Assembly: GCF_004025965.2 (NCBI RefSeq)
Contig: NZ_SAYU02000020.1
Coordinates: forward strand, 1-59,360
Direction of reading: 5' to 3'
Source: Phycicoccus flavus
GTDB taxonomy: Bacteria; Actinomycetota; Actinomycetes; Actinomycetales; Dermatophilaceae
Length of the DNA: 59,360 nucleotides
Positions 1 through 59,360 of this stretch are shown here, in pieces. A program made the position numbers and the translations under genes. The stretch's first letter is position 1, and the number at the start of each line of letters is the position of its first letter. The notes beneath the pieces are model-generated. The model saw nothing but the letters and a program-made list of their open reading frames with translations. It had not been told where the DNA came from and ran no database searches.

Positions 1-1283
1 CGGCTGCCTGCGTGCTCGGCCTCCCAGCGGCAGGTGCAGCGCATGCGCCCGTCCGCGGACGTCACCTCGTAGAGGTCCCCTTCGCTGCCGAGGACCCGCC
101 AGGAGCCGTCGCCGGGTGCCCGACGGACGCCGCCCTCGGCCAGCACCTTCCGGGCGGCGGCGAGGCGCGGGTTGCGGCGGATCACCTTCTCGCTGTCGAC
201 CGGCAGCTCGCGGTGGAACCAGGCCTGCTCGACGAGGTCGTACCCGAGCCGCCCGGACGCGGCGAGCCAGGCCAGCCCGGACTCAACGTCGGCGGAGGAC
301 AGCCCCGTCCTGCGGACGAGGTCGTCACGGTTGACGACGGCGTCCCAGCCGAGGTCCGCGAGCAGTCGACGCCCGTGCTCCTCGGCGTCCGGGCGGGCGA
401 GCAGCATGAGCAGCGTGCCCTCCCCCGAGAACCCGCGGTAGGGGTCCGGACTGACGACGAGGGTGAACCGCGCGCCGGGCAGCTCGAAGGTCCAGGCGCT
501 CGTGCCGCTGTCACCGACGTGGACCGTGAGCCCCCGGGCGTGCCGGGCGACGCGCTCGCAGCCGCGCAGGCGCGTGGCGCCCGCCAGCGGGATCGACCCG
601 GGGAGCTCGCGCGAGGACAGCCGCCACCCGGACGCCACGGGGAGCACGTGCACGCTGGGCCCGGGCGGGGCCACCCGGGGCAGGGAGGCCAGGAACCGCG
701 GGATCCGCGGTCCTGGCAGCTCGGCCACCCGGCGCATCCCCGCCTGCAGTGCGGGCACCTCGGCGAGACCCCGGACCCACCGGTCCGGGAGCGTCACCTT
801 GCGCTCGACGTAGGTGGAGTCCGGCGAGGACGCCCGCAGCTCGTCGGGACCGACGCTGAGGTGCAGCGGCGCGGACCTGTCGACGCGGGCGAGCGCGGTG
901 CGCAGGTCCGGGCCGATGTCGACGTTCGTCGTCCCGAAGCCCACCCCGCTGCTGCCGAGCCCCTCCGGGAGGACGTCGAACCGGGCGTGCACCCCGTTGC
1001 AGGCCGAGAACGACTCGAAGCGCAGCCGGTCCCCGCCCGCGGTGACCACCGGGTCGAGGTTGGCCAGCTTCTTGCCGAGCCCGGCGTCCGCGTACCGGCT
1101 GGCCGCGACGTCGGCCACCGCGAGGACTCCCGCCGCCGTGACGTCGGCCCGGTCCACGAACCCGCTGAAGAACGTCGGGTTGTCGACGAGCCCGGTCGGG
1201 GTCGCGCCCGGGCCGGTCGCGAGGTGGAGCCGGCCGCCCGAGGCGTCCTGGACCAGGCTCGAGGCGTACCGGTAGCCGCTCAC
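1..1283 (-). CDS. SWIM zinc-finger family protein, 3' end cut by the window edge
   Basis: About 427 residues are visible; the C-terminus lies beyond base 1. The visible protein has no membrane segment and ends in a CTCRWEAEHAG stretch: a Cys-x-Cys pair followed by a spacer, which is the first half of the SWIM signature (CxCxnCxH), a zinc-binding fold thought to contact nucleic acid or protein. The GTG start at 1283 overlaps the stop of the upstream DUF6493-like gene (GTGA), so the two are translationally coupled. Family knowledge: SWIM proteins of this size occur in operons with MoxR AAA ATPases, vWA proteins and large uncharacterised proteins (compare the E. coli yeh cluster). Those partners, if present, would lie left of this window. 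The function is unknown. Confidence 0.8.
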   Translation of the reverse strand, partial: MSGYRYASSLVQDASGGRLHLATGPGATPTGLVDNPTFFSGFVDRADVTAAGVLAVADVAASRYADAGLGKKLANLDPVVTAGGDRLRFESFSACNGVHARFDVLPEGLGSSGVGFGTTNVDIGPDLRTALARVDRSAPLHLSVGPDELRASSPDSTYVERKVTLPDRWVRGLAEVPALQAGMRRVAELPGPRIPRFLASLPRVAPPGPSVHVLPVASGWRLSSRELPGSIPLAGATRLRGCERVARHARGLTVHVGDSGTSAWTFELPGARFTLVVSPDPYRGFSGEGTLLMLLARPDAEEHGRRLLADLGWDAVVNRDDLVRRTGLSSADVESGLAWLAASGRLGYDLVEQAWFHRELPVDSEKVIRRNPRLAAARKVLAEGGVRRAPGDGSWRVLGSEGDLYEVTSADGRMRCTCRWEAEHAGS

Positions 1284-4200
1284 GAGCCCGCCCCCCGCCC
1301 GTCGAGGGCCGCGACGAGGTCCCGCGCGCCTCGATGCGCCGCCGAGGATCCCGTGGCCGCCGCCAGCCCCGCGACGCCGGGTGGCGCTGCGTCCACCGCC
1401 GAACGCGGGACCTCGTGAGCGGTCGCCGCGAGGAGCCGGACCAGGGCGGCCAGCTGCGAGGACCGTCGAGGACGGGCGCAGAAGGCGTCGACGACGGCGA
1501 GCCCGGCGGGCCACCACCACCGGAACGCTCCCGGGTGCTCCAGCAGGGCGGCGAGCCCGTTGCCGAGCCTGCCGACGCCGAGGAGCCTGGCGTCCAGAAG
1601 GAGCTCGGCGCCACGGGCCAGCAGGGCGGGCTCGAGGCGACCGTGGGCCGCGAACTCGACGGCGTGGTCCGAGACGACCCCGGGCCTCGTCCCGGAGGCC
1701 TCGACGTGCTGCAGGAGGCGGGCGTGCAGCGGCAGTCCGAACGGCCCGTGCAGGTGCCCGGGGAACGGACCCCGGTCGTGGTGCTCCCCGGGGCCCAGGG
1801 CGGTCACCGTACGGTCCGCCCACCGCGGGAACACCCGCGCGGTCTCGGCCGGCCGTCCGGGGCACCAGGGGTCCGTGCGCAGGGGCTCGGGCAGTGCGGC
1901 CAGGGTCGAGAAGGGCACGGGCGCGGTCGGCGCACCCGTCCAGCGGCCGTCCTCGTCGAGCACCGGCGTCAGCGCGGGCAGCCCACCGGCCCGCAGCCAG
2001 GTGCGGACGAGCTCACCGGCGTCCAGCGACCGGACGCCGTTGGGGTCGGTGAACCGGGGGTCGGTCCGCACCCCGTCGGGGACCTCGGACGCGCGCCGCG
2101 CGTCGGCCGGCCGCAGCCGGTGCAGCGCCTGGACGAGGTCGAGGGGCCCGACGAGGGGATGACCATCCCGCGCCTCGGCGAGCCGCCCCAGCAGGTCGTC
2201 GAGGTCGAGCGTGCCGTCCGCCCACGTCGCCGTGGCGAGCAGCACCCCACCGTCCTCGGCGACGAGGAGCGCCTCCAGGGCACGCAGGAAGGCGAGCCGC
2301 TCCAGCGGGGACTCCACCCCCGAGGGGAGGACGACGGCGTCGACCCGCGGGTCGTCCGGACCGCGCAGCCGCTCCGCCGGACGGGGCAGCTCCTCGAGCT
2401 GCCTCCGCGCCCGCGCCCGGTCGAGACCGCCGTCCAGCAGCCGGTCGAGCAGGTCGGACTCGGTGGCGACCCGGCCGTGGGCCACTCGCCAGAACACTGC
2501 CGGGTCGACGCCGGACGCCCACACGTCGACGGCGGCGACGACGTCCCCGGCCGGGTATCTGCTGGCGAGCCCTTCGAGCACGGCACGTACCGGCGGGCCG
2601 CCGTGGCGCCGGACCGCGGCCGTCGTGATGGCGAGGGAGCGGTCCGGACCGGTGACCGCGGACCGGGCGTACTGATCGCCGTGCCCGGGAGGCCGGTACG
2701 CGACGTCGGTGTCCGACCAGCGGTACTCGGCATGGGTGTGCTGGCCCGCGAGCAGCCAGCGCACCTCGTCGGCCGGCTCGACGTCCGGCATCGGCGGAGT
2801 TCGCCGGTGCTCCGGCAGCGGCGGGTAGGTCTGCGGATCCTGCCGCTCCCACAGACCCGTGACCGGCGGCGACACCGGTGCGGTTTCGTCGGACCCCGCC
2901 GACCGGCCCCCGCCGAGTGCGTCGACGAGGGCCCGTGCCTCGGCCACCGCCTTGCCGTTGCCGGGAGACCCGGCGAGGGTCAGGAGGTGCGGTGGAGGTC
3001 GTCGCCCGGGAGGCACCTCCGCGGCGTGACGCGCCATGGTGCGCAGCAGGTCCGCGGTGCCCGACGGCCGCGCGGCGGCACCGCAGACCTCGTCGACGAC
3101 CGAGAGAGCGGCGGGCCATCCCTGGCGGAGTCCGCCGCCGAGGAACAGCGCGTCGAGGGCCTCGCGCAGGTCCCGGACGGCCAGCCGGCGCTCCGCGAGC
3201 AGCTCGCGCACGGCCTCGAGCAGGTCGGCACCGCCGTCGAACTCGCCGGAGGCCATGGCGGTCAGGGTCTGCTCGACGACGATGGCCCGCATCGACCGGG
3301 TGACCTGGTTGCGGGCACCGGTCCGCAGCGCATTCCGCCAGCTGGGGCTCGGGAAGGATCTCGGCCAGTCGTCCCCCCAGGGCAGGTCGACGACGCCGGG
3401 CCGTGGTTCCAGGTCCCACAGCCCCAGGGCCACCGCCGGCTCGTCCTTGTCCGCCGGAGCGTCGCCGAGCGACGCCCGCACGGCGTCCACCGAGGCGTCG
3501 AACGCGGCGTCCTCACCGGTCCGCAGCGCGGCGAGCGCGGCGAGCGCGGCCTCGCGTCCGGCCCGCTCGACGAGGTCGCCGCGGCGCAGCGCCGACAGCA
3601 GCACCGTGCGCGGCTTCTTGTCGGGGCGCGCGGCGACGACGCGGGCCAGGTCCTCCAGGCCCGGGCCGTCGGAGACCGCCTCGAGCGCGAGCGGCAGCAG
3701 GCTCGCCGCGACGGAGCGGTCCGCGGTGGCCAACACGCCGAGCAGGTACACCAGACCGCCGGGGACCTCGTCGAGGGTCAGGTGGAGCGCCGTCGCGATC
3801 CCCCCGAGCACGCGTTGCGAGGCCGGCCTCTGGGGAGCGGTGAGCAGCCGCAGGACGTGGTCGAGGGGCGCGGCGCGGTCGACCACCCCGCGCTCGACGA
3901 GCTCGGCCACCACGGCCGGCAGGGTCGGGTACGTGCCGCACTCGCCGGACGCGAGGTAGAGCGGCAGCAGGTCCGGCATCAGCGGGTCGGCCGCCAGCCG
4001 GTCCGCGAGGTCCCCGTCCTCCACCCGGTACTCGTTCGGGTTCCCCTCCTTCGTCCCCGCCCACCACCGACCGAGGAAGGAGACGCCGGTCGGGCACGGG
4101 AGGCCGTGGTGGACGGCGGCCGCCCGGAGTACCCGCGCCAGCACGCCCTGGCAGTTCCTCGCGGACTGGCCGAGCGGGACGTGGCTCGCGGCCTCGACGA

Positions 4201-4576
4201 AGGCCGCCGCGTCGTCCCGGTCGAGGTCGCACAGCACCCGGACGAACACGTGCTCGCCAGGGTCCTGGTGATAGTCCCAGAGCTCCCACCACGGCACCCG
4301 CTTCGCCGCCATGACCGGGCCGAGCACCCACACGGCCGTCGTCGCGACGATCCACCGCGCCGTCCGGCCGACCGCGAAACGGCGATCGTGCTCGCCCTCC
4401 CCGATCACCGCCCCCAGCCGCGTCAGCATCGCGTCGGCTTCCCCCCGTCGGCCGACCCACTCCCGGGCCTCGCGGCGCCCCTGCTCGTCGAGCCCGTCCA
4501 GCAGTGCCCGGGCTGCTGCCGGGTCCCTCGCGAGCATCACCGCCTCGAGCCGGGTGGGGAAGTCCGTCGTCGTCAT
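1280..4576 (-). CDS. Large DUF6493-like protein, paralogue A
   Basis: A 1,098-residue soluble protein with no signal peptide or obvious membrane helix. The sequence is rich in Leu/Ala helical segments resembling HEAT-type repeats, with a conserved RPDKKPRT patch shared with its neighbour. I place it with the DUF6493 family from recall, so the family name is tentative. It is a clear tandem paralogue of the gene at 4614-7952: the N-termini align (TRLEAVM, ARALLDGL, GRREAREWVGRR), as do PTGVSFLGRWWAGT and QRPASQRVL. The ATG at 4576 was chosen, but an in-frame GTG at 4582 has better spacing (6 nt) from GAGGAG at 4589-4594. It overlaps the SWIM gene by 4 bp. The biochemical role is unknown. Confidence 0.8.
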   Translation of the reverse strand: MTTTDFPTRLEAVMLARDPAAARALLDGLDEQGRREAREWVGRRGEADAMLTRLGAVIGEGEHDRRFAVGRTARWIVATTAVWVLGPVMAAKRVPWWELWDYHQDPGEHVFVRVLCDLDRDDAAAFVEAASHVPLGQSARNCQGVLARVLRAAAVHHGLPCPTGVSFLGRWWAGTKEGNPNEYRVEDGDLADRLAADPLMPDLLPLYLASGECGTYPTLPAVVAELVERGVVDRAAPLDHVLRLLTAPQRPASQRVLGGIATALHLTLDEVPGGLVYLLGVLATADRSVAASLLPLALEAVSDGPGLEDLARVVAARPDKKPRTVLLSALRRGDLVERAGREAALAALAALRTGEDAAFDASVDAVRASLGDAPADKDEPAVALGLWDLEPRPGVVDLPWGDDWPRSFPSPSWRNALRTGARNQVTRSMRAIVVEQTLTAMASGEFDGGADLLEAVRELLAERRLAVRDLREALDALFLGGGLRQGWPAALSVVDEVCGAAARPSGTADLLRTMARHAAEVPPGRRPPPHLLTLAGSPGNGKAVAEARALVDALGGGRSAGSDETAPVSPPVTGLWERQDPQTYPPLPEHRRTPPMPDVEPADEVRWLLAGQHTHAEYRWSDTDVAYRPPGHGDQYARSAVTGPDRSLAITTAAVRRHGGPPVRAVLEGLASRYPAGDVVAAVDVWASGVDPAVFWRVAHGRVATESDLLDRLLDGGLDRARARRQLEELPRPAERLRGPDDPRVDAVVLPSGVESPLERLAFLRALEALLVAEDGGVLLATATWADGTLDLDDLLGRLAEARDGHPLVGPLDLVQALHRLRPADARRASEVPDGVRTDPRFTDPNGVRSLDAGELVRTWLRAGGLPALTPVLDEDGRWTGAPTAPVPFSTLAALPEPLRTDPWCPGRPAETARVFPRWADRTVTALGPGEHHDRGPFPGHLHGPFGLPLHARLLQHVEASGTRPGVVSDHAVEFAAHGRLEPALLARGAELLLDARLLGVGRLGNGLAALLEHPGAFRWWWPAGLAVVDAFCARPRRSSQLAALVRLLAATAHEVPRSAVDAAPPGVAGLAAATGSSAAHRGARDLVAALDGRGAGS

Positions 4577-4613
4577 CGTCACAGCAAGCTCCTCGACGTC
4601 GAGCGGGCGGCGG

Positions 4614-7600
4614 TCATCTCGCGGCTCCCGGACGGTCCGCGGCCATCGCGTCGACGAGCTCCGCCGTCGCGCGCCGGACGTCGTCGTCGCCGTCGGTGCG
4701 CTGGGCGAGCGCGAGCACCCCCGGTGGTGCACCGGCCAGGAACGCTGACGGGACCTCCACCGCGTAGCCGGCGAGGACCTGCAGGAGGTGCGCGACCTCC
4801 GGCGGAGGATCGTCGGCCCGGCACAGTGCGTCGGCCAGGTCCGCGCCGCAGACCCACCACCACGCGAACGCGCCGGGCGCCTCCAGGGCCAGCCGGAGAC
4901 AGGACGAGAGCTCGGCGAGCCGTAGCTCGCCCGCCCGCCACCGGCGCAGGCCCGCGGTGGTGAAGGCCCGCTGGCCGAGCCGTCGACGCTGGGCGAGGTC
5001 GGCCGCGGTCACCCACCCCTCGGGCGGGCGCGGGTTTCTCGCCCCGCCCGTGTCGGGCGACATGACGGCGATGAGCCGGTCGTGGAGCGGGACCCCACCG
5101 GTCACCGCGACGTGGCCGAGGAACATCTCCGGCGAGACCCACCTCGACCGGCCGACCTCGGCCCGGACGGTGCGGTCGGGCCAAAGGGGCATGAGCCGGG
5201 CCGTCGCCACCTCCGAGCCCGGCGCCCACGGGTCGTCGCGCAGGGCGCGTGGCAGCGCCTCGAGCGAGGTGAAGGGCACGGGCGCGACCGCCGTCGTGGA
5301 CCACTCGCCGTCGTCGTCGAGCACGGGGTCCAGGTCGGGCAGTCCGCCCGCCTCGACCCACTGCCGTACCAGGGCGCCGGCGTCCCAGGACTCCGTGAGG
5401 CCCACACTCGTGAACCGAGGGTCGGTCGGCGGGCCGTCCGGGACCTCCGCGGCCCGGGCGGGGTCGACCGGACGCATCCGGTGGAGTGCCTGCACGAGGT
5501 CGAGCGGCCCGACCGTGGCGTCCGGGTCGCTCGCCACGACGGCCAGGCGGGCCAGGAGGTCATCGAGCTCGAGCGTGACGTCGGCGCGGGTGGGCGTGCT
5601 GAGCAGCACCTCGTGGCGGTCGGACCGGGCGAGCGCCTCGATCGCCCGGAGGAAGTGCAGCTGCTCGGCACCCCCTGCGAGCCCCCTGGGCACGACGAGC
5701 CGTCCGGAGCGGTCCTGCCGGAACTCCTCCAGCCGCTGGGGGAACGGTTCCGGCAGGTCCCAGACCTCGGGCCGGCCGGCCGCCCGAGCCTCTCGGTTGT
5801 GCTCCTGCACCCACTCGCGCTCGCTCTGCACCTCCGCGCCCGCGAACGCCCAGAAGAGGTCCTCGTCCGCGCCGCGGTCGAGCCAGACGTCGACGGCGAG
5901 CATGACGTCCCCGGACCCGCCGTGCGGTCTCAGCACGTCCGTCGGGACGGCGGCGGCCACGGCCGCGCGCCCCTGCCGGTGCGCCGTCCGGACCACGTGG
6001 GCGAGCATGAGGTCGGCGGACGCCGGACCCGGGTGGGACGCGGTCCAGGCCTGGGTCGAGTGGAACAGCCCGACGGTCGACTCGGGGACGCGTCCCATCT
6101 CCTGGCCCAGACGGTGCCGCAGCTCCTCGGCGTCGTCCACTCCCGTCATCTCCCCTGGTGGCACCATCCGCTTGCGGCTCGGCAGCGCGGTGGTGCGGGG
6201 CGGCCGCCTGAGCCACAGGCCCCGCCGGTCGGCGCGGAAGGGTCGTGGCGCCGGCGAGGCGGCCAGCCGGTCCTCCAGACCGGCCTCGTCGACGTCGAGG
6301 AGGGCGCAGGCCAGGGCAGCCGCCTCGGCACGGGCCTTGCTCCGCCCCCGACCGACAGCGACGGCCGCGACCTGGGCGGGCACGGGCCAGGGGCGGGGGA
6401 CCTCGACGGCGTAGCGTCCCAGCACCCGCAGGACGTCGGCCAGGCCGGTGGGCCGCTTCGGGAGGCCGCAGAGGTCGTCGGCGACCGCGAGCGCCGCGGC
6501 CCAGCAGTGCCGCAGCCCGCCGCCGAGGAACAGGTCCTCGAGCACGGCCGCGAGGGAGGAGGTGTTGAGCAGCCCGAGGGCCGTGAGGGATCGGCACGCC
6601 TCACGCAGGGACACGCCGTCGCCGAACGTGCCGTCGTGCATGGCGGCGAGAGCCTCCCCCACGATCTGCGGCCGGCGTTCACCCGTGTGGGCGGCGCCGG
6701 ACCGCAGGACGAGGTCCCACACGATCGGACCGTGGCGCTCGTCGTCGGACCGCGGGGACGACGGCGCCTGGGGCGTGACCTCCCACAGACCGCTCGCGGC
6801 GACCGGGACGGCATCCGCCGGCGCGTCCTCCCCGAGGGCGGCGACGACGCGCGCCACGTCGGCGTCGAAGGCGGCGTCCTCACCCGTGTGCAGGAGGGCG
6901 AGCGCCCCGAGGACGGCGTCCCGTCCGGCCCGCTCGACGACGTCGTCGCGGCGCAGCGCCGACAGGAGCATCGTCCGCGGCTTCTTGTCCGGGCGGGAGG
7001 CGACGACGCGCGCGAGGTCCCCGAGCCCGGGGCGGTCGCACACGGTCTCGATCGCCAGGGGGACGAGGGCCGCGACCACGGACCGGTCCGCCGTGGCCAG
7101 GACGCCGAGCAGGTAGACCAGGCCACCCGGGACCTCGTCGGCCCGCAGCCGCAGCGCCGTGGTGATGCCGGCGAGCACGCGCTGGGAGGCCGGGCGCTGT
7201 GGAGCGGTGAGCAGCTCCAGGACGTGGTCGAGGATCTCGGTGCGGTCGACGACCCCTCGTTCCACGAGCTCGGCCACTGCGGCCGGCAGGGTCGGGTAGG
7301 TCCCGCAGTCGCCGCACGCCAGGTAGAGCGGGAGAAGATCAGGCATGAGGGGGTCGCTCGCCAGGCGGTCGGCGAGGTCCGCGTCCTGCACCCGGTACTC
7401 GTCACGCTCGCCTTCCGCCGTGCCCGCCCACCACCGGCCGAGGAACGAGACACCGGTCGGGCAGGAAAGGCCGTGGTGGACGGCGACCGCACGGAGCACG
7501 CGCGCCAGCACGCCCTGACAGTTGCGGGCATCGCCGCCGAGCGGCACGTGGCTCGCGGCCTCGACGAAGGCCGCGGCGTCGTCCCGGCCCAGCTCGCACA

Positions 7601-7952
7601 GCATCCGGACCAGGTCGGCCTCGCCGGGGTCGTCGCGGTAGTCCCAGAGCTCTCGCCACGGGACCCGGCGGGCCGCCGACACCGGGCCGAGCACCGCGAC
7701 CGCCGTCATGGCCACGATCCAGTGCGCCGTCTGGCCGACGACGAGCGACCGGTCGGAGCTGTCCTCCCGTAGCGACTGCCGGACCCGCTGCACCATCTCG
7801 TCCGAGTCCCGCCGCCGGCCGACCCACTCGCGGGCCTCGCGGCGTCCCTGATCGTCGAGCCCGTCGAGCAACGCTCTGGCCGCATCCGGGTCGCCCGTCA
7901 GCATCACGGCCTCGAGCCGTGTGGCGAAGCCGTCCGTCGTCGTGGTCAACAC
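4614..7952 (-). CDS. Large DUF6493-like protein, paralogue B
   Basis: About 1,112 residues, soluble, helical and strongly similar over most of its length to the gene 31 bp downstream, so this is a tandem duplication that has since diverged mainly in the middle and C-terminal thirds. No catalytic motif of a known enzyme family is visible. The start is uncertain: GTG at 7952 is listed; TTG at 7949 is better spaced behind the GGGGAGGG ribosome site at 7954-7961 and lines up with the paralogue's start; an upstream ATG lies at 7976. It is probably co-transcribed with the hypothetical gene at 8061-8612 and with the downstream paralogue and SWIM gene. The function is unknown. Confidence 0.8.
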   Translation of the reverse strand: MLTTTTDGFATRLEAVMLTGDPDAARALLDGLDDQGRREAREWVGRRRDSDEMVQRVRQSLREDSSDRSLVVGQTAHWIVAMTAVAVLGPVSAARRVPWRELWDYRDDPGEADLVRMLCELGRDDAAAFVEAASHVPLGGDARNCQGVLARVLRAVAVHHGLSCPTGVSFLGRWWAGTAEGERDEYRVQDADLADRLASDPLMPDLLPLYLACGDCGTYPTLPAAVAELVERGVVDRTEILDHVLELLTAPQRPASQRVLAGITTALRLRADEVPGGLVYLLGVLATADRSVVAALVPLAIETVCDRPGLGDLARVVASRPDKKPRTMLLSALRRDDVVERAGRDAVLGALALLHTGEDAAFDADVARVVAALGEDAPADAVPVAASGLWEVTPQAPSSPRSDDERHGPIVWDLVLRSGAAHTGERRPQIVGEALAAMHDGTFGDGVSLREACRSLTALGLLNTSSLAAVLEDLFLGGGLRHCWAAALAVADDLCGLPKRPTGLADVLRVLGRYAVEVPRPWPVPAQVAAVAVGRGRSKARAEAAALACALLDVDEAGLEDRLAASPAPRPFRADRRGLWLRRPPRTTALPSRKRMVPPGEMTGVDDAEELRHRLGQEMGRVPESTVGLFHSTQAWTASHPGPASADLMLAHVVRTAHRQGRAAVAAAVPTDVLRPHGGSGDVMLAVDVWLDRGADEDLFWAFAGAEVQSEREWVQEHNREARAAGRPEVWDLPEPFPQRLEEFRQDRSGRLVVPRGLAGGAEQLHFLRAIEALARSDRHEVLLSTPTRADVTLELDDLLARLAVVASDPDATVGPLDLVQALHRMRPVDPARAAEVPDGPPTDPRFTSVGLTESWDAGALVRQWVEAGGLPDLDPVLDDDGEWSTTAVAPVPFTSLEALPRALRDDPWAPGSEVATARLMPLWPDRTVRAEVGRSRWVSPEMFLGHVAVTGGVPLHDRLIAVMSPDTGGARNPRPPEGWVTAADLAQRRRLGQRAFTTAGLRRWRAGELRLAELSSCLRLALEAPGAFAWWWVCGADLADALCRADDPPPEVAHLLQVLAGYAVEVPSAFLAGAPPGVLALAQRTDGDDDVRRATAELVDAMAADRPGAAR

Positions 7953-8060
7953 ACCCTCCCCGTGTCGCCCGGGCATTCTGCCCGCTGCCGGCGGGCCCGG
8001 GGTCGGGAACAGGAGAACTCCACGCACCGGGACCTCACCTCGCGGGGCGGTGGGACGCGG

Positions 8061-8612
8061 TCACGGAACCCGGAGGGCCTCGATGACGGCCTCGCCCAGC
8101 GCGCTTTCCGCCACGTCCTCGGGGAGCAGCACCTCCGCGCCCGTGCCGTACTGGGCCTGCGTGCGGCGTGTCAGACGCTCGACGCGGATGCCGTCCGGCC
8201 CCCACCCGACCGAGACGAACCGGCCCGCCCGCGCCAGCGCCCGCCACGAGCCGAGTCCGAGAGCGGCCACCGTCGGGTCGACACCCTCGCGACGGTCACC
8301 CGGCGCCCGGCCCAGGACGACGACGCCGTCGCCGAGCCCGCGGTGGACGGCCGCCCCGAGGTCCGTCGCACCCGGCTCGCCCTCGGAGAAGGCGTGCGCC
8401 GACGACGCGGTCCAGGCGCCGTTCGTGTCCAGGTCGTAGGTGGTCACCGCCCATCGCAGTCCCACGACCGACACCTGCACGTGTCCACGGTCCACGGGTG
8501 TCCCGGGTCGCAGGCCCCGTCCGCCGAGCGCGGCGGACCACACCTGCGCGCTGTGCCGCACGAGGTCCCACCGCGTCGGCGCGTCACGACGTCGGTCGCG
8601 TCCATCCGCCAT
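8061..8612 (-). CDS. Hypothetical protein, first gene of the DUF6493/SWIM operon
   Basis: 183 residues, no membrane segment, no signal peptide, no family recognised. The N-terminal half has a WAVTTYDLDTNGAW strand-like stretch and the C-terminal half WGPDGIRVERL, suggesting a small alpha/beta protein. It begins with ATG behind a G-rich stretch (GAGAGGGGGG). It lies 108 bp upstream of the larger DUF6493-like gene in the same direction and 48 bp downstream of the cation transporter gene, so it may be read from its own promoter or by read-through. Co-location suggests it serves the same unknown system as the DUF6493-like and SWIM proteins. Confidence 0.65.
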   Translation of the reverse strand: MADGRDRRRDAPTRWDLVRHSAQVWSAALGGRGLRPGTPVDRGHVQVSVVGLRWAVTTYDLDTNGAWTASSAHAFSEGEPGATDLGAAVHRGLGDGVVVLGRAPGDRREGVDPTVAALGLGSWRALARAGRFVSVGWGPDGIRVERLTRRTQAQYGTGAEVLLPEDVAESALGEAVIEALRVP

Positions 8613-8660
8613 GCCCCACCCCCCTCTCGAACGTCCCCGTCGATGGCGCCCGGCGACGGG

Positions 8661-9677
8661 TCAGCCGCGGGAGGCGTCCTCGACGGCCGACTCGCGCGGG
8701 TCCGCGGTGACGCCGGGGCCGTCGACGCTCGGCAGGTCCGGCGAGGTGTCGAGGTCGGGCTCGAGGTAGATGACCATGTGCAGCTCGGGTGCGCACTCGC
8801 GCGCGGCGGACTCGGCCTGGTTGATGGCGCTCGTGATCTCCTCGGCGTCGTCGGTGCGCCCGACGGCGAGCTTGGCGGCGACGAGGATCTCGTCCGGGCC
8901 GAGGTGCATCGTGCGACTGTTGATGACCCGGTCGACACCCTCGGGCGACTCCAGGGCGCGCAGGATCTCGCGGCGCAGCTCCGGGGAGGCGGCCTCGCCG
9001 ACGAGCAGCGACCCCATCTCGACGGCGAGGAAGCTGGCCAGGACGATGAGCAGGACGCCGATGACGCCCGAGCCGACGCCGTCCCACACCTGGTTGGCGG
9101 TGAGGATGGTCAGGCCGATGCCGAGGAACGCGGCGGACAGGCCGATGAGCGCGCCGAAGTCCTCGAGCAGCACGACCGGCAGCTCCGGGGACTTCGTCGA
9201 GCGGATGAACCGCAGCCACGACCGGCGACCGCGGATCTTGTTCGACTGCCGGACGGCGGTGCGCAGGCTGAAGCCCTCCATGACCATCGCGGCGACGACG
9301 ACGGCCAGCGGCACCCACCACCACCTCGACTCGAACGGGTCGTAGCCGGTCTCGCCCAGCGCGGAGTGGATCTTCTCGTAAGCCTCGTAGAGGGCGAACA
9401 GGCCACCGATGACGAAGAGCATGATGGCGACGAGGAAGCTGTAGACGTAGCGCTGCTGGCCGTACCCGAACGGGTGCTCCAGCGTCGCCTCGCGGCTGGC
9501 GCGTCGGCTGCCGAGCAGCAGGAGCAGCTGGTTGCCGGTGTCAGCCACCGAGTGGATCGACTCGGCGAGCATCGAGGAGAACCCGGTGAGCAGGAAGGCG
9601 ACGAACTTCGTGACCGCCACCCCGAGGTTGGCGAGGAAGGCCGCCATGATCGCCGACTTGCTCTCCTCGTTCGCCAT
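8661..9677 (-). CDS. Cation diffusion facilitator (CDF) family transporter
   Basis: A 338-residue inner-membrane protein. CDF proteins exchange divalent metal ions (Zn, Co, Fe, Mn) for protons and export them from the cytosol. The first transmembrane hairpin carries SIHSVADTGNQ, the CDF signature with its metal-site aspartate, followed by HPFGYGQQRY, a conserved cytoplasmic loop. About six hydrophobic segments are visible, then a cytoplasmic C-terminal domain (MHLGPDEILVAAKL, LHMVIYLEPD) typical of the metal-sensing ferredoxin-like domain. The C-terminal 25 residues are acidic and probably disordered. It starts at ATG 9677, 7 nt behind a TACTGT box, so the message is probably leaderless. The metal cannot be assigned from sequence alone. 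Confidence 0.9.
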   Translation of the reverse strand: MANEESKSAIMAAFLANLGVAVTKFVAFLLTGFSSMLAESIHSVADTGNQLLLLLGSRRASREATLEHPFGYGQQRYVYSFLVAIMLFVIGGLFALYEAYEKIHSALGETGYDPFESRWWWVPLAVVVAAMVMEGFSLRTAVRQSNKIRGRRSWLRFIRSTKSPELPVVLLEDFGALIGLSAAFLGIGLTILTANQVWDGVGSGVIGVLLIVLASFLAVEMGSLLVGEAASPELRREILRALESPEGVDRVINSRTMHLGPDEILVAAKLAVGRTDDAEEITSAINQAESAARECAPELHMVIYLEPDLDTSPDLPSVDGPGVTADPRESAVEDASRG

Positions 9678-9684
9678 GGGGCCG

Positions 9685-9759
9685 ACAGTAGCGACGGGGT
9701 GCGCGGCCCGGAGCGCGCAGGTGCACGACGATCCGCGGGCCGCGGCGATCGCCTAGCGT
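9685..9759. promoter_or_regulatory. Divergent leaderless promoters of the CDF and YbaK-type genes
   Basis: On the minus strand TACTGT (9690 down to 9685) lies 7 nt before the transporter ATG; on the plus strand TAGCGT (9754-9759) lies 7 nt before the ATG at 9767. Both match the actinobacterial -10 consensus TANNNT at the spacing expected when transcription starts on the start codon. No Shine-Dalgarno sequence is seen for either gene. No convincing -35 boxes are visible. Confidence 0.55.
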
Positions 9760-9766
9760 GGGCCGC

Positions 9767-10303
9767 ATGCCGACCCCCCGTGGAACCCTGGACTGGTCCC
9801 CCGCCGCCGACCACCCGGAGCTGCTCGCCCCGCCCGTGGCCGCCGCCGTCGGGGGGATCGACGGCGCGCTCGTCGCACCCATCGACCCCGCGCTCGCCGA
9901 CACCGCCGCCCTGTGCGACGCCTACGACGTCGACCTCGCCGCCAGCGCGAACTGCGTCGTCGTCAAGGCCAAGCGCGCCGGGGTCGAGTCCTACGCCGCG
10001 GTCATGGTGCTCGCGACGCACCGGGCCGACGTCAACGGCGTCGTCCGGCGTCACCTGGGCGCCCGCAAGATCTCCTTCGCCCCGCAGGACGACGCGGTCG
10101 GGCTCACCGGCATGGAGTTCGGCGGGATCACGCCCATCGGGCTGCCGGCCGACTGGCCCGTCCTCGTTGACGACGCCGTGGCGGACGCCGGTGAGGTCGT
10201 CGTCGGCAGCGGCATCCGCGGCAGCAAGGTGCTGTGCACCGGCGCGGACCTGCTGACCCTTCCCGGCGCCGAGCGGCTCGCCCTGGCCCAGCCCGCGTCC
10301 TGA
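9767..10303 (+). CDS. YbaK/EbsC-type aminoacyl-tRNA deacylase
   Basis: 178 residues, the usual size of free-standing YbaK/ProX editing domains, which hydrolyse mischarged aminoacyl-tRNA such as Cys-tRNA(Pro) in the cytosol. The conserved catalytic lysine is in SANCVVVKAKR; other family landmarks are FGGITPIGLP and the adjacent LVDDAV, and the glycine-rich VVVGSGIRGSKV near the C-terminus. The ATG at 9767 is preferred over an in-frame GTG at 9758 because it sits 7 nt behind a TAGCGT box and matches the family N-terminus. It stands alone, divergent from the metal transporter. Confidence 0.85.
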   Translation: MPTPRGTLDWSPAADHPELLAPPVAAAVGGIDGALVAPIDPALADTAALCDAYDVDLAASANCVVVKAKRAGVESYAAVMVLATHRADVNGVVRRHLGARKISFAPQDDAVGLTGMEFGGITPIGLPADWPVLVDDAVADAGEVVVGSGIRGSKVLCTGADLLTLPGAERLALAQPAS

Positions 10304-10353
10304 CGGCCGGTCCTCGCGCTTGATCCGTCCTCGGCGCGGGTAGGAGGGCGGGC

Positions 10354-10638
10354 ATGAGCGACGACGAGGCGAAGACGCAGGCCGAGCAGGCGGAGCAGGC
10401 GCAGGCCGAGGAGGACCAGTGGCAGGCCGAGAAGCCCGCCCGGCAGTGGCGTGAGGAGCAGGGGCGGATCGCCGAGACCGACCAGCTGGCACGGGCCGAG
10501 GAGATGGGCGACCGGGTCGAGACCTCCATCCCGGCGCCGGACCCCGAGGCCGACGAGACGCCGGGCGTCATCGCCGAGCGTCCGGTGGGCGAGGCGCGCG
10601 AGTCCGCCAGCGGGAAGCGGGATGCGCAGCACGGGTGA
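10354..10638 (+). CDS. Small highly charged hypothetical protein
   Basis: 94 residues, very rich in Glu, Ala, Gln and Asp (EQAEQAQAEEDQWQAEK), with no hydrophobic core segment, so it is probably a helical, partly disordered or coiled-coil protein. Support for translation comes from the strong AGGAGG ribosome-binding site (10342-10347) 6 nt before ATG 10354. It follows the YbaK-type gene by 50 bp in the same direction. Homologous short Glu-rich proteins of unknown role are common in actinomycetes; no function can be assigned. Confidence 0.65.
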   Translation: MSDDEAKTQAEQAEQAQAEEDQWQAEKPARQWREEQGRIAETDQLARAEEMGDRVETSIPAPDPEADETPGVIAERPVGEARESASGKRDAQHG

Positions 10639-10758
10639 GCCCGCGGCGCGGGGGTGCCCTCGCGGGTGAGCGCAGGCCGACGGGCGTCCGGCTGTGCGAC
10701 CCGGCCAGGAATCGACGGCCGGGAACCGCCGAGCGCCGCCGGGCCGCCGGGCCGCCGG

Positions 10759-12533
10759 TCAGAACGGTGGCAGGTCGGTGTCGCCGGTGGTGACGCGGTG
10801 GCGTCGGTGGTGGCCGGGGTGGTGACGCAGTGCCTCGCCGACGGCGCGCGCGAGGCGTCGGTGGGCGACCTCGCCGCGGTCGACGAGGAGTCCGAGCCGG
10901 CACTCCAGGGCGCTCCAGGTCGGCGGGGCGGGGTGCCCGGGTGGTGGGTGGGGCGGCGGTGACGTCGCGGAGTCCGGTCCCTCGGGTGTCGGCGGTGGTG
11001 GGTCCGGGGGGTCGGCGGCCCGCAGGACGAGGACGTCGAGGGCGTCCAGGGGGTGGGTCGTGCGGACGGCTCCGGCGGGGTCGGTCCAGGTGGCCGTGCC
11101 GTCGGGGGTGAGCCGGACTGACCAGCCGGGGGTCTGCTTGATCCGGTGGTGACGCCGGCAGAGGCAGAGGAGGTTTGCGGCGGAGGTCGGGCCGGTGGGC
11201 CAGGGGCGGACGTGGTCGAGGTCGCAGAACCGGGCGGCGACGGCGCAGCCGGGGAACCGGCAGCGTCCGTCGCGGGCGCGGACGAGGGCGGCGAGCCGCT
11301 CCGGCGGCCGGTAGCCGTCGCTGGTGAGGGCGTCGCCGGGGTCCGTGCGGGCGCCGGTCGCAGGGTGGCAGGCCACCGTCGTGGAGGTGCCGGTCAGGTG
11401 GTCTCGCAGCCAGCCCGCGGAGACCAGCAACGGCTCACCGGGGCGGGCGCCGTGGACCTGCACGAGGTCCTCCGGGCGTGACCGCCGCATGGCCGCCGGC
11501 GCAGCGGTCGCCGGCGCTGTCATCGAGGTATCACGCCTCGTCTCGACCGTCGAGGCCATGGTCGCGGGACCGGTGGCCGCCGCCGTGGTCGCCCCGGCGA
11601 TGGCCGACCTCGCCCCGACCGTCGTCGACGCGGTGGTCATCGGCCCCGGTGCCGCCGCCGTCGGGAGGTGCGGGTGGGTGGCGTCGGCGGGGACGGCGAG
11701 GACGACCTGGACGTCGATGGTGGCGTTGCCGGTGACGAGGTCGGTCAGCGCCCGCCCGCGAGCCTGCTCGACCGAGGTGCACGTGCCGTCGGCGACGAGG
11801 TCGTGGGCGCGGCGGTCGATCGCGGCCCAGGCGGTGGCGGCGGTCTCACTGGGGAACGTGCCGTACCAGGCGTCCACGCCCGGCTCGGCGGCCCAGCGCC
11901 GCAGCCCCGTGGCCGCCCGCGCTCGCACGGCCCGCTCGCGCAGGAGGTCCGGCGCGATCCGGGCCAGGACCCGGCGGCAGCGGCGCCGCAGCGCGGCCCC
12001 GTCCTCGTGCAGGTGCGGGTCGAGCGCGGCGAGCACCGCGCCGGCGACCTCGGCCGGGGCCTCCTCCAGCTCGCCCGCGACGACGGACGCGCGGTACCCG
12101 TCCAGCCGTCCCTGGGCCATCGCGGTGTGCAGTCCGTCGAGGCCGGTGGGCCGAGGGGCCGTGCCGTCGTCGGTCTCGGTGGGCGTGCGCCCGGCGGCGA
12201 CCCGCACGGCCTGCTCGACCCGACGCTGTGCCTGGGCGTGCGAGCAGCCCAGCGCCGGCGCGACGAGGTCCGCGGCGTCCAGCGACACCCGCCCGGGGCG
12301 GCACGTCCGCTCCCCCACCGTGCCGTCCTCGTCCCACACCTGCTCCTGCGGGCGACCTCGACGACGGCCAGGTCCTGCACGGCCGCGACGGTGTTCGCCA
12401 GGGTCTGGCCGGCGGAGACGACGGCGAGCCAGTCCTCGCGGGAGCGGGCCGAGCGCAACGCGCCGACGAGGGCGTCGGACGCGGCCGTCACCGCCGCACC
12501 GAGACCCTCCGCAACACCGCCGTGGTCGTCCAT
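10759..12533 (-). pseudogene. DUF222 / HNH endonuclease domain protein, frameshifted near its N-terminus
   Basis: A member of the DUF222-HNH family (related to mycobacterial 13E12 repeat proteins), whose role is unproven. The C-terminal part carries the HNH nuclease motif: RCRFPGCAVAARFCDLDHV, then NLLCLCRRHHRIKQ. The DUF222 part includes VSLDAADLVAPALG and SHAQAQRRVEQAVR. An Ala/Thr-rich linker lies between them. The natural start is ATG 12533 (MDDHGGVAEGLG, behind GGAAGGGGGAG), but that frame runs only to VVEVARR; the family continuation (EQVWDEDGTVGE) is in another frame. One missing C near 12345-12346 on the plus strand would restore it. Either a real mutation or a sequencing error; a truncated product could restart at GTG 12339. 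Confidence 0.8.
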
Positions 12534-12557
12534 CCGCTCCCCCTTCCCCGTCCCACG

Positions 12558-12586
12558 ATCGTACGCCTGTACGACGCCGTCGTCAA
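12558..12586 (-). promoter_or_regulatory. Consensus sigma-A type promoter of the DUF222/HNH gene
   Basis: On the minus strand TTGACG (12586 to 12581) and TACGAT (12563 to 12558) are separated by exactly 17 bp, close to the ideal housekeeping promoter. The spacer contains an inverted repeat GTACgcctGTAC (12561-12572) that overlaps the -10 box and could be an operator. The start codon lies about 25 nt further downstream with a purine-rich ribosome site. This is the best -35/-10 pair seen in the window. Confidence 0.65.
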
Positions 12587-12635
12587 CCCCCGTCATCGGC
12601 AAAAACCAACCAGCACAGCGGGATACGTCCACCAT

Positions 12636-12663
12636 CCGGACCGGTGACCACGTTCCGGTCCGG
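12636..12663 (-). terminator. Hairpin downstream of the response-regulator gene
   Basis: A perfect 9-bp inverted repeat (CCGGACCGG at 12636-12644, CCGGTCCGG at 12655-12663) with a 10-nt loop, lying about 50 bp past the stop of the response regulator. In the minus direction a short T run (TTTTT) follows about 30 nt later. It probably separates the two-component operon from the HNH gene. Confidence 0.45.
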
Positions 12664-12714
12664 CTGGTCCGTGTCGGTCGACGAGCCCGCAAATGCGGAG
12701 GACAGGTCTCGCCG

Positions 12715-13362
12715 TCAGCGCCCGAGACCCGCGTCCCGGGCCCGGATGATCGCCTCCGCCCGGTCGGCTGCCTGGAGCTTGGTGAGCACCGCCGACACGT
12801 GGTTCCGCACCGTCTTCTGCGACAGGAACAGCCTCGCCGCGATCTGTCCGTTGGACAGCCCGCCGGCGACGAGGTCGAGGATCTCGTGCTCGCGCGGCGA
12901 GAGCTGCGGGAACGGCGAGGCGGCCTCGGCGCGGGGGTGGGCGAAGAACTCGGCGATCCGCCCGGCGAGCACCGCGCCGAACACGACCCCGCCTGCGGCG
13001 ACCGTGGTGACCGCCCGGACGACCTCGTCCGGCTCGGCGCCCTTGAGCAGGTAGCCGCGGGCGCCGGCGCGCACGGCGTCGAAGATGGTCGAGTCCTCCT
13101 CGGACATCGTGAGGACGACGACGCCGACCTCCGGGTGCGACGTCGCGAGCCGGCGGGTCGCCTCGATGCCGTCGAGCTCGGGCATCGCGACGTCCATGAC
13201 GACGACCGCCGGCCGCAGCTCGGCGACCTTGCGCAGTGCCTCCTGCCCGGTGGACGCGGTGCCGAGCACCTCGACCTCGTCGATGCTCCGCAGCAGGGCC
13301 GCGAACCCCTCGCGGAAGACCGGGTGGTCGTCGACGACCAGCACCCCCACGGGCGCGGTCAC
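12715..13362 (-). CDS. NarL/LuxR-family response regulator
   Basis: 215 residues. The receiver domain (about 1-120) has the acidic pocket VVDDHP, phospho-acceptor Asp57 in VVVMDVAMPELDG, a conserved Thr in VVVLTMSEED and Lys in GYLLKGAEP. The LuxR-type helix-turn-helix occupies about 148-210 (LSPREHEILDLVAGGLSN, then IAARLFLSQKTVRNHVS). It starts at GTG 13362, overlapping the kinase stop (GTGA), so kinase and regulator are translationally coupled. Likely targets include its own divergent promoter region at 15.55-15.63 kb, which has repeated GTCCCG/CGGGAC sites; that link is inference. The signal sensed is unknown. Confidence 0.92.
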   Translation of the reverse strand: MTAPVGVLVVDDHPVFREGFAALLRSIDEVEVLGTASTGQEALRKVAELRPAVVVMDVAMPELDGIEATRRLATSHPEVGVVVLTMSEEDSTIFDAVRAGARGYLLKGAEPDEVVRAVTTVAAGGVVFGAVLAGRIAEFFAHPRAEAASPFPQLSPREHEILDLVAGGLSNGQIAARLFLSQKTVRNHVSAVLTKLQAADRAEAIIRARDAGLGR

Positions 13363-15521
13363 GCCGCCCCCTCCCGCACGACGCCAACCGGGGCGCCCGC
13401 CGCCCGTGCCTCCGCACCCGCCGCCGGTGCCTCCGCACCCGCCCCCGCTGCCTCCACACCCGCCGCCGGTGTCTCCGCGCCCGCCAGTGGCAGCCGCGCG
13501 AGGACCCTCGTCCCCGGCGCGGCCGGCGACACCTCGCAGGTGCCACCGAGCTCGGCCGCCCGCTCGCGCAGCGCCACGAGTCCGACTCCCGCCGGGGTGC
13601 CCGCGACGATGCCGACGCCGTCGTCGGCGACCTCGACGACGACCGCACCGTCCTCGCGCCGCAGCCGGACGACCGCGGTCGACGCGGCAGCGTGCCGGCC
13701 GACGTTGGTGAGGGCCTCGGCGACGATCCGGTAGGCCGCCACCTCGACGGCCGCCGGTAGCCCGGACAGGTCGTCGGCCTCGACGGCGACCTCGGTGCCG
13801 ACGCCCGGGACGGCACCGACGCCGGGGCCCAGCGCCGAGGCGAGCTGCCGGACGGCGCCGACGAGCCCCACGTCGTCCAGCGCCGGCGGACGCAGGCCGT
13901 GGACGAGCCGCCGCACCTCCGCGAGCATCCCGGTGACGTCCGCGCGAGCCCGGCCGAGCACCTCGTCGGCGGCGGCGGGGTCCTTGCGCGCGGTGATGCG
14001 GGCGGTGTCGATCCGGGTGGCGACGGCGGCGAGCATCGGGCCGAGGCCGTCGTGCAGATCCCGCCGCAGCCGGCGCCGCTCGTCCTCGACCGCCCCGACC
14101 AGCTGCGCGCGGCTGCGCTGCAGCTCCTCGGCCAGCAGGGTGGTGCGCACCGCGGCGGCGGCCTGGCGCACGACGTCGGCGAGCAGGCGCTCCTCCGCGG
14201 GACGCAGCCGGCCCGGGACGCCGCGGGCGGGCAGCAGCAGCCGCCCGATGGTCTCGCTGCGGTAGGTGACCGGCAGGGCCCGGGTGTCCCGGGGCCGTTC
14301 GCCGTGCTCGACGAGCACCGCACGCCCGTCGCCCTGCACCACCTCGACGCCGACCCAGCGCGACCGGACGGCGCCCGCGACCGCGCGGGCGACCGCGGCC
14401 AGCTCGTCCTGCGGTCCGGGCGAGTCCTCCAGGCCGCGGGCCAGCCCGGCGACGACGTCGTAGGGGTCCTCACGCCCGCCGACCACGCGCCGCACGACCC
14501 GGGTCAGCCGCTCGCGCAGCGGCAGCCACACCCCGACGGCGACGACGACGGCGAGCACGAGCGCCTCGCGCTGCGGCAACCGGCCGCCGAGCAGCCACGA
14601 CGTCCCTCCGAGGACGGCGAGGTCGAGCACCACGGAGACGAGCACCGGCACGGCGACGACGAGGGTGTCGGCGAGCAGCCGGTCGACGTCGACGACCCCG
14701 GGGTCGACGACGGCCACCGTCACGGCCGCGGCCGTCACGGCGACGGCGACGGTGAGCCCGACCGTGCCGAGCGAGGGCAGCACGGTGACGCCGACCATGA
14801 CGAGCGCGTCGACGAGCGCGGCCCACACGAGCCAGCGCCCTTGCGCACGTTCGCGGCCGGTGGCCCGGCGGTGCCGCAGGACGACGACGACGAGCGCGAG
14901 GACCACGCCGAGCGGGACCAGCGCCTGGGCCACCCGCACCGCCACGGCGTACCCCGCGTCCGGCAGCGGCAGCGCGAACGGGTCGAGCTCGAGGCCGGCG
15001 AGGGGGGCGGGCAACGGGTCGCCCGCCGTCACCTCCTGGACCACCCACGACGGCACGGTGAGCAGGACGAGGGGCAGCGCAGCGCTGGCCGCCACCGACG
15101 CCCACGCGAGCCACCGGACCCGGCCTCGCGGGGGCCGGCCGTCCGGGAAGAGGACGAGGACGAGCGGGAGCCCGAGCAGCAGCCCCGCCCCGAGCCGCTG
15201 GAACACCCAGAAGGCCGTCGACGCGCCGGGGAGCGTGCCGGGGCCGCCGGTCGCGACGGCCAGCCAGGACGCCGCGAGCCCGTCCAGCGCCCACCAGAGG
15301 CCGAGGGCCCCGAGCACCGGCCCCAGCCGGTTGCCCGGCCGGCGGGCGGCGACGACGGCCCCGGCGGCGGCCAGCGCCAGACCGGGCAGGCCACCGGTCC
15401 ACCCGGGCTCGACGCCGATCCGGTCCAGGTGACCGGCCGGCACCCGGAGGTCCAGCAGCAGCGCGCCGACCCCGGCCGCCACCGTGCCGGCGAGGAGGAC
15501 CCGGGCGTACGTCGTGCTCAC
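13359..15521 (-). CDS. Membrane sensor histidine kinase (HisKA_3 type)
   Basis: 720 residues from GTG 15521. About nine to ten hydrophobic segments fill residues 5-340 (a large membrane sensor without an evident extracellular domain), followed by a GAF-like region (about 355-470), then the dimerisation/phospho-acceptor helix with His490 in RRDLHDGLGP and a HATPase domain with N-box EALTNVGRH (602-610) and VADDGVGI. This layout resembles LiaS/DesK-like kinases coupled to NarL-type regulators. The last 40 residues are a seven-residue Ala/Gly/Glu repeat encoded by 21-bp DNA repeats, an unusual tail. The downstream regulator overlaps by 4 bp. The stimulus is unknown; membrane or envelope stress is a guess from the architecture. 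Confidence 0.9.
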   Translation of the reverse strand: MSTTYARVLLAGTVAAGVGALLLDLRVPAGHLDRIGVEPGWTGGLPGLALAAAGAVVAARRPGNRLGPVLGALGLWWALDGLAASWLAVATGGPGTLPGASTAFWVFQRLGAGLLLGLPLVLVLFPDGRPPRGRVRWLAWASVAASAALPLVLLTVPSWVVQEVTAGDPLPAPLAGLELDPFALPLPDAGYAVAVRVAQALVPLGVVLALVVVVLRHRRATGRERAQGRWLVWAALVDALVMVGVTVLPSLGTVGLTVAVAVTAAAVTVAVVDPGVVDVDRLLADTLVVAVPVLVSVVLDLAVLGGTSWLLGGRLPQREALVLAVVVAVGVWLPLRERLTRVVRRVVGGREDPYDVVAGLARGLEDSPGPQDELAAVARAVAGAVRSRWVGVEVVQGDGRAVLVEHGERPRDTRALPVTYRSETIGRLLLPARGVPGRLRPAEERLLADVVRQAAAAVRTTLLAEELQRSRAQLVGAVEDERRRLRRDLHDGLGPMLAAVATRIDTARITARKDPAAADEVLGRARADVTGMLAEVRRLVHGLRPPALDDVGLVGAVRQLASALGPGVGAVPGVGTEVAVEADDLSGLPAAVEVAAYRIVAEALTNVGRHAAASTAVVRLRREDGAVVVEVADDGVGIVAGTPAGVGLVALRERAAELGGTCEVSPAAPGTRVLARLPLAGAETPAAGVEAAGAGAEAPAAGAEARAAGAPVGVVREGAA
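13406..13490 (-). repeat. 21-bp tandem repeats inside the kinase gene 3' end
   Basis: Four degenerate copies of a 21-bp unit (plus-strand core GCCTCCGCACCCGCC) encode a seven-residue repeat in the C-terminal tail of the histidine kinase. In-frame repeats like this change copy number by slippage without breaking the reading frame. Confidence 0.6.
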
Positions 15522-15544
15522 GCGAGAAGAGTGCCCGAGGAGGC

Positions 15545-15633
15545 GTCCCGGTGTCCCGGGACGCGCGTCCCGACGGACCCGGGACGTACCTTCGGGACAC
15601 CGGACGGGACCGGCGGCCCTGACGGCCCGGGAC
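15545..15633. promoter_or_regulatory. Cluster of eight GTCCCG/CGGGAC sites between divergent kinase and membrane-protein genes
   Basis: GTCCCG begins at 15545, 15553 and 15567; its complement CGGGAC begins at 15557, 15580, 15593, 15605 and 15628. Two of them form the palindrome GTCCCGGGAC (15553-15562). Eight sites in 89 bp is far above the roughly one per 570 bp I estimate for this base composition. The cluster lies just upstream of both the kinase-regulator operon (minus) and the membrane protein gene at 15707 (plus), so it is a candidate operator for the response regulator or another factor. Confidence 0.5.
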
Positions 15634-15706
15634 GCGCGACCCGCAGAGTTCGGGTCAGCCGCGGCGGACCCTCCGCCGCACGAGTCACGAAGAAGAGGCA
15701 CCCCCC

Positions 15707-16378
15707 ATGTCCCGTACCACCGTCACCCCCGCCCCGGCCCGCACGGACGTCGCCGTCGACCTCGTCAACGACGCCCACGAGCGCCGGCTCGCCGAGGCCG
15801 CCGCCACCGACCTCACGTTCGTCCGCCGGATGGGCGGCGTCCTGGCGGCCGGCGCCGGCATCTGGTCGGTCTCGACGTTCGTCGTGGGCTCGACCCCCGC
15901 CACCGCCTTCGGCAACACCGTGCAGGACCTCACCGGCTTCCTGTTCCAGGTCGGCGTCATGGCCCTCCTCGCCGTCCAGGCCCGCACCATGGCCACCGGC
16001 ACGAGCCGCGTCGCCCGGGCCATGATCCCGGTCGAGCGGGTGATCCTCGGGATCGCCATGCTGTGGTCGCTGCTCGACGCCGTGCCGTCGCTCCACGAGG
16101 GCGCGGCGTGGCTGCCGATCCTCGACATCTGCTGGCCGCTGTCGATGCTCGGCATGTTCGTCATCGGCATCAAGATCGCCGTAGCCGGCCGCTGGCGCGG
16201 CCTCGCCCGGGTCTGGCCGCTGGTCGCCGAGAGCTGGGCGGTCGTCACCGTGCCGACCTTCCTCCTCGTCGGCGAGGGCGTCGCCAACACCGTCGGCGGC
16301 ACCCACCTGCTCCTCGGCTACGGCGCGCTCGGGCTGCTGCTCGTCCTGCGCCCGGAGCTCACCCGCCCTCGCGGCTGA
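15707..16378 (+). CDS. Membrane protein of unknown function, divergent from the two-component system
   Basis: 223 residues with about six hydrophobic segments (for example VLAAGAGIWSVSTFVVG, LTGFLFQVGVMALLAV, LSMLGMFVIGIKIAVAG, THLLLGYGALGLLLVL) after a 40-residue polar N-terminus. No family is recognised with confidence. ATG 15707 sits behind AGAAGAGG. Its promoter region is shared with the kinase operon and contains the CGGGAC site cluster, so it is the most likely target gene of that two-component system. A perfect hairpin terminator follows the stop. Confidence 0.75.
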   Translation: MSRTTVTPAPARTDVAVDLVNDAHERRLAEAAATDLTFVRRMGGVLAAGAGIWSVSTFVVGSTPATAFGNTVQDLTGFLFQVGVMALLAVQARTMATGTSRVARAMIPVERVILGIAMLWSLLDAVPSLHEGAAWLPILDICWPLSMLGMFVIGIKIAVAGRWRGLARVWPLVAESWAVVTVPTFLLVGEGVANTVGGTHLLLGYGALGLLLVLRPELTRPRG

Positions 16379-16391
16379 GGGCATCCCGCAC

Positions 16392-16434
16392 CGGCGACGG
16401 CCGGCGACCCACGACGGGTCGCCGGCCGTCGCCG
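16392..16434. terminator. Bidirectional hairpin terminator between convergent genes
   Basis: A perfect 19-bp inverted repeat (16392-16410 with 16416-16434) around a 5-nt loop, lying 13 bp after the stop of the plus-strand membrane gene and 17 bp before the end of the minus-strand SIS gene. There is no long T run, as is common in actinomycetes. It should end transcription from both sides. Confidence 0.75.
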
Positions 16435-16451
16435 TCGTGTGGGGGACTGCG

Positions 16452-17603
16452 TCAGGAGGTGCGGTCGCGCAGGTCGGTGACGTGCCGCGACACCGACGGG
16501 TCGAGGCCGAGGCCGAGGGCCAGGTAGGTCGCGGCGAAGTCGGTGAGCCCGACGAGCGAGGCGAGCCGCTCGACCGGGTGGGTGCCGCGGGCCTCCTGCT
16601 CGAGGACGACGGCGCCGGCCTCGCGGGCGGACTGCAGGACGGCGTCGGCCAGCGCCGCGTCGGCAGCGTCCAGGCCCGGGTCGCGCAGGGCGACGAGCCC
16701 GAGCCGCGGCACCTCCGGACCGTCGAGGTAGGGGTCGGCGAAGATGTCGCGGCCGTCGGGCCGGGAGTCGGTGAGCCCGCTGCCGAACGGCCCGTCGAGG
16801 GTGGCGACGACGGTGGACGCGGCGTCCGGCAGCACGCCGTGCGTGGCGGGCACCCGGGCGGTGCGGGCGAGCATCTGGGCGGCGCGGCCGGCCGCGGCGC
16901 CGGACAGCGCGCCGTCGCCCAGCACCATCGGCACCGTGGCGTCGAGCCCGGTGGCGAGGACCTTGGCGGGGTTGACGAACGCCTCCGAGCCGGGCCGGCA
17001 CTCCTCGGCGACCCGGTCCAGGACGTCGGCCGCCCGCTCGAGCACCTCGGGCGGGCAGTCGGCCAGGCCGAGGACGTCGGCGGCCAGGAGCACGGGGGTC
17101 AGGAGCGACCAGAGCGCGGTGCGCGAGGTCGGCGCCGGCAGGGCGACCTCGACGTGGACCCCGCGGGCCCGGGCCGAGACCTCGGCCAGCGGGGAGTCGA
17201 CAGCGCCGACGGTGAGGAGCGAGGCGCCGCGGCGGGCGGCCTCGGCGGCGAGGGCGAGCGGCCCGGCCGCCCGGCCGGACTGCGACACGGCGACGACGAG
17301 GTCGAGGGGCCCGACCCAGCCGGGCAGCGGGCCGTCCCGGCGGCACGAGACCTGCACCGGCGACCCGGACTCGGCGAGGACGTCGAGGATCTCGCCGACG
17401 ACGGCGGAGCCGCCGAGCGCGGCGACGAGCACCGAGCGCGGTCGCTCACCCCCGGCGACGCGCTCGACCCCGGCGTCGCTGGCGGACACGAGCGCCCGGC
17501 GGACCTGGGCCCCGGCGCCGGCGAGCGCGCGCAGCGCCCCGCGGGAGTCCAGCCGGGCCAGGACGTCGGCGTCGTCCAGGCGGCGTTCCTCGACCCACGG
17601 CAT
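16452..17603 (-). CDS. SIS-domain sugar isomerase-like protein (PGI/PMI family)
   Basis: 383 residues, with two sugar-isomerase (SIS) folds: LVAALGGSAVVGEIL near residue 60 and VAVSQSGRAAGPLALA near 110 form the phosphosugar-binding region of the first. It matches the actinobacterial protein next to Trm112 and phosphomannomutase (compare M. tuberculosis Rv3256c), distantly related to bifunctional phosphoglucose/phosphomannose isomerases. Isomerase activity has not been established for this subgroup as far as I know. ATG 17603 follows a strong AAGGAGGA site. It lies 24 bp after the Trm112 gene, so the two are one operon. A role in GDP-mannose supply is inferred from synteny with manB. Confidence 0.8.
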   Translation of the reverse strand: MPWVEERRLDDADVLARLDSRGALRALAGAGAQVRRALVSASDAGVERVAGGERPRSVLVAALGGSAVVGEILDVLAESGSPVQVSCRRDGPLPGWVGPLDLVVAVSQSGRAAGPLALAAEAARRGASLLTVGAVDSPLAEVSARARGVHVEVALPAPTSRTALWSLLTPVLLAADVLGLADCPPEVLERAADVLDRVAEECRPGSEAFVNPAKVLATGLDATVPMVLGDGALSGAAAGRAAQMLARTARVPATHGVLPDAASTVVATLDGPFGSGLTDSRPDGRDIFADPYLDGPEVPRLGLVALRDPGLDAADAALADAVLQSAREAGAVVLEQEARGTHPVERLASLVGLTDFAATYLALGLGLDPSVSRHVTDLRDRTS

Positions 17604-17627
17604 CGGCGCGTCCTCCTTCGTCCCCGG

Positions 17628-17834
17628 TCAGTCCGGGGTGCGGGCCTCGTCGACGAGCAGCACCGGCACGCCGTCGTCGATCCGGTACGCCAGGCCGCAC
17701 TCGTGGTTCTCGCACACGAGCTCCGGACCGGCGGGACCCTCGGCGTCACGCAGCGTGCCCCGGCAGGCCGGGCAGCGCAGGATCTCGCGGAGCCACGGCT
17801 CGATGGACGAGGTGGTGCCGGCGGGCTCGCTCAT
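17628..17834 (-). CDS. Trm112-family zinc-ribbon protein
   Basis: 68 residues. Trm112 proteins are small zinc-binding activators of methyltransferases; in actinobacteria they are encoded beside the mannose-phosphate genes. CPAC and CENHEC supply the metal ligands, and the C-terminal GLAYRIDDGVPVLLVDEA is the characteristic strand-helix of the family. ATG 17834 follows AGAGGACCCC. It is the first gene of a two-gene unit with the SIS protein. Its methyltransferase partner cannot be named from this window. Confidence 0.88.
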   Translation of the reverse strand: MSEPAGTTSSIEPWLREILRCPACRGTLRDAEGPAGPELVCENHECGLAYRIDDGVPVLLVDEARTPD

Positions 17835-18005
17835 GGGGTCCTCTCCGGGGGCGGCGGGTACGGCGCGACGATCCTCGCACAGTCCCGCGGACCGGACCCC
17901 GGAGGCGCTCGTGTGGCGAGGACCTGTGAGCGTCCTTAGGGTCGTGGGCACGGCCGTCGTGAGCGCGGCACCCCTGGACTCGGTCGACGGAGAGGGACGG
18001 ACGAC

Positions 18006-21000
18006 GTGCGCTTGGAGATCCTCGGCAGGGTCCTGCTCTCGGTGACCGGCGAGCCCGTGCGGCTCACCGAGCTCGAGCTGGGGCTGCTCGCGTCCGCCGC
18101 CCTCCAGGGCCGGATCGGGGTCGACACCCTCGGTGAGTGGCTCTGGGACGGCGACCCGCCGTCGTCGGCCCGCAACCGGGTGCAGGCGCTGGTCTCCGGC
18201 ATCCGCCGCAAGGCGGGCACCGACACCCCGGTGATCCTCACCGAGGGCCGGGCCTACCGGCTCTCCGACGAGGTCGAGATCGACGCGGACGAGTGGACCG
18301 CGGCCGTCGCCGCCGCCCGCGCCGGGCGCACCGCCGACCCGCTCGCCGCCCTGGCCGAGTACGACCGGGCCCTCGCCGTCTTCGCCCAGGAGCCGCTGCA
18401 GGGCGCCCCGCAGAGCTCCGCCGTGGAGGTCGAGCGCAGCCGGCTCGTCCAGGAGCGGCTCTCGGTCCTCGAGGAGCGGCACGAGACCGCGTTGTGGGCC
18501 GGCGCCTTCGAGGGCCTCGTCGCCGAGCTCGACGCCCTCACCGCCCGGCACCCCTACCACGAGGGGTTCGTCGCGCTGTACATGCTGGCCCTGGCCGCCT
18601 CCGGCCAGCAGAGCCGGGCGCTGGAGGTCTTCCAGGACGCCCGCACCCGCCTGGACGCCGAGCTCGGGGTCCGCCCCTCCGAGCAGCTGAACGAGGCCCA
18701 GCGCCTCGTCCTCGCCGGTGAGGGACTGCCCGCCGCCCGGGTCGCGGAGCCGCCGTCCGACGCCCCGCCGCGCACCGTCACGGCCGTCCCCGAGCCCGCG
18801 CCGGACCCGGTCGCCACGCGCGACGTCGCCGGGACGGGAGGCGGCGCCCCCCGGCTGCCCGTGCCGCGCACGCTGCCCCGCCGGCCGCCGTCGTTCGTCG
18901 GCCGCGACGCCGAGGTGGGCGAGATCGTCGACGCCGCCGAGGCCGCGCCGCACGACGCCGTCGTCGTCGCCATCACCGGCCTGCCCGGCTGCGGCACCTC
19001 CGCGGTCGCGCTGGAGGCCGGGCACCGGCTGCGCGAGGCCTTCCCCGACGGCACGCTCTACCACGACGCCGGCAACTCCTGCGACGGCGCGAGCATCGAC
19101 AGCGTCGTCACCGGGTTCCTGCCGCTGCTCGGCGTGCACCCGGAGGCCGTGCCCGCCGACCCGCTCGCCCGGGCCGGGCTCTACCGCTCGCTGCTCGACG
19201 GCCGGCGGGTGCTCGTCGTCGTCGACAACGTCGCCCCCTCCCCCGACCCGGCCGACGTCGGCGGCCCCCGGCTCGCAGACCTGCTGCCCGCGAGCGCCGG
19301 CTCGATGGCCGTCGTCACCTCCCGGCGTCCGGTGCCCGGGCTCGCCGTCTCCCGGCGGGTGCGGGTGCACACCCTGCCGCCCGAGCCCGCCCGCCGGCTG
19401 CTCGAGGCCCTCGTCGGACCCGACCGGGTGAGCGAGGACCCCGAGGCCGCCGACGAGGTCCTGCGGATCACCGGCCGCATCCCGCTGGCGCTGCGGCTCG
19501 CGGCCGGCCGGCTCGCGCAGCGGCCCGACCTCGGCCTCGAGGACCTCGTCGACAGCCTCCAGGAGGCCGGCGGCGGCACCCGCGACGGCGACATGGCCTC
19601 GCTCGGGCAGAGCCTGGACCGCATCCTCGACGACCTCGACGCGCCGACCCAGCGGGTGGTCGAGGCCGTCGCCCACCTGCCCGTCGACGCCTTCAGCGGG
19701 TGGGTGGCCGGCGCCGTCCTCGGCGACGCCCGCGCCGGGGACCGGGCCGTCGACGCCGTCGTCGAGGCGAGCCTCGTCGAGACCGTCCTGCGCGAGGGCC
19801 ACGACGCCCAGTTCCGCCTGCACGACCTCGTCCGCTCGCACGTGCGCAGCCGGGCCGACCGCGGCGCCGTGCCCTCGCCCCTGCACCCCCGGACCGTGGA
19901 GGAGCAGGCCGCCGTGGCCTCCGGGGCCCTCACCCGGGTGGGCGCGATCTACGGCGCGCTGCCGCAGCGCTTCGTGCCCCTGGCCCCGCGCCTCGACGAC
20001 GACGAGGTCGCCTTCCCCACCCGCCCGCGCCGCGCCGGACGCCGGTTCTTCCGAACGGAGACCCCGCTGCTCGTCGCCCTCGCCACCCGGCTGACGAACC
20101 ACCGGCCGGACCTCGCCTGGCGGCTGCTCGCCGACACCGCGCTCGGCACCGCCGCCGCCACCGACGTGCACGCGTGGTTCCGCGCCGAGCGCACCGTGTC
20201 CGCCGCCCTCACCGGGCCCGACGACGACACCCGCCTGGGGTCGGCCTACCTCATGCTCGTGCGGGCCTGGCTGCTCCAGGACCGGCTCTCCTCCTCCCGC
20301 GAGGCGCTCGACCTGGCCGAGGCCGCCCGCCGTCCGCTCGTCCTCCTCGCCGCCCACGCACCGGCCGCCGCGGCCGCCCTCGTCGTCGCCCAGGCCGCCA
20401 CCTCCCTCGGCCTGCGCGAGCACGCCGAGGCCGCCGTCGAGCGTGCCGAGTCCTCGCTGGGCCAGGACGGCGACCCCGTCCTCGCCGCCTGGGCGGCCAT
20501 CGCCCGCGGGACGATCCACAACGACTACGACGAGCTGCGCGACGCCGCCCGCGAGTTCACCCGGGCCCGGGAGATCCTCGCGACGACGCCGAAGACGGTC
20601 GCGTTCGGGCTCGCCACCCTCGAGCTGTCGCGCGCCCGGCGCCGGGTCGGCGAGCTCGGGCCGGCGACGCTGCTCGCCGACGAGGCCCTGCAGACGCTCT
20701 CCGGGGTCGGGGCCGTGCACATGTACTCCTACGCCCTCGACGCCCGGGCCGAGGTCAGCCTGGCCGCCGACCGCAGCGACCAGGCGCTCGAGGAGGCCGG
20801 CTCGGCGCTGGAGCGGGCCAGCGCCTCCCGCGACGCCTTCCTCGCGGCCCGCGCCCGCCGCACCCGGGGCCGGGCGCTGCTCGGCCTGGGGCGGCTGGAC
20901 GAGGCCGAGGACGACCTGCGCCTGGCCGTCGAGGAGTTCACCGCCATCGACCGGCCCCTGTCGGTCGCCTTCACCTACCAGGTGCTGGCCGCGGTGCTCG

Positions 21001-21122
21001 ACGCCGGCGGCGACGCGGTCGGGGCCAGCGAGGCGCTGCGGCTGGAGCAGGCCGCGCTCCGGCGGGCGGGCGACGCCCAGGCCGCCGAGCAGCCCCGGCG
21101 CCGCTCCCCCGGCCCGGCCTGA
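18006..21122 (+). CDS. AfsR/SARP-type regulator: winged helix, BTAD, NB-ARC-like ATPase, TPR
   Basis: 1,038 residues. The order is an OmpR-like winged helix (about 1-92), BTAD domain (about 93-240, ending AELGVRPSEQLNEAQRLVLAG), a Pro/Ala linker, an NB-ARC-like module (about 290-560) and TPR-like helices to the end. This is the AfsR/DnrI plan, in which DNA binding at direct repeats is controlled by the ATPase and TPR parts. The P-loop reads GLPGCGTS (325-332): the invariant lysine is a threonine, and Walker B is LVVVDNV. It may therefore not hydrolyse ATP. GTG 18006 is the start; a TAGGGT box at 17937-17942 suggests a leader of about 55 nt. It sits between Trm112 and a CHAP hydrolase; targets are unknown. 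Confidence 0.88.
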   Translation: MRLEILGRVLLSVTGEPVRLTELELGLLASAALQGRIGVDTLGEWLWDGDPPSSARNRVQALVSGIRRKAGTDTPVILTEGRAYRLSDEVEIDADEWTAAVAAARAGRTADPLAALAEYDRALAVFAQEPLQGAPQSSAVEVERSRLVQERLSVLEERHETALWAGAFEGLVAELDALTARHPYHEGFVALYMLALAASGQQSRALEVFQDARTRLDAELGVRPSEQLNEAQRLVLAGEGLPAARVAEPPSDAPPRTVTAVPEPAPDPVATRDVAGTGGGAPRLPVPRTLPRRPPSFVGRDAEVGEIVDAAEAAPHDAVVVAITGLPGCGTSAVALEAGHRLREAFPDGTLYHDAGNSCDGASIDSVVTGFLPLLGVHPEAVPADPLARAGLYRSLLDGRRVLVVVDNVAPSPDPADVGGPRLADLLPASAGSMAVVTSRRPVPGLAVSRRVRVHTLPPEPARRLLEALVGPDRVSEDPEAADEVLRITGRIPLALRLAAGRLAQRPDLGLEDLVDSLQEAGGGTRDGDMASLGQSLDRILDDLDAPTQRVVEAVAHLPVDAFSGWVAGAVLGDARAGDRAVDAVVEASLVETVLREGHDAQFRLHDLVRSHVRSRADRGAVPSPLHPRTVEEQAAVASGALTRVGAIYGALPQRFVPLAPRLDDDEVAFPTRPRRAGRRFFRTETPLLVALATRLTNHRPDLAWRLLADTALGTAAATDVHAWFRAERTVSAALTGPDDDTRLGSAYLMLVRAWLLQDRLSSSREALDLAEAARRPLVLLAAHAPAAAAALVVAQAATSLGLREHAEAAVERAESSLGQDGDPVLAAWAAIARGTIHNDYDELRDAAREFTRAREILATTPKTVAFGLATLELSRARRRVGELGPATLLADEALQTLSGVGAVHMYSYALDARAEVSLAADRSDQALEEAGSALERASASRDAFLAARARRTRGRALLGLGRLDEAEDDLRLAVEEFTAIDRPLSVAFTYQVLAAVLDAGGDAVGASEALRLEQAALRRAGDAQAAEQPRRRSPGPA

Positions 21123-21155
21123 GCCAGGGCCGCGGCCCCGGCCCCGCCGGGGCGG

Positions 21156-21836
21156 TCAGTCGCGGGCGGTGTAGCCGCGGAAGGTCTTGCCGGTGCGCTT
21201 CGGGCCCTCGCTGCCCCAGGCGTAGGTGAGCTTGCGGATCTCGTCGCCGCTCACGTTGCCCTCGACGGTCGTCACGGTGCGCGGCGAGGACGAGGTGTCG
21301 ATCTGCACGACGAGCCCGACGTGGCCGGCCCACGACGAGCCGTCGTCGCTCCAGACCAGGACGTCGCCCGGCCGGGGCAGCCGCTGGCCGGCGCCGGTGA
21401 ACGGGTGCCAGAGGGTGCTGACCTTGGCGTCGGTGCGCCACGCCTGCGAGCTCTCGTAGCTGCGCGGCAGCCGCGGGTAGGCCGAGGCGTCGGGCATGGT
21501 CTTGCCGGTCCACATGGCCGCGATGAACGACCCGCACCACGAGTTGCCGTTGTAGTGGTTGAAGACGACCCGGTTGGCGTTACTGCCGTCGAGCTCGAGG
21601 ACGTTCTTGTTGCGCGCCGGGTAGACCGTGCTCTTGTGGATCGTGTCCGACCCGGCGAGCTTGAAGGCGCGCGGATTGTTCAGCGCGGCGCTCGCCCGCT
21701 TCACGGTGTCCTGCCGCAGCTGCGACAGGTTCGAGCCCACCGGGATGGGGTCGGCGGTCGCGGGGGCCGCGACGGCCGTCGAGGCGGCGAGCGCGGCGGC
21801 GGCGAGGACGAGGGCGAGAGCGGGACGGCGGGTCAT
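21156..21836 (-). CDS. Secreted CHAP-domain peptidoglycan hydrolase
   Basis: 226 residues from ATG 21836, behind AGGAGG. Residues 1-32 are a Sec signal peptide (MTRR, then an Ala/Leu core ending ATADP). The mature part is a CHAP (NlpC/P60-like) domain: nucleophile Cys in GNSWCGSFIAAMW, His in WAGHVGLVV and the third polar residue in TTVEGN. CHAP enzymes cut peptide cross-links or the muramyl-alanine bond of peptidoglycan outside the cell. A trait to note is the long stretch ahead of the Cys (SNANRVVFNHY), typical of the actinobacterial subgroup. The gene ends tail to tail with the AfsR-like gene; together they interrupt the usual manB-Trm112 order. Confidence 0.85.
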   Translation of the reverse strand: MTRRPALALVLAAAALAASTAVAAPATADPIPVGSNLSQLRQDTVKRASAALNNPRAFKLAGSDTIHKSTVYPARNKNVLELDGSNANRVVFNHYNGNSWCGSFIAAMWTGKTMPDASAYPRLPRSYESSQAWRTDAKVSTLWHPFTGAGQRLPRPGDVLVWSDDGSSWAGHVGLVVQIDTSSSPRTVTTVEGNVSGDEIRKLTYAWGSEGPKRTGKTFRGYTARD

Positions 21837-21936
21837 GACGGGCCTCCTGGGGTGGGTCGTGCCTCCACCGTGCCGGGGGTCGCTGCGAGGCCGCTGCGTC
21901 GGCGCTGCGCCGCCTCCCACCACGCCGACGGGTGGC

Positions 21937-23367
21937 TCAGGCCCGGACGATCCGCAGCACCTCGTCGCGGACCCGGGCCATCGTCGCCTCGTCCTCGGCC
22001 TCGACGTTGAGCCGCAGCAGGGGCTCGGTGTTCGACGCCCGCAGGTTGAGCCACCACATCGGGTCGCCCTCGCCGCCCTCGTGCCGGACGGTCATGCCGT
22101 CGAGCCGGTCGACCTCCACGCCCTGCGGCTCCGCCCACTCCAGCACCCGGTCCGCGGCGGCCACGGCGTCGGCGACGGTGGAGTTGACCTCCCCCGAGGC
22201 GCTGTAGCGGCTGAGGTCGGCCATGAGGACGCTCAGCGGCTCGTCCTGCTCGCCGAGCGCCGCGAGCACGTGCATCGCGGCGAGCATGCCGGTGTCGGCG
22301 AACCAGAAGTCGCGGAAGTAGTAGTGGGCACTGTGCTCGCCGCCGAAGATCGCCTCGTGCCGGGCCATCTCGCCCTTGATGAACGAGTGCCCGACCCGGG
22401 TGCGCACCGGCCGGGCGCCGGTGGCGGCGATGACCTCCGGCACCTGCGCCGAGCAGATGACGTTGTGGACGACGGCCAGGTCGGCGGGGTCGGCGCCGTC
22501 CGCGACGGCCCTCGCCACCTCGCGGCGGGCGATGAGGGCGGTGATGGCGCTCGGGCTCACCGGCTCGCCGCGCTCGTCGACGACGAAGCAGCGGTCGGCG
22601 TCACCGTCGAAGGCGAGCCCGAGGTCGGCGCCCGAGGCCCGGACGGCGGCCTGCAGGTCGCGCAGGTTCTCCGGCTCCAGCGGGTTGGCCTCGTGGTTGG
22701 GGAAGGTGCCGTCGAGCTCGAAGTAGAGCGGTTCGACGGTGAGCGGCAGGGGCGCGAGGCCGGCGGCGTCCTCGAGCACGGCCGGGACGGTGAGCCCGCC
22801 CATGCCGTTGCCCGCGTCGACGACGACGGTGAGCGGGCGGATGGCGGACAGGTCGACGAGCGAGCGGAGGAACGAGGCGTAGTCCGGCAGCGTGTCCCGC
22901 TCGGCGGACCCGCCCTTGGGGACGTCGGGGTCGGTGACCTCGCCGGCCAGGGCGCGCTCGGCGAGGTCGCGGACGTCGGCGAGCCCGCTGTCCTGACCGA
23001 CCGGCCGGGCCCCGGCGCGGCACAGCTTGATCCCGTTGTAGGCGGCGGGGTTGTGACTGGCGGTGAACATCGCGCCGGGCTGGCCGAGCTCGCCGCTCGC
23101 GTAGTAGAGGCCGTCGGTGCTGCACAGGCCGATGAGCGTGACGTCGACCCCCCGGCTGCGCACGCCGTAGCCGAAGGCCTCGGCGAGCCCCGGGCCGGAC
23201 TCGCGCATGTCGTGGCCGACGATGCAGCCGGACGCCTTCTCGGGCAGCAGCACGACGTCGGCGAAGGCGGCGCCGAGGGCGCGGGCCACCTCGGCGTCGA
23301 GCTGCTCGGGCACGAGGCCGCGGACGTCGTAGGCCTTGACGAGGTCGGCGAGGGAGCGCTGGGTCAC
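21937..23367 (-). CDS. manB: Phosphomannomutase/phosphoglucomutase
   Basis: 476 residues, cytosolic. It interconverts mannose-6-P and mannose-1-P (precursor of GDP-mannose for wall glycans). All four phosphohexomutase loops are present: phosphoserine loop TASHNPAAYNGIKL, metal loop DGDADRCF, sugar loop GGEHSAHYYFRD and phosphate loop LRASNTEPLLRLN. Start GTG 23367 lies 8 nt behind a TAGGCT box, so the mRNA is probably leaderless. DUF3499 lies 82 bp upstream, as in other actinobacteria. Whether glucose phosphates are also substrates is not visible from sequence. Confidence 0.93.
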   Translation of the reverse strand: MTQRSLADLVKAYDVRGLVPEQLDAEVARALGAAFADVVLLPEKASGCIVGHDMRESGPGLAEAFGYGVRSRGVDVTLIGLCSTDGLYYASGELGQPGAMFTASHNPAAYNGIKLCRAGARPVGQDSGLADVRDLAERALAGEVTDPDVPKGGSAERDTLPDYASFLRSLVDLSAIRPLTVVVDAGNGMGGLTVPAVLEDAAGLAPLPLTVEPLYFELDGTFPNHEANPLEPENLRDLQAAVRASGADLGLAFDGDADRCFVVDERGEPVSPSAITALIARREVARAVADGADPADLAVVHNVICSAQVPEVIAATGARPVRTRVGHSFIKGEMARHEAIFGGEHSAHYYFRDFWFADTGMLAAMHVLAALGEQDEPLSVLMADLSRYSASGEVNSTVADAVAAADRVLEWAEPQGVEVDRLDGMTVRHEGGEGDPMWWLNLRASNTEPLLRLNVEAEDEATMARVRDEVLRIVRA

Positions 23368-23375
23368 GGGCGGTG

Positions 23376-23381
23376 AGCCTA
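23376..23381 (-). promoter_or_regulatory. -10 box of the leaderless manB mRNA
   Basis: TAGGCT on the minus strand, 8 nt before GTG 23367, with no ribosome-binding site between. This gives manB its own promoter in addition to any read-through from the DUF3499 gene. Confidence 0.5.
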
Positions 23382-23449
23382 CGGGAGCGCCGGGACGGCG
23401 GGGAGAGGGTCCACGGCGGCGGCCGCGGGGCCGCCCGGGGGTGGGGCGC

Positions 23450-23818
23450 TCAGGCCTCGGCGCTGCCGCGCAGCACCCGTAGGTGCCCGCGGCGGGCGAC
23501 CTCGCCGGCCAGCGGTCCGGGCGGCGCGGCCTGCGGCGCGCGGCGCGGACGGCCGGCCTCGCGGACGGCGTCGGCCAGGGCGAGCAGGTCGTCCGGCGTC
23601 GGCTCGGGGTCCGGGTACTCGGTGGCGAGCCGCACGACCTCCCAGCCGACCGGCGCGGTGAGCCGGTGGGCGTGCTCGGCGCACAGGTCGTAGGTGTGCG
23701 GCTCGGCGTACGTCGCGAGCGGACCGAGCACGGCGGCGCGGTCGGAGTAGGCGTAGGTGAGCGTCGCGACGGCGGCCTCGCGGCAGCCCGTCTTCGTGCA
23801 CTTCCGCGACAGGTTCAC
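23450..23818 (-). CDS. DUF3499 family protein
   Basis: 122 residues from GTG 23818. Conserved actinobacterial protein of unknown function, always near phosphomannomutase and whiB2. The N-terminal half is the family core: RKCTKTGC and YDLCAEHAHRLTAPVGWEV, with four Cys/His residues that look like a zinc site. The C-terminal 40 residues are Pro/Ala/Arg-rich and variable. The start was chosen because GTG 23818 opens with the family N-terminus VNLSRKC and sits 7 nt behind TAGGGT; longer reading upstream would cross the divergent gene's promoter. Confidence 0.85.
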   Translation of the reverse strand: MNLSRKCTKTGCREAAVATLTYAYSDRAAVLGPLATYAEPHTYDLCAEHAHRLTAPVGWEVVRLATEYPDPEPTPDDLLALADAVREAGRPRRAPQAAPPGPLAGEVARRGHLRVLRGSAEA

Positions 23819-23825
23819 GTCCGCG

Positions 23826-23872
23826 ACCCTAGACCGGAGGGCGCCCGGCCCGGCGCAGGCACGCCGTAGCAT
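23826..23872. promoter_or_regulatory. Back-to-back leaderless promoters of DUF3499 and the zincin-like gene
   Basis: Minus strand TAGGGT (23831 to 23826) is 7 nt before GTG 23818; plus strand TAGCAT (23867-23872) is 7 nt before GTG 23880. Only 35 bp separate the two -10 boxes, so the polymerase footprints overlap and the two genes probably compete for or share regulation. Confidence 0.55.
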
Positions 23873-23879
23873 TCGGGCC

Positions 23880-24296
23880 GTGAGCCCGCGCCGACGAGAC
23901 CGCCACGGCCGCGGCGTCCGCGGCCCCCTGGCGTGGCCGCAGGTGCCCGCCATGACGACCCGCCGCGAGCGCTTCGACGACCTCGTCCTCGACGCCGCCG
24001 ACCGGGTCCGCCCGCACCTGCGCTCCCGGTACGCGGCGACCGAGTTCGCCGTCCAGGACGTCCCGCCCACCGACCCCGCGCCGTGGGAGGAGCAGACCCC
24101 GCCGCTCGGCCGGCTGGTGCGCGCCGACGGCTCGCGGCCCGACCACGTCGTCGTCTACCGGCGCCCCGTCGAGGCCCGGGCCTCGGACGAGCTGGACCTC
24201 GCCGAGATCGTCCGGGAGGTCGTCACCGAGCAGGTGGCCGCGCTGCTCGGGGTGCCGCCCGAGGAGATCGACCCCGGGCTCGCGGACGACTACTGA
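23880..24296 (+). CDS. Zincin-like metallopeptidase-family protein lacking the HExxH motif
   Basis: 138 residues from GTG 23880. The N-terminus RRRDRHGRGVRGPL and the following RFDDLVLDAADR are characteristic of the actinobacterial 'metallopeptidase family' encoded next to DUF3499. In true zincins of this family the second-last helix carries HExxH; here the same place reads IVREVVTEQVAALLG, so both histidines are gone and peptidase activity is unlikely. The role is unknown. GTG 23880 was chosen over ATG 23952 because of the family N-terminus and the TAGCAT box 7 nt upstream. Confidence 0.75.
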   Translation: MSPRRRDRHGRGVRGPLAWPQVPAMTTRRERFDDLVLDAADRVRPHLRSRYAATEFAVQDVPPTDPAPWEEQTPPLGRLVRADGSRPDHVVVYRRPVEARASDELDLAEIVREVVTEQVAALLGVPPEEIDPGLADDY

Positions 24297-24347
24297 CCGG
24301 GGCGGACGGTCCGGCGGCCCGGCGTTCCGCGGTCGTGCCGTCGCGGC

Positions 24348-25844
24348 TCAGGGCATCGGGAAGGAGCGGCTGACCGGCGAGGTGACGGCCACCGGCTCCA
24401 GCGGCACGACCGACAGGACGGCCGACCCGCCCCGGCCCGCCGTGGACACGACGCCTCCGCGCAGCGCGCCGGCCCCGCTGCCGCGGCGCACCCAGACGGC
24501 GCTCGCGTCCTCGAGGTCGACGTCGGTGGAGCGCTCGGAGAGCAGGTCCACCGTCCGGGTCCGCTCCTCCCCGTCGACGACGAGGGTGACGTCGGCGGTG
24601 CTCGCGCCGCCGGTGCTCACCAGGTGCAGGGTCCGCGACACCTTCGGGGTGTCCGGCAGGGCGAGCCCGGCGACCTCGGTGACGACGGGGGCGGACACCG
24701 ACCAGGCGAGGTCGCCGCGGGACTCGGGGTCGCCGACGGTGCTCAGCGTGGCGGCGACGACCGGCACGTCGGCCCGGACGACGGCGGTGTAGACGCCGTC
24801 GGGGACGTCGGGCAGCCGCAGCTCGCCGACGCCCTCCGCGGGCACGGTGAGCACGGTGTCCTCGGTCGTCGCGACCGGGCCCTTGGGCCCGAGCAGGGTG
24901 ACGCTGGCGACGGCCTCGTCCTCCCCCGGCGCGGCGACCCGCAGCGTCGTGCGGCCGGAGACGACCGTCGCCGGGACGACCTGGACGGTGCCCGGCGCGG
25001 CGGTGGGGACGACGGTCTCGGCCCCGAGCGGGGTGCTGCCGTCGAGCCAGGTGTCGGTGAGCGTGGCGTGCAGCCCGCCGCCGTCGGCGACGACGTGGAC
25101 CACGGGCATGGCCTCGGTCCCGGCGACGGCGTCGAGCAGGAGGGTCGTGCGGCCGCCCGCGGGGACGGTCTGGGCCTGCGGCGGCGCGACCGACCCGGCG
25201 CCGCCGAGGACGGTGACGGTGGCGGTGACGGGGTTGCCGCCGGGGTTGGCGAGGACGAGCCGCTCCTGGCGGCCGGGTCCGTCCCCGCCGCCGACGAGCC
25301 ACAGGTCGGACGACGCGGGCAGGCACGGGGTGGTGACGAGCCCGCGCAGGTCGGAGGAGGTGCGCAGCCACTCCTGGGTCGCGGTGACCGCCGGGGCGAG
25401 GGCGCCGTCGGCGGTGAGGAGGACGGGGCCGGTGTCGGGCAGGTCCTCCTCGACGGCGTCGGGGCGCGCGGTGAGCTCGGCCAGGGTGCCGTCGTCGCCG
25501 ACGAGCCGGGCCCGGCCGGCGCCGTCGGCGGGCACCGGCAGGAGGTCCTCGGGGCCGGTGACGGCCTCGACGCGGCCGTCGACCCGCCGGTCGTCGACGC
25601 CGGGGATGCCGCTGAGCTCGGTGCCGGGGCACATGGCCGCGACGCTCGTGGCCAGGCTCGTCCGGGCGACGGGGGCCGCGGCGCTGCCGCTGGCGGCGGC
25701 GAGGTCGAGCGCGCCGGGCACCGTCGTGGCGGCCCACACCAGACCCGCCGCGGCGCCGGCGCCGGCGACCACCCGCGTGGCGCCGGGCAGGGCGGGACGC
25801 AGCGCCCGCAGGCCGCGGCGCGCGGTGTCGACGGCGCGGCTCAT
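24348..25844 (-). CDS. DUF5719 family membrane-anchored extracellular protein
   Basis: 498 residues. One membrane anchor near residues 28-50 (RVVAGAGAAAGLVWAATTV) is followed by a long extracytoplasmic region of repeated beta-sandwich-like strands, matching actinobacterial DUF5719 proteins. The start ATG 25844 overlaps the stop of the giant glycosyltransferase (ATGA), a coupling conserved in many actinomycetes, so the two products probably act together in building or presenting a surface glycan. No catalytic motif is seen. Its C-terminus ends SVVPLEPVAVTSPVSRSFPMP-type strands with no sorting signal. Confidence 0.8.
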   Translation of the reverse strand: MSRAVDTARRGLRALRPALPGATRVVAGAGAAAGLVWAATTVPGALDLAAASGSAAAPVARTSLATSVAAMCPGTELSGIPGVDDRRVDGRVEAVTGPEDLLPVPADGAGRARLVGDDGTLAELTARPDAVEEDLPDTGPVLLTADGALAPAVTATQEWLRTSSDLRGLVTTPCLPASSDLWLVGGGDGPGRQERLVLANPGGNPVTATVTVLGGAGSVAPPQAQTVPAGGRTTLLLDAVAGTEAMPVVHVVADGGGLHATLTDTWLDGSTPLGAETVVPTAAPGTVQVVPATVVSGRTTLRVAAPGEDEAVASVTLLGPKGPVATTEDTVLTVPAEGVGELRLPDVPDGVYTAVVRADVPVVAATLSTVGDPESRGDLAWSVSAPVVTEVAGLALPDTPKVSRTLHLVSTGGASTADVTLVVDGEERTRTVDLLSERSTDVDLEDASAVWVRRGSGAGALRGGVVSTAGRGGSAVLSVVPLEPVAVTSPVSRSFPMP

Positions 25845-28800
25845 CGCCGCACCACCCGGGACTCGCGGCGGCCGAACGGGACGGCGAGGAAGGCGAGGAG
25901 GACGAGCCCGATGACCTGGCCCAGGTGCCACCAGCGCTGCGGGTCGGTGACCTCGATGCTCAGCCGGACGGTGCCGCGGGGCAACGGGTACGTGGGCGAG
26001 TCGGCGTCGGCCACCGGCGTGAGCACCCGGCCGTCGGCGCGGACGACGGCGTGCTCGGTCCAGCCCTGCGGCTGCGCGACGACGAGCCGGGCCCGCCGCG
26101 GCACCTCGAGGGTGGTCTCGGTGGCGGCGTTGAGGCCGGTGGTCTCGACGAGCGAGGTGCTGCCGCGGGTCTCCATCCGCAGCCGCGGCGGGGCGACGAG
26201 GGCCTGGGCGCGCTCCTGTACCGGGCTGAGCCGCCAGAGGCGCCAGCCGTCACGGGGCGAGATGCCCTGGAGGCCGTCGGTGGCGTCGAGGCGGCGCACG
26301 ACCTCGGGCACCTGGACGCCGCGGACGGCGAGCAGGTCGGCGGCGGTGGCGTCGACGAGGGCGGAGCTGCCCGGGGCGGCGGCGAGCAGGTCGGTGACCT
26401 GCCCGGCGACGGCGGTGTCGGCGGCGCCGGGCACCGGGAAGGCCCGGACGAGCTCGGCGTCCTCGCGGCCGACGAACCGGTAGGCGGCGCCGGAGGTGCC
26501 GGGGACGACGAAGAGCGACCGGGTGGCGAAGGCGCCGGAGGCCTGGTCGACCGAGACCGCCGGCCGCGGGTCGCGCCACGGCGTGAGCGAGGAGCCGAGG
26601 GTGGCGAGGACCGCCCCGGCGGCGAGCGCCGCGACCGAGGCGGCCGCCAGCCCGGTGCCACTACGGACGGCGAGGAGGCGGACGCGGCCGCGGGAAGCGA
26701 CGGGCAGCGCGTCGAGGCCGTGGACCAGCGCGAGGACGAGGACGAGGACGACCGGCAGCAGCAGCGTGCCCGCCCAGGGGGTGATGGCGGCGCCGGCGGG
26801 CTCGGCGCCCGAGGGCACGGTGCCGAGCCGCACCCGGGGCGCGAGGAGGGCGACGGCGAGCAGCACGGGCAGGAGGAGGGCGAGCGTCGTGGGCGCGCCC
26901 CGCCAGCGACGCCGGCCGGCCAGGGCCGCGACGCCCGCGACGACGAGCGGCGCGGAGGTCCAGAAGGGCGGCGTGCCGGTGCCGCCGGGGTCGAGGAGGG
27001 CGAGGCGCCAGGGCTCCGGGACCTCGCCGCCCCACTGGGCGAGCCCCACCCCGGCGACGAGCGCGGGCCAGCCGGCGGGGACCTGGGTGAGCAGCCACGG
27101 GGCGAGCAGCGCGGCGGGCACGAGCGCGGCGATGAGGGCGTGGACCGTGACGCCGCGCCGGACGACCGCCAGGACGAGCGCGGCGAGCACGGCCGGGGCA
27201 GCGAACACCGGCGCGAAGGCGCCGAGCACGGTGACGGCCAGGGCCGTCGCGAAGGCGGTGGTGGCGGTGGCCCGCCGGTTGGCGAGCAGCCACAGCCCCG
27301 CCCCGACGCCCGGCAGCAGCAGGGCGGCGACGACGGCGCCGAGCCGGCCCTGGGCGACCGCGCCGACGACCGGCGCCGAGCAGGCCCAGGCCACGGCGCC
27401 GAGGGTGCGCACCCAGCGACCGCGGGCCGCGACCCGCAGCGCGAGGTAGGCCGAGAACGCGGCCATCGGCATCGCGAGCAGGACGAGGACGCCGACGACG
27501 AGCCCGCCGGGCGAGACGGGCTGCGGCAGCAGCGGGACGTGGTCGACGAGCCAGGCGGGGGCGGCGAGCAGCACCGACGACGGGCCGGCGGGGTCCGGTC
27601 CGCCGAGCCCCGGGCCGGACCAGCCGTCGCGCCAGGCGTGCCACAGCGCCGCGGCGTCGGCCCGGGCGCCGACGAGCTCGCCGCCGGTGAGCCCGCCGGA
27701 CAGGCCGGTGACGACGCCGAGCCCGAGCGAGCGGCCGGCGGCGACCGCCACGGCGAGGGTGGCGGCGACGGCGACGACCCCCGGGTGCCGGACGACCTTG
27801 ACGACCCACGAGCGCGGGTTGAGGTCCGCCGACGCGTCGCCGATGGGCGGCTGCGGCGGGACGAGGGCGTGGTGCACCGCGTCGCCCCAGCCGGTGAGCA
27901 CGGCCCGGCGCGGCTCGAAGAGCATCGCGAGGTCGCGGCGGCGGACCTCGGGCCGGTTGCGGGTGCGCCAGCGGGCGCTCGCGCCGCGCACCGGGTCCAG
28001 GGAGGTGAGGGCGGTGAGCTCGGCCCAGGCCGCCCGCGGCCGCTTGAGCAGCAGCAGGCCGAGCGCGGCGAGCACGGAGGTGACGGCGACCCAGGCGGCG
28101 AGGAACGGCGCGGACCACCACGGCGCCCGGGCCAGGGCCACCCGGCGGGCCGAGCGGCGGCGCCCGGCGCTCGTCGCGGTGGCGACGGCGACGCCGGGCT
28201 CGGAGCGCACCCGCGAGGACGGGACGACGACGACGCGCCGGCCGCTCAGCTGGGCGCGCCAGCCGAGGTCGAGGTCGGCGCCGACGTCGCCGAAGCTCGT
28301 CTCCCAGCCGCGCAGCCCGAGGAGGAGGTCGCGTTCGACGAGGGAGCCGGCGAAGGGGACGGCGAGGACGTCGGTCGTCGCGTCGTACTGGCCCTGGTCG
28401 GGCTCGCCGGGCAGCGGCCGCGACAGCAGCCGCCCGCCGCGGGTGGTGCGGATGGACAGGGCGCGTAGCCGGTTCGGCAGCTGGGCGTCGACGTGCTTGG
28501 GCCCGACGAGACCGGTGGAGGGCGAGCGGCGCCAGGCGTCGACGAGCCGGACCAGGGCGGTCGGCTCGGGCGCGGTGCCGACCGGGAGGAACCACAGCAG
28601 CGACGGGGCGTCCTCGGGCGCCGGCCGGGACTTCACGACCCGGTAGGCGGCGGTCCGGGCGGTGAGCCGGGGGTCGACGGCCACGACCTCGACCGGGACC
28701 CGGTGCCGCTCGGCGACGACGGCCACGAGGTCGGCCAGCGTCGGCCCGGGCGTGCCGTCGGGTCCCGGTCTCGTGCTGCCGTCGCTGCGGTCGACGACGA

Positions 28801-28963
28801 GGACCTCGTCGGGCAGCAGCGACTGCGCGAGGGCGGCGTCGAGCGTCTCGGCGGCGCCGGCGGGGTCGCGGCGGCTGACGAGCACCGCGGTGACGACCGG
28901 GGGCCGGGCCCCGGCGACGGCGGCCGCGGCGGCGTCCTCGGGGCGCGAGGGGGCCAGCGTCAT
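25841..28963 (-). CDS. Giant GT2 glycosyltransferase with multi-pass membrane domain
   Basis: 1,040 residues. Residues about 20-265 form a family 2 (GT-A) glycosyltransferase (VTAVLVSRRDP, DEVLVVDRSDG, acceptor-side FGDVGADLDLGWRAQL); about 12-14 membrane helices follow (290-790) and then an extracytoplasmic C-terminal domain with a last helix at about 1012-1032. This matches the conserved actinobacterial membrane glycosyltransferase next to whiB2 and DUF5719, thought to add sugars to a wall or arabinogalactan-type polymer; the exact product is unknown. ATG 28963 lies 31 bp after the whiB2 stop, and the stop overlaps DUF5719, so whiB2 may head this operon. Confidence 0.88.
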   Translation of the reverse strand: MTLAPSRPEDAAAAAVAGARPPVVTAVLVSRRDPAGAAETLDAALAQSLLPDEVLVVDRSDGSTRPGPDGTPGPTLADLVAVVAERHRVPVEVVAVDPRLTARTAAYRVVKSRPAPEDAPSLLWFLPVGTAPEPTALVRLVDAWRRSPSTGLVGPKHVDAQLPNRLRALSIRTTRGGRLLSRPLPGEPDQGQYDATTDVLAVPFAGSLVERDLLLGLRGWETSFGDVGADLDLGWRAQLSGRRVVVVPSSRVRSEPGVAVATATSAGRRRSARRVALARAPWWSAPFLAAWVAVTSVLAALGLLLLKRPRAAWAELTALTSLDPVRGASARWRTRNRPEVRRRDLAMLFEPRRAVLTGWGDAVHHALVPPQPPIGDASADLNPRSWVVKVVRHPGVVAVAATLAVAVAAGRSLGLGVVTGLSGGLTGGELVGARADAAALWHAWRDGWSGPGLGGPDPAGPSSVLLAAPAWLVDHVPLLPQPVSPGGLVVGVLVLLAMPMAAFSAYLALRVAARGRWVRTLGAVAWACSAPVVGAVAQGRLGAVVAALLLPGVGAGLWLLANRRATATTAFATALAVTVLGAFAPVFAAPAVLAALVLAVVRRGVTVHALIAALVPAALLAPWLLTQVPAGWPALVAGVGLAQWGGEVPEPWRLALLDPGGTGTPPFWTSAPLVVAGVAALAGRRRWRGAPTTLALLLPVLLAVALLAPRVRLGTVPSGAEPAGAAITPWAGTLLLPVVLVLVLALVHGLDALPVASRGRVRLLAVRSGTGLAAASVAALAAGAVLATLGSSLTPWRDPRPAVSVDQASGAFATRSLFVVPGTSGAAYRFVGREDAELVRAFPVPGAADTAVAGQVTDLLAAAPGSSALVDATAADLLAVRGVQVPEVVRRLDATDGLQGISPRDGWRLWRLSPVQERAQALVAPPRLRMETRGSTSLVETTGLNAATETTLEVPRRARLVVAQPQGWTEHAVVRADGRVLTPVADADSPTYPLPRGTVRLSIEVTDPQRWWHLGQVIGLVLLAFLAVPFGRRESRVVRR

Positions 28964-28994
28964 GGACGGCGGGGCGGCGCGGAGGGCCGGGCCC

Positions 28995-29270
28995 TCAGAC
29001 CGCGCGCTTCTTCAGCTTGCGCCGCTCGCGCTCGGACAGCCCGCCCCAGATGCCGAAGCGCTCGTCGTTGGAGAGCGCGTACTCGAGGCACTCCGAGCGC
29101 ACCTCGCACGAGACGCACACCTTCTTCGCCTCGCGGGTGGACCCGCCCTTCTCGGGGAAGAACGCCTCCGGGTCGGTCTGCGCGCAGAGGGAGCGCTCCT
29201 GCCAGGACAGCGCACCCTCCTCCGGCTCGACGTCCCCGAGCAGTCCCTCGACCAGATACAGCTCCTGCAT
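28995..29270 (-). CDS. whiB2: WhiB-family iron-sulfur transcription factor
   Basis: 91 residues. The four cysteines of the [4Fe-4S] cluster are in SLCAQTD and KKVCVSCEVRSECLEYAL; GIWGGLSERERRKLKKRAV is the family turn and basic C-terminal tail. WhiB proteins bind the primary sigma factor and control cell division and envelope genes. The assignment to the WhiB2/WhmD type rests on the position next to fbiA and the glycosyltransferase/DUF5719/DUF3499/manB genes, as in M. tuberculosis Rv3257c-Rv3262. ATG 29270 follows GAGGAGGCACC. The intergenic region upstream is the least GC-rich stretch nearby, as expected for a regulated promoter. Confidence 0.92.
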   Translation of the reverse strand: MQELYLVEGLLGDVEPEEGALSWQERSLCAQTDPEAFFPEKGGSTREAKKVCVSCEVRSECLEYALSNDERFGIWGGLSERERRKLKKRAV

Positions 29271-29331
29271 GGTGCCTCCTCGACCCTCGACCCTCGTCCC
29301 CCGGGCGGTCCCTCCGGAGTACATGCATGGA

Positions 29332-29361
29332 ATTACACGCGTGTCATGCCGCGCTCGTCAA
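29332..29361 (-). promoter_or_regulatory. whiB2 promoter with overlapping palindrome
   Basis: On the minus strand TTGACG (29361 to 29356) and TGTAAT (29337 to 29332) are 18 bp apart. The perfect palindrome ACACGCGTGT (29335-29344) overlaps the -10 box and ATGCAT (29323-29328) lies just downstream; either could be a regulator site. The 5' leader would be about 55 nt and ends in GAGGAGG. Confidence 0.5.
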
Positions 29362-29537
29362 GCCGTTCGGTGTTATCGGTCCGATTTCTCCGTGTCGGTG
29401 GTCTGTGGTACGGACTCGGCCGCGGACCCCGCGGAGGTCGGGCCCGGCCCGGGGTCGCCCGGCCGGCCCCCCGGACGGCGGCCGGTGTCGGTCCACCGTG
29501 TGCCGCGCGGCCCGGCCGGGCTGACAGACTGGCGGAC

Positions 29538-30515
29538 ATGCGCATCACGGCCATCGCCGGGGGTGTCGGCGGCGCCCGCTTCGTCCGCGGGCTCCGGCAC
29601 CACCTGGACACCACCCCGGGCCTCGCCGACGCCGAGGTCACCGTCGTCGCCAACACCGGCGACGACATCACCCTCTTCGGGCTGCGGGTCTGCCCGGACG
29701 TCGACACCCTCCTCTACACCCTCGGCGGCGGGGTCGAGGAGAGCCAGGGCTGGGGCCGGTCCGACGAGGGCCACCGGGTGCAGGAGGAGCTCGCCGCGTA
29801 CGGCGTCGCGCCGCAGTGGTTCGGCCTCGGCGACCGCGACATCGGCACCCACGTCGCCCGGTCGCTGTGGCTCTCGCAGGGGCTCACGCCCTCCGAGGTG
29901 ACCGCCCGGCTCGCACGGCGCTGGGGGCTCCCGGACCGCCGCATCCGGCTGCTGCCGATGACCGACACCCCGGTCGAGACGCACGTCGTCGTCGACGACG
30001 AGGACGGCGGCGAGCGCGCGATCCACTTCCAGGAGTGGTGGGTCCGGCACCAGGCGTCGCTGCCCGCCCGCCGCTTCGTCGTCGCCGGGCTGGACCGGGC
30101 GGCCGCGGCGCCGGGCGTCCTCGACGCCATCCGGCAGGCCGACGTCGTCCTCCTGCCGCCGAGCAACCCGGTCGTCTCCATCGGCATCGTCCTCGGCGTC
30201 CCCGGGGTCCGCGACGCGCTGCGCGGGACGGCGGCGCCGGTCGTCGGGGTCTCGCCGCTCATCTCCGGCCGCCCCGTGCGTGGGCACGCCGACGCCTGCC
30301 TCGCGGCCATCGGGGTCGAGTCGACCGCGGCGGCCGTCGGCGGGCTCTACGAGGACTTCCTCGACGCCTGGCTCGTCGACCCCGCGGACGCCGGCACCGT
30401 CTTGGCCCGGGCGCGGGTCGAGCCGTTCGACGGTCCGCTGCTCATGTCCGACGTCCCCGCCACCGGCCGTATCGCGGCGCACGCCCTGCGGCTCGCGACC
30501 GCCGTCGCCGCGTGA
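29538..30515 (+). CDS. fbiA: 2-phospho-L-lactate / phosphoenolpyruvyl transferase of F420 synthesis (CofD/FbiA)
   Basis: 325 residues. FbiA transfers the phospholactyl or phosphoenolpyruvyl group from its guanylyl carrier to Fo, giving (dehydro-)F420-0. Landmarks: nucleotide loop [13 protein letters not shown] at the N-terminus, [46 protein letters not shown] and [19 protein letters not shown] 29538 lies 7 nt behind CAGACT, a near-match to the leaderless -10 box. It overlaps fbiB by 4 bp (GTGA) and is divergent from whiB2, the same arrangement as in mycobacteria. It indicates that the organism makes F420. Confidence 0.93.
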
Positions 30516-31603
30516 GCGCAGCCGCCTCCCGGGTCGAGGTGCACGCCCTGACCGGCGTGCCCGAGGTGCGGACGGGCGACGACCTCGCGCGGCTGCTGCT
30601 GGCCGCGCTGGCCTCGTCCGAGTCGGCCCTCTCCCCCGGCGACTGCCTCGTCGTGTCGAGCAAGGTCGTCTCCAAGGCGCGCGGTCTCACCTGGGACGGT
30701 GACCGAGCGTCGGCGGTCGAGGCGCACACCCGGCGGGTCGTCGCCGAGCGCGTGGGGACGACCGGCGCGGTGACCCGGGTCGTCGAGTCCGTCGCCGGGC
30801 CGGTCATGGCCGCCGCCGGGGTCGACGCGTCGAACACCGGCCCCGACGACGCCGTGCTGCTGCTGCCCGAGGACCCCGACGCCGAGGCGGCGGCACTGCG
30901 CGCGGCGCTCCTGCGCGCTGCGGACCTGCCCGAGGACACGCCGCTCGGGGTCGTGCTGTCCGACACCGCCGGGCGTCCGTGGCGGGCGGGCCTCACCGAC
31001 TTCGCGCTCGGCGCCGCCGGGATGGTCGTGCTCGACGACCTGCGCGGCGGGGTCGACCACGACGGCCGGCCGCTGCTCGTCACCGCGCGGGCCGTCGCCG
31101 ACGAGGTCGCCGCGGCCGCCGACCTCGTCAAGGGCAAGGCCGACGGCGTGCCGGCCGCGCTCGTCCGCGGGCTGCCGGCGTCCTGGTTCGCGGTCGGCCC
31201 CGAGGACGACGCCGGGGCCGCGGCGCTGGTCCGGCTCGGGCCGGGCGACTGGTTCGCCACGGGGCACGTCGAGGCGTTACGGGCGGCCCTCGGGGTGGCG
31301 CCGGGGTCGGCGGCGTCGGACGAGGTCGGCGTGCGCTCCGTCGTGCCGGAGCCGCTCGGGGTGCGGGTCGGGCGGGTCGTCGCCCTCGCACTGCACGGGG
31401 TCCCGGACGGCTCGGCCGACGTCGCCGTGGACGCCGACGGCGCCGACGTCGGCCTGGCCGCGCCGGACGGCTACGACCTCGGGCGGCTCGTCGTCCGGCT
31501 GGAGGTGGCGGCGGCGTCCGAGGACCTCATGGCCGACGTCGCCTCGCGGACCGGGTCGGGCGTCACGGTGCGGCTCACGAGCCTGCCGACTCCTGGGCCC
31601 TGA
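30512..31603 (+). CDS. fbiB: F420-0:gamma-glutamyl ligase (CofE/FbiB), no recognisable nitroreductase domain
   Basis: 363 residues from GTG 30512. Residues 1-235 are a complete CofE ligase: [47 protein letters not shown] and [19 protein letters not shown]. The enzyme adds glutamates to F420-0 using GTP. Mycobacterial FbiB (about 448 residues) carries an FMN nitroreductase domain that reduces dehydro-F420; here only about 125 residues follow and they lack its motifs, reading instead as a small Asp/Val/Ala-rich domain. Dehydro-F420 reduction may be done by a separate protein. Its 3' end overlaps the convergent lipoprotein gene by 29 bp. Confidence 0.88.
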
Positions 31604-32417
31604 ACGCGGCCGCGACCGCCTCGCCCATCGTCCAGACGCGGTCCGGCGGCGGTGCCTGCACTCGGGGGACCTGCGCGCCGTAACGCCAGGTGATGCGGCG
31701 TGCGGCGGCGGGGTCGTCGGTCTCGATCGCCAGCACCCGGGCGTCGTCGCCGACGGTCCACGTCGTCGTCGTCGTGGGCCTCGTCGGGTTGGCGATCTCC
31801 AGCGTGAGCCACGGTCCGGAGCTCCCCCGGCCCCAGGCCGCCTGGTCGAGCACGACGCGCAGCCGGGTACGGCCGCCCTCGCGGCCGAGCACCTCGACGG
31901 GTGCGCCGGGGGCCAGCTCGAAGAGGTCGGGCACCCAGGCCAGCCTGGTGGCGATGCCGCGCACGGTCTCGTCGGCGAGGGCGTCCTCGCGCACCCAGCG
32001 GTCGGCCGGGACGAGCCCGTGGAAGATGTCGCCCGCGCGCAGGTACACCGCGTCGGGAGTGATGACGGAGACGACCTGCGCCTCGCCCGGGCGATCCTCG
32101 TCCGGGCCGAGGGTGGCCACCCACCGCTCGCCCCCGACCGTCGAGGAGCGGACGCCCGGCCCGTCCGCGCTCCCCGTCGGGTCCTTCCACGACGCCTCCC
32201 AGGACCCGTCGCGCCGCGCGGCGGCGTCGAGGACGCCGGCCGCGTCCTTGAACGGCACGCTGGTCCCGACCGGCGCCTCGGTGAGCAGCGACGGGCTCAG
32301 GTCAGGCCCGCCGTCGCCGGCCTCGCCCCCGGACGGCGTGGGCGACGCCGACGAACAGCCCGCCAGAGCCAGCACGGCCACCGAGCACAGCACAGTGATC
32401 CCCAACCCCCGGTTCAT
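31575..32417 (-). CDS. Lipoprotein, possibly LppX/LprG-like
   Basis: 280 residues with a lipoprotein signal: [15 protein letters not shown] followed by lipobox LALAGC (lipidated Cys at about 20), then a Ser/Pro/Gly linker. The mature domain contains a repeated beta-strand pattern with [36 protein letters not shown] and [18 protein letters not shown], resembling the half-barrel of LppX/LprG/LprA lipid carriers; that is a weak assignment. ATG 32417 is 6 nt behind a TAGCCT box. It is convergent with, and overlaps, fbiB. Confidence 0.75.
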
Positions 32418-32423
32418 GCGCCG

Positions 32424-32429
32424 AGGCTA
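32424..32429 (-). promoter_or_regulatory. -10 box of the leaderless lipoprotein mRNA
   Basis: TAGCCT on the minus strand lies 6 nt before ATG 32417 with no Shine-Dalgarno sequence. The promoter sits at the edge of the repeat-rich intergenic region. Confidence 0.45.
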
Positions 32430-32450
32430 ACCCGCGCCGGCCGTCCCCCG

Positions 32451-32614
32451 CAGTCCCTCCGCTCACTCCCCCCAGCCCCTCACCCCTGTTCCCGCGCAGC
32501 CGAACACCCGTCGCAGCCCCTCCGCTCACTCCCCCCAGCCCCTCACCCCTGTTCCCGCGCAGCCCCTCATCCCTGTTCCCGCGCAGCCGAACACCCGTCG
32601 CAGCCCCTCCGCCC
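32451..32614. repeat. 63-bp tandem repeat, two and a half copies
   Basis: A 63-bp unit starting CAGYCCCTCCGCTCACTCC at 32451 recurs at 32514 almost unchanged; a partial third copy (CCCTCATCCCTGTTCCCGCG onward) runs to about 32614. The unit is pyrimidine-rich on the plus strand. No gene is supported here. Confidence 0.75.
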
Positions 32615-32628
32615 CAGGTCCCCGTCCC

Positions 32629-32674
32629 CGTCCCACGGCGCACATGCCGTCCGTCCCACGGCGCACATGCCGTC
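32629..32674. repeat. 23-bp perfect tandem duplication
   Basis: The 23-bp unit beginning CGTCCCACGGCGCACATG occurs twice head to tail at 32629-32651 and 32652-32674 without a mismatch. It is part of the layered repeat region between the lipoprotein and AlkA genes. Confidence 0.75.
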
Positions 32675-32715
32675 CGCCCCACGTTGCCGCCCCGTCGCCC
32701 CTTCCCGCCCCGCCG

Positions 32716-32960
32716 CACTTTCTCGCCTGATCCCGGAACCTTGGGGTTCGCGCACCTTCGGAACCCCGGCGAACCCGAACCTTCCGGGATCAGGCGAGAA
32801 AGTTGCGGGCGTCGGCGGGGGTCGAGCGGCTTGCGAAGCCCGGCGAACCCGAACCTTGCGGGATCAGGCGAGAAAGTTGCGGGCGTCGGCGGGGTCGCGC
32901 GGCCTCTGAAGCCCGGCGAACCCGAAACTTGCGGGATCAGGCGAGAAAGGTGCGACGGGG
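32716..32960. repeat. 73-74 bp direct repeats with one inverted copy (GGGATCAGGCGAGAAAG family)
   Basis: Three direct copies start at 32761, 32835 and 32908, each with GGCGAACCCGAA then GGGATCAGGCGAGAAA. An inverted copy lies at 32716-32768. The arms 32718-32738 and 32782-32802 are a perfect 21-bp inverted repeat, able to fold as a hairpin with a 43-nt loop. The region from 32418 to 32960 has no supported gene; it consists almost wholly of repeats. Confidence 0.75.
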
Positions 32961-33896
32961 TCAGCGGCCGCGGGTCGGCAGGTGGGTGGGGGTCGACATG
33001 CGCGGGCCGCGGCGGGGACGGTGGTGGCCGCCGAGCTCGAGCAGCCGCTGGACCCGGTAGCGGTGCCCGCGCCACGGCTCGAGCAGCTCCGCGAGGGCGT
33101 CGTCGTCCTGCGGGGTGCCGGTGAGCGCCCAGGTCATGTCTTTGGCGACGTGGTAGTCGCCGAAGCTCACCTCGTCGGGCAGGCCGAGCGCCCGCTGCGC
33201 GACCTCGGCCCAGGTCCACCGCCCGACCCCGGGGACCGCCGTGAGCCGGGCCCGGGCGGCGTCGGCGGGCATGGCGGCGCACTCCTCGAGCCGTCCCGCG
33301 TAGCGCACGACGGCCGACACGGTCCGCGAGCGCCCCGGGTCGACGCCGGCCGCCAGCCACTCCCACGACGGCACGGCGGCCCAGCCGGCGGGCGTCGGGG
33401 GCACGGCGAGCCCGAGCTCGGGCCCCGGGCCGGGGGCGGGCTCGCCGAAGCGCCGGACGAGCCGGCGGTACCCCGCGAACGCCTCCTTGCCGGTGACCTT
33501 CTGCTCGATGACCGACGCCACGAGGTTCTGCACGACGAGGCCGGACCGCGGGACCCGCCACCCCGGCCGCCGGCGCCACTCCTCGCGCACCAGCGGGTGC
33601 AGGTCGGCGTCGAACCCGGAGCAGTCGTCCTCCTCGCCGAGCAGGGCCGGCACCTGGTCGAGCATCCAGGACGCGCCGCCGCCCCAGGCCTGCGCCCGTA
33701 CCTCGTGACCGTGGCCCCCGGGGGCCGACAGCCGCAGCGTCACCGGACCGTCCGGGGTGCGCCAGCCGAACCACCAGCCGGCATCGTCGCGTCGGCTCGT
33801 GGGGTCGCCGGCGCCGCGCCGGAAGATCGACACGACCGCGCCCACGGGGACCGGACGCGAGGCACGGACCACGCGCACCGCCCCGTCCGCGGTCAC
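32961..33896 (-). CDS. DNA-3-methyladenine glycosylase II-type (AlkA/HhH-GPD) protein
   Basis: 311 residues. It removes alkylated bases from DNA. The C-terminal two-thirds carries the helix-hairpin-helix LTAVPGVGRWTWAEVAQRALG and the downstream catalytic-region aspartate in SFGDYHVAKDMTW; LVVQNLVASVIEQKVTGKEA is the conserved start of the GPD fold. The N-terminal 100 residues resemble the AlkA beta domain. GTG 33896 follows the methyltransferase stop by 7 bp; no other start fits. It is the last gene of a glycan-assembly operon, an odd place for a repair enzyme, so it probably just benefits from read-through. Confidence in the fold is high, in substrate range moderate. Confidence 0.85.
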   Translation of the reverse strand: MTADGAVRVVRASRPVPVGAVVSIFRRGAGDPTSRRDDAGWWFGWRTPDGPVTLRLSAPGGHGHEVRAQAWGGGASWMLDQVPALLGEEDDCSGFDADLHPLVREEWRRRPGWRVPRSGLVVQNLVASVIEQKVTGKEAFAGYRRLVRRFGEPAPGPGPELGLAVPPTPAGWAAVPSWEWLAAGVDPGRSRTVSAVVRYAGRLEECAAMPADAARARLTAVPGVGRWTWAEVAQRALGLPDEVSFGDYHVAKDMTWALTGTPQDDDALAELLEPWRGHRYRVQRLLELGGHHRPRRGPRMSTPTHLPTRGR

Positions 33897-33903
33897 CGCC
33901 GGG

Positions 33904-34707
33904 TCACCCCACGTGCCGGGGGGCCACCCGCAGCGGCGGCCCGGCGGGCGCCGCCCGGCCCTTGAACGCGACCCAGACGTAGGTCGGCACGAGCGGCAGG
34001 CCGGCCGCCAGCACCCGCTCGGGCACCCGCGCCGCCCACGCCGGGACGTTGTCCCCGGCGGCGAACGCCTCGGGGTCGGCGAGCACCGGCAGCGTGTAGT
34101 CCCAGACGTCGTAGTGGGCGAACAGCCGCCGCAGCCCGGCCGGCGTGTAGTAGCGCTCGTAGTACTCGCTGCCGCGCCGGGTGAGGCGCATGTAGCGGTC
34201 GGCGGCCGGCCGCGGCAGCCAGGACAGGAACGGGAGCCGGTGGTGCGGCTCGACCACCTGCCAGCGGTGCCCGACGCCGAGGTAGAGCAGCCCGCCCGGC
34301 CGCAGCACCCGGTGGATGTCGGCGACGACGGCCTCGGGGTCGACGACGTGCTCGTAGATGTGGTTGAGGACCGCGACGTCGACCGAGCCGTCCTCGAAGG
34401 GCAGGTCCTCCCCGCGGGCCAGCCGGAAGTCGACGCGCTCACCGAAGCGGGCGCGCGCCTTCGCCAGCCCCGGCTCGTCGATGTCGACCCCGCTCGTGCG
34501 GGCGCCGGCCAGGGCGAGCTCGTCGGCGATGAACCCCGCGGAGCACCCGACGTCGACCGCCGTCAGGCCGCCGAGGTCCGCCACCCCGAGGGCGTGCCGG
34601 ACGACGGCGACGATCTTCGCCGCCTTCTGCCGGCGCCCCTCCTCGTCGAGCATCTTCGCCATCGACTCGGAGTAGGCCAGCTGCTCGTCCCGCTGCCGTT
34701 CGCTCAC
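33904..34707 (-). CDS. SAM-dependent class I methyltransferase
   Basis: 267 residues. SAM-binding motif I is VDVGCSAGFIADELA, the ribose-binding acidic residue is in SGVDIDEPGL, and motif IV/post-motifs read VDVAVLNHIYEHVVDP and LRPGGLLYLG. This is a Methyltransf_11/Ubie-like fold with a C-terminal extension (YERYYTPAGLRRLFAHYD) seen in enzymes of surface-glycan clusters. GTG 34707 overlaps the upstream membrane-protein stop. A TAGGAT box 7 nt before the start could give an additional leaderless transcript, but it lies inside the upstream gene. The likely substrate is a sugar or lipid-linked glycan, by context. Confidence 0.85.
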   Translation of the reverse strand: MSERQRDEQLAYSESMAKMLDEEGRRQKAAKIVAVVRHALGVADLGGLTAVDVGCSAGFIADELALAGARTSGVDIDEPGLAKARARFGERVDFRLARGEDLPFEDGSVDVAVLNHIYEHVVDPEAVVADIHRVLRPGGLLYLGVGHRWQVVEPHHRLPFLSWLPRPAADRYMRLTRRGSEYYERYYTPAGLRRLFAHYDVWDYTLPVLADPEAFAAGDNVPAWAARVPERVLAAGLPLVPTYVWVAFKGRAAPAGPPLRVAPRHVG

Positions 34708-35639
34708 CCTGGCGATCCTAGGAGGTGGTGCCGACGGCCCCAGGCCCAGCCGCCGCCGGCGACGAGCAGGTCGGCGACGACCGCGAGGAAGCGGGCGACG
34801 ACGACGACCGCCGTGGCCGCCGACAACGGCATGAAGGTGACGAGCAGCAGGGCCAGCACGCCGTCGCGCACACCCACCCCGGCGGGCACGAGGACGGACA
34901 GCTGCCCGGCGGCGGACGCCAGGGCGAACCCGCACACGCCGGCGACGACGAGGTCGGCGAGCGAGGCGTCCGGCTGCAGGTCGCGGACGAGGACGGCCAC
35001 GCCCGCCCCGGCCGAGACCCAGGCGAGGGTGAACCAGGCGCAGGTGACGCCGATCGCCCGGCCGCCGAGCCGGTGCTCCAGCGGCTCGCGGCGCAGCACC
35101 CGCAGGCCGCGGGCGACGATGCCGTTGAGCAGCGGCGGCCACAGCAGCACCGCCCCGAGCACGAGCGCGGCGACGACGACCCACGCGGTGACCGGGGAGC
35201 TGCCGCGGGCCAGCAGCCGGGGCAGGGCGACGACCCCGAGCAGGCTGCCGCAGAGGATGGCCAGCCCGATGGACAGCAGCCCGGTGACGGCCATCCGCCG
35301 CCGCGGCACCTGGAGCCGGGCCCCCATCTCGGCCTGCGCGAGGACGGTCCACACCGACCCCGGCACGTACTTGCCCAGCTGCCCGACGAAGAACACCGAT
35401 GCCGCGGGGGCCAGGTGCAGCGTCGTCCCGAGGTCGGCGAGCAGCACCCGCCAGCCGACGAGCGTGAACACCGGCGCACCGCAGGTGAGCACCAGCGCGA
35501 GGACGACGACCGGCCACGACATCCGCCCGAGCTCGGCCGACACCTCGCCCCAGTTGCGGGCCAGCGCCCACACGACGGCGGCCAGCACGAGGACGAGCAG
35601 CCCGTAGCGGACGGCGACGAGCGCGCGGCCCCGGGTCAC
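34704..35639 (-). CDS. UPF0104/LPG-synthase-like integral membrane protein (possible lipid or glycan flippase)
   Basis: 311 residues with eight or so membrane helices, from GTG 35639. It matches the membrane region of lysylphosphatidylglycerol synthases (UPF0104/AglD group): FFVGQLGKYVPGSVWTVL and LVPAGVGVRDGVLALLL are the hallmark segments. The catalytic aminoacyl-transfer domain is absent, as in the stand-alone flippase-like members found in polysaccharide clusters. It is coupled to the methyltransferase by a 4-bp overlap and lies 7 bp downstream of the GT4 fusion. A role in moving lipid-linked intermediates is inference. Confidence 0.82.
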   Translation of the reverse strand: MTRGRALVAVRYGLLVLVLAAVVWALARNWGEVSAELGRMSWPVVVLALVLTCGAPVFTLVGWRVLLADLGTTLHLAPAASVFFVGQLGKYVPGSVWTVLAQAEMGARLQVPRRRMAVTGLLSIGLAILCGSLLGVVALPRLLARGSSPVTAWVVVAALVLGAVLLWPPLLNGIVARGLRVLRREPLEHRLGGRAIGVTCAWFTLAWVSAGAGVAVLVRDLQPDASLADLVVAGVCGFALASAAGQLSVLVPAGVGVRDGVLALLLVTFMPLSAATAVVVVARFLAVVADLLVAGGGWAWGRRHHLLGSPG

Positions 35640-35646
35640 GGCAGGC

Positions 35647-37572
35647 TCACTTCCGGCGGAAGGTCAGCCGCAGGACGGCGTACGCCGGCGAGTCGCCGCC
35701 GCCGAAGGTCGAGCGGGCCTCGCGCAGCCTCGACAGCAGCTCGCCGTCGACGTCGCCGACGAGCGCGAGACCGAGGTCGTCGGCGCGGGCCAGGACGGCC
35801 CGGACGTCGGCCGGCCGGACGGCGAACTCGGGGTCGTCGTCGCCGACGGGCACGGTGACGAGGAGCAGGCCGCCGGAGCGCAGCGCCCACGAGGCCTGCC
35901 CGACGACGTGGTCGACGTCGGCCGCGGTGCAGCCGCCGGGGTGCAGACGGGCGACGACGTCGAGGCTCGCGGTGTCGACGTCGAGGACCTCGATGGCGGC
36001 GCGCCGGCCGGTGAGCTCGAGCTCGACCGGGGCGAAGCCGAGTGCGCGTGCCCAGCGGGAGAACGGGCTGCCGCTGCCGGACTCGTCGACGACGACGCCC
36101 GAGCGCGTCGGGTCGTCGAGCACCCGCACGAGCGAGGCCACCGCCCCGAGCGCCGCCCACGCGGCCACCGGGTCCTTGGCCCGGGGCAGCCCGAGGTCGC
36201 GGGCGACGTCGGCGGCGGCCAGGGCCTGGGCGTCGACGCTGAGCACGTCGGTGGCGCGGACCTCGTCGGGGACGTCGCCGGGCGCGAGCTCGAGCACGGG
36301 GCGGCGCCTGGCCCGCAGGCCGGCGACGGTGGCCCGTACCCGGGCGACCCGCCCGAGCGGCAGCGACGCGGTGGGGTCGACGTGCTCCTCGACGACGGCC
36401 GGCTGCGCGGCGAGCGCCTCGACCGCCCCGACGTAGTCGAGCCACGGGCCGGCGAGGTCGGGCTCGCGGACCTCGGCGGCGAGGGCGGCGACGGCGCCCG
36501 GCTCGGCCAGGCGGCGCAGCGCGCCGACGAGCGCGGCCCGGTCCGAGGGCGCGACGAGCAGGCCGTCGACGCCGTCGCGGACCTGCCGCGGGAAGGTGCC
36601 GACCGCGCCGGCGAGCACCGGCAGGCCGTGCCGCCGGGCCAGCAGGACGTTCTGCGAGGCCGTCGCCGAGCGGTAGGGCAGCGCGAGGACGTCGTGGCGG
36701 GCCATGAGCCCGGCGATCCGGTCGGCCGGGACGTAGCCGCCGTGCACCTCGACCCGGCCGGCCAGCCGGGGGTCGGCCGCGAGCTCGCGCACCCGCCGGC
36801 CGGCGTCGCCCCAGAGCTCGCCGGCGACGGTGAGGGTGAGGCCGTCGACGTCGCGCAGGGCGTCGAGCAGCAGGTCGACGCCCTTGTAGTCGCGCACGAT
36901 GCCGAGCGACAGCAGCCGCACGGGGCCGTCGTGCTCGGGGCGGGGCTCGCGCGGGCCGCCGGGCAGGTGCGGCGGCAGGTCGACCTCGCGGACCCGCTGG
37001 GCGCCGACCTCGGTGGCCACCCGGGCCTGGGCGTCGGAGTGGACGATCACGGCGTCGGCGCGCCCGAGGAGTGCGCCGACGAGGCGGCGGTCGCCCGGGT
37101 GCGGCTCGTGCGGCAGGACGTTGTGGGCGACGACGACGACCCGCGGCCCGGCGCCTCCCGCCCCGGCCGCCCGCAGCAGCGCCAGGTGCGCCGGGACGAC
37201 GGCGGGCACGACGTGGACGACGACGACGACGTCGACGTCACGCAGGCGGCGGCCGGCGCGCACCCAGGTGTCGGGGCGGGCCCAGGACAGCACCCGGATC
37301 GTCCGCGGGAACGGGTCGACGTCCGGGGCGCCGCCGGGGACGGCCTGCTCCCCGGGATAGAGGACGGCCGGGTAGAGGTGGCTCCAGGAGACGAGCGTGA
37401 CGTCGTGGCCGGCGTCGGCCAGCTCGTGCGCGAGGGTCGTCGTGTGCGCCGCCACCCCGCCCTTGAACGGGTGCGTCGGGCCGACGAGCGCGACCCGCAG
37501 CGTCGCGTCGCCACCCGGTGCCGGGGCGCCCGGGCCGCCGCCCGCGCCGGGGCCGCCCGGGGCGTCAGACAC
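35647..37572 (-). CDS. GT4 glycosyltransferase fused to a methyltransferase-like domain
   Basis: 641 residues. Residues about 25-375 are a GT-B family 4 glycosyltransferase: LVGPTHPFKGGVAAHTTTLA at the start, LSLGIVRDYKGVDLLLDAL in the donor domain, and ALPYRSATASQNVLLARRHG as the nucleotide-sugar E-x7-E-like region. Residues about 400-641 look like a degenerate class I methyltransferase (VLELAPGDVPDEV, AIEVLDVDTASLDVV, WALRSGGLLLVTVPVG) with a poor motif I. It starts at GTG 37572, overlapping the GT2 stop by 8 bp. It probably adds a sugar to a polyprenyl-linked envelope glycan, with the C-terminal domain modifying or only structural. Confidence 0.82.
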   Translation of the reverse strand: MSDAPGGPGAGGGPGAPAPGGDATLRVALVGPTHPFKGGVAAHTTTLAHELADAGHDVTLVSWSHLYPAVLYPGEQAVPGGAPDVDPFPRTIRVLSWARPDTWVRAGRRLRDVDVVVVVHVVPAVVPAHLALLRAAGAGGAGPRVVVVAHNVLPHEPHPGDRRLVGALLGRADAVIVHSDAQARVATEVGAQRVREVDLPPHLPGGPREPRPEHDGPVRLLSLGIVRDYKGVDLLLDALRDVDGLTLTVAGELWGDAGRRVRELAADPRLAGRVEVHGGYVPADRIAGLMARHDVLALPYRSATASQNVLLARRHGLPVLAGAVGTFPRQVRDGVDGLLVAPSDRAALVGALRRLAEPGAVAALAAEVREPDLAGPWLDYVGAVEALAAQPAVVEEHVDPTASLPLGRVARVRATVAGLRARRRPVLELAPGDVPDEVRATDVLSVDAQALAAADVARDLGLPRAKDPVAAWAALGAVASLVRVLDDPTRSGVVVDESGSGSPFSRWARALGFAPVELELTGRRAAIEVLDVDTASLDVVARLHPGGCTAADVDHVVGQASWALRSGGLLLVTVPVGDDDPEFAVRPADVRAVLARADDLGLALVGDVDGELLSRLREARSTFGGGDSPAYAVLRLTFRRK

Positions 37573-38866
37573 CGTCGCGGGACCGGACGACGAGGTCGGA
37601 GAGCAGCGCGAGCGAGGCGATCATGATGCCGCTGACGACGAGCAGCACCGTGCTCGCGGGGAAGTAGAACGGGTGGCGGACCATGTCGACGACGGCCTTG
37701 ACGAAGCCGATGGCGATCATCCACAGCGCCGGCGGCATGAGCACCTTGAGCGGCTCGAAGTACATGACCATCCGCAGCACCTGGAGGATGTAGCGGTAGG
37801 CGTCGCTGACGAAGTGGAACTTGCTGACGCCGGCGCGCTTGGCGTAGCTCGTCTCGACGTACTTGATGTCGTGCTGGTTGGACAGGAACGCGATGGTGAT
37901 CGTCGTGACGCAGGAGAACCCGGCCGGCAGCAGGCGCAGGTAGGGCAGCGAGACCTCGCGTCGGAAGGCGCGCAGGCCGGAGTTGAGGTCCGGGATGCGG
38001 GTCTTGGTCAGCCACTCGGCGATCTTGCGGATGAGCCACTTCGCCGGCACCCGGGCCCACTTGTGGGTGCCCTCCTCCGTGGTGCGCGCGCCGACGACCT
38101 GGTCGTAGGTGATGTCGTCGCGCAGGATCCGCACGAGCTCGGGGATGCGCTCGTTCTCGTAGGTCATGTCGGCGTCGGTCCACACGACGATCTCGCCGCG
38201 CGACTGCTGGGTCCCGATCCGCCGGGCGGTCCCCGAGCCGCCGTTGCGCCGGAACGGCAGCACCCGCACGTGCGGGTAGGCGACCTGGGCGTCGCGCAGC
38301 ACCTCGAGGGTGTCGTCGGTGCTCGCGTCGTCGATGCACAGCAGCTCGTAGGTGAGCTCGGACTCCTCGAGGACCCGCGAGATCCGGTCGATCTCCTTGA
38401 GCACGTGGGCGCCCTCGTTGTAGCAGGGCAGGACGACGGTCACGTACGGCGCCGGGCCGGGGCCGTCGGGGCCGTCCTCGATGACGTAGCCGGCGCTGGT
38501 CCGGGTCGTCTCCGCCCGGGGTGTGGCGGACGGGTCGTCGCCGCGGCCGGCCATCTCCCCGCGGCGCACCTCGACCGGGCGCGGCGCCTCGGGGCCGGGG
38601 CCGGTCGCGGGTGTCGTCGACGACGGTGCCGATGCGGCCGGTCCCGAGGTGCCGATGGTCGGGGCGGCCGGTGCCGAGGCGCCGTGGGTGGGCGCGTCGG
38701 CAGCCGGAAGGACCTCGAGGCGCTCGGTGACCGGGGCGGTGCCGCCGTCGGCGGCCGGGCCGGACGCGTCACGGGTGGGGAGGTGCTCGGTGCGGGCGGA
38801 GTGGAGCGCGTCGTGGTCCGGCTGCCCCGAGGGGTCGGACGCGCGCGGCTCGGGGTGCTCGTTCAT
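37565..38866 (-). CDS. GT2 polyprenyl-phosphate glycosyltransferase (DPM/GtrB-like)
   Basis: 433 residues. Residues 1-145 are a Pro/Ala/Thr/Glu-rich, probably disordered extension. Then a GT-A domain: VTVVLPCYNEGAHVLKEI, LLCIDDASTDDTLEVL, IVVWTDADMTYENERIPEL (DxD) and IPDLNSGLRAFRR. Two C-terminal membrane helices (about 360-425) fit the GtrB/dolichol-phosphate mannosyltransferase group, which transfers a sugar from a nucleotide donor to polyprenyl phosphate. ATG 38866 is 8 nt behind TAGGCT, so this first operon gene is leaderless. Downstream genes overlap. The sugar cannot be told from sequence; mannose or glucose is likely. Confidence 0.88.
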   Translation of the reverse strand: MNEHPEPRASDPSGQPDHDALHSARTEHLPTRDASGPAADGGTAPVTERLEVLPAADAPTHGASAPAAPTIGTSGPAASAPSSTTPATGPGPEAPRPVEVRRGEMAGRGDDPSATPRAETTRTSAGYVIEDGPDGPGPAPYVTVVLPCYNEGAHVLKEIDRISRVLEESELTYELLCIDDASTDDTLEVLRDAQVAYPHVRVLPFRRNGGSGTARRIGTQQSRGEIVVWTDADMTYENERIPELVRILRDDITYDQVVGARTTEEGTHKWARVPAKWLIRKIAEWLTKTRIPDLNSGLRAFRREVSLPYLRLLPAGFSCVTTITIAFLSNQHDIKYVETSYAKRAGVSKFHFVSDAYRYILQVLRMVMYFEPLKVLMPPALWMIAIGFVKAVVDMVRHPFYFPASTVLLVVSGIMIASLALLSDLVVRSRDGV

Positions 38867-38874
38867 CGCTGGCG

Positions 38875-38880
38875 AGCCTA
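38875..38880 (-). promoter_or_regulatory. -10 box of the envelope-glycan operon
   Basis: TAGGCT on the minus strand lies 8 nt before ATG 38866 of the GT2 gene, which heads five overlapping or abutting genes down to 32961. No ribosome site is visible. Confidence 0.5.
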
Positions 38881-38929
38881 CCGGCGGGCCGGCCACCCTC
38901 CGCGCGGCGCACTCGGTGCCCGTTCCGCA

Positions 38930-39028
38930 CGGCCTCCCCACCCCGTCGGACCCTGTCGCAGATGGCCTATCCACCCCGTCGGCCCCTGTCGTAAATGGCC
39001 TCCCCACCCCCTCGGCCCACGTCGTGCA
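38930..39028. repeat. 33-bp tandem repeat, three copies
   Basis: Units starting at about 38930, 38963 and 38996 share the pattern GGCCTMYCCACCCCSTCGG followed by CCTGTCG-type sequence, with a few mismatches. It lies in the 38867-39465 gap, which holds no supported gene. Confidence 0.65.
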
Positions 39029-39110
39029 CCGGTCTGGGCTTTCACGCGTCGCCCCCGCCGCTTCCAATCGACCGTCGCCCGACGCGACCCCCGGATTGAC
39101 ACCCCCGCCG

Positions 39111-39450
39111 TGCGGAACCCTCCCGACAGCGAAGGGTTCGCTGCACGCGCGGGAGCATTCCGCACCAACCCACCCGTCCCCCGGCAGCATCGACGGCCGG
39201 AGGCATTCCCGCGCGTGCGCCCCCTGCGGAACCCTCCCGTGCGGAACGCTCCCGGACACGACGGGTTCGCTGCACGCGCGGGAGCGTTCCGCGTGGGCCC
39301 ACCGTCCCCCGGGCCGCACCGACAGCCGGAACCCTCCGCGCGTCAGCCCCCAGTGCGGAACCCTCCCGTGCAAAACGCTCCCGAACACGACGGGTTCGCT
39401 GCACGCGCCCGAGCGTGTCGCGTGGGCCCACCGTCCCCCGCACCGCACCG
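39111..39450. repeat. 129-bp tandem repeat, about two and a half copies, with internal hairpins
   Basis: The core GGGTTCGCTGCACGCGC begins at 39134, 39263 and 39392, a period of exactly 129 bp; TGCGGAACCCTCCCG-type sequence precedes each core and CCCACCGTCCCCCG follows. In the middle copy 39241-39254 and 39279-39292 form a perfect 14-bp stem (GCGGAACGCTCCCG arm); the outer copies have decayed stems. The minus strand stays open here because the period is a multiple of three, but no ribosome site or family supports a gene. Confidence 0.75.
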
Positions 39451-39465
39451 ACGGTGGGGCCGGGG

Positions 39466-40470
39466 TCAGGCGCCGTCTACGAGCCGGGCGACGGCCTTCT
39501 CGATCGCGGCCTGGCGGCGGCCGTCGTCGGGGTAGGAGCGGGACAGGGTCTCGGCGATGGTCACGCCGTCCTCGTACTGGTCGATGACGCGTGGGTCGAT
39601 GTAGGACTTCTTCGCGATGGTCGGGGTGTTGCCGAGGTAGGCCGAGACCTCCTCGACGGCGGCCTTGACCGCGCGGCTGCGGGAGCGCTTGGTGTCGCCC
39701 TTCTCGGGGGACTCGGCAAGCGCGACGGCGGCGAGGACGGTCGCGTGCCAGGTGCGGAAGTCCTTGGCGGTGAGGTCCTCGGCGACCATCTGCGAGATGT
39801 ACTCGTTGACCGCGGACGCCTGGAGGTCGGCCCACGTCGCCTCGCCGCGGTAGGCGAGCAGCCGCGTGGACCCGCCGCGCCGGCGCCGCATGTAGTTGAG
39901 GGAGTCGATGACGTGCGGGTCGCTGATGGTGATGGAGTGCTCGATGCCGGACTTGCCGACGAAGCTGAACACGAGGTCGGTGCCCCGGCGCCGGACGTGC
40001 CGCCGCTCGAGCGTCGTCAGGCCGAACGAACCGTTGGCGTCGGCGTACGCGTCCGACCCGATCCGGAAGTAGCCGAGGTCGAGCAGCCGGGTGGCGGTCG
40101 CGGCGGCGCGGGCCAGCGGCATCCCCTCGGCGGCGAGGTCGGCGATGATCGCCTCGCGGGCCTGGGCCAGCCGGGTGCCGGCGGCCTTGACCCGGTCGAA
40201 CTTCAGCTCGTCGCGCTTGGCCCGCCACTCCGGGTGGTAGAGGTACTGCCGTCGGCCGGCGGCGTCGGTGCCGATGGCCTGGATGTGCCCGGTGGGGTAC
40301 GGGCAGATCCACACGTCCTGCCAGGCCGGGGGGATGGCGAGCGCCTTGATGCGCGCGATGTCCTCCCTGGCCAGCGGACCGCCCTTGGCGTCTCGGTACG
40401 AGAAGTTGCGCCCGACCCGCTTGCGGGTCCAGCCCGCCGACTTCGGGGACACCCGACGCAGCCTCGCCAT
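39466..40470 (-). CDS. DNA topoisomerase IB (poxvirus-type)
   Basis: 334 residues, close to the usual size of bacterial TopIB. It relaxes supercoils through a 3'-phosphotyrosine nick. The N-terminal domain includes AIPPAWQDVWICPYPTGHIQA; the catalytic domain has LLDLGYFRIGSDAYADANGS (Arg), GKSGIEHSI (Lys), the KDFRTWHATVLAA motif with Arg, and the nucleophile Tyr in KKSYIDPRVIDQYEDG. ATG 40470 is 6 nt behind TAGGGT. It is divergent from the phosphatase gene. The 39-kb repeat array lies immediately downstream. Confidence 0.93.
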   Translation of the reverse strand: MARLRRVSPKSAGWTRKRVGRNFSYRDAKGGPLAREDIARIKALAIPPAWQDVWICPYPTGHIQAIGTDAAGRRQYLYHPEWRAKRDELKFDRVKAAGTRLAQAREAIIADLAAEGMPLARAAATATRLLDLGYFRIGSDAYADANGSFGLTTLERRHVRRRGTDLVFSFVGKSGIEHSITISDPHVIDSLNYMRRRRGGSTRLLAYRGEATWADLQASAVNEYISQMVAEDLTAKDFRTWHATVLAAVALAESPEKGDTKRSRSRAVKAAVEEVSAYLGNTPTIAKKSYIDPRVIDQYEDGVTIAETLSRSYPDDGRRQAAIEKAVARLVDGA

Positions 40471-40476
40471 GCCCCG

Positions 40477-40482
40477 ACCCTA
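40477..40482 (-). promoter_or_regulatory. -10 box of the leaderless topoisomerase IB mRNA
   Basis: TAGGGT on the minus strand lies 6 nt before ATG 40470, with no Shine-Dalgarno sequence in between. Confidence 0.5.
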
Positions 40483-40579
40483 GCCGCGCGCACCGACGCC
40501 GACTGCGTCGACGGCGGGCTTCGACGCGTGGTCCCGTGCCGTTTTGGTCGGGGGCGACGGGTGTGCGACCGTTGCGCGC

Positions 40580-41377
40580 ATGTCCGGCCTCTCGACCGAC
40601 GCCGTCTCCGACCTGCTCCGCGAGGTCGCCGCGCAGGTCATCACCCCGCGGTTCCGCTCGCTCGGTGAGGGCGAGGTGATGGAGAAGAACCCCGGCGACC
40701 TCGTCACCGTCGCCGACCGCGAGGCCGAGTCCCTCATCTCCGCCGCGCTGCGCGAGGCCTACCCGGACGCCGCCGTCCTCGGCGAGGAGGCCTTCGCCGC
40801 CGACGCCGGGCTCATGGACCGCTACCTCGCGGCCGAACACGCCTTCACCGTCGACCCCGTCGACGGCACGAAGAACTTCGTCCACGGCTCGCCGGACCAC
40901 GCGGTCATGGTCGCCGAGGTCGTCGGCGGCGAGAGCGTCCGCGCCTGGATCCACCAGCCCGCCCACGGCGTCACCTGGACCGCCGAGCGCGGCGCCGGCA
41001 CGTGGCGCGACGGCGAGCGGATGACGACGACGCCCGTCGCCGAGGGCACCCTGCCGCGCGGCGCGACGTCGATGTGGTCCCTGCGCGGGCACGCGCTCGA
41101 CGGGCTGCCGGCCATGCGCCTGTCCTGGGTGTGCTGCGGCGTCGACTACCCCCGGCTCGTCGAGGGCGAGACCGACTACATCGTCTACTCGCGCTCCAAC
41201 CCCTGGGACCACGCGCCCGGCACGCTCATGGTCACCGAGGCCGGCGGCGCCGTGGTGCACCCGGACGGCAGCCCGTACTCGGCCCGCTCGACGCGGCCGG
41301 GGCTCGTCGTCGCCGTCGACGCGCACACCGCCGGCGCCGTGCAGCGCCGGGCCGCGTCCGCCTTCCGGCGCGACTGA
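40580..41377 (+). CDS. Inositol-monophosphatase family phosphatase (histidinol-phosphatase or IMPase type)
   Basis: 265 residues. Metal-binding motifs of the family are complete: GDLVTVADREAE, VLGEEAF (Glu), FTVDPVDGTKNFVHG (DxDGT) and NPWDHAPGTLMVTEAGG (WD). Substrates in this family include histidinol phosphate, inositol phosphate and sugar phosphates; sequence alone does not decide, and no his genes are nearby. ATG 40580 follows GACCGT by 7 nt, resembling the leaderless arrangement. It stands alone between TopIB and the membrane protein gene. Confidence 0.88.
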   Translation: MSGLSTDAVSDLLREVAAQVITPRFRSLGEGEVMEKNPGDLVTVADREAESLISAALREAYPDAAVLGEEAFAADAGLMDRYLAAEHAFTVDPVDGTKNFVHGSPDHAVMVAEVVGGESVRAWIHQPAHGVTWTAERGAGTWRDGERMTTTPVAEGTLPRGATSMWSLRGHALDGLPAMRLSWVCCGVDYPRLVEGETDYIVYSRSNPWDHAPGTLMVTEAGGAVVHPDGSPYSARSTRPGLVVAVDAHTAGAVQRRAASAFRRD

Positions 41378-41413
41378 CCGCCCCGCTGCCCGCCGGAGGC
41401 GGCGGCACCGGGG

Positions 41414-43573
41414 TCAGGGGGCGGGGACGGCGGCGACCGACACCCGGATGCCGCCGAGGTCGAACCGCCGCGGCGGGCGGTCCAGGGCGTGCTCCTCCTC
41501 GGGGAAGCGCAGGTCGACGACGGACTCGGGCGTGAGGCCCAGCCCCTCGATGGCCTCCGGGCCGTCGGCGGCGAGGACGACGAGCCGGTTCCCCGCAGAC
41601 GCCGCCCCACGCGCGGCCTCGTCGACGACCTCGCGCAGCCGGGCCGGGTCCTCGCGGACCGGCGTGGCGGCGACGAGGTAGGGGTTCCCGCACATCCCGC
41701 GCACCGTCTGCGGCCACTCCGACGACGCCCGCCCGTCGATGCCGAGGACGACATCGCCCGGCCGCAGCGCCGCGCACACCGCCCGCGCCGCCGCCAGCGA
41801 CCCACGCTCGACGCCGACGCCGCGGAACGGCCAGGTGGCGACCGCCGCCGGCACCCCGACCCCGAGCACGACGAGAGCCGCGACCACCGGGACGAGCCGC
41901 GGCCGCCCACCGGCCCGCAGGCGCTGCGCGAGCCACGCCCCGGCGACGCACACGAGCACGACGACCAGCGGCAGCGCGACGAGCAGCCGCCGGTCCGCCC
42001 ACGGGTGGTCCGGCGTGATGCCCGGGCGCAGCAGGACGAGCAGGGTCGTGCCGGCGGTGACGAGGTAGGCCGCGGCCCACGGCTCCAGCCGCCCGGCGCG
42101 CAGGCCGACCAGCGTCCGGCGCAACGCGAGCGCCAGGACGACGAGCGCGACGACGAGCGCCGCCCACCCGGTGTACCAGGACAGCCAGTCGACGGTGTGC
42201 TCGGCGTACGTCCGCCCGCCGTCCACCGGCAGACCCTGGCGCCGCTGCATCCCCGCGACGTAGCGGGCGCCGGGGTCGTTCGGGTCCTGGCGCACCGTCA
42301 TCCACCACGGCCGCGACCACAGGACGAGCCCGGCGAGGACGACGAGCCCGGCGGCGAGGTCCGGCCCGCGCCGCAGCAGCCCACCCGGCAGGCGCCGCCC
42401 CGACCGCCACAGCCGCACCCCGACCCACGACGCGACGCCGACGAGGGCCAGCAGCCCGAACAGCGGGACGAGGCTGGCGTGGATGTCCCCGAGGTAGCGG
42501 TACGACAGCGCCCACGCCAGCCCGAGCGCGACGAGGGTCGAGCCCGCCAGCCCGGCGAGCAGCGGCCGCACCCAGCGCGCCCCCAGCACGGCGCCGACGG
42601 CGAGCACGGGCAGCAGGAGCATGACCTCGCGGAGGAAGTCGATACGGGCGAGGCCGGTGCCGCCCACGAGCACGCCGCCGAGAAGCGCCAGCCGCCCGAC
42701 CTCTCCCCCGCCCCACCACGAGGAAACCGGCGGCCGGGCGTCCGCCCCCGGCTGCTCGGGCACCTCGACCCCCTCGGGCCCACGCTCCCGCGCCACGGCC
42801 AGCGTCACCGCGAGGAGTCCGCCGAACAGCGTGACCATGGCCAGCGGCTCCGAGTAGGTGCCGCGGGCGACGTTGAGCACGGGGAACAGGACCGCGGTGA
42901 GCCCCGCCGCCGCCACCCCCCACCAGGGCCGGGTGACGGCGGCGGTGAGCAGCCCGACGATCAGCAGGGCCACGCCCATGACGACCGCCGGCAGCAGCTG
43001 CGCGAGCACCGCCCCGCCGGCCCACACGCCGTAGCCGTAGACGACGGCCGGCGCCATGAGGAACTGGGGCTGGATCGACGGGTCCGCGGCCGGGCCGACC
43101 TGGTAGAACGCGGCGCTGGCGGCCGTGACGTCGCCGCGCTCGAGCAGGGCGGGTCCGCCGAAGGCCGCGACGTCCAGCGGCACGACGCGCTCGTGCGTCG
43201 TCGCCAGGCTGATCGCCGCCTGGAGGTTGCTCGCGGCGTCGCGGCGGGGCAGGACGTGCTCGGAGTGGGTGACCCCGGCGTACACGGCGAAGCCCAGGCA
43301 CAGCGCGACGAGGCCGGCCGCGGCCCCGCGGGTCACCGCCACGCCGGGCACCCGGCGCACCGCCCACGCCGCGCCCGCCGCGACCGCGACGGCCAGTGGC
43401 CACGCCACCCACGGCGTCCACCAGCCGGCCCAGCCGAGCAGCCCGCCGAGCACGGTCACCCCGGCGAGGCAGAGCCCGACCGCGAGCCCGACCCGGGTGA
43501 GGACGTCCCCGGCGGCCGACGCCGCGGTCCCCGGCGGCGCCACGGCGGACGTCGACGGGGCGGGCGCGGTCAT
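41414..43573 (-). CDS. Large multi-pass membrane protein, glycosyltransferase GT-C-like
   Basis: 719 residues with about fourteen membrane helices between residues 20 and 610 and a soluble extracytoplasmic C-terminal domain. A charged loop after the first helices (GVTHSEHVLPRRDAASNLQA) carries acidic and polar residues where GT-C enzymes keep their catalytic Asp, and YLVTAGTTLLVLLRPGITPDH resembles later GT-C segments. I therefore infer a polyprenyl-sugar dependent GT-C fold, not proven. ATG 43573 is 7 nt behind TAGGCT. It converges with the phosphatase gene and diverges from the TIGR03089 gene. Confidence 0.75.
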   Translation of the reverse strand: MTAPAPSTSAVAPPGTAASAAGDVLTRVGLAVGLCLAGVTVLGGLLGWAGWWTPWVAWPLAVAVAAGAAWAVRRVPGVAVTRGAAAGLVALCLGFAVYAGVTHSEHVLPRRDAASNLQAAISLATTHERVVPLDVAAFGGPALLERGDVTAASAAFYQVGPAADPSIQPQFLMAPAVVYGYGVWAGGAVLAQLLPAVVMGVALLIVGLLTAAVTRPWWGVAAAGLTAVLFPVLNVARGTYSEPLAMVTLFGGLLAVTLAVARERGPEGVEVPEQPGADARPPVSSWWGGGEVGRLALLGGVLVGGTGLARIDFLREVMLLLPVLAVGAVLGARWVRPLLAGLAGSTLVALGLAWALSYRYLGDIHASLVPLFGLLALVGVASWVGVRLWRSGRRLPGGLLRRGPDLAAGLVVLAGLVLWSRPWWMTVRQDPNDPGARYVAGMQRRQGLPVDGGRTYAEHTVDWLSWYTGWAALVVALVVLALALRRTLVGLRAGRLEPWAAAYLVTAGTTLLVLLRPGITPDHPWADRRLLVALPLVVVLVCVAGAWLAQRLRAGGRPRLVPVVAALVVLGVGVPAAVATWPFRGVGVERGSLAAARAVCAALRPGDVVLGIDGRASSEWPQTVRGMCGNPYLVAATPVREDPARLREVVDEAARGAASAGNRLVVLAADGPEAIEGLGLTPESVVDLRFPEEEHALDRPPRRFDLGGIRVSVAAVPAP

Positions 43574-43580
43574 GGCGGCG

Positions 43581-43609
43581 AGCCTAGCCGCGGCGCCCGT
43601 TGCTACCGT
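43581..43609. promoter_or_regulatory. Very compact divergent leaderless promoters
   Basis: Minus strand TAGGCT (43586 to 43581) is 7 nt before ATG 43573 and plus strand TACCGT (43604-43609) is 7 nt before ATG 43617. The two -10 boxes are 17 bp apart in a 43-bp intergenic gap, so each promoter's upstream contacts lie within the other; simultaneous occupancy looks impossible. Confidence 0.55.
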
Positions 43610-43616
43610 CGGGGCG

Positions 43617-44366
43617 ATGACCGTCGCCGACTCCGCCGCCGCCCTGCTCGCCCGGATGATGGCCGCCGACCCCGGCCGGCCGCGGATCACCGTCTACGAC
43701 GACACCGACGGCCCGACCGCCGGCGAGCGGGTGGAGCTGTCGGCGCGGGTGTTCGCCAACTGGGTGGCCAAGGCCGCGAACCTCCTCCAGGACGAGCTCG
43801 ACGCCGAGCCCGGCCGCACGGTCCGCGTCGACCTGCCCCCGCACTGGCGCACCGCCTACTGGGCCTTCGCCGCCTGGTCGGTCGGGGCGAGCGTCGTCGT
43901 CCCGGGAGCCGGCGACGGCACCGACGGCGGTGGTGACACCGGCGACACCGCGGCGGACGTCCTCGTCACCGACGACCCCGACACCGCGGCGGCCACCGAC
44001 GCCGAGCACGTCGTCCTCGTCACCCTCGCCGCGCTGGCCCGCTCGGCGACCGGACCGGTGCCCGCGGGCGCCGTCGACGAGGCCCACGAGGTCGCGACCC
44101 ACGGCGACGTCTTCGTCCCGCTGGCCGAGCCCGACCCCGCCGCGCCGGCCCTGCTCACCCGCGACGGCCGGCGCACCTTCGCCGACCTCGTGCCCACCGG
44201 CACCGGCGGACGGGTGCACACCGGCACCGTCGACACCGGCGCCTTCCTCGACCTGCTGCTGGAGGTCTGGGCCGGCGACGGGTCGGTGGTCCTCACCCGC
44301 GGCGCACCCGAGCCCGAGGTGCTCGCCGCCCGTCTCACGAGCGAGGGCGTCACCCGCGACGGGTGA
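43617..44366 (+). CDS. TIGR03089 family protein
   Basis: 249 residues, soluble. It matches the actinobacterial TIGR03089 family: short proteins resembling the N-terminal part of AMP-binding acyl-CoA synthetases (VELSARVFANWVAKAANLLQDEL, RVDLPPHWRTAYWAFAAWSVGASVV) but lacking the ATP-binding TSGTTG loop and the C-terminal lid, so ligase activity is not expected. Function unknown. ATG 43617 was chosen for the TACCGT box 7 nt upstream. The last codons form part of a perfect terminator hairpin. Confidence 0.8.
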   Translation: MTVADSAAALLARMMAADPGRPRITVYDDTDGPTAGERVELSARVFANWVAKAANLLQDELDAEPGRTVRVDLPPHWRTAYWAFAAWSVGASVVVPGAGDGTDGGGDTGDTAADVLVTDDPDTAAATDAEHVVLVTLAALARSATGPVPAGAVDEAHEVATHGDVFVPLAEPDPAAPALLTRDGRRTFADLVPTGTGGRVHTGTVDTGAFLDLLLEVWAGDGSVVLTRGAPEPEVLAARLTSEGVTRDG

Positions 44367-44374
44367 CGCCCTCG
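44342..44374. terminator. Perfect hairpin overlapping a stop codon, between convergent genes
   Basis: A 14-bp perfect inverted repeat (44342-44355 with 44361-44374, loop GCGAC). The stop codon of the TIGR03089 gene (44364-44366) lies inside the right arm, so the last residues VTRDG are dictated by the hairpin. The convergent wall-protein gene ends 20 bp further on; the hairpin probably serves both. Confidence 0.75.
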
Positions 44375-44393
44375 GCCCGGGCTGGGAAGGGGG

Positions 44394-46535
44394 TCAGCGC
44401 ATCCGCGCCTCGACGGCCTTCCAGGTCACGGTGCCGACGACACCGGTCTGGGCGATCCGGGCGGCCCGCTGGGCGCCCTTGACGGCGGTCTCGGTCTGCG
44501 GGCCGAAGGACCCGTCGGCGGTGATCCGCAGCGCCCGCTGGAGCGCGACGACGGCCGAGCCGCGCGAGCCGCGCTTGAGGACGGTGCCCCAGTAGGGCAG
44601 CAGCGGGTGCGCCCGGCGCTCGACGACGTCCCAGGTGCGTCCGTCGACGACCCCGGTGGCCGAGAGGCCGCCGGCCCGCTGGACGGCCTCGACCCGCGCC
44701 TCGGTGGCCGGGCCGAACCGGCCATCGACCGAGAGCCCGCCGAGGGCGTCCTGCAGGGCGCGGACCGCCGCGCCGGTGGACCCGCGCCGCAGCGTCGTGC
44801 CCTTGTAGCGGGTGAGCTCGGTCGTCGCCACCGCCGAGGAGCTGCCCGAGGACGAGCCGCCCGAGGTGGAGGACCCCGACGAGGACGACCCCGACGTGCC
44901 GGCCGAGCCGCCGGCGAGCACCGCCCAGTCGCGCCGGTCGACGACGCCGTCGACCGCGAGGCCCTTGCTCTGCTGCCAGGCCTTGACCCGGGCCAGCGTC
45001 GCCGGCCCGAAGGAGCCGTCGACGGTGAGGCCGCCGATGGCCCTCTGCATCGCCTTGACGGCCTCGCCGCGGCTCCAGAGCCGCAGGGTGAGGCCGCTGT
45101 ACTGCGCGAGCGAGCCGCCCGTGGTGGACGAGCCGGTGGACCCCGAGCCCGACGTCCCCTTGCCCATGAGCGCGTTCCACACCCGGCCGTCGACGACGCC
45201 GGTGGCGGTGAGGCCCTTCGAGCGCTGGTAGGCCTTGACCCGCGCCTCGGTGGCCGGGCCGAAGGAGCCGTCGACGGCGATGCCGCCGATGGCCTTCTGC
45301 AGCACCGACACCGCGGTGCCGCGCGAGCCGCGGCTGAGGACGGTGTCCGCGTACCGGGCCAGGCCCGAGGCGGTGGAGCCGGAGGTGCCGGACCCGGACG
45401 TCCCCTTGCCCATGAGCGCGTTCCACACCCGGCTGTCGACGACGCCGGTGGCGGTGAGGCCCTTCGAGCGCTGGTAGGCCCTGACCCGCGCCTCGGTGGC
45501 GGGCCCGAAGGAGCCGTCGACCGCGATGCCGCCGATGGCCTTCTGCATGACCGACACCGCGGTGCCGCGCGAGCCGCGGCGCAGCACGGTGCCGGCGTAC
45601 TTCGCGAGGGTGGCCGGGTCGGCCGAGGTCGAGCCGGAGCCCGACGTCCCGCCGCCGCTGCCCGTGCCGGACCGGCCGATGATGGCGTTCCAGACCCGGC
45701 TGTCGACGACCCCGTTGACGGTGAGGCCCTTGGACCGCTGGTACTCGCGGACCCGGGCGTCGGTGGCGGGGCCGAAGGAGCCGTCGACGGTGAGGCCGCC
45801 GATGGCCTTCTGGAGCACCCGGACGGCCTGGCCGCTGGAGCCGAGCCGCAGCGTGACGTTGACGTAGTCGGCCGGGTCGCTCGAGGCCGGGGTCGAGGTG
45901 CCCGAGCCGCCGCTGCGGGGGCCGGTGAGGTAGTCGACGACGGGGACGCCGGTCCACCAGGACGTGCGCTTGTACGCGCCGTCCCAGGTGAAGGAGATGT
46001 GGATGTGGTCGGTGTGCGGCGAGGAGCCGGTGTAGGGCTGCCAGCCGCGGCCCGGGTCCCACGCCTTCCAGATCTGCCGGTTCCAGATCATGTAGTTGAT
46101 GCCGAAGCGCCGGGCCATCGCGGCCGGCCGGCCCTTGCTGTCGCTCGCCGCGAGCCAGCGGGTCACGGCGTTGCCGATGGCCAGGTCCTTGGAGTTGGAC
46201 GCGTTGAGCATCCAGTCCAGCGCCCGGCCCTCGCCGTGCTCCTGGTCGCACTTGCGCAGCACGCCGTAGGTGTGCGAGCCGTAGGTGGCGTTGAGGAGCT
46301 TGGCGAAGGCGATCGGTCCCGGCTGGCTCTCGTTGAGGCAGAGCACGCCCCGCTGGTAGGGCGGGGTGACGTCCAGCCCGCTCGGCAGGGTGCGGCTCGG
46401 CTGGGGCAGCGGGACGCTCGCGGCGTCGGCGGTCCCGCCGACGAGGGGGACGGCCATCACCGAGACGGACAGGGCACCGAGGGCGCGCACCGAGCCGCGT
46501 CGCAGCGGCGTGGAGTCGGGCTTGGGCAGGGACAC
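44394..46535 (-). CDS. Secreted protein with VldE-like domain and six peptidoglycan-binding repeats
   Basis: 713 residues from GTG 46535 (GGAG lies 9 nt upstream). Residues 1-40 are a signal peptide ending GTADAA. Next is a domain with CDQEHGEGRALDWML and SPHTDHIHISFTWDG, whose Glu/Asp and HxDHIH residues match the VldE/ARB_07466 C-terminal domain, a presumed metal-dependent fold. Six PG_binding_1 repeats follow (each like YAGTVLRRGSRGTAVSVMQK ... VDGSFGPATEARV), joined by Gly/Ser/Thr linkers. The product should bind and perhaps process wall peptidoglycan. Repeats 2 and 3 are nearly identical, a recent duplication. Confidence 0.85.
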   Translation of the reverse strand: MSLPKPDSTPLRRGSVRALGALSVSVMAVPLVGGTADAASVPLPQPSRTLPSGLDVTPPYQRGVLCLNESQPGPIAFAKLLNATYGSHTYGVLRKCDQEHGEGRALDWMLNASNSKDLAIGNAVTRWLAASDSKGRPAAMARRFGINYMIWNRQIWKAWDPGRGWQPYTGSSPHTDHIHISFTWDGAYKRTSWWTGVPVVDYLTGPRSGGSGTSTPASSDPADYVNVTLRLGSSGQAVRVLQKAIGGLTVDGSFGPATDARVREYQRSKGLTVNGVVDSRVWNAIIGRSGTGSGGGTSGSGSTSADPATLAKYAGTVLRRGSRGTAVSVMQKAIGGIAVDGSFGPATEARVRAYQRSKGLTATGVVDSRVWNALMGKGTSGSGTSGSTASGLARYADTVLSRGSRGTAVSVLQKAIGGIAVDGSFGPATEARVKAYQRSKGLTATGVVDGRVWNALMGKGTSGSGSTGSSTTGGSLAQYSGLTLRLWSRGEAVKAMQRAIGGLTVDGSFGPATLARVKAWQQSKGLAVDGVVDRRDWAVLAGGSAGTSGSSSSGSSTSGGSSSGSSSAVATTELTRYKGTTLRRGSTGAAVRALQDALGGLSVDGRFGPATEARVEAVQRAGGLSATGVVDGRTWDVVERRAHPLLPYWGTVLKRGSRGSAVVALQRALRITADGSFGPQTETAVKGAQRAARIAQTGVVGTVTWKAVEARMR
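45156..45660. repeat. Near-identical tandem coding repeats (peptidoglycan-binding modules 2 and 3)
   Basis: Two copies of about 240 bp encoding modules 2 and 3 plus their linkers share long identical stretches (for example MGKGTSGSGTSG, QRSKGLTATGVVDSRVWNA, AIGGIAVDGSFGPATEARV). They are prone to unequal recombination and to assembly collapse. Confidence 0.6.
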
Positions 46536-46732
46536 TCGCAGGCTCCGTCCGGACAGGCAGGGGGCACCCGGGGGCAGGGGGCCGGGTGCACCCGGAACTC
46601 GTCTCGGACGACTCACACGTCACACGCGATTCCCAGGCATCACAGTTGTCTCATCCGTCACCGGACCGACGCAACACGTTCCGCCGAATTACAGAGGTGT
46701 ACTTCCGGCGGCCCGGGAACGGGGTCGGAAGC

Positions 46733-48952
46733 TCACTGCCGGCCGGCGGTCCGCAGGACCGTCGTCGACACGACGCGGGTCCCGCCGACGGCCACGACGC
46801 GCTCCAGGTCGGGGGTCTCCTGGAGCACGACCGACGTGGGTGCGGGCAGTGTCGCCGACCCCGTGAGCAACGTGATCCGGCCGATGCTCCCGGCGGTGAG
46901 GGCGTCCGCGAGGGAGCCGTCGGCCCCGCTGGCCAGCGAGACGCGCGTGGTGTCGCCGAGGCGGTCGCGGTAGAACGCCGCGACGGCCGCGGCCGAGGCG
47001 TAGCGCGAGCCGCCGGCCAGCCGCTGGACGGTGAGGCCCGTCCGCCGCAGACCGGTCTCGACCGCCCCCGAGACCGACGTCGTCCCGCCGACGACCCGCA
47101 CCGTGCCGGCCCCGGTCGTGGCGAGCGCGTCGGACGTCTCCGCCGGGAGGGTGTCCCGGCGGGTGAGGAGGACCGGCTCGCGGACCGCGCCCGCCGGGCC
47201 GCCCGCGCCGAGGGCGTCGACGAGCGACTCGCCCGAGGCGAGGACGACGGCCGAGACGGCGCCGCGCCGGTCGATGTCCGCCGCGACGTTCGCCGCGACG
47301 GCGTACCGGTTGGCGCCGCCGATGCGGGACACCGACAGCCCGAGGCCCTGCAGCGCGGTGACGACGTCCGGCGAGACCGCCGCCGGTCCGCCGACGACGA
47401 CCGCGCGGCGCAGGTCCGGCCGGGCGGCGATGGCGTCCCGGGTCGCGGCCGGCAGACGGGTCGCCCGGGTGAGGAGCATGGGGGCGGCGAGCGACTGGGC
47501 CAGGGGTCCGCCGACGGCGGCGTCGGGGCGGGCGGAGTCCTCGCCGCTGACGACGACGACCGTCGTCGCGGAGCGCGCGCGGGTCGCGGCGAGCTTGGCC
47601 GCGGTCACGTAGCGGTCGGTCCCGGCGACCCGGCTCGTCGGCCGCGCGAGGTACGTCGAGTACAGGCCCAGCCGGCCGCGCAGCGACTCCCCGCTCAGGG
47701 CGACCGTGGTCCCCGAGGACGAGGTGGCGCGCGCGGTGGCGACCGCGCCCGAGGCGTAGCGGTCGGAGAGGTCGAGCCGCCGGACGTCGCCGAGCCCGAA
47801 GGCCGCCGCGAGGGTGCTGCGGGCCGGGGTGGCGGTCCACGCGCGCCGCGGGTTGCTGCTGCGCTGGGACCAGTGGTCGTCGACGCTGCGCAGGTAGGGC
47901 AGCGCCGAGGTCCAGACGTCCTCGCTGTTCTGGGTGCGGCCGCCGGTCGAGGAGGAGTAGTAGGCGTCGATGACGGCCCCGCCGTAGGTCGCCACGTACC
48001 CCCGGGTCGGCGAGCCGGCGGCGTCGACCGCGGCGGTCCAGGCCGGCAGGTAGGAGCGGTCCACGGACCCGGAGGGGTAGCCGCCGAAGACCTGGCTGCG
48101 GCTGTCGTCGTACAGGTGGCAGTTGCACGAGGTGCTCACGCCCGCCTGGAGCCGGCGCAGGGCGTAGCCCCGGGCCGCCGCCGCCTGGGCCTGAAGGGTC
48201 GCCGCCGGCCAGGACCACGGGACCTCGCGGAGGTAGTCGAGGTACTCGTCGTGGATGCGCACGTACATGACGACCTCGAGGCTCGCGGCACCCGGCGTGC
48301 GGGTGACCCGGAGCATGCCGTCCCTGTAGAGCGTGCCGTCGACGGAGAGCAGCGTCCGGTCGTCGTCCCAGGTGACGGTGGGCCGGGCCCCCGTCGAGGA
48401 GGTGACCGCGCAGGTCGGGCAGGACACGGTGATCTCGCTGCCGGAGGGGCGGACGGTGACGGTGTCGCCGACGCCGCCGCTCACGGTCGCCCCGCCGGAC
48501 ACGGCGATGCTGAAGGAGCCGCCGCCCGTCCCGAGCCGCGAGGTCCGCAGCGTCGTCGAGCCCACCCGCTGGCGGACGTTGACCCGCAGCGTCGCGTCGT
48601 CCTCGCGCGTCTCGTAGGCCGTGCCGGTGTAGTAGTGCCCGAGGATCTCCGCGGCGGAGTAGCCGTCCCGCCCCATCTCGTAGGCGCCGTACTGGCTCAT
48701 CCCGACGCCGTGCCCCCACCCGGACCCCGAGAGGGTCCACGTCGAGGACAGGGCGGCCGCCGCCCCGGAGGCGTCCGGCGCGGCCGGGGCCACCGGCGCG
48801 ACGGGCTCACCCGGACCCGCGGGGCCGGGGACCGGGCGGGGCTGGTCGACGCCCCAGGGGACGTCCTCCGCCCCCGCGGCCGGCGCGGCCGTGGTGGCCA
48901 GCGCCGCCACGGCGAGGGCGGCCAGCACGCGCACCGCCCGCGCCGGTCTCAT
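46733..48952 (-). CDS. Secreted SpoIID/LytB-domain protein with three CWB2 repeats
   Basis: 739 residues. Signal peptide 1-28, then SpoIID/LytB-like domain (about 75-400) in the order usual for actinobacteria: GSGWGHGVGMSQYGAY and ILGHYYTGT come before LQAQAAAARGYALRR and CHLYDDSRSQVFGG, i.e. permuted relative to Bacillus SpoIID. Where lytic transglycosylase SpoIID has Glu in EALKAQ, this reads ATLQAQ, so activity is doubtful. Three CWB2 repeats (about 441-739; RVAGTDRYVTAA, ISRIGGANRYAVAAN-type starts) anchor it to wall polysaccharide. ATG 48952 overlaps the amidase stop (ATGA): the two wall proteins are co-translated. Confidence 0.88.
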   Translation of the reverse strand: MRPARAVRVLAALAVAALATTAAPAAGAEDVPWGVDQPRPVPGPAGPGEPVAPVAPAAPDASGAAAALSSTWTLSGSGWGHGVGMSQYGAYEMGRDGYSAAEILGHYYTGTAYETREDDATLRVNVRQRVGSTTLRTSRLGTGGGSFSIAVSGGATVSGGVGDTVTVRPSGSEITVSCPTCAVTSSTGARPTVTWDDDRTLLSVDGTLYRDGMLRVTRTPGAASLEVVMYVRIHDEYLDYLREVPWSWPAATLQAQAAAARGYALRRLQAGVSTSCNCHLYDDSRSQVFGGYPSGSVDRSYLPAWTAAVDAAGSPTRGYVATYGGAVIDAYYSSSTGGRTQNSEDVWTSALPYLRSVDDHWSQRSSNPRRAWTATPARSTLAAAFGLGDVRRLDLSDRYASGAVATARATSSSGTTVALSGESLRGRLGLYSTYLARPTSRVAGTDRYVTAAKLAATRARSATTVVVVSGEDSARPDAAVGGPLAQSLAAPMLLTRATRLPAATRDAIAARPDLRRAVVVGGPAAVSPDVVTALQGLGLSVSRIGGANRYAVAANVAADIDRRGAVSAVVLASGESLVDALGAGGPAGAVREPVLLTRRDTLPAETSDALATTGAGTVRVVGGTTSVSGAVETGLRRTGLTVQRLAGGSRYASAAAVAAFYRDRLGDTTRVSLASGADGSLADALTAGSIGRITLLTGSATLPAPTSVVLQETPDLERVVAVGGTRVVSTTVLRTAGRQ

Positions 48953-51318
48953 CGGTGCACCGCGCGCTGGACGTCGCCGCCGGTGGTCAGGTCCACGCTC
49001 GCCGACCCACCGAGGACCGTGGCCGTCGTCACCGGGGCGGCGGTCAGCCACTCCCGGACCGAGCGGGGCAGGGCGTCGGAGCGGACGTAGACGCCCGCCC
49101 GCCCGAGCTGGCCGCCGGAGAGGGTGTCGACGAGGCTGCGCTCCTCGCCCGAGGAGACGAGGACGGAGGAGACGTCGACGCCCGAGCGCTGCGCCCAGGC
49201 GGCGACACCGGCACTGACCGCGTACCGGTTGGCGCCGCCGATGCGGGTGGCGCCGGGGAGCCCGGCGAGGACGTCGTCGGCGACCGCGCTGGGTCCACCG
49301 GCCACGACCGTGCGGACGGTGCCGAGGTCGGCCAGGACCGTCGCCGAGGGCTGCGGCACCGCGTCCGGCCGGACGAGGACGACGGGACGGCCGAGCCGGG
49401 CGGCCGGTCCGGACACCACGAGGCCGTCGGCCATCGAGCGCGGCGAGCCGCTGGCGACGAGCACGTCGGGGGCGGACCCCCCGACGGCGACCTTGCGGGC
49501 GACGGCGGCGGAGACCTCGTAGCGGTTGGCGCCGCCGATCCGGGCGACCTGGGCGACCCCGTCGGCGCGGAGCTGGTCGAGGACCGTCCGTCCGACGGCG
49601 GTCTCCCCGCCGACGACGACGGCCGACGTCACGCCACGGCGCCGGATCTCGGCGCGGGTCTCGTCGGGCAGGCCCGCGGCCCGGGTGAGGAGCAGGACGG
49701 CGCCGGTGCGGCGGGCGTAGGGCGCGGCCACGAGCGCGTCGGACATGCCGGAGGTCGTCCCGTTGACGATGACGACCTTCGTCGCCGAGCTGCTCCGCGC
49801 CTTCGCGGTCGCGACGGCGACGGCGTAGCGGTTGGCCCCCGAGAGGCGCGGCGGGCAGAACCGCGGCGGCGCCCCCGCGACGGAGCCGACCGTGACCAGC
49901 CAGCTGCGGCCGATCGCGGTGTCCGCGGCGGCGCTGCCCGTGCTCGCCGCGAGCGTCACGCGGTAGCTGCCCGGCGGGGCGAACGTGCCGTCGGAGAGGC
50001 GGCCCTCCCACGCCGCCGACAGCGACCCGGACGCCGACCCGCGCACGACGCGGTCCGGCCGGTCGTGGCACACGCTCTGCACGGTGAGGGTCCAGGTGAG
50101 GGGCTCGCTGACCCGCCCGCTCACGCTGACCCCACCGGTGCCGTAGGCGTAGGACGTCCGGGAGATCGAGGGCCGGTAGACCATCGTCCCCTGGTAGTCC
50201 CGGGCGCGCTGGCGGATCGAGGCCAGCTGGGAGTAGAGGTTCGTGCCCGGGCACGTCGTCTGGTTGACGTCCCGGTGCCCGATCACCGTCGGGGCGCTGC
50301 CGAACCCGTCGAGGGTGGTGCTCGCCGTCGGGTCGATCCGCTCCAGTCCGAGCCGCCAGGCGACGAGCTTGGACACGGCGGTCGGGACGGCCGACGGCGG
50401 GGTGGCCGAGGTGAAGTCGCCGATGACCGAGATGCCGGTGCTCTGGCTGTTGTACGGGGCCGCGTGGGCGCCGACCATGTCCTTGGTCGTGCCGCCGTAG
50501 CGGCCCTCCCACGTGCGGCCGAAGCGGTCGACCAGGAAGTTGTAGCCGATGTCGCCCCAGCCGCGGTCGACGGTGTGGAAGACGTAGATGCCGCGCAGGA
50601 TGCTCGGGACCTCGGCCGCGGTGTAGTCGTTCGAGCCCGCCGTGTGGTGGACGATCGCGGTCCGCACGACGCCCTCGTAGACCTTGGCGTGCCGGATGCT
50701 CTCGTCGGCGCCCCAGTCCCCGCGGGTGTAGACCGTCGGGCGGGTGGCCGCGGCCGAGGCGCCGCCGGCCGGGGTCGCGGCGAGGTCGCGGTCGGCCGCG
50801 GTCGTCGTCGCGTCGACGACGTCGAAGCGGGCGGCCCGGCCTCGGCCGCGGGTGTCGCCGAGGACCCGGGTCTGGACGGCGTCGGCGGTCGAGACCCAGG
50901 GGGCGGTCCCGCCGCGGGCGCCGGCGGCGTCCGGGGAGTCGGGGTCCGGACCCTCGTCGGCGGCGGACTCCAGGTCCTGCCACTCGCCCCAGGCGCCGTC
51001 GCGGCGCTCGCGGATCTGGACGGTCGCGGCACGGGCGACGCCGCCGCGCTCCCAGGTGACGCCGACGACGTGCGCGCGCCCCCCGAGGTCGACGGTGCTC
51101 GAGCGCGCCTCGCCGCCGGGGGCGGCGGCGGGGTCACCGGGGGCGGCGAGGCCCGTCGGCGCCGGACGCGCGGTGAAGGAGTAGGACTGCGTCGTCGTCG
51201 ACACCGGTCGCGGCTGGGCCGAGGCGCCCGTCCCGCCGGAGGCGATGACGGGCACGACGACGGCGGTGGCGAGGGCGAGCAGGGCGGACAGGGGGCGCCG
51301 CAGGGCAGCAGAGATCAT
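48949..51318 (-). CDS. Secreted N-acetylmuramoyl-L-alanine amidase (PGRP fold) with CWB2 repeats
   Basis: 789 residues from ATG 51318. Signal peptide 1-35, an extended region to about 190, then a PGRP/amidase_2-type domain (about 192-370): AIVHHTAGSNDYT gives zinc ligand His224, VIGHRDVNQTTCPGTN gives His348 and Cys356, with WGDIGYNFLVDRFGRTWEGR between. It cleaves the muramic acid-L-Ala bond. An Ig-like region (about 385-500) and three CWB2 repeats (about 508-789) follow. It is translationally coupled to the downstream SpoIID-CWB2 gene, suggesting both are placed on the same wall polymer. Confidence 0.93.
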   Translation of the reverse strand: MISAALRRPLSALLALATAVVVPVIASGGTGASAQPRPVSTTTQSYSFTARPAPTGLAAPGDPAAAPGGEARSSTVDLGGRAHVVGVTWERGGVARAATVQIRERRDGAWGEWQDLESAADEGPDPDSPDAAGARGGTAPWVSTADAVQTRVLGDTRGRGRAARFDVVDATTTAADRDLAATPAGGASAAATRPTVYTRGDWGADESIRHAKVYEGVVRTAIVHHTAGSNDYTAAEVPSILRGIYVFHTVDRGWGDIGYNFLVDRFGRTWEGRYGGTTKDMVGAHAAPYNSQSTGISVIGDFTSATPPSAVPTAVSKLVAWRLGLERIDPTASTTLDGFGSAPTVIGHRDVNQTTCPGTNLYSQLASIRQRARDYQGTMVYRPSISRTSYAYGTGGVSVSGRVSEPLTWTLTVQSVCHDRPDRVVRGSASGSLSAAWEGRLSDGTFAPPGSYRVTLAASTGSAAADTAIGRSWLVTVGSVAGAPPRFCPPRLSGANRYAVAVATAKARSSSATKVVIVNGTTSGMSDALVAAPYARRTGAVLLLTRAAGLPDETRAEIRRRGVTSAVVVGGETAVGRTVLDQLRADGVAQVARIGGANRYEVSAAVARKVAVGGSAPDVLVASGSPRSMADGLVVSGPAARLGRPVVLVRPDAVPQPSATVLADLGTVRTVVAGGPSAVADDVLAGLPGATRIGGANRYAVSAGVAAWAQRSGVDVSSVLVSSGEERSLVDTLSGGQLGRAGVYVRSDALPRSVREWLTAAPVTTATVLGGSASVDLTTGGDVQRAVHR

Positions 51319-51451
51319 GGCGAAAGTCCAGAGGCAGGGGGGTGGACGGCAACAGGGTGCCACACCGATCACGTCCTGACCCTCCAGTCACAAGAGTCTC
51401 GACGAGACGGCTGAGGGGCCCCTCAGCCGGCCCCGCGGGGGGCGGCGGCGG

Positions 51452-53464
51452 TCAGGAGCCCGGGCTCAGCACGACGTCGACGGTCCGGGGCTGGGCCTCC
51501 GGGGTCGTGCCACCGTCGACGCACCGCGCGACGAACCCGGCCGGCGGGTCGACGCAGACCCGGTGGGTCGTGTTCCCGCGCACCCCGCTCACCTGGTAGT
51601 ACCCCTCGGCGTCGGTGACCCCGACCGCCTCGATGCCGTCGCCGGGCACCATCTCGTTGACGACCCGCACCGTGGCGCCCTGCACGCGGGCGCCGGCGGT
51701 GGAGGTCACCCGGCCCTGGACCGTCGCGGACGCCGTGACGGGCACCGTACGCCGGGTCGTCGTGCCGGCGGTGACCGAGAGCGTCGGGGCGAGGGCCGCG
51801 CCGGCGTCGGTGCACGCCGAGTAGGGGTCGTAGCCGTAGGAGGCGCCCCGGCCGACGGTCACCCCCCACGCGTCGTAGCAGACGAGGAAGGAGCCGGCGG
51901 GCAGGGCGCCGGTGGGCGTGCGGCCGAGGGAGTCGGTGACGAGGTCGCGGCGCAGGCCGCGCGGGCCGTAGACGTAGACGGCGACCCCCGGCAGCGGTGT
52001 CCCGGCGGTGTCGGTCGTCGTCACCGTCGCGGCGCCGAGGCCGCGCAGCCCAACGTCGAGACCGGTGACCGGCGTCGCCCCGACCGTCACCGGGTCGGCG
52101 GTGGACGGCCCGGCGCGGTCGCGGTGGCACTCGGCCTCGTAGCCCGAGGGGTCGACCGACCCGCCGGTGGCGGTAGAGCCGTCGACGCACAGCCGGACGC
52201 GGCCCGCGGGCGCCCCGACCACGCGGTAGACGCCGTTGGCGTCGCTCACGGTGGCGAGGGAGGTGAGCTCCCCCAGGGCGTCGTCGTACACCCGCAGCCC
52301 GACGCCGGACAGGGGCGCGCCGCTGCCGCCCTGCTCGGTGACGGTGCCGCGGACCGAGAGCGGGCCGCGGGGCACGACGTACTGCTCGAGCGCCGCCTGC
52401 ACGTCCGCGGACACCGAGGCCGGGCCGCCGAGGACGACGATGCGCTCCGGTCGCAGGCGGGTCAGCTCGGCGGCCGTCGCGTCCGGGATCGCCGTGCCGC
52501 GCACGAGGAGCATCGGCGCCCCGTCGACCCCGCCCGCGGGGCCGCCGGACAGGGCGTCGGGGAAGTTCTCTCCGGTGGCGACGTAGGCCACCCGGGACCC
52601 GGCGCCGAAGCTCGCGGCGCTGACCCGGGCCGAGGCGACGTACCGGTTCGCGCCGTCGAGACGCTCGACGGACCCGGAGGTGTAGCGGGCCAGGTCGGCC
52701 TCGACCGCGCCCGACACCGAGGTCGTGCCGCCGAGGACGACGATGCGCCGCGGGGCGAGCCGGACCAGCTCGCGGGCGGTCGCCCGCGGGATCGTCCCGG
52801 TGCCGACGAGCAGCACCGGGCCGCCGGCCAGGGCCGCCGGGGGGCCGCCGGACAGGGCGTCGGGGAAGTTGCGGCCGGTGGCGACGTGGACCACGGGCAC
52901 CCCGGGGGCGAAGGTCTCCGCGCTGATCCGGGCCGCGGCCTCGTAGCGGTTGGCGCCGTCCAGCCGCGTCACGAGGCCGGTGGTGAAGGCCCCGAGCGAC
53001 TGCTTCACCCCGTCCGTCACCGACGTCGTCCCGCCGAGGACGACGATCCGCCGCGGGGCGAGGCGCCGCAGCTCGGCGGCGACGACCACCGGCACCGAGT
53101 CCGTGCGGACCAGCAGCACCGGCCCGCCGGTGTAGCCGCCGACGGGGCCGCCGGCCAGCGCGTCGGGGAAGTTCAGCCCGGTCGCGACGTAGGCGACCGG
53201 CACGCCGGGGTCGAAGGTGGCGGCGCTGACGGCCGCCGACGCCGCGTACCGGTCGGCCCCGGCGAGGCGGAAGACCCCGGGGGCGTCGGCCCCGGCGAGC
53301 GAGGTACGGGTCACCGGGGCGGCGGCCGGGCCACGGGCGTCGGCGGTCGCGGTGACGGCGCCGAGCACGGCGACGAGCGCGGCGACGACGGCCAGGCGGG
53401 CCCGCGCGCTCCGGCGGTGCGGGCGGTCGACGGGCCCCCGCGCACGAGCAGCGGCGTCGGCCAC
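51452..53464 (-). CDS. Secreted CWB2 protein with CnaB/carboxypeptidase-regulatory-like domains
   Basis: 670 residues from GTG 53464 behind GGGAGGGT. A basic N-terminus and hydrophobic segment (LAVVAALVAVLGAVTATADA) form a signal peptide at about 25-45. Three CWB2 repeats (about 60-345; FRLAGADRYAASAAV, PRRIVVLGGTTSV) come first and three or more CnaB/carboxypeptidase-regulatory beta-sandwich domains follow (PLSVRGTVTEQGGSG, DANGVYRVVG, ATVQGRVTSTAGARV). It has no enzymatic motif or sorting signal; a surface-displayed structural or adhesive protein held by CWB2 is the best reading. TACCGT at 53518-53523 is a candidate -10 box. Confidence 0.85.
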   Translation of the reverse strand: MADAAARARGPVDRPHRRSARARLAVVAALVAVLGAVTATADARGPAAAPVTRTSLAGADAPGVFRLAGADRYAASAAVSAATFDPGVPVAYVATGLNFPDALAGGPVGGYTGGPVLLVRTDSVPVVVAAELRRLAPRRIVVLGGTTSVTDGVKQSLGAFTTGLVTRLDGANRYEAAARISAETFAPGVPVVHVATGRNFPDALSGGPPAALAGGPVLLVGTGTIPRATARELVRLAPRRIVVLGGTTSVSGAVEADLARYTSGSVERLDGANRYVASARVSAASFGAGSRVAYVATGENFPDALSGGPAGGVDGAPMLLVRGTAIPDATAAELTRLRPERIVVLGGPASVSADVQAALEQYVVPRGPLSVRGTVTEQGGSGAPLSGVGLRVYDDALGELTSLATVSDANGVYRVVGAPAGRVRLCVDGSTATGGSVDPSGYEAECHRDRAGPSTADPVTVGATPVTGLDVGLRGLGAATVTTTDTAGTPLPGVAVYVYGPRGLRRDLVTDSLGRTPTGALPAGSFLVCYDAWGVTVGRGASYGYDPYSACTDAGAALAPTLSVTAGTTTRRTVPVTASATVQGRVTSTAGARVQGATVRVVNEMVPGDGIEAVGVTDAEGYYQVSGVRGNTTHRVCVDPPAGFVARCVDGGTTPEAQPRTVDVVLSPGS

Positions 53465-53517
53465 GTGACCCTCCCCTGCGTCCGGGTCGTGGACGGGCGG
53501 ACCACGGCTGACCCGAC

Positions 53518-53523
53518 GGTAAC
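53518..53523 (-). promoter_or_regulatory. -10 box of the CWB2-CnaB-like gene
   Basis: TACCGT on the minus strand, about 55 nt before GTG 53464. A near-palindrome (CCGCTG and CAGCGG arms, 53527-53540) sits just upstream of it and might be an operator. Confidence 0.35.
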
Positions 53524-53658
53524 CCGCTGACCAGCGGTTTCGGCGGGGAACGGGCGAACTCGTCGCCGGTGGACCTGCCCTCGCCCGTGGGCGCGCACCA
53601 CGTCCCCCACCCCTGCGGATGGGCTCCGGCCACGCGCCGGGGGCGGCGGGCCCGCGGC

Positions 53659-53664
53659 TAGAGT
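53659..53664 (+). promoter_or_regulatory. -10 box of the leaderless scoA mRNA
   Basis: TAGAGT lies 7 nt before ATG 53672; no ribosome site is present. It is the same geometry as the other leaderless genes in the window. Confidence 0.5.
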
Positions 53665-53671
53665 GCCCGCC

Positions 53672-54445
53672 ATGGACAAAGTCGTCGCCACTCCTGCCGA
53701 GGCCGTGGCCGGGATCTCCGACGGGGCGACCCTCGCCGTCGGCGGGTTCGGGCTCTGCGGCATCCCCTCGGTCCTCATCGCCGAGCTGCACCGCTCGGGC
53801 GTCGCGGACCTCGAGGTCGTCTCCAACAACTGCGGGGTCGACGAGTGGGGGCTCGGCATCCTCCTGCAGAGCAAGCAGATCCGCCGGATGGTCTCGTCCT
53901 ACGTCGGGGAGAACAAGGAGTTCGCGCGGCAGTACCTCGAGGGCGAGCTCGAGGTCGAGCTGACCCCGCAGGGCACCCTCGCCGAGCGGCTGCGCGCCGG
54001 GGGCGCGGGCATCCCCGCCTTCTACACGCCCACCGGGGTCGGGTCGCAGGTGGCCGACGGCGGGCTGCCGTGGAAGTACGACGGGTCCGGTGGCGTCGCG
54101 GTCGCCTCGCCGCCCAAGGAGGTCCGCGTCTTCGACGGCGACGAGCGCGAGTTCGTCCTCGAGCACGCCATCGTCGCCGACTTCGGCCTGGTCCGGGCCT
54201 GGAAGGGCGACCGGCACGGCAACCTCGTCTTCAACAAGACCAGTCGCAACTTCAACCCGCTCGCCGCGATGTCCGGCCGGGTCACCGTCGCCGAGGTCGA
54301 GGAGCTCGTCGAGCCCGGGCAGCTCGACCCCGACGAGGTCCACCTGCCCGGCATCTACGTCCACCGCGTCCTGCCCCTGACCCCGGAGCAGGCCGCCGAC
54401 AAGCGCATCGAGAAGCGGACCGTCCGCCCGAGCACGGAGGCCTGA
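53672..54445 (+). CDS. scoA: 3-oxoacid CoA-transferase, subunit A
   Basis: 257 residues. Alpha subunit of a class I CoA-transferase that moves CoA from succinyl- (or acetyl-) CoA to a 3-oxoacid such as acetoacetate, in ketone or fatty-acid breakdown. The glycine loop [13 protein letters not shown] near residue 27 and [11 protein letters not shown] are family landmarks; [19 protein letters not shown] and [10 protein letters not shown] follow. ATG 53672 is favoured over GTG 53663 by the TAGAGT box 7 nt upstream. scoB starts 1 bp after its stop. Succinyl-CoA:3-oxoacid versus 3-oxoadipate preference is not decided by sequence here. Confidence 0.9.
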
Positions 54446-54446
54446 G

Positions 54447-55085
54447 ATGCCCCTGACCCGTGAGCAGATGGCCGCCCGCGCCGCCCAGGAGCTCGAGGAC
54501 GGCGCGTACGTCAACCTCGGCATCGGCCTGCCGACCCTCGTGCCGAACTACGTCCCCGACGAGGTCGAGATCGTCCTGCAGTCCGAGAACGGGCTGCTCG
54601 GCGTGGGCGCCTACCCCACCGAGGACGCCGTCGACCCCGACCTCGTCAACGCCGGGAAGGAGACCGTGACGGTCCGCCGTGGCTCCTCCTTCTTCGACTC
54701 CGCCACCTCCTTCGGGATGATCCGGGGCGGCAAGGTCGACGCCGCCATCCTCGGCGCCATGCAGGTCTCGGCCACCGGCGACATCGCGAACTGGATGATC
54801 CCCGGGAAGATGGTCAAGGGCATGGGCGGGGCCATGGACCTCGTCCACGGGGCGAAGAAGGTCGTCGTCCTCATGGAGCACGTGGCCAAGGACGGCTCGC
54901 ACAAGATCGTCCAGGAGTGCTCGCTGCCGCTCACCGGCAAGGGCGTCGTCCAGCGGGTCATCACCGACCTCGCCGTCATCGACGTCACCGACGACGGCCT
55001 CGTCCTGCGCGAGCTCGCCCCGGACGTCACCGAGGAGCAGGTCCGCGAGGCCACCGGCGCCCCCCTGACCGTCGACCTCGCCTGA
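54447..55085 (+). CDS. scoB: 3-oxoacid CoA-transferase, subunit B
   Basis: 212 residues, normal for the beta subunit. The catalytic glutamate that forms the enzyme-CoA thioester is Glu47 in [26 protein letters not shown] near the start and [19 protein letters not shown] in the middle are typical. It lies 1 bp after scoA and forms the heterodimer with it; the pair is transcribed as a unit and probably ends at the hairpin at 55093-55115. Confidence 0.92.
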
Positions 55086-55092
55086 CGGCACC

Positions 55093-55115
55093 TCGCCGCC
55101 GCCTACCCGCGGCGA
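55093..55115. terminator. Hairpin between scoB and the ABC ATPase gene (convergent)
   Basis: Arms TCGCCGC (55093-55099) and GCGGCGA (55109-55115) form a 7-bp stem with a 9-nt loop, 7 bp after the scoB stop. It is the only inverted repeat in the 47-bp gap between two convergent genes. Confidence 0.4.
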
Positions 55116-55132
55116 CCACCCGCCGCCCCGGG

Positions 55133-56851
55133 TCAGAGGTCGAGGTCGTCCTCGGTTCGCTCGGGCTCCTCGCCGCCGAGGTAGCCGGCCAGCGCCTGGC
55201 GCACGCTCGGTGTCACCGCCATCGGCCCGCCGAGCACGACGACGTGGCTCGGCCGCAGCCGCTCCAGCTCGGTGTGCGTCGCGGCCGGGACCTCGTCGCG
55301 GTCGACGAGCAGCAGCGGCGCGTCGGCGAGGTCGGCGACGGCCGCCCCGGCCACGGCGTCGCTCACGGACTCGGCCGCGCCCGAGGCGACGAACACCTCG
55401 CCCACGCGGGCCGGGTCGAAGCGGGCGGCGGCGTCGGCGGCGGCCTGGACCGGGGTCGGCGCCAGCAGCCGCTCGGCCCCCCCGGCGGCGAGGCCGGCCA
55501 GCGCCTCGACGACGTCGTCCGACAGGGTCCGGTCGTCCGCGACGACGACGAGGCGCCGGGGCGCGAGCCGCCGGAGCACCTCCTCGTGCCGCGCGGTCGG
55601 CCCCTCGGGGTCGACGAGCAGCACCCGGCCGTCCTCCTCCTGGGCCGTGAGGACGGCGGTGAGCGCGGCCTGGGCGTCCTCGCCGGGCACGAGGTAGACG
55701 GCGTCGACCCCGGCCTCGCCCTCGTCGGTGGCGTGCAGCGCCAGGCTCGTCGTCACGGTGTCCTCGCCGTCGACCCGCTCGACCTCGAACCCGGCCTCAC
55801 GCACGCCGTCGGCGACGTCCTCGGCGAGCACGTCCGTGCCGCCGAGCAGGAGCACCCGGCGCGCCTCGAGCCGGGTGAGCTCCTTGCGGGTCACCGGCAT
55901 GAGCCGCCCGGGAGAGGTGAGCAGCACCGGCGCCCCGACCCGCGCGGCGGCCGGCACGGCGGACAGGGCCAGCGGCAGGTCGGCGCCGGAGGCGAGCAGC
56001 ACGGTGTCCCGGCGGCCGGGCGTCCCCTGCCGGGAGACCAGCGCCGAGGTGTGGTACCTCGTGTCGCCCGCCCAGCGCTCGACGCCCGGCACCTCGGGCT
56101 CCCGGGGCGCGGCCTTGCCGAGCGAGCGCTCGGCCGCGGCGGCGTAGGCGTCGACGACGTCGTCGACCGGGCCGTCCATGAGCAGCGTCCCGCCGTCCAG
56201 CCACATCGCCCGGTCGCACATGGCCCGGATGGTCGCCGCCGAGTGCGACACGAGGAAGACGGTGCCGGCCTGGTCGCGCAGCGCCTCGATGCGCTCCTGG
56301 CTCTTGGCCCGGAAGTGCGCGTCACCCGTGGCCAGGGCCTCGTCGATGACGAGGACGGGGGGCACGGCGGCGGTCGAGATCGCGAAGCGCAGCCGGGCGG
56401 CCATGCCCGAGGAGTACGTCGACATCGGGTAGTGGATGGCGTCGCCGATGCCGGAGAACTCGACGATCTCGTCGTAGATGTCGTCGACCTGGGCCTTGGA
56501 GAGCCCGAGCGCCTGGGCGCCGATGTAGATGTTGCGGGCCCCCGACAGCTGCCGGACGAGCACGGCGTTGACCCCGAGGAGCGACGGCGTGCCGTCGGCC
56601 CAGACCTCGCCGCGGGTCGGCGGGACGAGCCCCGCCACCGCCCGCAGGAGGGTCGACTTCCCCGACCCGTTGCGCCCGATGATCCCGATGGACTCGCCGT
56701 GGTTCGCCACGAAGGAGACGTCCTTGACGGCGTGCACCTCGCGGACCCCGCGCCGCCCGCCCGAGCGCCCGGACCCGCCCTTGGCGAAGACGGTGTAGAC
56801 GATGTCGACGTGCGAGACGATGACCGAGGGCCTCGGCTCAGCCGCGGCCAT
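55133..56851 (-). CDS. Polysaccharide-exporter ABC ATPase fused to three CWB2-like repeats
   Basis: 572 residues. Residues 1-245 are a TagH/Wzt-type ATPase: Walker A GRNGSGKST (59-67), signature YSSGM (146-150), Walker B LVIDEA (Asp170, Glu171), H-loop LVSHS (His203). From about 257 to 560 there are three CWB2-like repeats, for example VLLASGADLPLALSAV, RRVLLLGGTDVL and HVVVLGGPMAVTPSV. No membrane segment separates the halves, so the CWB2 part should be cytosolic. In Wzt exporters a C-terminal carbohydrate-binding domain recognises the polymer; CWB2 may play that role here. ATG 56851 overlaps the permease by 14 bp. A highly acidic tail ends the protein. Confidence 0.9.
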   Translation of the reverse strand: MAAAEPRPSVIVSHVDIVYTVFAKGGSGRSGGRRGVREVHAVKDVSFVANHGESIGIIGRNGSGKSTLLRAVAGLVPPTRGEVWADGTPSLLGVNAVLVRQLSGARNIYIGAQALGLSKAQVDDIYDEIVEFSGIGDAIHYPMSTYSSGMAARLRFAISTAAVPPVLVIDEALATGDAHFRAKSQERIEALRDQAGTVFLVSHSAATIRAMCDRAMWLDGGTLLMDGPVDDVVDAYAAAAERSLGKAAPREPEVPGVERWAGDTRYHTSALVSRQGTPGRRDTVLLASGADLPLALSAVPAAARVGAPVLLTSPGRLMPVTRKELTRLEARRVLLLGGTDVLAEDVADGVREAGFEVERVDGEDTVTTSLALHATDEGEAGVDAVYLVPGEDAQAALTAVLTAQEEDGRVLLVDPEGPTARHEEVLRRLAPRRLVVVADDRTLSDDVVEALAGLAAGGAERLLAPTPVQAAADAAARFDPARVGEVFVASGAAESVSDAVAGAAVADLADAPLLLVDRDEVPAATHTELERLRPSHVVVLGGPMAVTPSVRQALAGYLGGEEPERTEDDLDL

Positions 56852-57725
56852 AGGTGCCCTCCCCGCGCCAGAACACGACGACGCCGAGCGCGAGCAGCCC
56901 GACCGCCCAGCCCAGGCCCATGAGCCAGGAGTGCAGCGCGAGCGGGTGCTCGGCGAGCAGGGCCTGCCGGCCGAGCTCCAGCTGCAGCGCGAACGGCTGG
57001 TTGAGCAGCACGTCGCCGACGAGCGGCGGGAAGCGGTCGGCGAAGACGCTGATGCTGAAGAAGACCCCGGAGGTGTAGCGCATGAGCCGGACGATGAGCG
57101 GGATGAAGTTCGCGAGGTCGCGCGAGGCGTTGACCACCCGGGCCGCGACGAGGGCGATCCCGGTGAGCTGGACGAACTGGAGCGCCACCGCGAGGGGGAA
57201 CAGCAGCCAGTGCCAGGTGAAGGGCTCGCCGGTCAGCGGGGTGAGGACGACGAGCAGCGCGAAGGCCGGCCACGAGGTGTACAGCTGGGACAGCGCGACC
57301 GAGACCGGCAGCGCCGCCCGCGGGAAGCGCAGGGCCCGCACCAGCCCGAGGTTGTTCGTGATCGCCTTGGCGCCGCTGGAGATCACCGACGCGGTGACGC
57401 CGAAGAGCACGACGCCGATGGACAGGAACGCGATGAAGTTCTCGACGCCCCGGTTCGTGCGCAGCAGCAGCCCGAAGACGAGGAAGTAGCTGACGATGAG
57501 CAGCATCGGGTTGAGCAGCGACCACAGCTGGCCCAGCCGGTGCTTCTCGTACTGCGCGGCGCTCTGCGCGGCCGAGAGGGTGACGACGAACTGGCGGCGG
57601 CGCCACAGCTCGGCGAGGTAGCCGCGCAGGCCCGGACGGCCCGACAGCGAGGCGAGCCCGTGGCGGCGTGCGAGGGCGCGCGCGTCCTCGAGCGAGAGCG
57701 CCGCCTCCGGGGTCGCCGAGCTCAC
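56838..57725 (-). CDS. ABC-2 type permease of a polysaccharide/teichoic-acid exporter (TagG/Wzm-like)
   Basis: 295 residues from GTG 57725. A soluble N-terminus of about 40 residues with the amphipathic connector YLAELWRRRQFVVTLSAAQS is followed by about six membrane helices (LLIVSYFLVFGLLL and others), and loops YTSGVFFSISVF and VGDVLLNQPFALQL characteristic of Wzm/TagG permeases. It pairs with the downstream ATPase (14-bp overlap) and overlaps the dehydrogenase stop by 4 bp (GTGA), making a three-gene operon for precursor synthesis and export of one glycopolymer. Confidence 0.9.
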   Translation of the reverse strand: MSSATPEAALSLEDARALARRHGLASLSGRPGLRGYLAELWRRRQFVVTLSAAQSAAQYEKHRLGQLWSLLNPMLLIVSYFLVFGLLLRTNRGVENFIAFLSIGVVLFGVTASVISSGAKAITNNLGLVRALRFPRAALPVSVALSQLYTSWPAFALLVVLTPLTGEPFTWHWLLFPLAVALQFVQLTGIALVAARVVNASRDLANFIPLIVRLMRYTSGVFFSISVFADRFPPLVGDVLLNQPFALQLELGRQALLAEHPLALHSWLMGLGWAVGLLALGVVVFWRGEGTYGRG

Positions 57726-58987
57726 AAGCGGTGGACCCCGTCGCCGTCGGCCGCCACGCCCCGGGTGTCGAAGAACCGGTGGGCCCTCGCGGCGAGCGCG
57801 TCGACGTCGTAGGCGCGGTGGTGCTGGAGCAGCACGACGAGGTCGGCGTCGGCGACGGCGTCCTCGACCGGGTCGGCGACCCGCGGCACCCGGTCGCCGA
57901 ACGCGGCCCAGGTCTGCGCGTGCGGGTCGTGGAAGACGAGGTCGGCGCCCTTGTCGAGCATGTGCCGGGCCACCGGGACCGACGGCGACTCGCGCTGGTC
58001 GGCGATGTTGGGCTTGTAGGTGATGCCAAGCAGCAGCACCTTCGCGCCGCGCAGCGCCTTGCCGTCCTCGTTGAGGATGTCCTGGGCGCGCGAGACGACG
58101 TAGCCCGGCATCGTCGAGTTGATCTCCTGGGCGAGCTCGACGAAGCGGAACGGGTAGCCGAGCTTGGCCCGCACGTTGTAGCTGAGGTAGTTCGGGTCGA
58201 TGGGGATGCAGTGCCCGCCGACGCCGGGGCCGGGGTAGAAGGCCTGGAACCCGAACGGCTTGGTCTTCGCGGCCTCGATGACGTCCCACAGGTCGATGCC
58301 GAGGTCGTGGCAGAAGCGGGCCATCTCGTTGACGAGCGCGATGTTGATGTGCCGGTAGGTGTTCTCGAGCAGCTTCGCGGTCTCGGCCTCGCGCGTGCCC
58401 TTGGCGCGCACGACGGTGTCGACGAAGCGGCCGTAGAACTCGGCGGCCCTGTCGCCGGACTCGGGGGTGTACCCGCCGACGACCTTCGGGGTGTTCTTGG
58501 CGCCGAACTGCGCGTTGCCCGGGTCGATGCGCTCGGGCGAGAAGGCGAGGTGGAAGTCCTCGCCGGCGGTGAGGCCGCTGGTCTCGAGGATCGGCTTGAC
58601 GACCTCGTCCGTGGTGCCGGGGTAGGTCGTGGACTCCAGGACGACGAGGGTGCCCGGGGTGAGGTTGCGGGCGATGGCCTGCACGGCGCCCTCGACGGCG
58701 CCGAGGTCCGGCCCGCCGCCCTCGCCGAGCGGCGTCGGCACGCAGACGACGACGACGTCGGCCTCGCGGATGACGTCCTCGTCGGTCGACGCGCGGAAGC
58801 CGGCGTCGAGGATCTCGCGCAGCTCGTCGTCGTCGATGTCGTCGATGTGGGAGGTCCCGGCGTTGAGCCCGTCCACGACCCGCTCGCTGATGTCGAACCC
58901 CCGGACGCTCAGACCGGCGCGGGTGGCCTCCTGGACGAGCGGGAGACCGACGTAACCGAGACCGATCACGGTGACGTCCACAGCCAT
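57722..58987 (-). CDS. Nucleotide-sugar dehydrogenase (UDP-GlcNAc/ManNAc or UDP-Glc 6-dehydrogenase family)
   Basis: 421 residues. It oxidises C6 of a UDP-hexose twice with NAD+, giving the uronate used in wall glycopolymers. NAD loop VIGLGYVGLPL (7-17), CVPTPL, SPERIDPGN, KLLENTYRHINIALVNE and catalytic Cys260 in PGPGVGGHCIPIDP are all present. SPERIDPGN and overall length fit the WbpA/WecC-type N-acetylhexosamine branch better than UDP-glucose enzymes, but this is not certain. ATG 58987 has the best ribosome site in the window (AAGGAG, spacing 7). TACACT at 59036-59041 may be its -10 box. It is first in the exporter operon. Confidence 0.92.
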   Translation of the reverse strand: MAVDVTVIGLGYVGLPLVQEATRAGLSVRGFDISERVVDGLNAGTSHIDDIDDDELREILDAGFRASTDEDVIREADVVVVCVPTPLGEGGGPDLGAVEGAVQAIARNLTPGTLVVLESTTYPGTTDEVVKPILETSGLTAGEDFHLAFSPERIDPGNAQFGAKNTPKVVGGYTPESGDRAAEFYGRFVDTVVRAKGTREAETAKLLENTYRHINIALVNEMARFCHDLGIDLWDVIEAAKTKPFGFQAFYPGPGVGGHCIPIDPNYLSYNVRAKLGYPFRFVELAQEINSTMPGYVVSRAQDILNEDGKALRGAKVLLLGITYKPNIADQRESPSVPVARHMLDKGADLVFHDPHAQTWAAFGDRVPRVADPVEDAVADADLVVLLQHHRAYDVDALAARAHRFFDTRGVAADGDGVHRL

Positions 58988-59100
58988 CTGGACACTCCTT
59001 CACATGGTGGCGTGGAGCCCGGACGGGCCCCGCGGAGTGTATCCCAGCGCGGGTCCGCGGCCCCGGACCGGGCGGGGCGCGGTCTGGTTGACTGGCGCCC

Positions 59101-59360
59101 ATGCCCGGCCCCGCGACGCGCCCCGCGCCGCCGCCCCGGGTCCTCCTCCTCACGGCCACGGGCGACCTCGCCGGCACCGGCTGGGACGACGACCCGGACG
59201 ACCCCCAGGTCCTGGCCCTGGACGGGACCGGCCGTCGCTCCGCCGGCCCGGGCGGCGAGGCGCGGCTCGTCGCCCGGGCGGCGCGGCTCGCGCGGCGGCT
59301 GCGGGTGCCGCCACGGCCGCTGTGGCGCTGGCTGCGGGCGGGCGGCCCGACCGGGGGCCC
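59101..59360 (+). CDS. Start of an unknown gene, cut by the right edge
   Basis: The first 86 codons from ATG 59101 remain open to the window end. The N-terminus is Pro/Ala/Arg-rich, followed by RVLLLTATGDLAGTGWDDD, which could be the first beta strand and loop of a GT-B glycosyltransferase, but this is only suggestive. TTGACT lies 7 nt before the ATG. It is divergent from the dehydrogenase gene, consistent with a larger glycan locus continuing to the right. Confidence 0.45.
   Translation, partial: MPGPATRPAPPPRVLLLTATGDLAGTGWDDDPDDPQVLALDGTGRRSAGPGGEARLVARAARLARRLRVPPRPLWRWLRAGGPTGG

Follow-up and report, generated by a model that had tools for sequence, protein, structure and literature searches.

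A CWB2 triad, predicted to be cytosolic, on the ATPase of a putative wall-polymer exporter in Phycicoccus flavus and its family

The window considered here is the whole of contig NZ_SAYU02000020.1 of Phycicoccus flavus, 59,360 nt in length, and it carries a gene in which the ATPase of a polysaccharide exporter is joined to three CWB2 repeats, a fold that to our knowledge is so far known only from outside the cell. The full-length fusion is found in 26 of the 186 genomes of the window's Actinomycetales family, its own included, and no segment able to carry the CWB2 module across the membrane is visible, the module therefore being predicted to lie in the cytosol. This would be a known type of exporter, but one with a C-terminal domain of a fold that is new for that place. 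The reading we favour, with slightly more belief than doubt, is that the triad of repeats would act as a cytosolic cargo-docking domain, like the carbohydrate-binding domain (CBD) of Wzt but of unrelated fold, for a wall polymer that is probably phosphate-linked.

The fused gene and its two halves

The features that bear on this reading are the following, the last three being neighbouring genes.

55133-56851, minus strand: fused gene, polysaccharide-exporter ATPase plus three CWB2 repeats, 572 aa (ORF reading with Pfam, NCBIfam and PDB matches)
56132-56830, minus strand: nucleotide-binding domain of TagH/Wzt type, aa about 8-240 (Pfam ABC_tran; TagH 7dd0, E 2.4e-51)
56081-56131, minus strand: hydrophilic linker, aa 241-257, with a conserved VPG and no membrane helix (hydropathy of 25 fused proteins)
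55802-56080, minus strand: CWB2 repeat 1, aa 258-350, RxxGxxR and PVLL kept (CWB2 model, alignment)
55502-55780, minus strand: CWB2 repeat 2, aa 358-450, RxxGxxR lost (CWB2 model, alignment)
55184-55474, minus strand: CWB2 repeat 3, aa 460-556, RxxGxxR lost, PLLL kept (CWB2 model, alignment)
56838-57725, minus strand: ABC-2 type membrane permease (PF01061, 27.9 bits, cut-off 26.9)
57722-58987, minus strand: UDP-glucose/GDP-mannose dehydrogenase family protein (three Pfam domains)
51452-53464, minus strand: secreted CWB2 protein with CarboxypepD_reg, outside the exporter (PF04122, 162.8 bits)
48949-51318, minus strand: secreted amidase-CWB2 protein (PF01510 and PF04122)
46733-48952, minus strand: secreted SpoIID-CWB2 protein (PF08486 and PF04122)

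The fused gene is a single ORF with an ATG start and zero internal stops. The sequence of the junction places this ATG within the final 14 nt of the permease, with GGGGAGGG just before it, and such a 14 nt overlap would indicate that the two genes are coupled. The end of the dehydrogenase gene in turn overlaps the start of the permease gene by 4 nt, and given both overlaps the three genes look like one coupled operon, in which the dehydrogenase presumably supplies a UDP-sugar acid for the polymer. Beyond the dehydrogenase start the contig continues upstream for 373 nt; in other genomes, read by eye, a dehydrogenase gene likewise precedes that of the permease in G053, G049, G037 and G036 but not in G020, G240 and G331. 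The first-pass annotation had allowed that a frameshift might separate the ATPase from CWB2, which is not seen, and a frameshift, a misassembly or a pair of genes is very unlikely given the one ORF and the 26 full-length fusions in the family, several of them on megabase contigs. Two of the genomes, G037 and G374, have one TGA inside the profile-matched stretch, yet both frames continue through all three repeats.

The ATPase half, which had been described as complete and of TagH/Wzt type, proves to be so. Its translation contains GRNGSGKST, YSSGM, VLVIDEA and VSHS, the first three of which we take to be Walker A, the signature and Walker B respectively. ABC_tran (PF00005) matches at aa 42-173 (E 2.2e-18, 67.6 bits against a cut-off of 25), and the nearest PDB chains by sequence are TagH, TarH and Wzt-type ATPases, the closest solved relative being TagH/TarH (7dd0, at the E value listed above). 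Amongst NCBIfam models the nearest matches are TagH and a galactan exporter ATPase, all of them below their equivalog cut-offs, with the TagH models PRK13545 and PRK13546 scoring 176.5 against 538 bits and 166.1 against 320 bits. The mycobacterial-type galactan exporter ATPase (Wzt/RfbE, NF050108) is related, at 159.5 bits, but far below its cut-off of 400, and that model of 244 positions stops at the end of the ATPase and is without CWB2. An ABC ATPase of the TagH/Wzt group and an adjoining, separate ABC-2 permease gene, the two traits by which a type V exporter is recognised, are both found here.

The C-terminal half had been read as three CWB2-like repeats at about aa 257-560, and a purpose-built CWB2 model indeed places them at aa 258-346, 358-447 and 460-550. 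CW_binding_2 (PF04122) matches the window protein in three stretches (E 8.5e-25, 87.6 bits against a cut-off of 24.9), and all five orthologues scanned also lie above the Pfam cut-off (69.6, 73.1, 30.2, 42.8 and 30.8 bits). The purpose-built model finds three repeats in all 25 fused proteins that were extracted, among them that of the window, and in a 26th, L197 of G377, which was read separately; most protein counts below are of the 25. By sequence, aa 250-572 match Cwp6 in the PDB along the full triad (E 4.6e-14), followed by chains of Cwp8 and SlpA, with a designed TIM barrel as the last of nine matches (E 1.4e-4). An AF2 model of this half, for which the four CWB2 triads of the window served as alignment, has a pLDDT of 89.6 and a pTM of 0.87; a full-length model of ATPase and CWB2 was poor (pLDDT 55.7) and was left aside. 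The comparison with CWB2 crystal structures that had been proposed as a check gave 11 Foldseek matches in the PDB at E<=1e-3, every one of them C. difficile CWB2, Cwp6 being the best with a TM of 0.80. The three-repeat fold is thus held in common with C. difficile Cwp6, Cwp8 and SlpA (SLPH), at TM 0.74-0.80 over the triad, and both the Pfam search and the fold comparison, either of which might have told against CWB2, uphold it.

Topology was judged by hydropathy only, in 19-residue Kyte-Doolittle windows. No window of the fused protein reaches 1.8, the maximum being 1.55 and that of the N-terminus 1.01; in the same scan the permease peaks at 2.46 and the N-termini of the three secreted CWB2 neighbours reach 1.81-2.17. 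Across the 25 fused proteins the N-terminus stays at or below 1.02 and the linker at or below 1.17, so that the helix-free passage from ATPase to CWB2 noted at first holds throughout, and the linker is conserved at V254 (25/25), P255 (22/25) and G256 (25/25). The top window in this set is 1.97, and 1.8 is exceeded in three of the 25 proteins, each time inside the CWB2 fold. Hydropathy thus shows neither a signal peptide nor a membrane helix in the 25 proteins and, whilst CWB2 proteins are exported to the cell surface, this one by the same measure is predicted not to be; the earlier suggestion of a wall-binding module inside the cell is therefore supported, as a prediction.

Distribution and history of the fusion

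The search for homologous ATPase-CWB2 fusions that had been called for yielded full-length fusions in five genera of the family, with 16 in genus g38, five in g1, three in g37 and one each in g20 and g49, and one more in G036 (genus g36) that is cut by a contig end shortly past the linker. An order sample of 297 genomes held the full-length fusion in six, all of the window's family, and in a phylum sample of 396 the genome of the window was its sole carrier; neither sample yielded a fusion from another family at the strict cut-offs used (E<=1e-75 for the order, E<=1e-110 for the phylum and E<=1e-115 for the family, with 3-7 candidates scored per genome), under which fusions with a distant ATPase, or in genomes outside the samples, would escape. 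At 80 listed loci that match the ATPase part (residues up to 349) a profile scan of the contigs found no CWB2. Some ATPase-alone profile matches extend past a stop beyond model position 300, and no CWB2 repeat was found near nine such places; in eight of them the ATPase ORF ends soon after the ATPase, and the ninth, in G415, is without an ORF by the pattern used.

In a tree of CWB2 triads the 25 fused and 23 secreted triads fall either side of one branch (100/99), and by this tree the fused triads are therefore one subfamily, apart from the secreted ones, and do not group with the secreted triads that neighbour them. A tree of the ATPase part, with 51 rows (three of the 28 ATPase-alone loci, L025, L049 and L053, are without one), requires three state changes for its 26 fused rows, 25 full and one partial, and at least two of these changes are forced by well-supported branches. 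ATPase-alone rows of genus g11 nest in a clade of otherwise 18 fused rows (97/88), which suggests that the CWB2 domain was lost there, the count of state changes being unable to separate gain from loss; the domain would thus seem to be dispensable in some lineages.

Ten ortholog pairs, picked by hand, gave dN/dS values of 0.09-0.31 for the ATPase and, for the CWB2 part, of 0.26-0.60 in nine pairs and 0.96 in G440/G443, which points to mostly purifying selection on the fused CWB2. Among the three repeats it is repeat 2 whose dN is highest in eight of the ten pairs and whose dN/dS is highest in six, the latter exceeding 1 in two. Identity between fused triads, set against that between orthologous secreted triads of the same two genomes, is 0.64 vs 0.57 and 0.60 for G000-G053, 0.38 vs 0.40 for G331-G037 and 0.38 vs 0.37 for G049-G037, and by these three comparisons the fused module is decaying no faster than the secreted wall anchors.

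Motifs, charge and neighbouring genes

New in this analysis is a difference between fused and secreted triads in RxxGxxR, a motif at the starts of the repeats that was picked from the alignment by eye rather than set beforehand and is not a published criterion. In the fused triads it is present in 22/25, 0/25 and 0/25 of repeats 1, 2 and 3, where five of the repeat-2 and 19 of the repeat-3 starts were unaligned and were scored as motif absent; in 23 secreted triads drawn from seven fusion genomes the counts are 17/23, 19/23 and 15/23, with all three repeats carrying it in 14. An alignment-free count of RxxGxxR past position 80 gives 1/25 fused against 19/23 secreted triads (Fisher p 1.7e-8, kinship ignored). 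A smaller secreted set, from six proteins near fusion genes, has the motif in 17/17 repeats, although the 23-triad set is the fairer comparison, and the secreted SpoIID-CWB2 proteins of G036, G049, G331 and G037 are also without it. Within repeat 1 of the 25 fused proteins R259 is kept in 25, G262 in 24 and R265 in 23.

A second motif, P[ILV][ILV][LV], is needed in every repeat for anchoring in C. difficile, although its proline is dispensable (PMC4973711). The window protein has it in repeats 1 and 3, its three repeats reading PVLL, RVLL and PLLL in this region, and among the 25 fused proteins repeats 1 and 3 mostly have P plus hydrophobic residues, whilst in repeat 2, mostly like RAVV, the motif is weakened.

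The net charge of the fused triads is negative in 25/25 (-3 to -22) and that of the secreted triads averages +4.8, with 5/23 negative; Cwp6 is near neutral at -2 (308 of 313 residues used). For the 174 proteins of these neighbourhoods that lack both a signal and a membrane helix the median pI is 5.9. It is 6.2 for the 16 neighbourhood proteins whose only hydrophobic stretch is N-terminal, so that proteins of this latter kind are not generally basic in the way that most secreted triads are. Acidity was considered as a sign of ligand loss and the idea was dropped; because signal-less proteins here are acidic generally and Cwp6 is near neutral, the acidity of the fused triads would fit a cytosolic life and says little on the ligand.

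The three secreted CWB2 genes of the window lie 1.7-6.2 kb downstream of the fused gene, and secreted CWB2 neighbours of the fusion gene occur in G000, G053 and G020. The fusion neighbourhoods of G053 and G038 contain a CTP_transf_like gene, which by our reading may be labelled TagD-like, together with a CDP-glycerol glycerophosphotransferase family gene; that of G038 also contains a CDP-alcohol phosphatidyltransferase and three Stealth phosphotransferases, and that of G049 a UDP-GlcNAc 2-epimerase. When coordinates are compared a Glyphos_transf match lies within 6 kb of at least 10 of the 26 fusion genes, those of the window's own genome being on other contigs. From these neighbour genes the exported cargo is likely to be a phosphate-linked, anionic glycopolymer.

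An association of the fusion with CDP-glycerol polymer genes genome-wide was considered and is not significant, Glyphos_transf matches being present in 13/26 fusion genomes against 55/160 (Fisher p 0.13, kinship ignored). An association with secreted CWB2 proteins is likewise unsupported, since five or more CWB2 matches, a count that includes the fused repeats themselves, are found in 7/26 fusion genomes and 62/160 others (Fisher p 0.28, kinship ignored). Within a set of nine genomes (eight with full fusions, and G036) there are many CWB2 matches in G000, G053 and G020, one other CWB2 protein each in G049, G037, G240, G331 and G036, and none in G038. Furthermore, most genomes of genus g47 have at least 17 CWB2 matches and no full-length fusion among the matches listed. 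Co-occurrence across genomes gives no support for a ligand common to fused and secreted CWB2.

The proposed role and its alternatives

Wall-polymer export in Gram-positive-type bacteria is not known to use a Wzt-like cargo-reading domain. A conserved cytosolic CWB2 on the ATPase would, if true, show that cargo reading has an independent origin, and because of the position of the module, its operon and the neighbouring polymer genes the reading of polymer before export appears to be its likeliest role. The fused protein would be the ATPase of a two-component type V (TagGH / Wzm-Wzt-like) exporter of wall glycopolymer, with the CWB2 triad hanging from it in the cytosol via the short hydrophilic linker. 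There the triad may dock the lipid-linked polymer, or the polymer's finished end, beside the ATPase and release it once ATP closes the ATPase dimer, and its job would be that of the unrelated jelly-roll CBD in Wzt.

The Wzt CBD is described as binding the O-antigen cap beside the ATPase and letting go on ATP binding (PMC9445017). The two systems are alike in having a C-terminal cytosolic module, with cargo docking as its proposed role, on the ATPase of a two-component exporter, and the position of the triad directly after the ATPase, as with the Wzt CBD, would by analogy count for docking (PMC9445017). They differ in that the CBD of Wzt forms a jelly-roll dimer and recognises a chemical cap, whereas the C-terminal half here is no jelly roll but a three-repeat CWB2 fold, in an actinobacterium and with a putative ligand. 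The other relatives differ too, as TagH of B. subtilis spans the membrane with a helix and carries an SH3b-like domain outside the cell (PMC11466899) where the protein here has CWB2 and no helix, and the CWB2 proteins of C. difficile lie on the surface and bind PSII whereas the fused module is predicted to be cytosolic, is joined to an ATPase and has RxxGxxR in repeat 1 only. No description of an ABC ATPase-CWB2 fusion was found among the titles and abstract starts listed by searches of the open-access PMC literature, outside which most subscription papers lie, in agreement with the initial impression that no exporter of this design had been described; protein databases may well list the ABC_tran plus CWB2 architecture.

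In favour of the docking model, binding of an anionic wall polymer is a function shown for CWB2 triads (PMC4973711), and the purifying selection in most pairs and the secreted-like rate of divergence weigh on the same side. The absence of RxxGxxR from repeats 2 and 3 in 25/25 fused proteins counts against it, and the acidity of all 25 triads does not favour charge-based binding of an anionic polymer. Against it also stand the genome-wide counts of CWB2 and Glyphos_transf matches, the apparent loss in g11, the dN/dS of 0.96 in G440/G443 and the repeat-2 values above 1. A simple sharing of the ligand of secreted CWB2 is argued against by the motif loss, by the acidity, by the fusion being present in genomes where at most one secreted CWB2 was found and by its absence from many genomes with dozens of CWB2 matches. 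An exporter would need weak, releasable binding and an anchor a permanent hold, and a motif cut from three repeats to one would fit this; the loss in repeats 2 and 3 may thus have turned an anchor with three sites and a permanent hold into a reader that has one site and can let go. That a wall anchor was moved in this manner into the cytosol, its three equivalent glycan sites reduced to one, and became a releasable reader which checks the polymer before export is a tentative extension of the docking model, to which we give considerably less credence than to docking itself. On this extended reading, wherever a lineage also sends many CWB2 proteins out of the cell, one fold may encounter a single polymer both inside and outside the membrane.

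It is possible, though we think it unlikely, that the triad binds no glycan and instead serves protein-protein docking or dimerisation, linking the exporter with cytosolic polymer synthases. The SlpA triad packs the S-layer of C. difficile, its CWB2 tiles lying on one another (PMC8881574), repeats 2 and 3 here are without RxxGxxR, and a glycosyltransferase gene stands directly 3' of the fused gene in G049 (by Pfam) and G037 (by eye). Several ATPase-only orthologues, however, are by eye directly followed by a gene of this kind, so that the arrangement occurs without the domain, and the triad diverges at about the rate of secreted wall-binding CWB2, which would be quick for a fixed protein interface.

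It would seem improbable that the ligand of the triad is a small phosphorylated precursor, for example CDP-glycerol or a nucleotide sugar, whose binding tunes ATPase activity; the repeats of the triad are of alpha/beta type and the conserved R259, G262 and R265 could hold a phosphate, but the significant fold matches are all to cell-wall CWB2 proteins and to no other, and we know of no CWB2 with a small ligand. Slightly harder again to accept is that a secreted CWB2 gene from the neighbourhood was fused neutrally, was tolerated and is now decaying. The secreted genes downstream, the degenerate repeats 2 and 3, the apparent loss in g11 and the dN/dS near 1 over CWB2 in G440/G443 would all suit such a relic, but the fused triads, which five genera share, make up a single clade and stand apart from the neighbouring secreted triads, all three repeats can be read in 26/26 genomes, dN/dS is 0.26-0.60 in the other nine pairs, and the fold is predicted with high confidence. 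Least credible of all is that the CWB2 part reaches the extracellular side in the manner of the SH3b-like domain that B. subtilis TagH carries behind its membrane helix (PMC11466899), as the three windows above 1.8 that might be cited for it lie within the CWB2 fold, neither linker nor N-terminus offers a hydrophobic segment, and 25/25 triads are acidic.

The fused triad would also provide a soluble single-chain protein for asking what CWB2 binds, and through which repeat. One further peculiarity concerns repeat 1 in genus g38, where a conserved basic/aromatic stretch, mostly close to ARMVAPIAARLGWPLLWVRPG, replaces the DAL region.

Wall-type and tandem genes of the window

Beside the exporter operon, the window carries a row of four wall-type genes, and at its other end there is a tandem pair of long genes whose N-termini are alike.

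44394-53464, minus strand: four wall-type genes, one with six PG_binding_1 repeats, the others SpoIID-CWB2, amidase-CWB2 and CWB2-CarboxypepD_reg genes
1280-4576, minus strand: long gene, 1098 aa
4614-7904, minus strand: long gene, 1096 aa

The SpoIID-CWB2 and amidase-CWB2 genes overlap by 4 nt, and the whole row has the same orientation as the exporter, from which it is separated by a CoA-transferase pair on the opposite strand.

Secreted CWB2 proteins of the fusion genomes

One secreted CWB2 protein was found in each of G036, G049, G331 and G037 (L163, L178, L166 and L179 respectively); all four appear SpoIID-like by eye, and their triads have also lost the RxxGxxR motif. In G240 a secreted protein with a CWB2 triad (L161, contig C4, about 138 kb) has an N-terminal half that, again judged by eye, resembles a serine hydrolase.

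CWB2 abundance and repetition

Within genus g47 the candidate CWB2 places reach 89 in a single genome (G400), accompanied by an exporter of the same subfamily that is ATPase-only. In the fusion genome G053 several CWB2 matches of contig C19 (about 52-55 kb) have counterparts of exactly equal score on C23 (about 37-40 kb), so this stretch was either duplicated in the assembly or copied recently.
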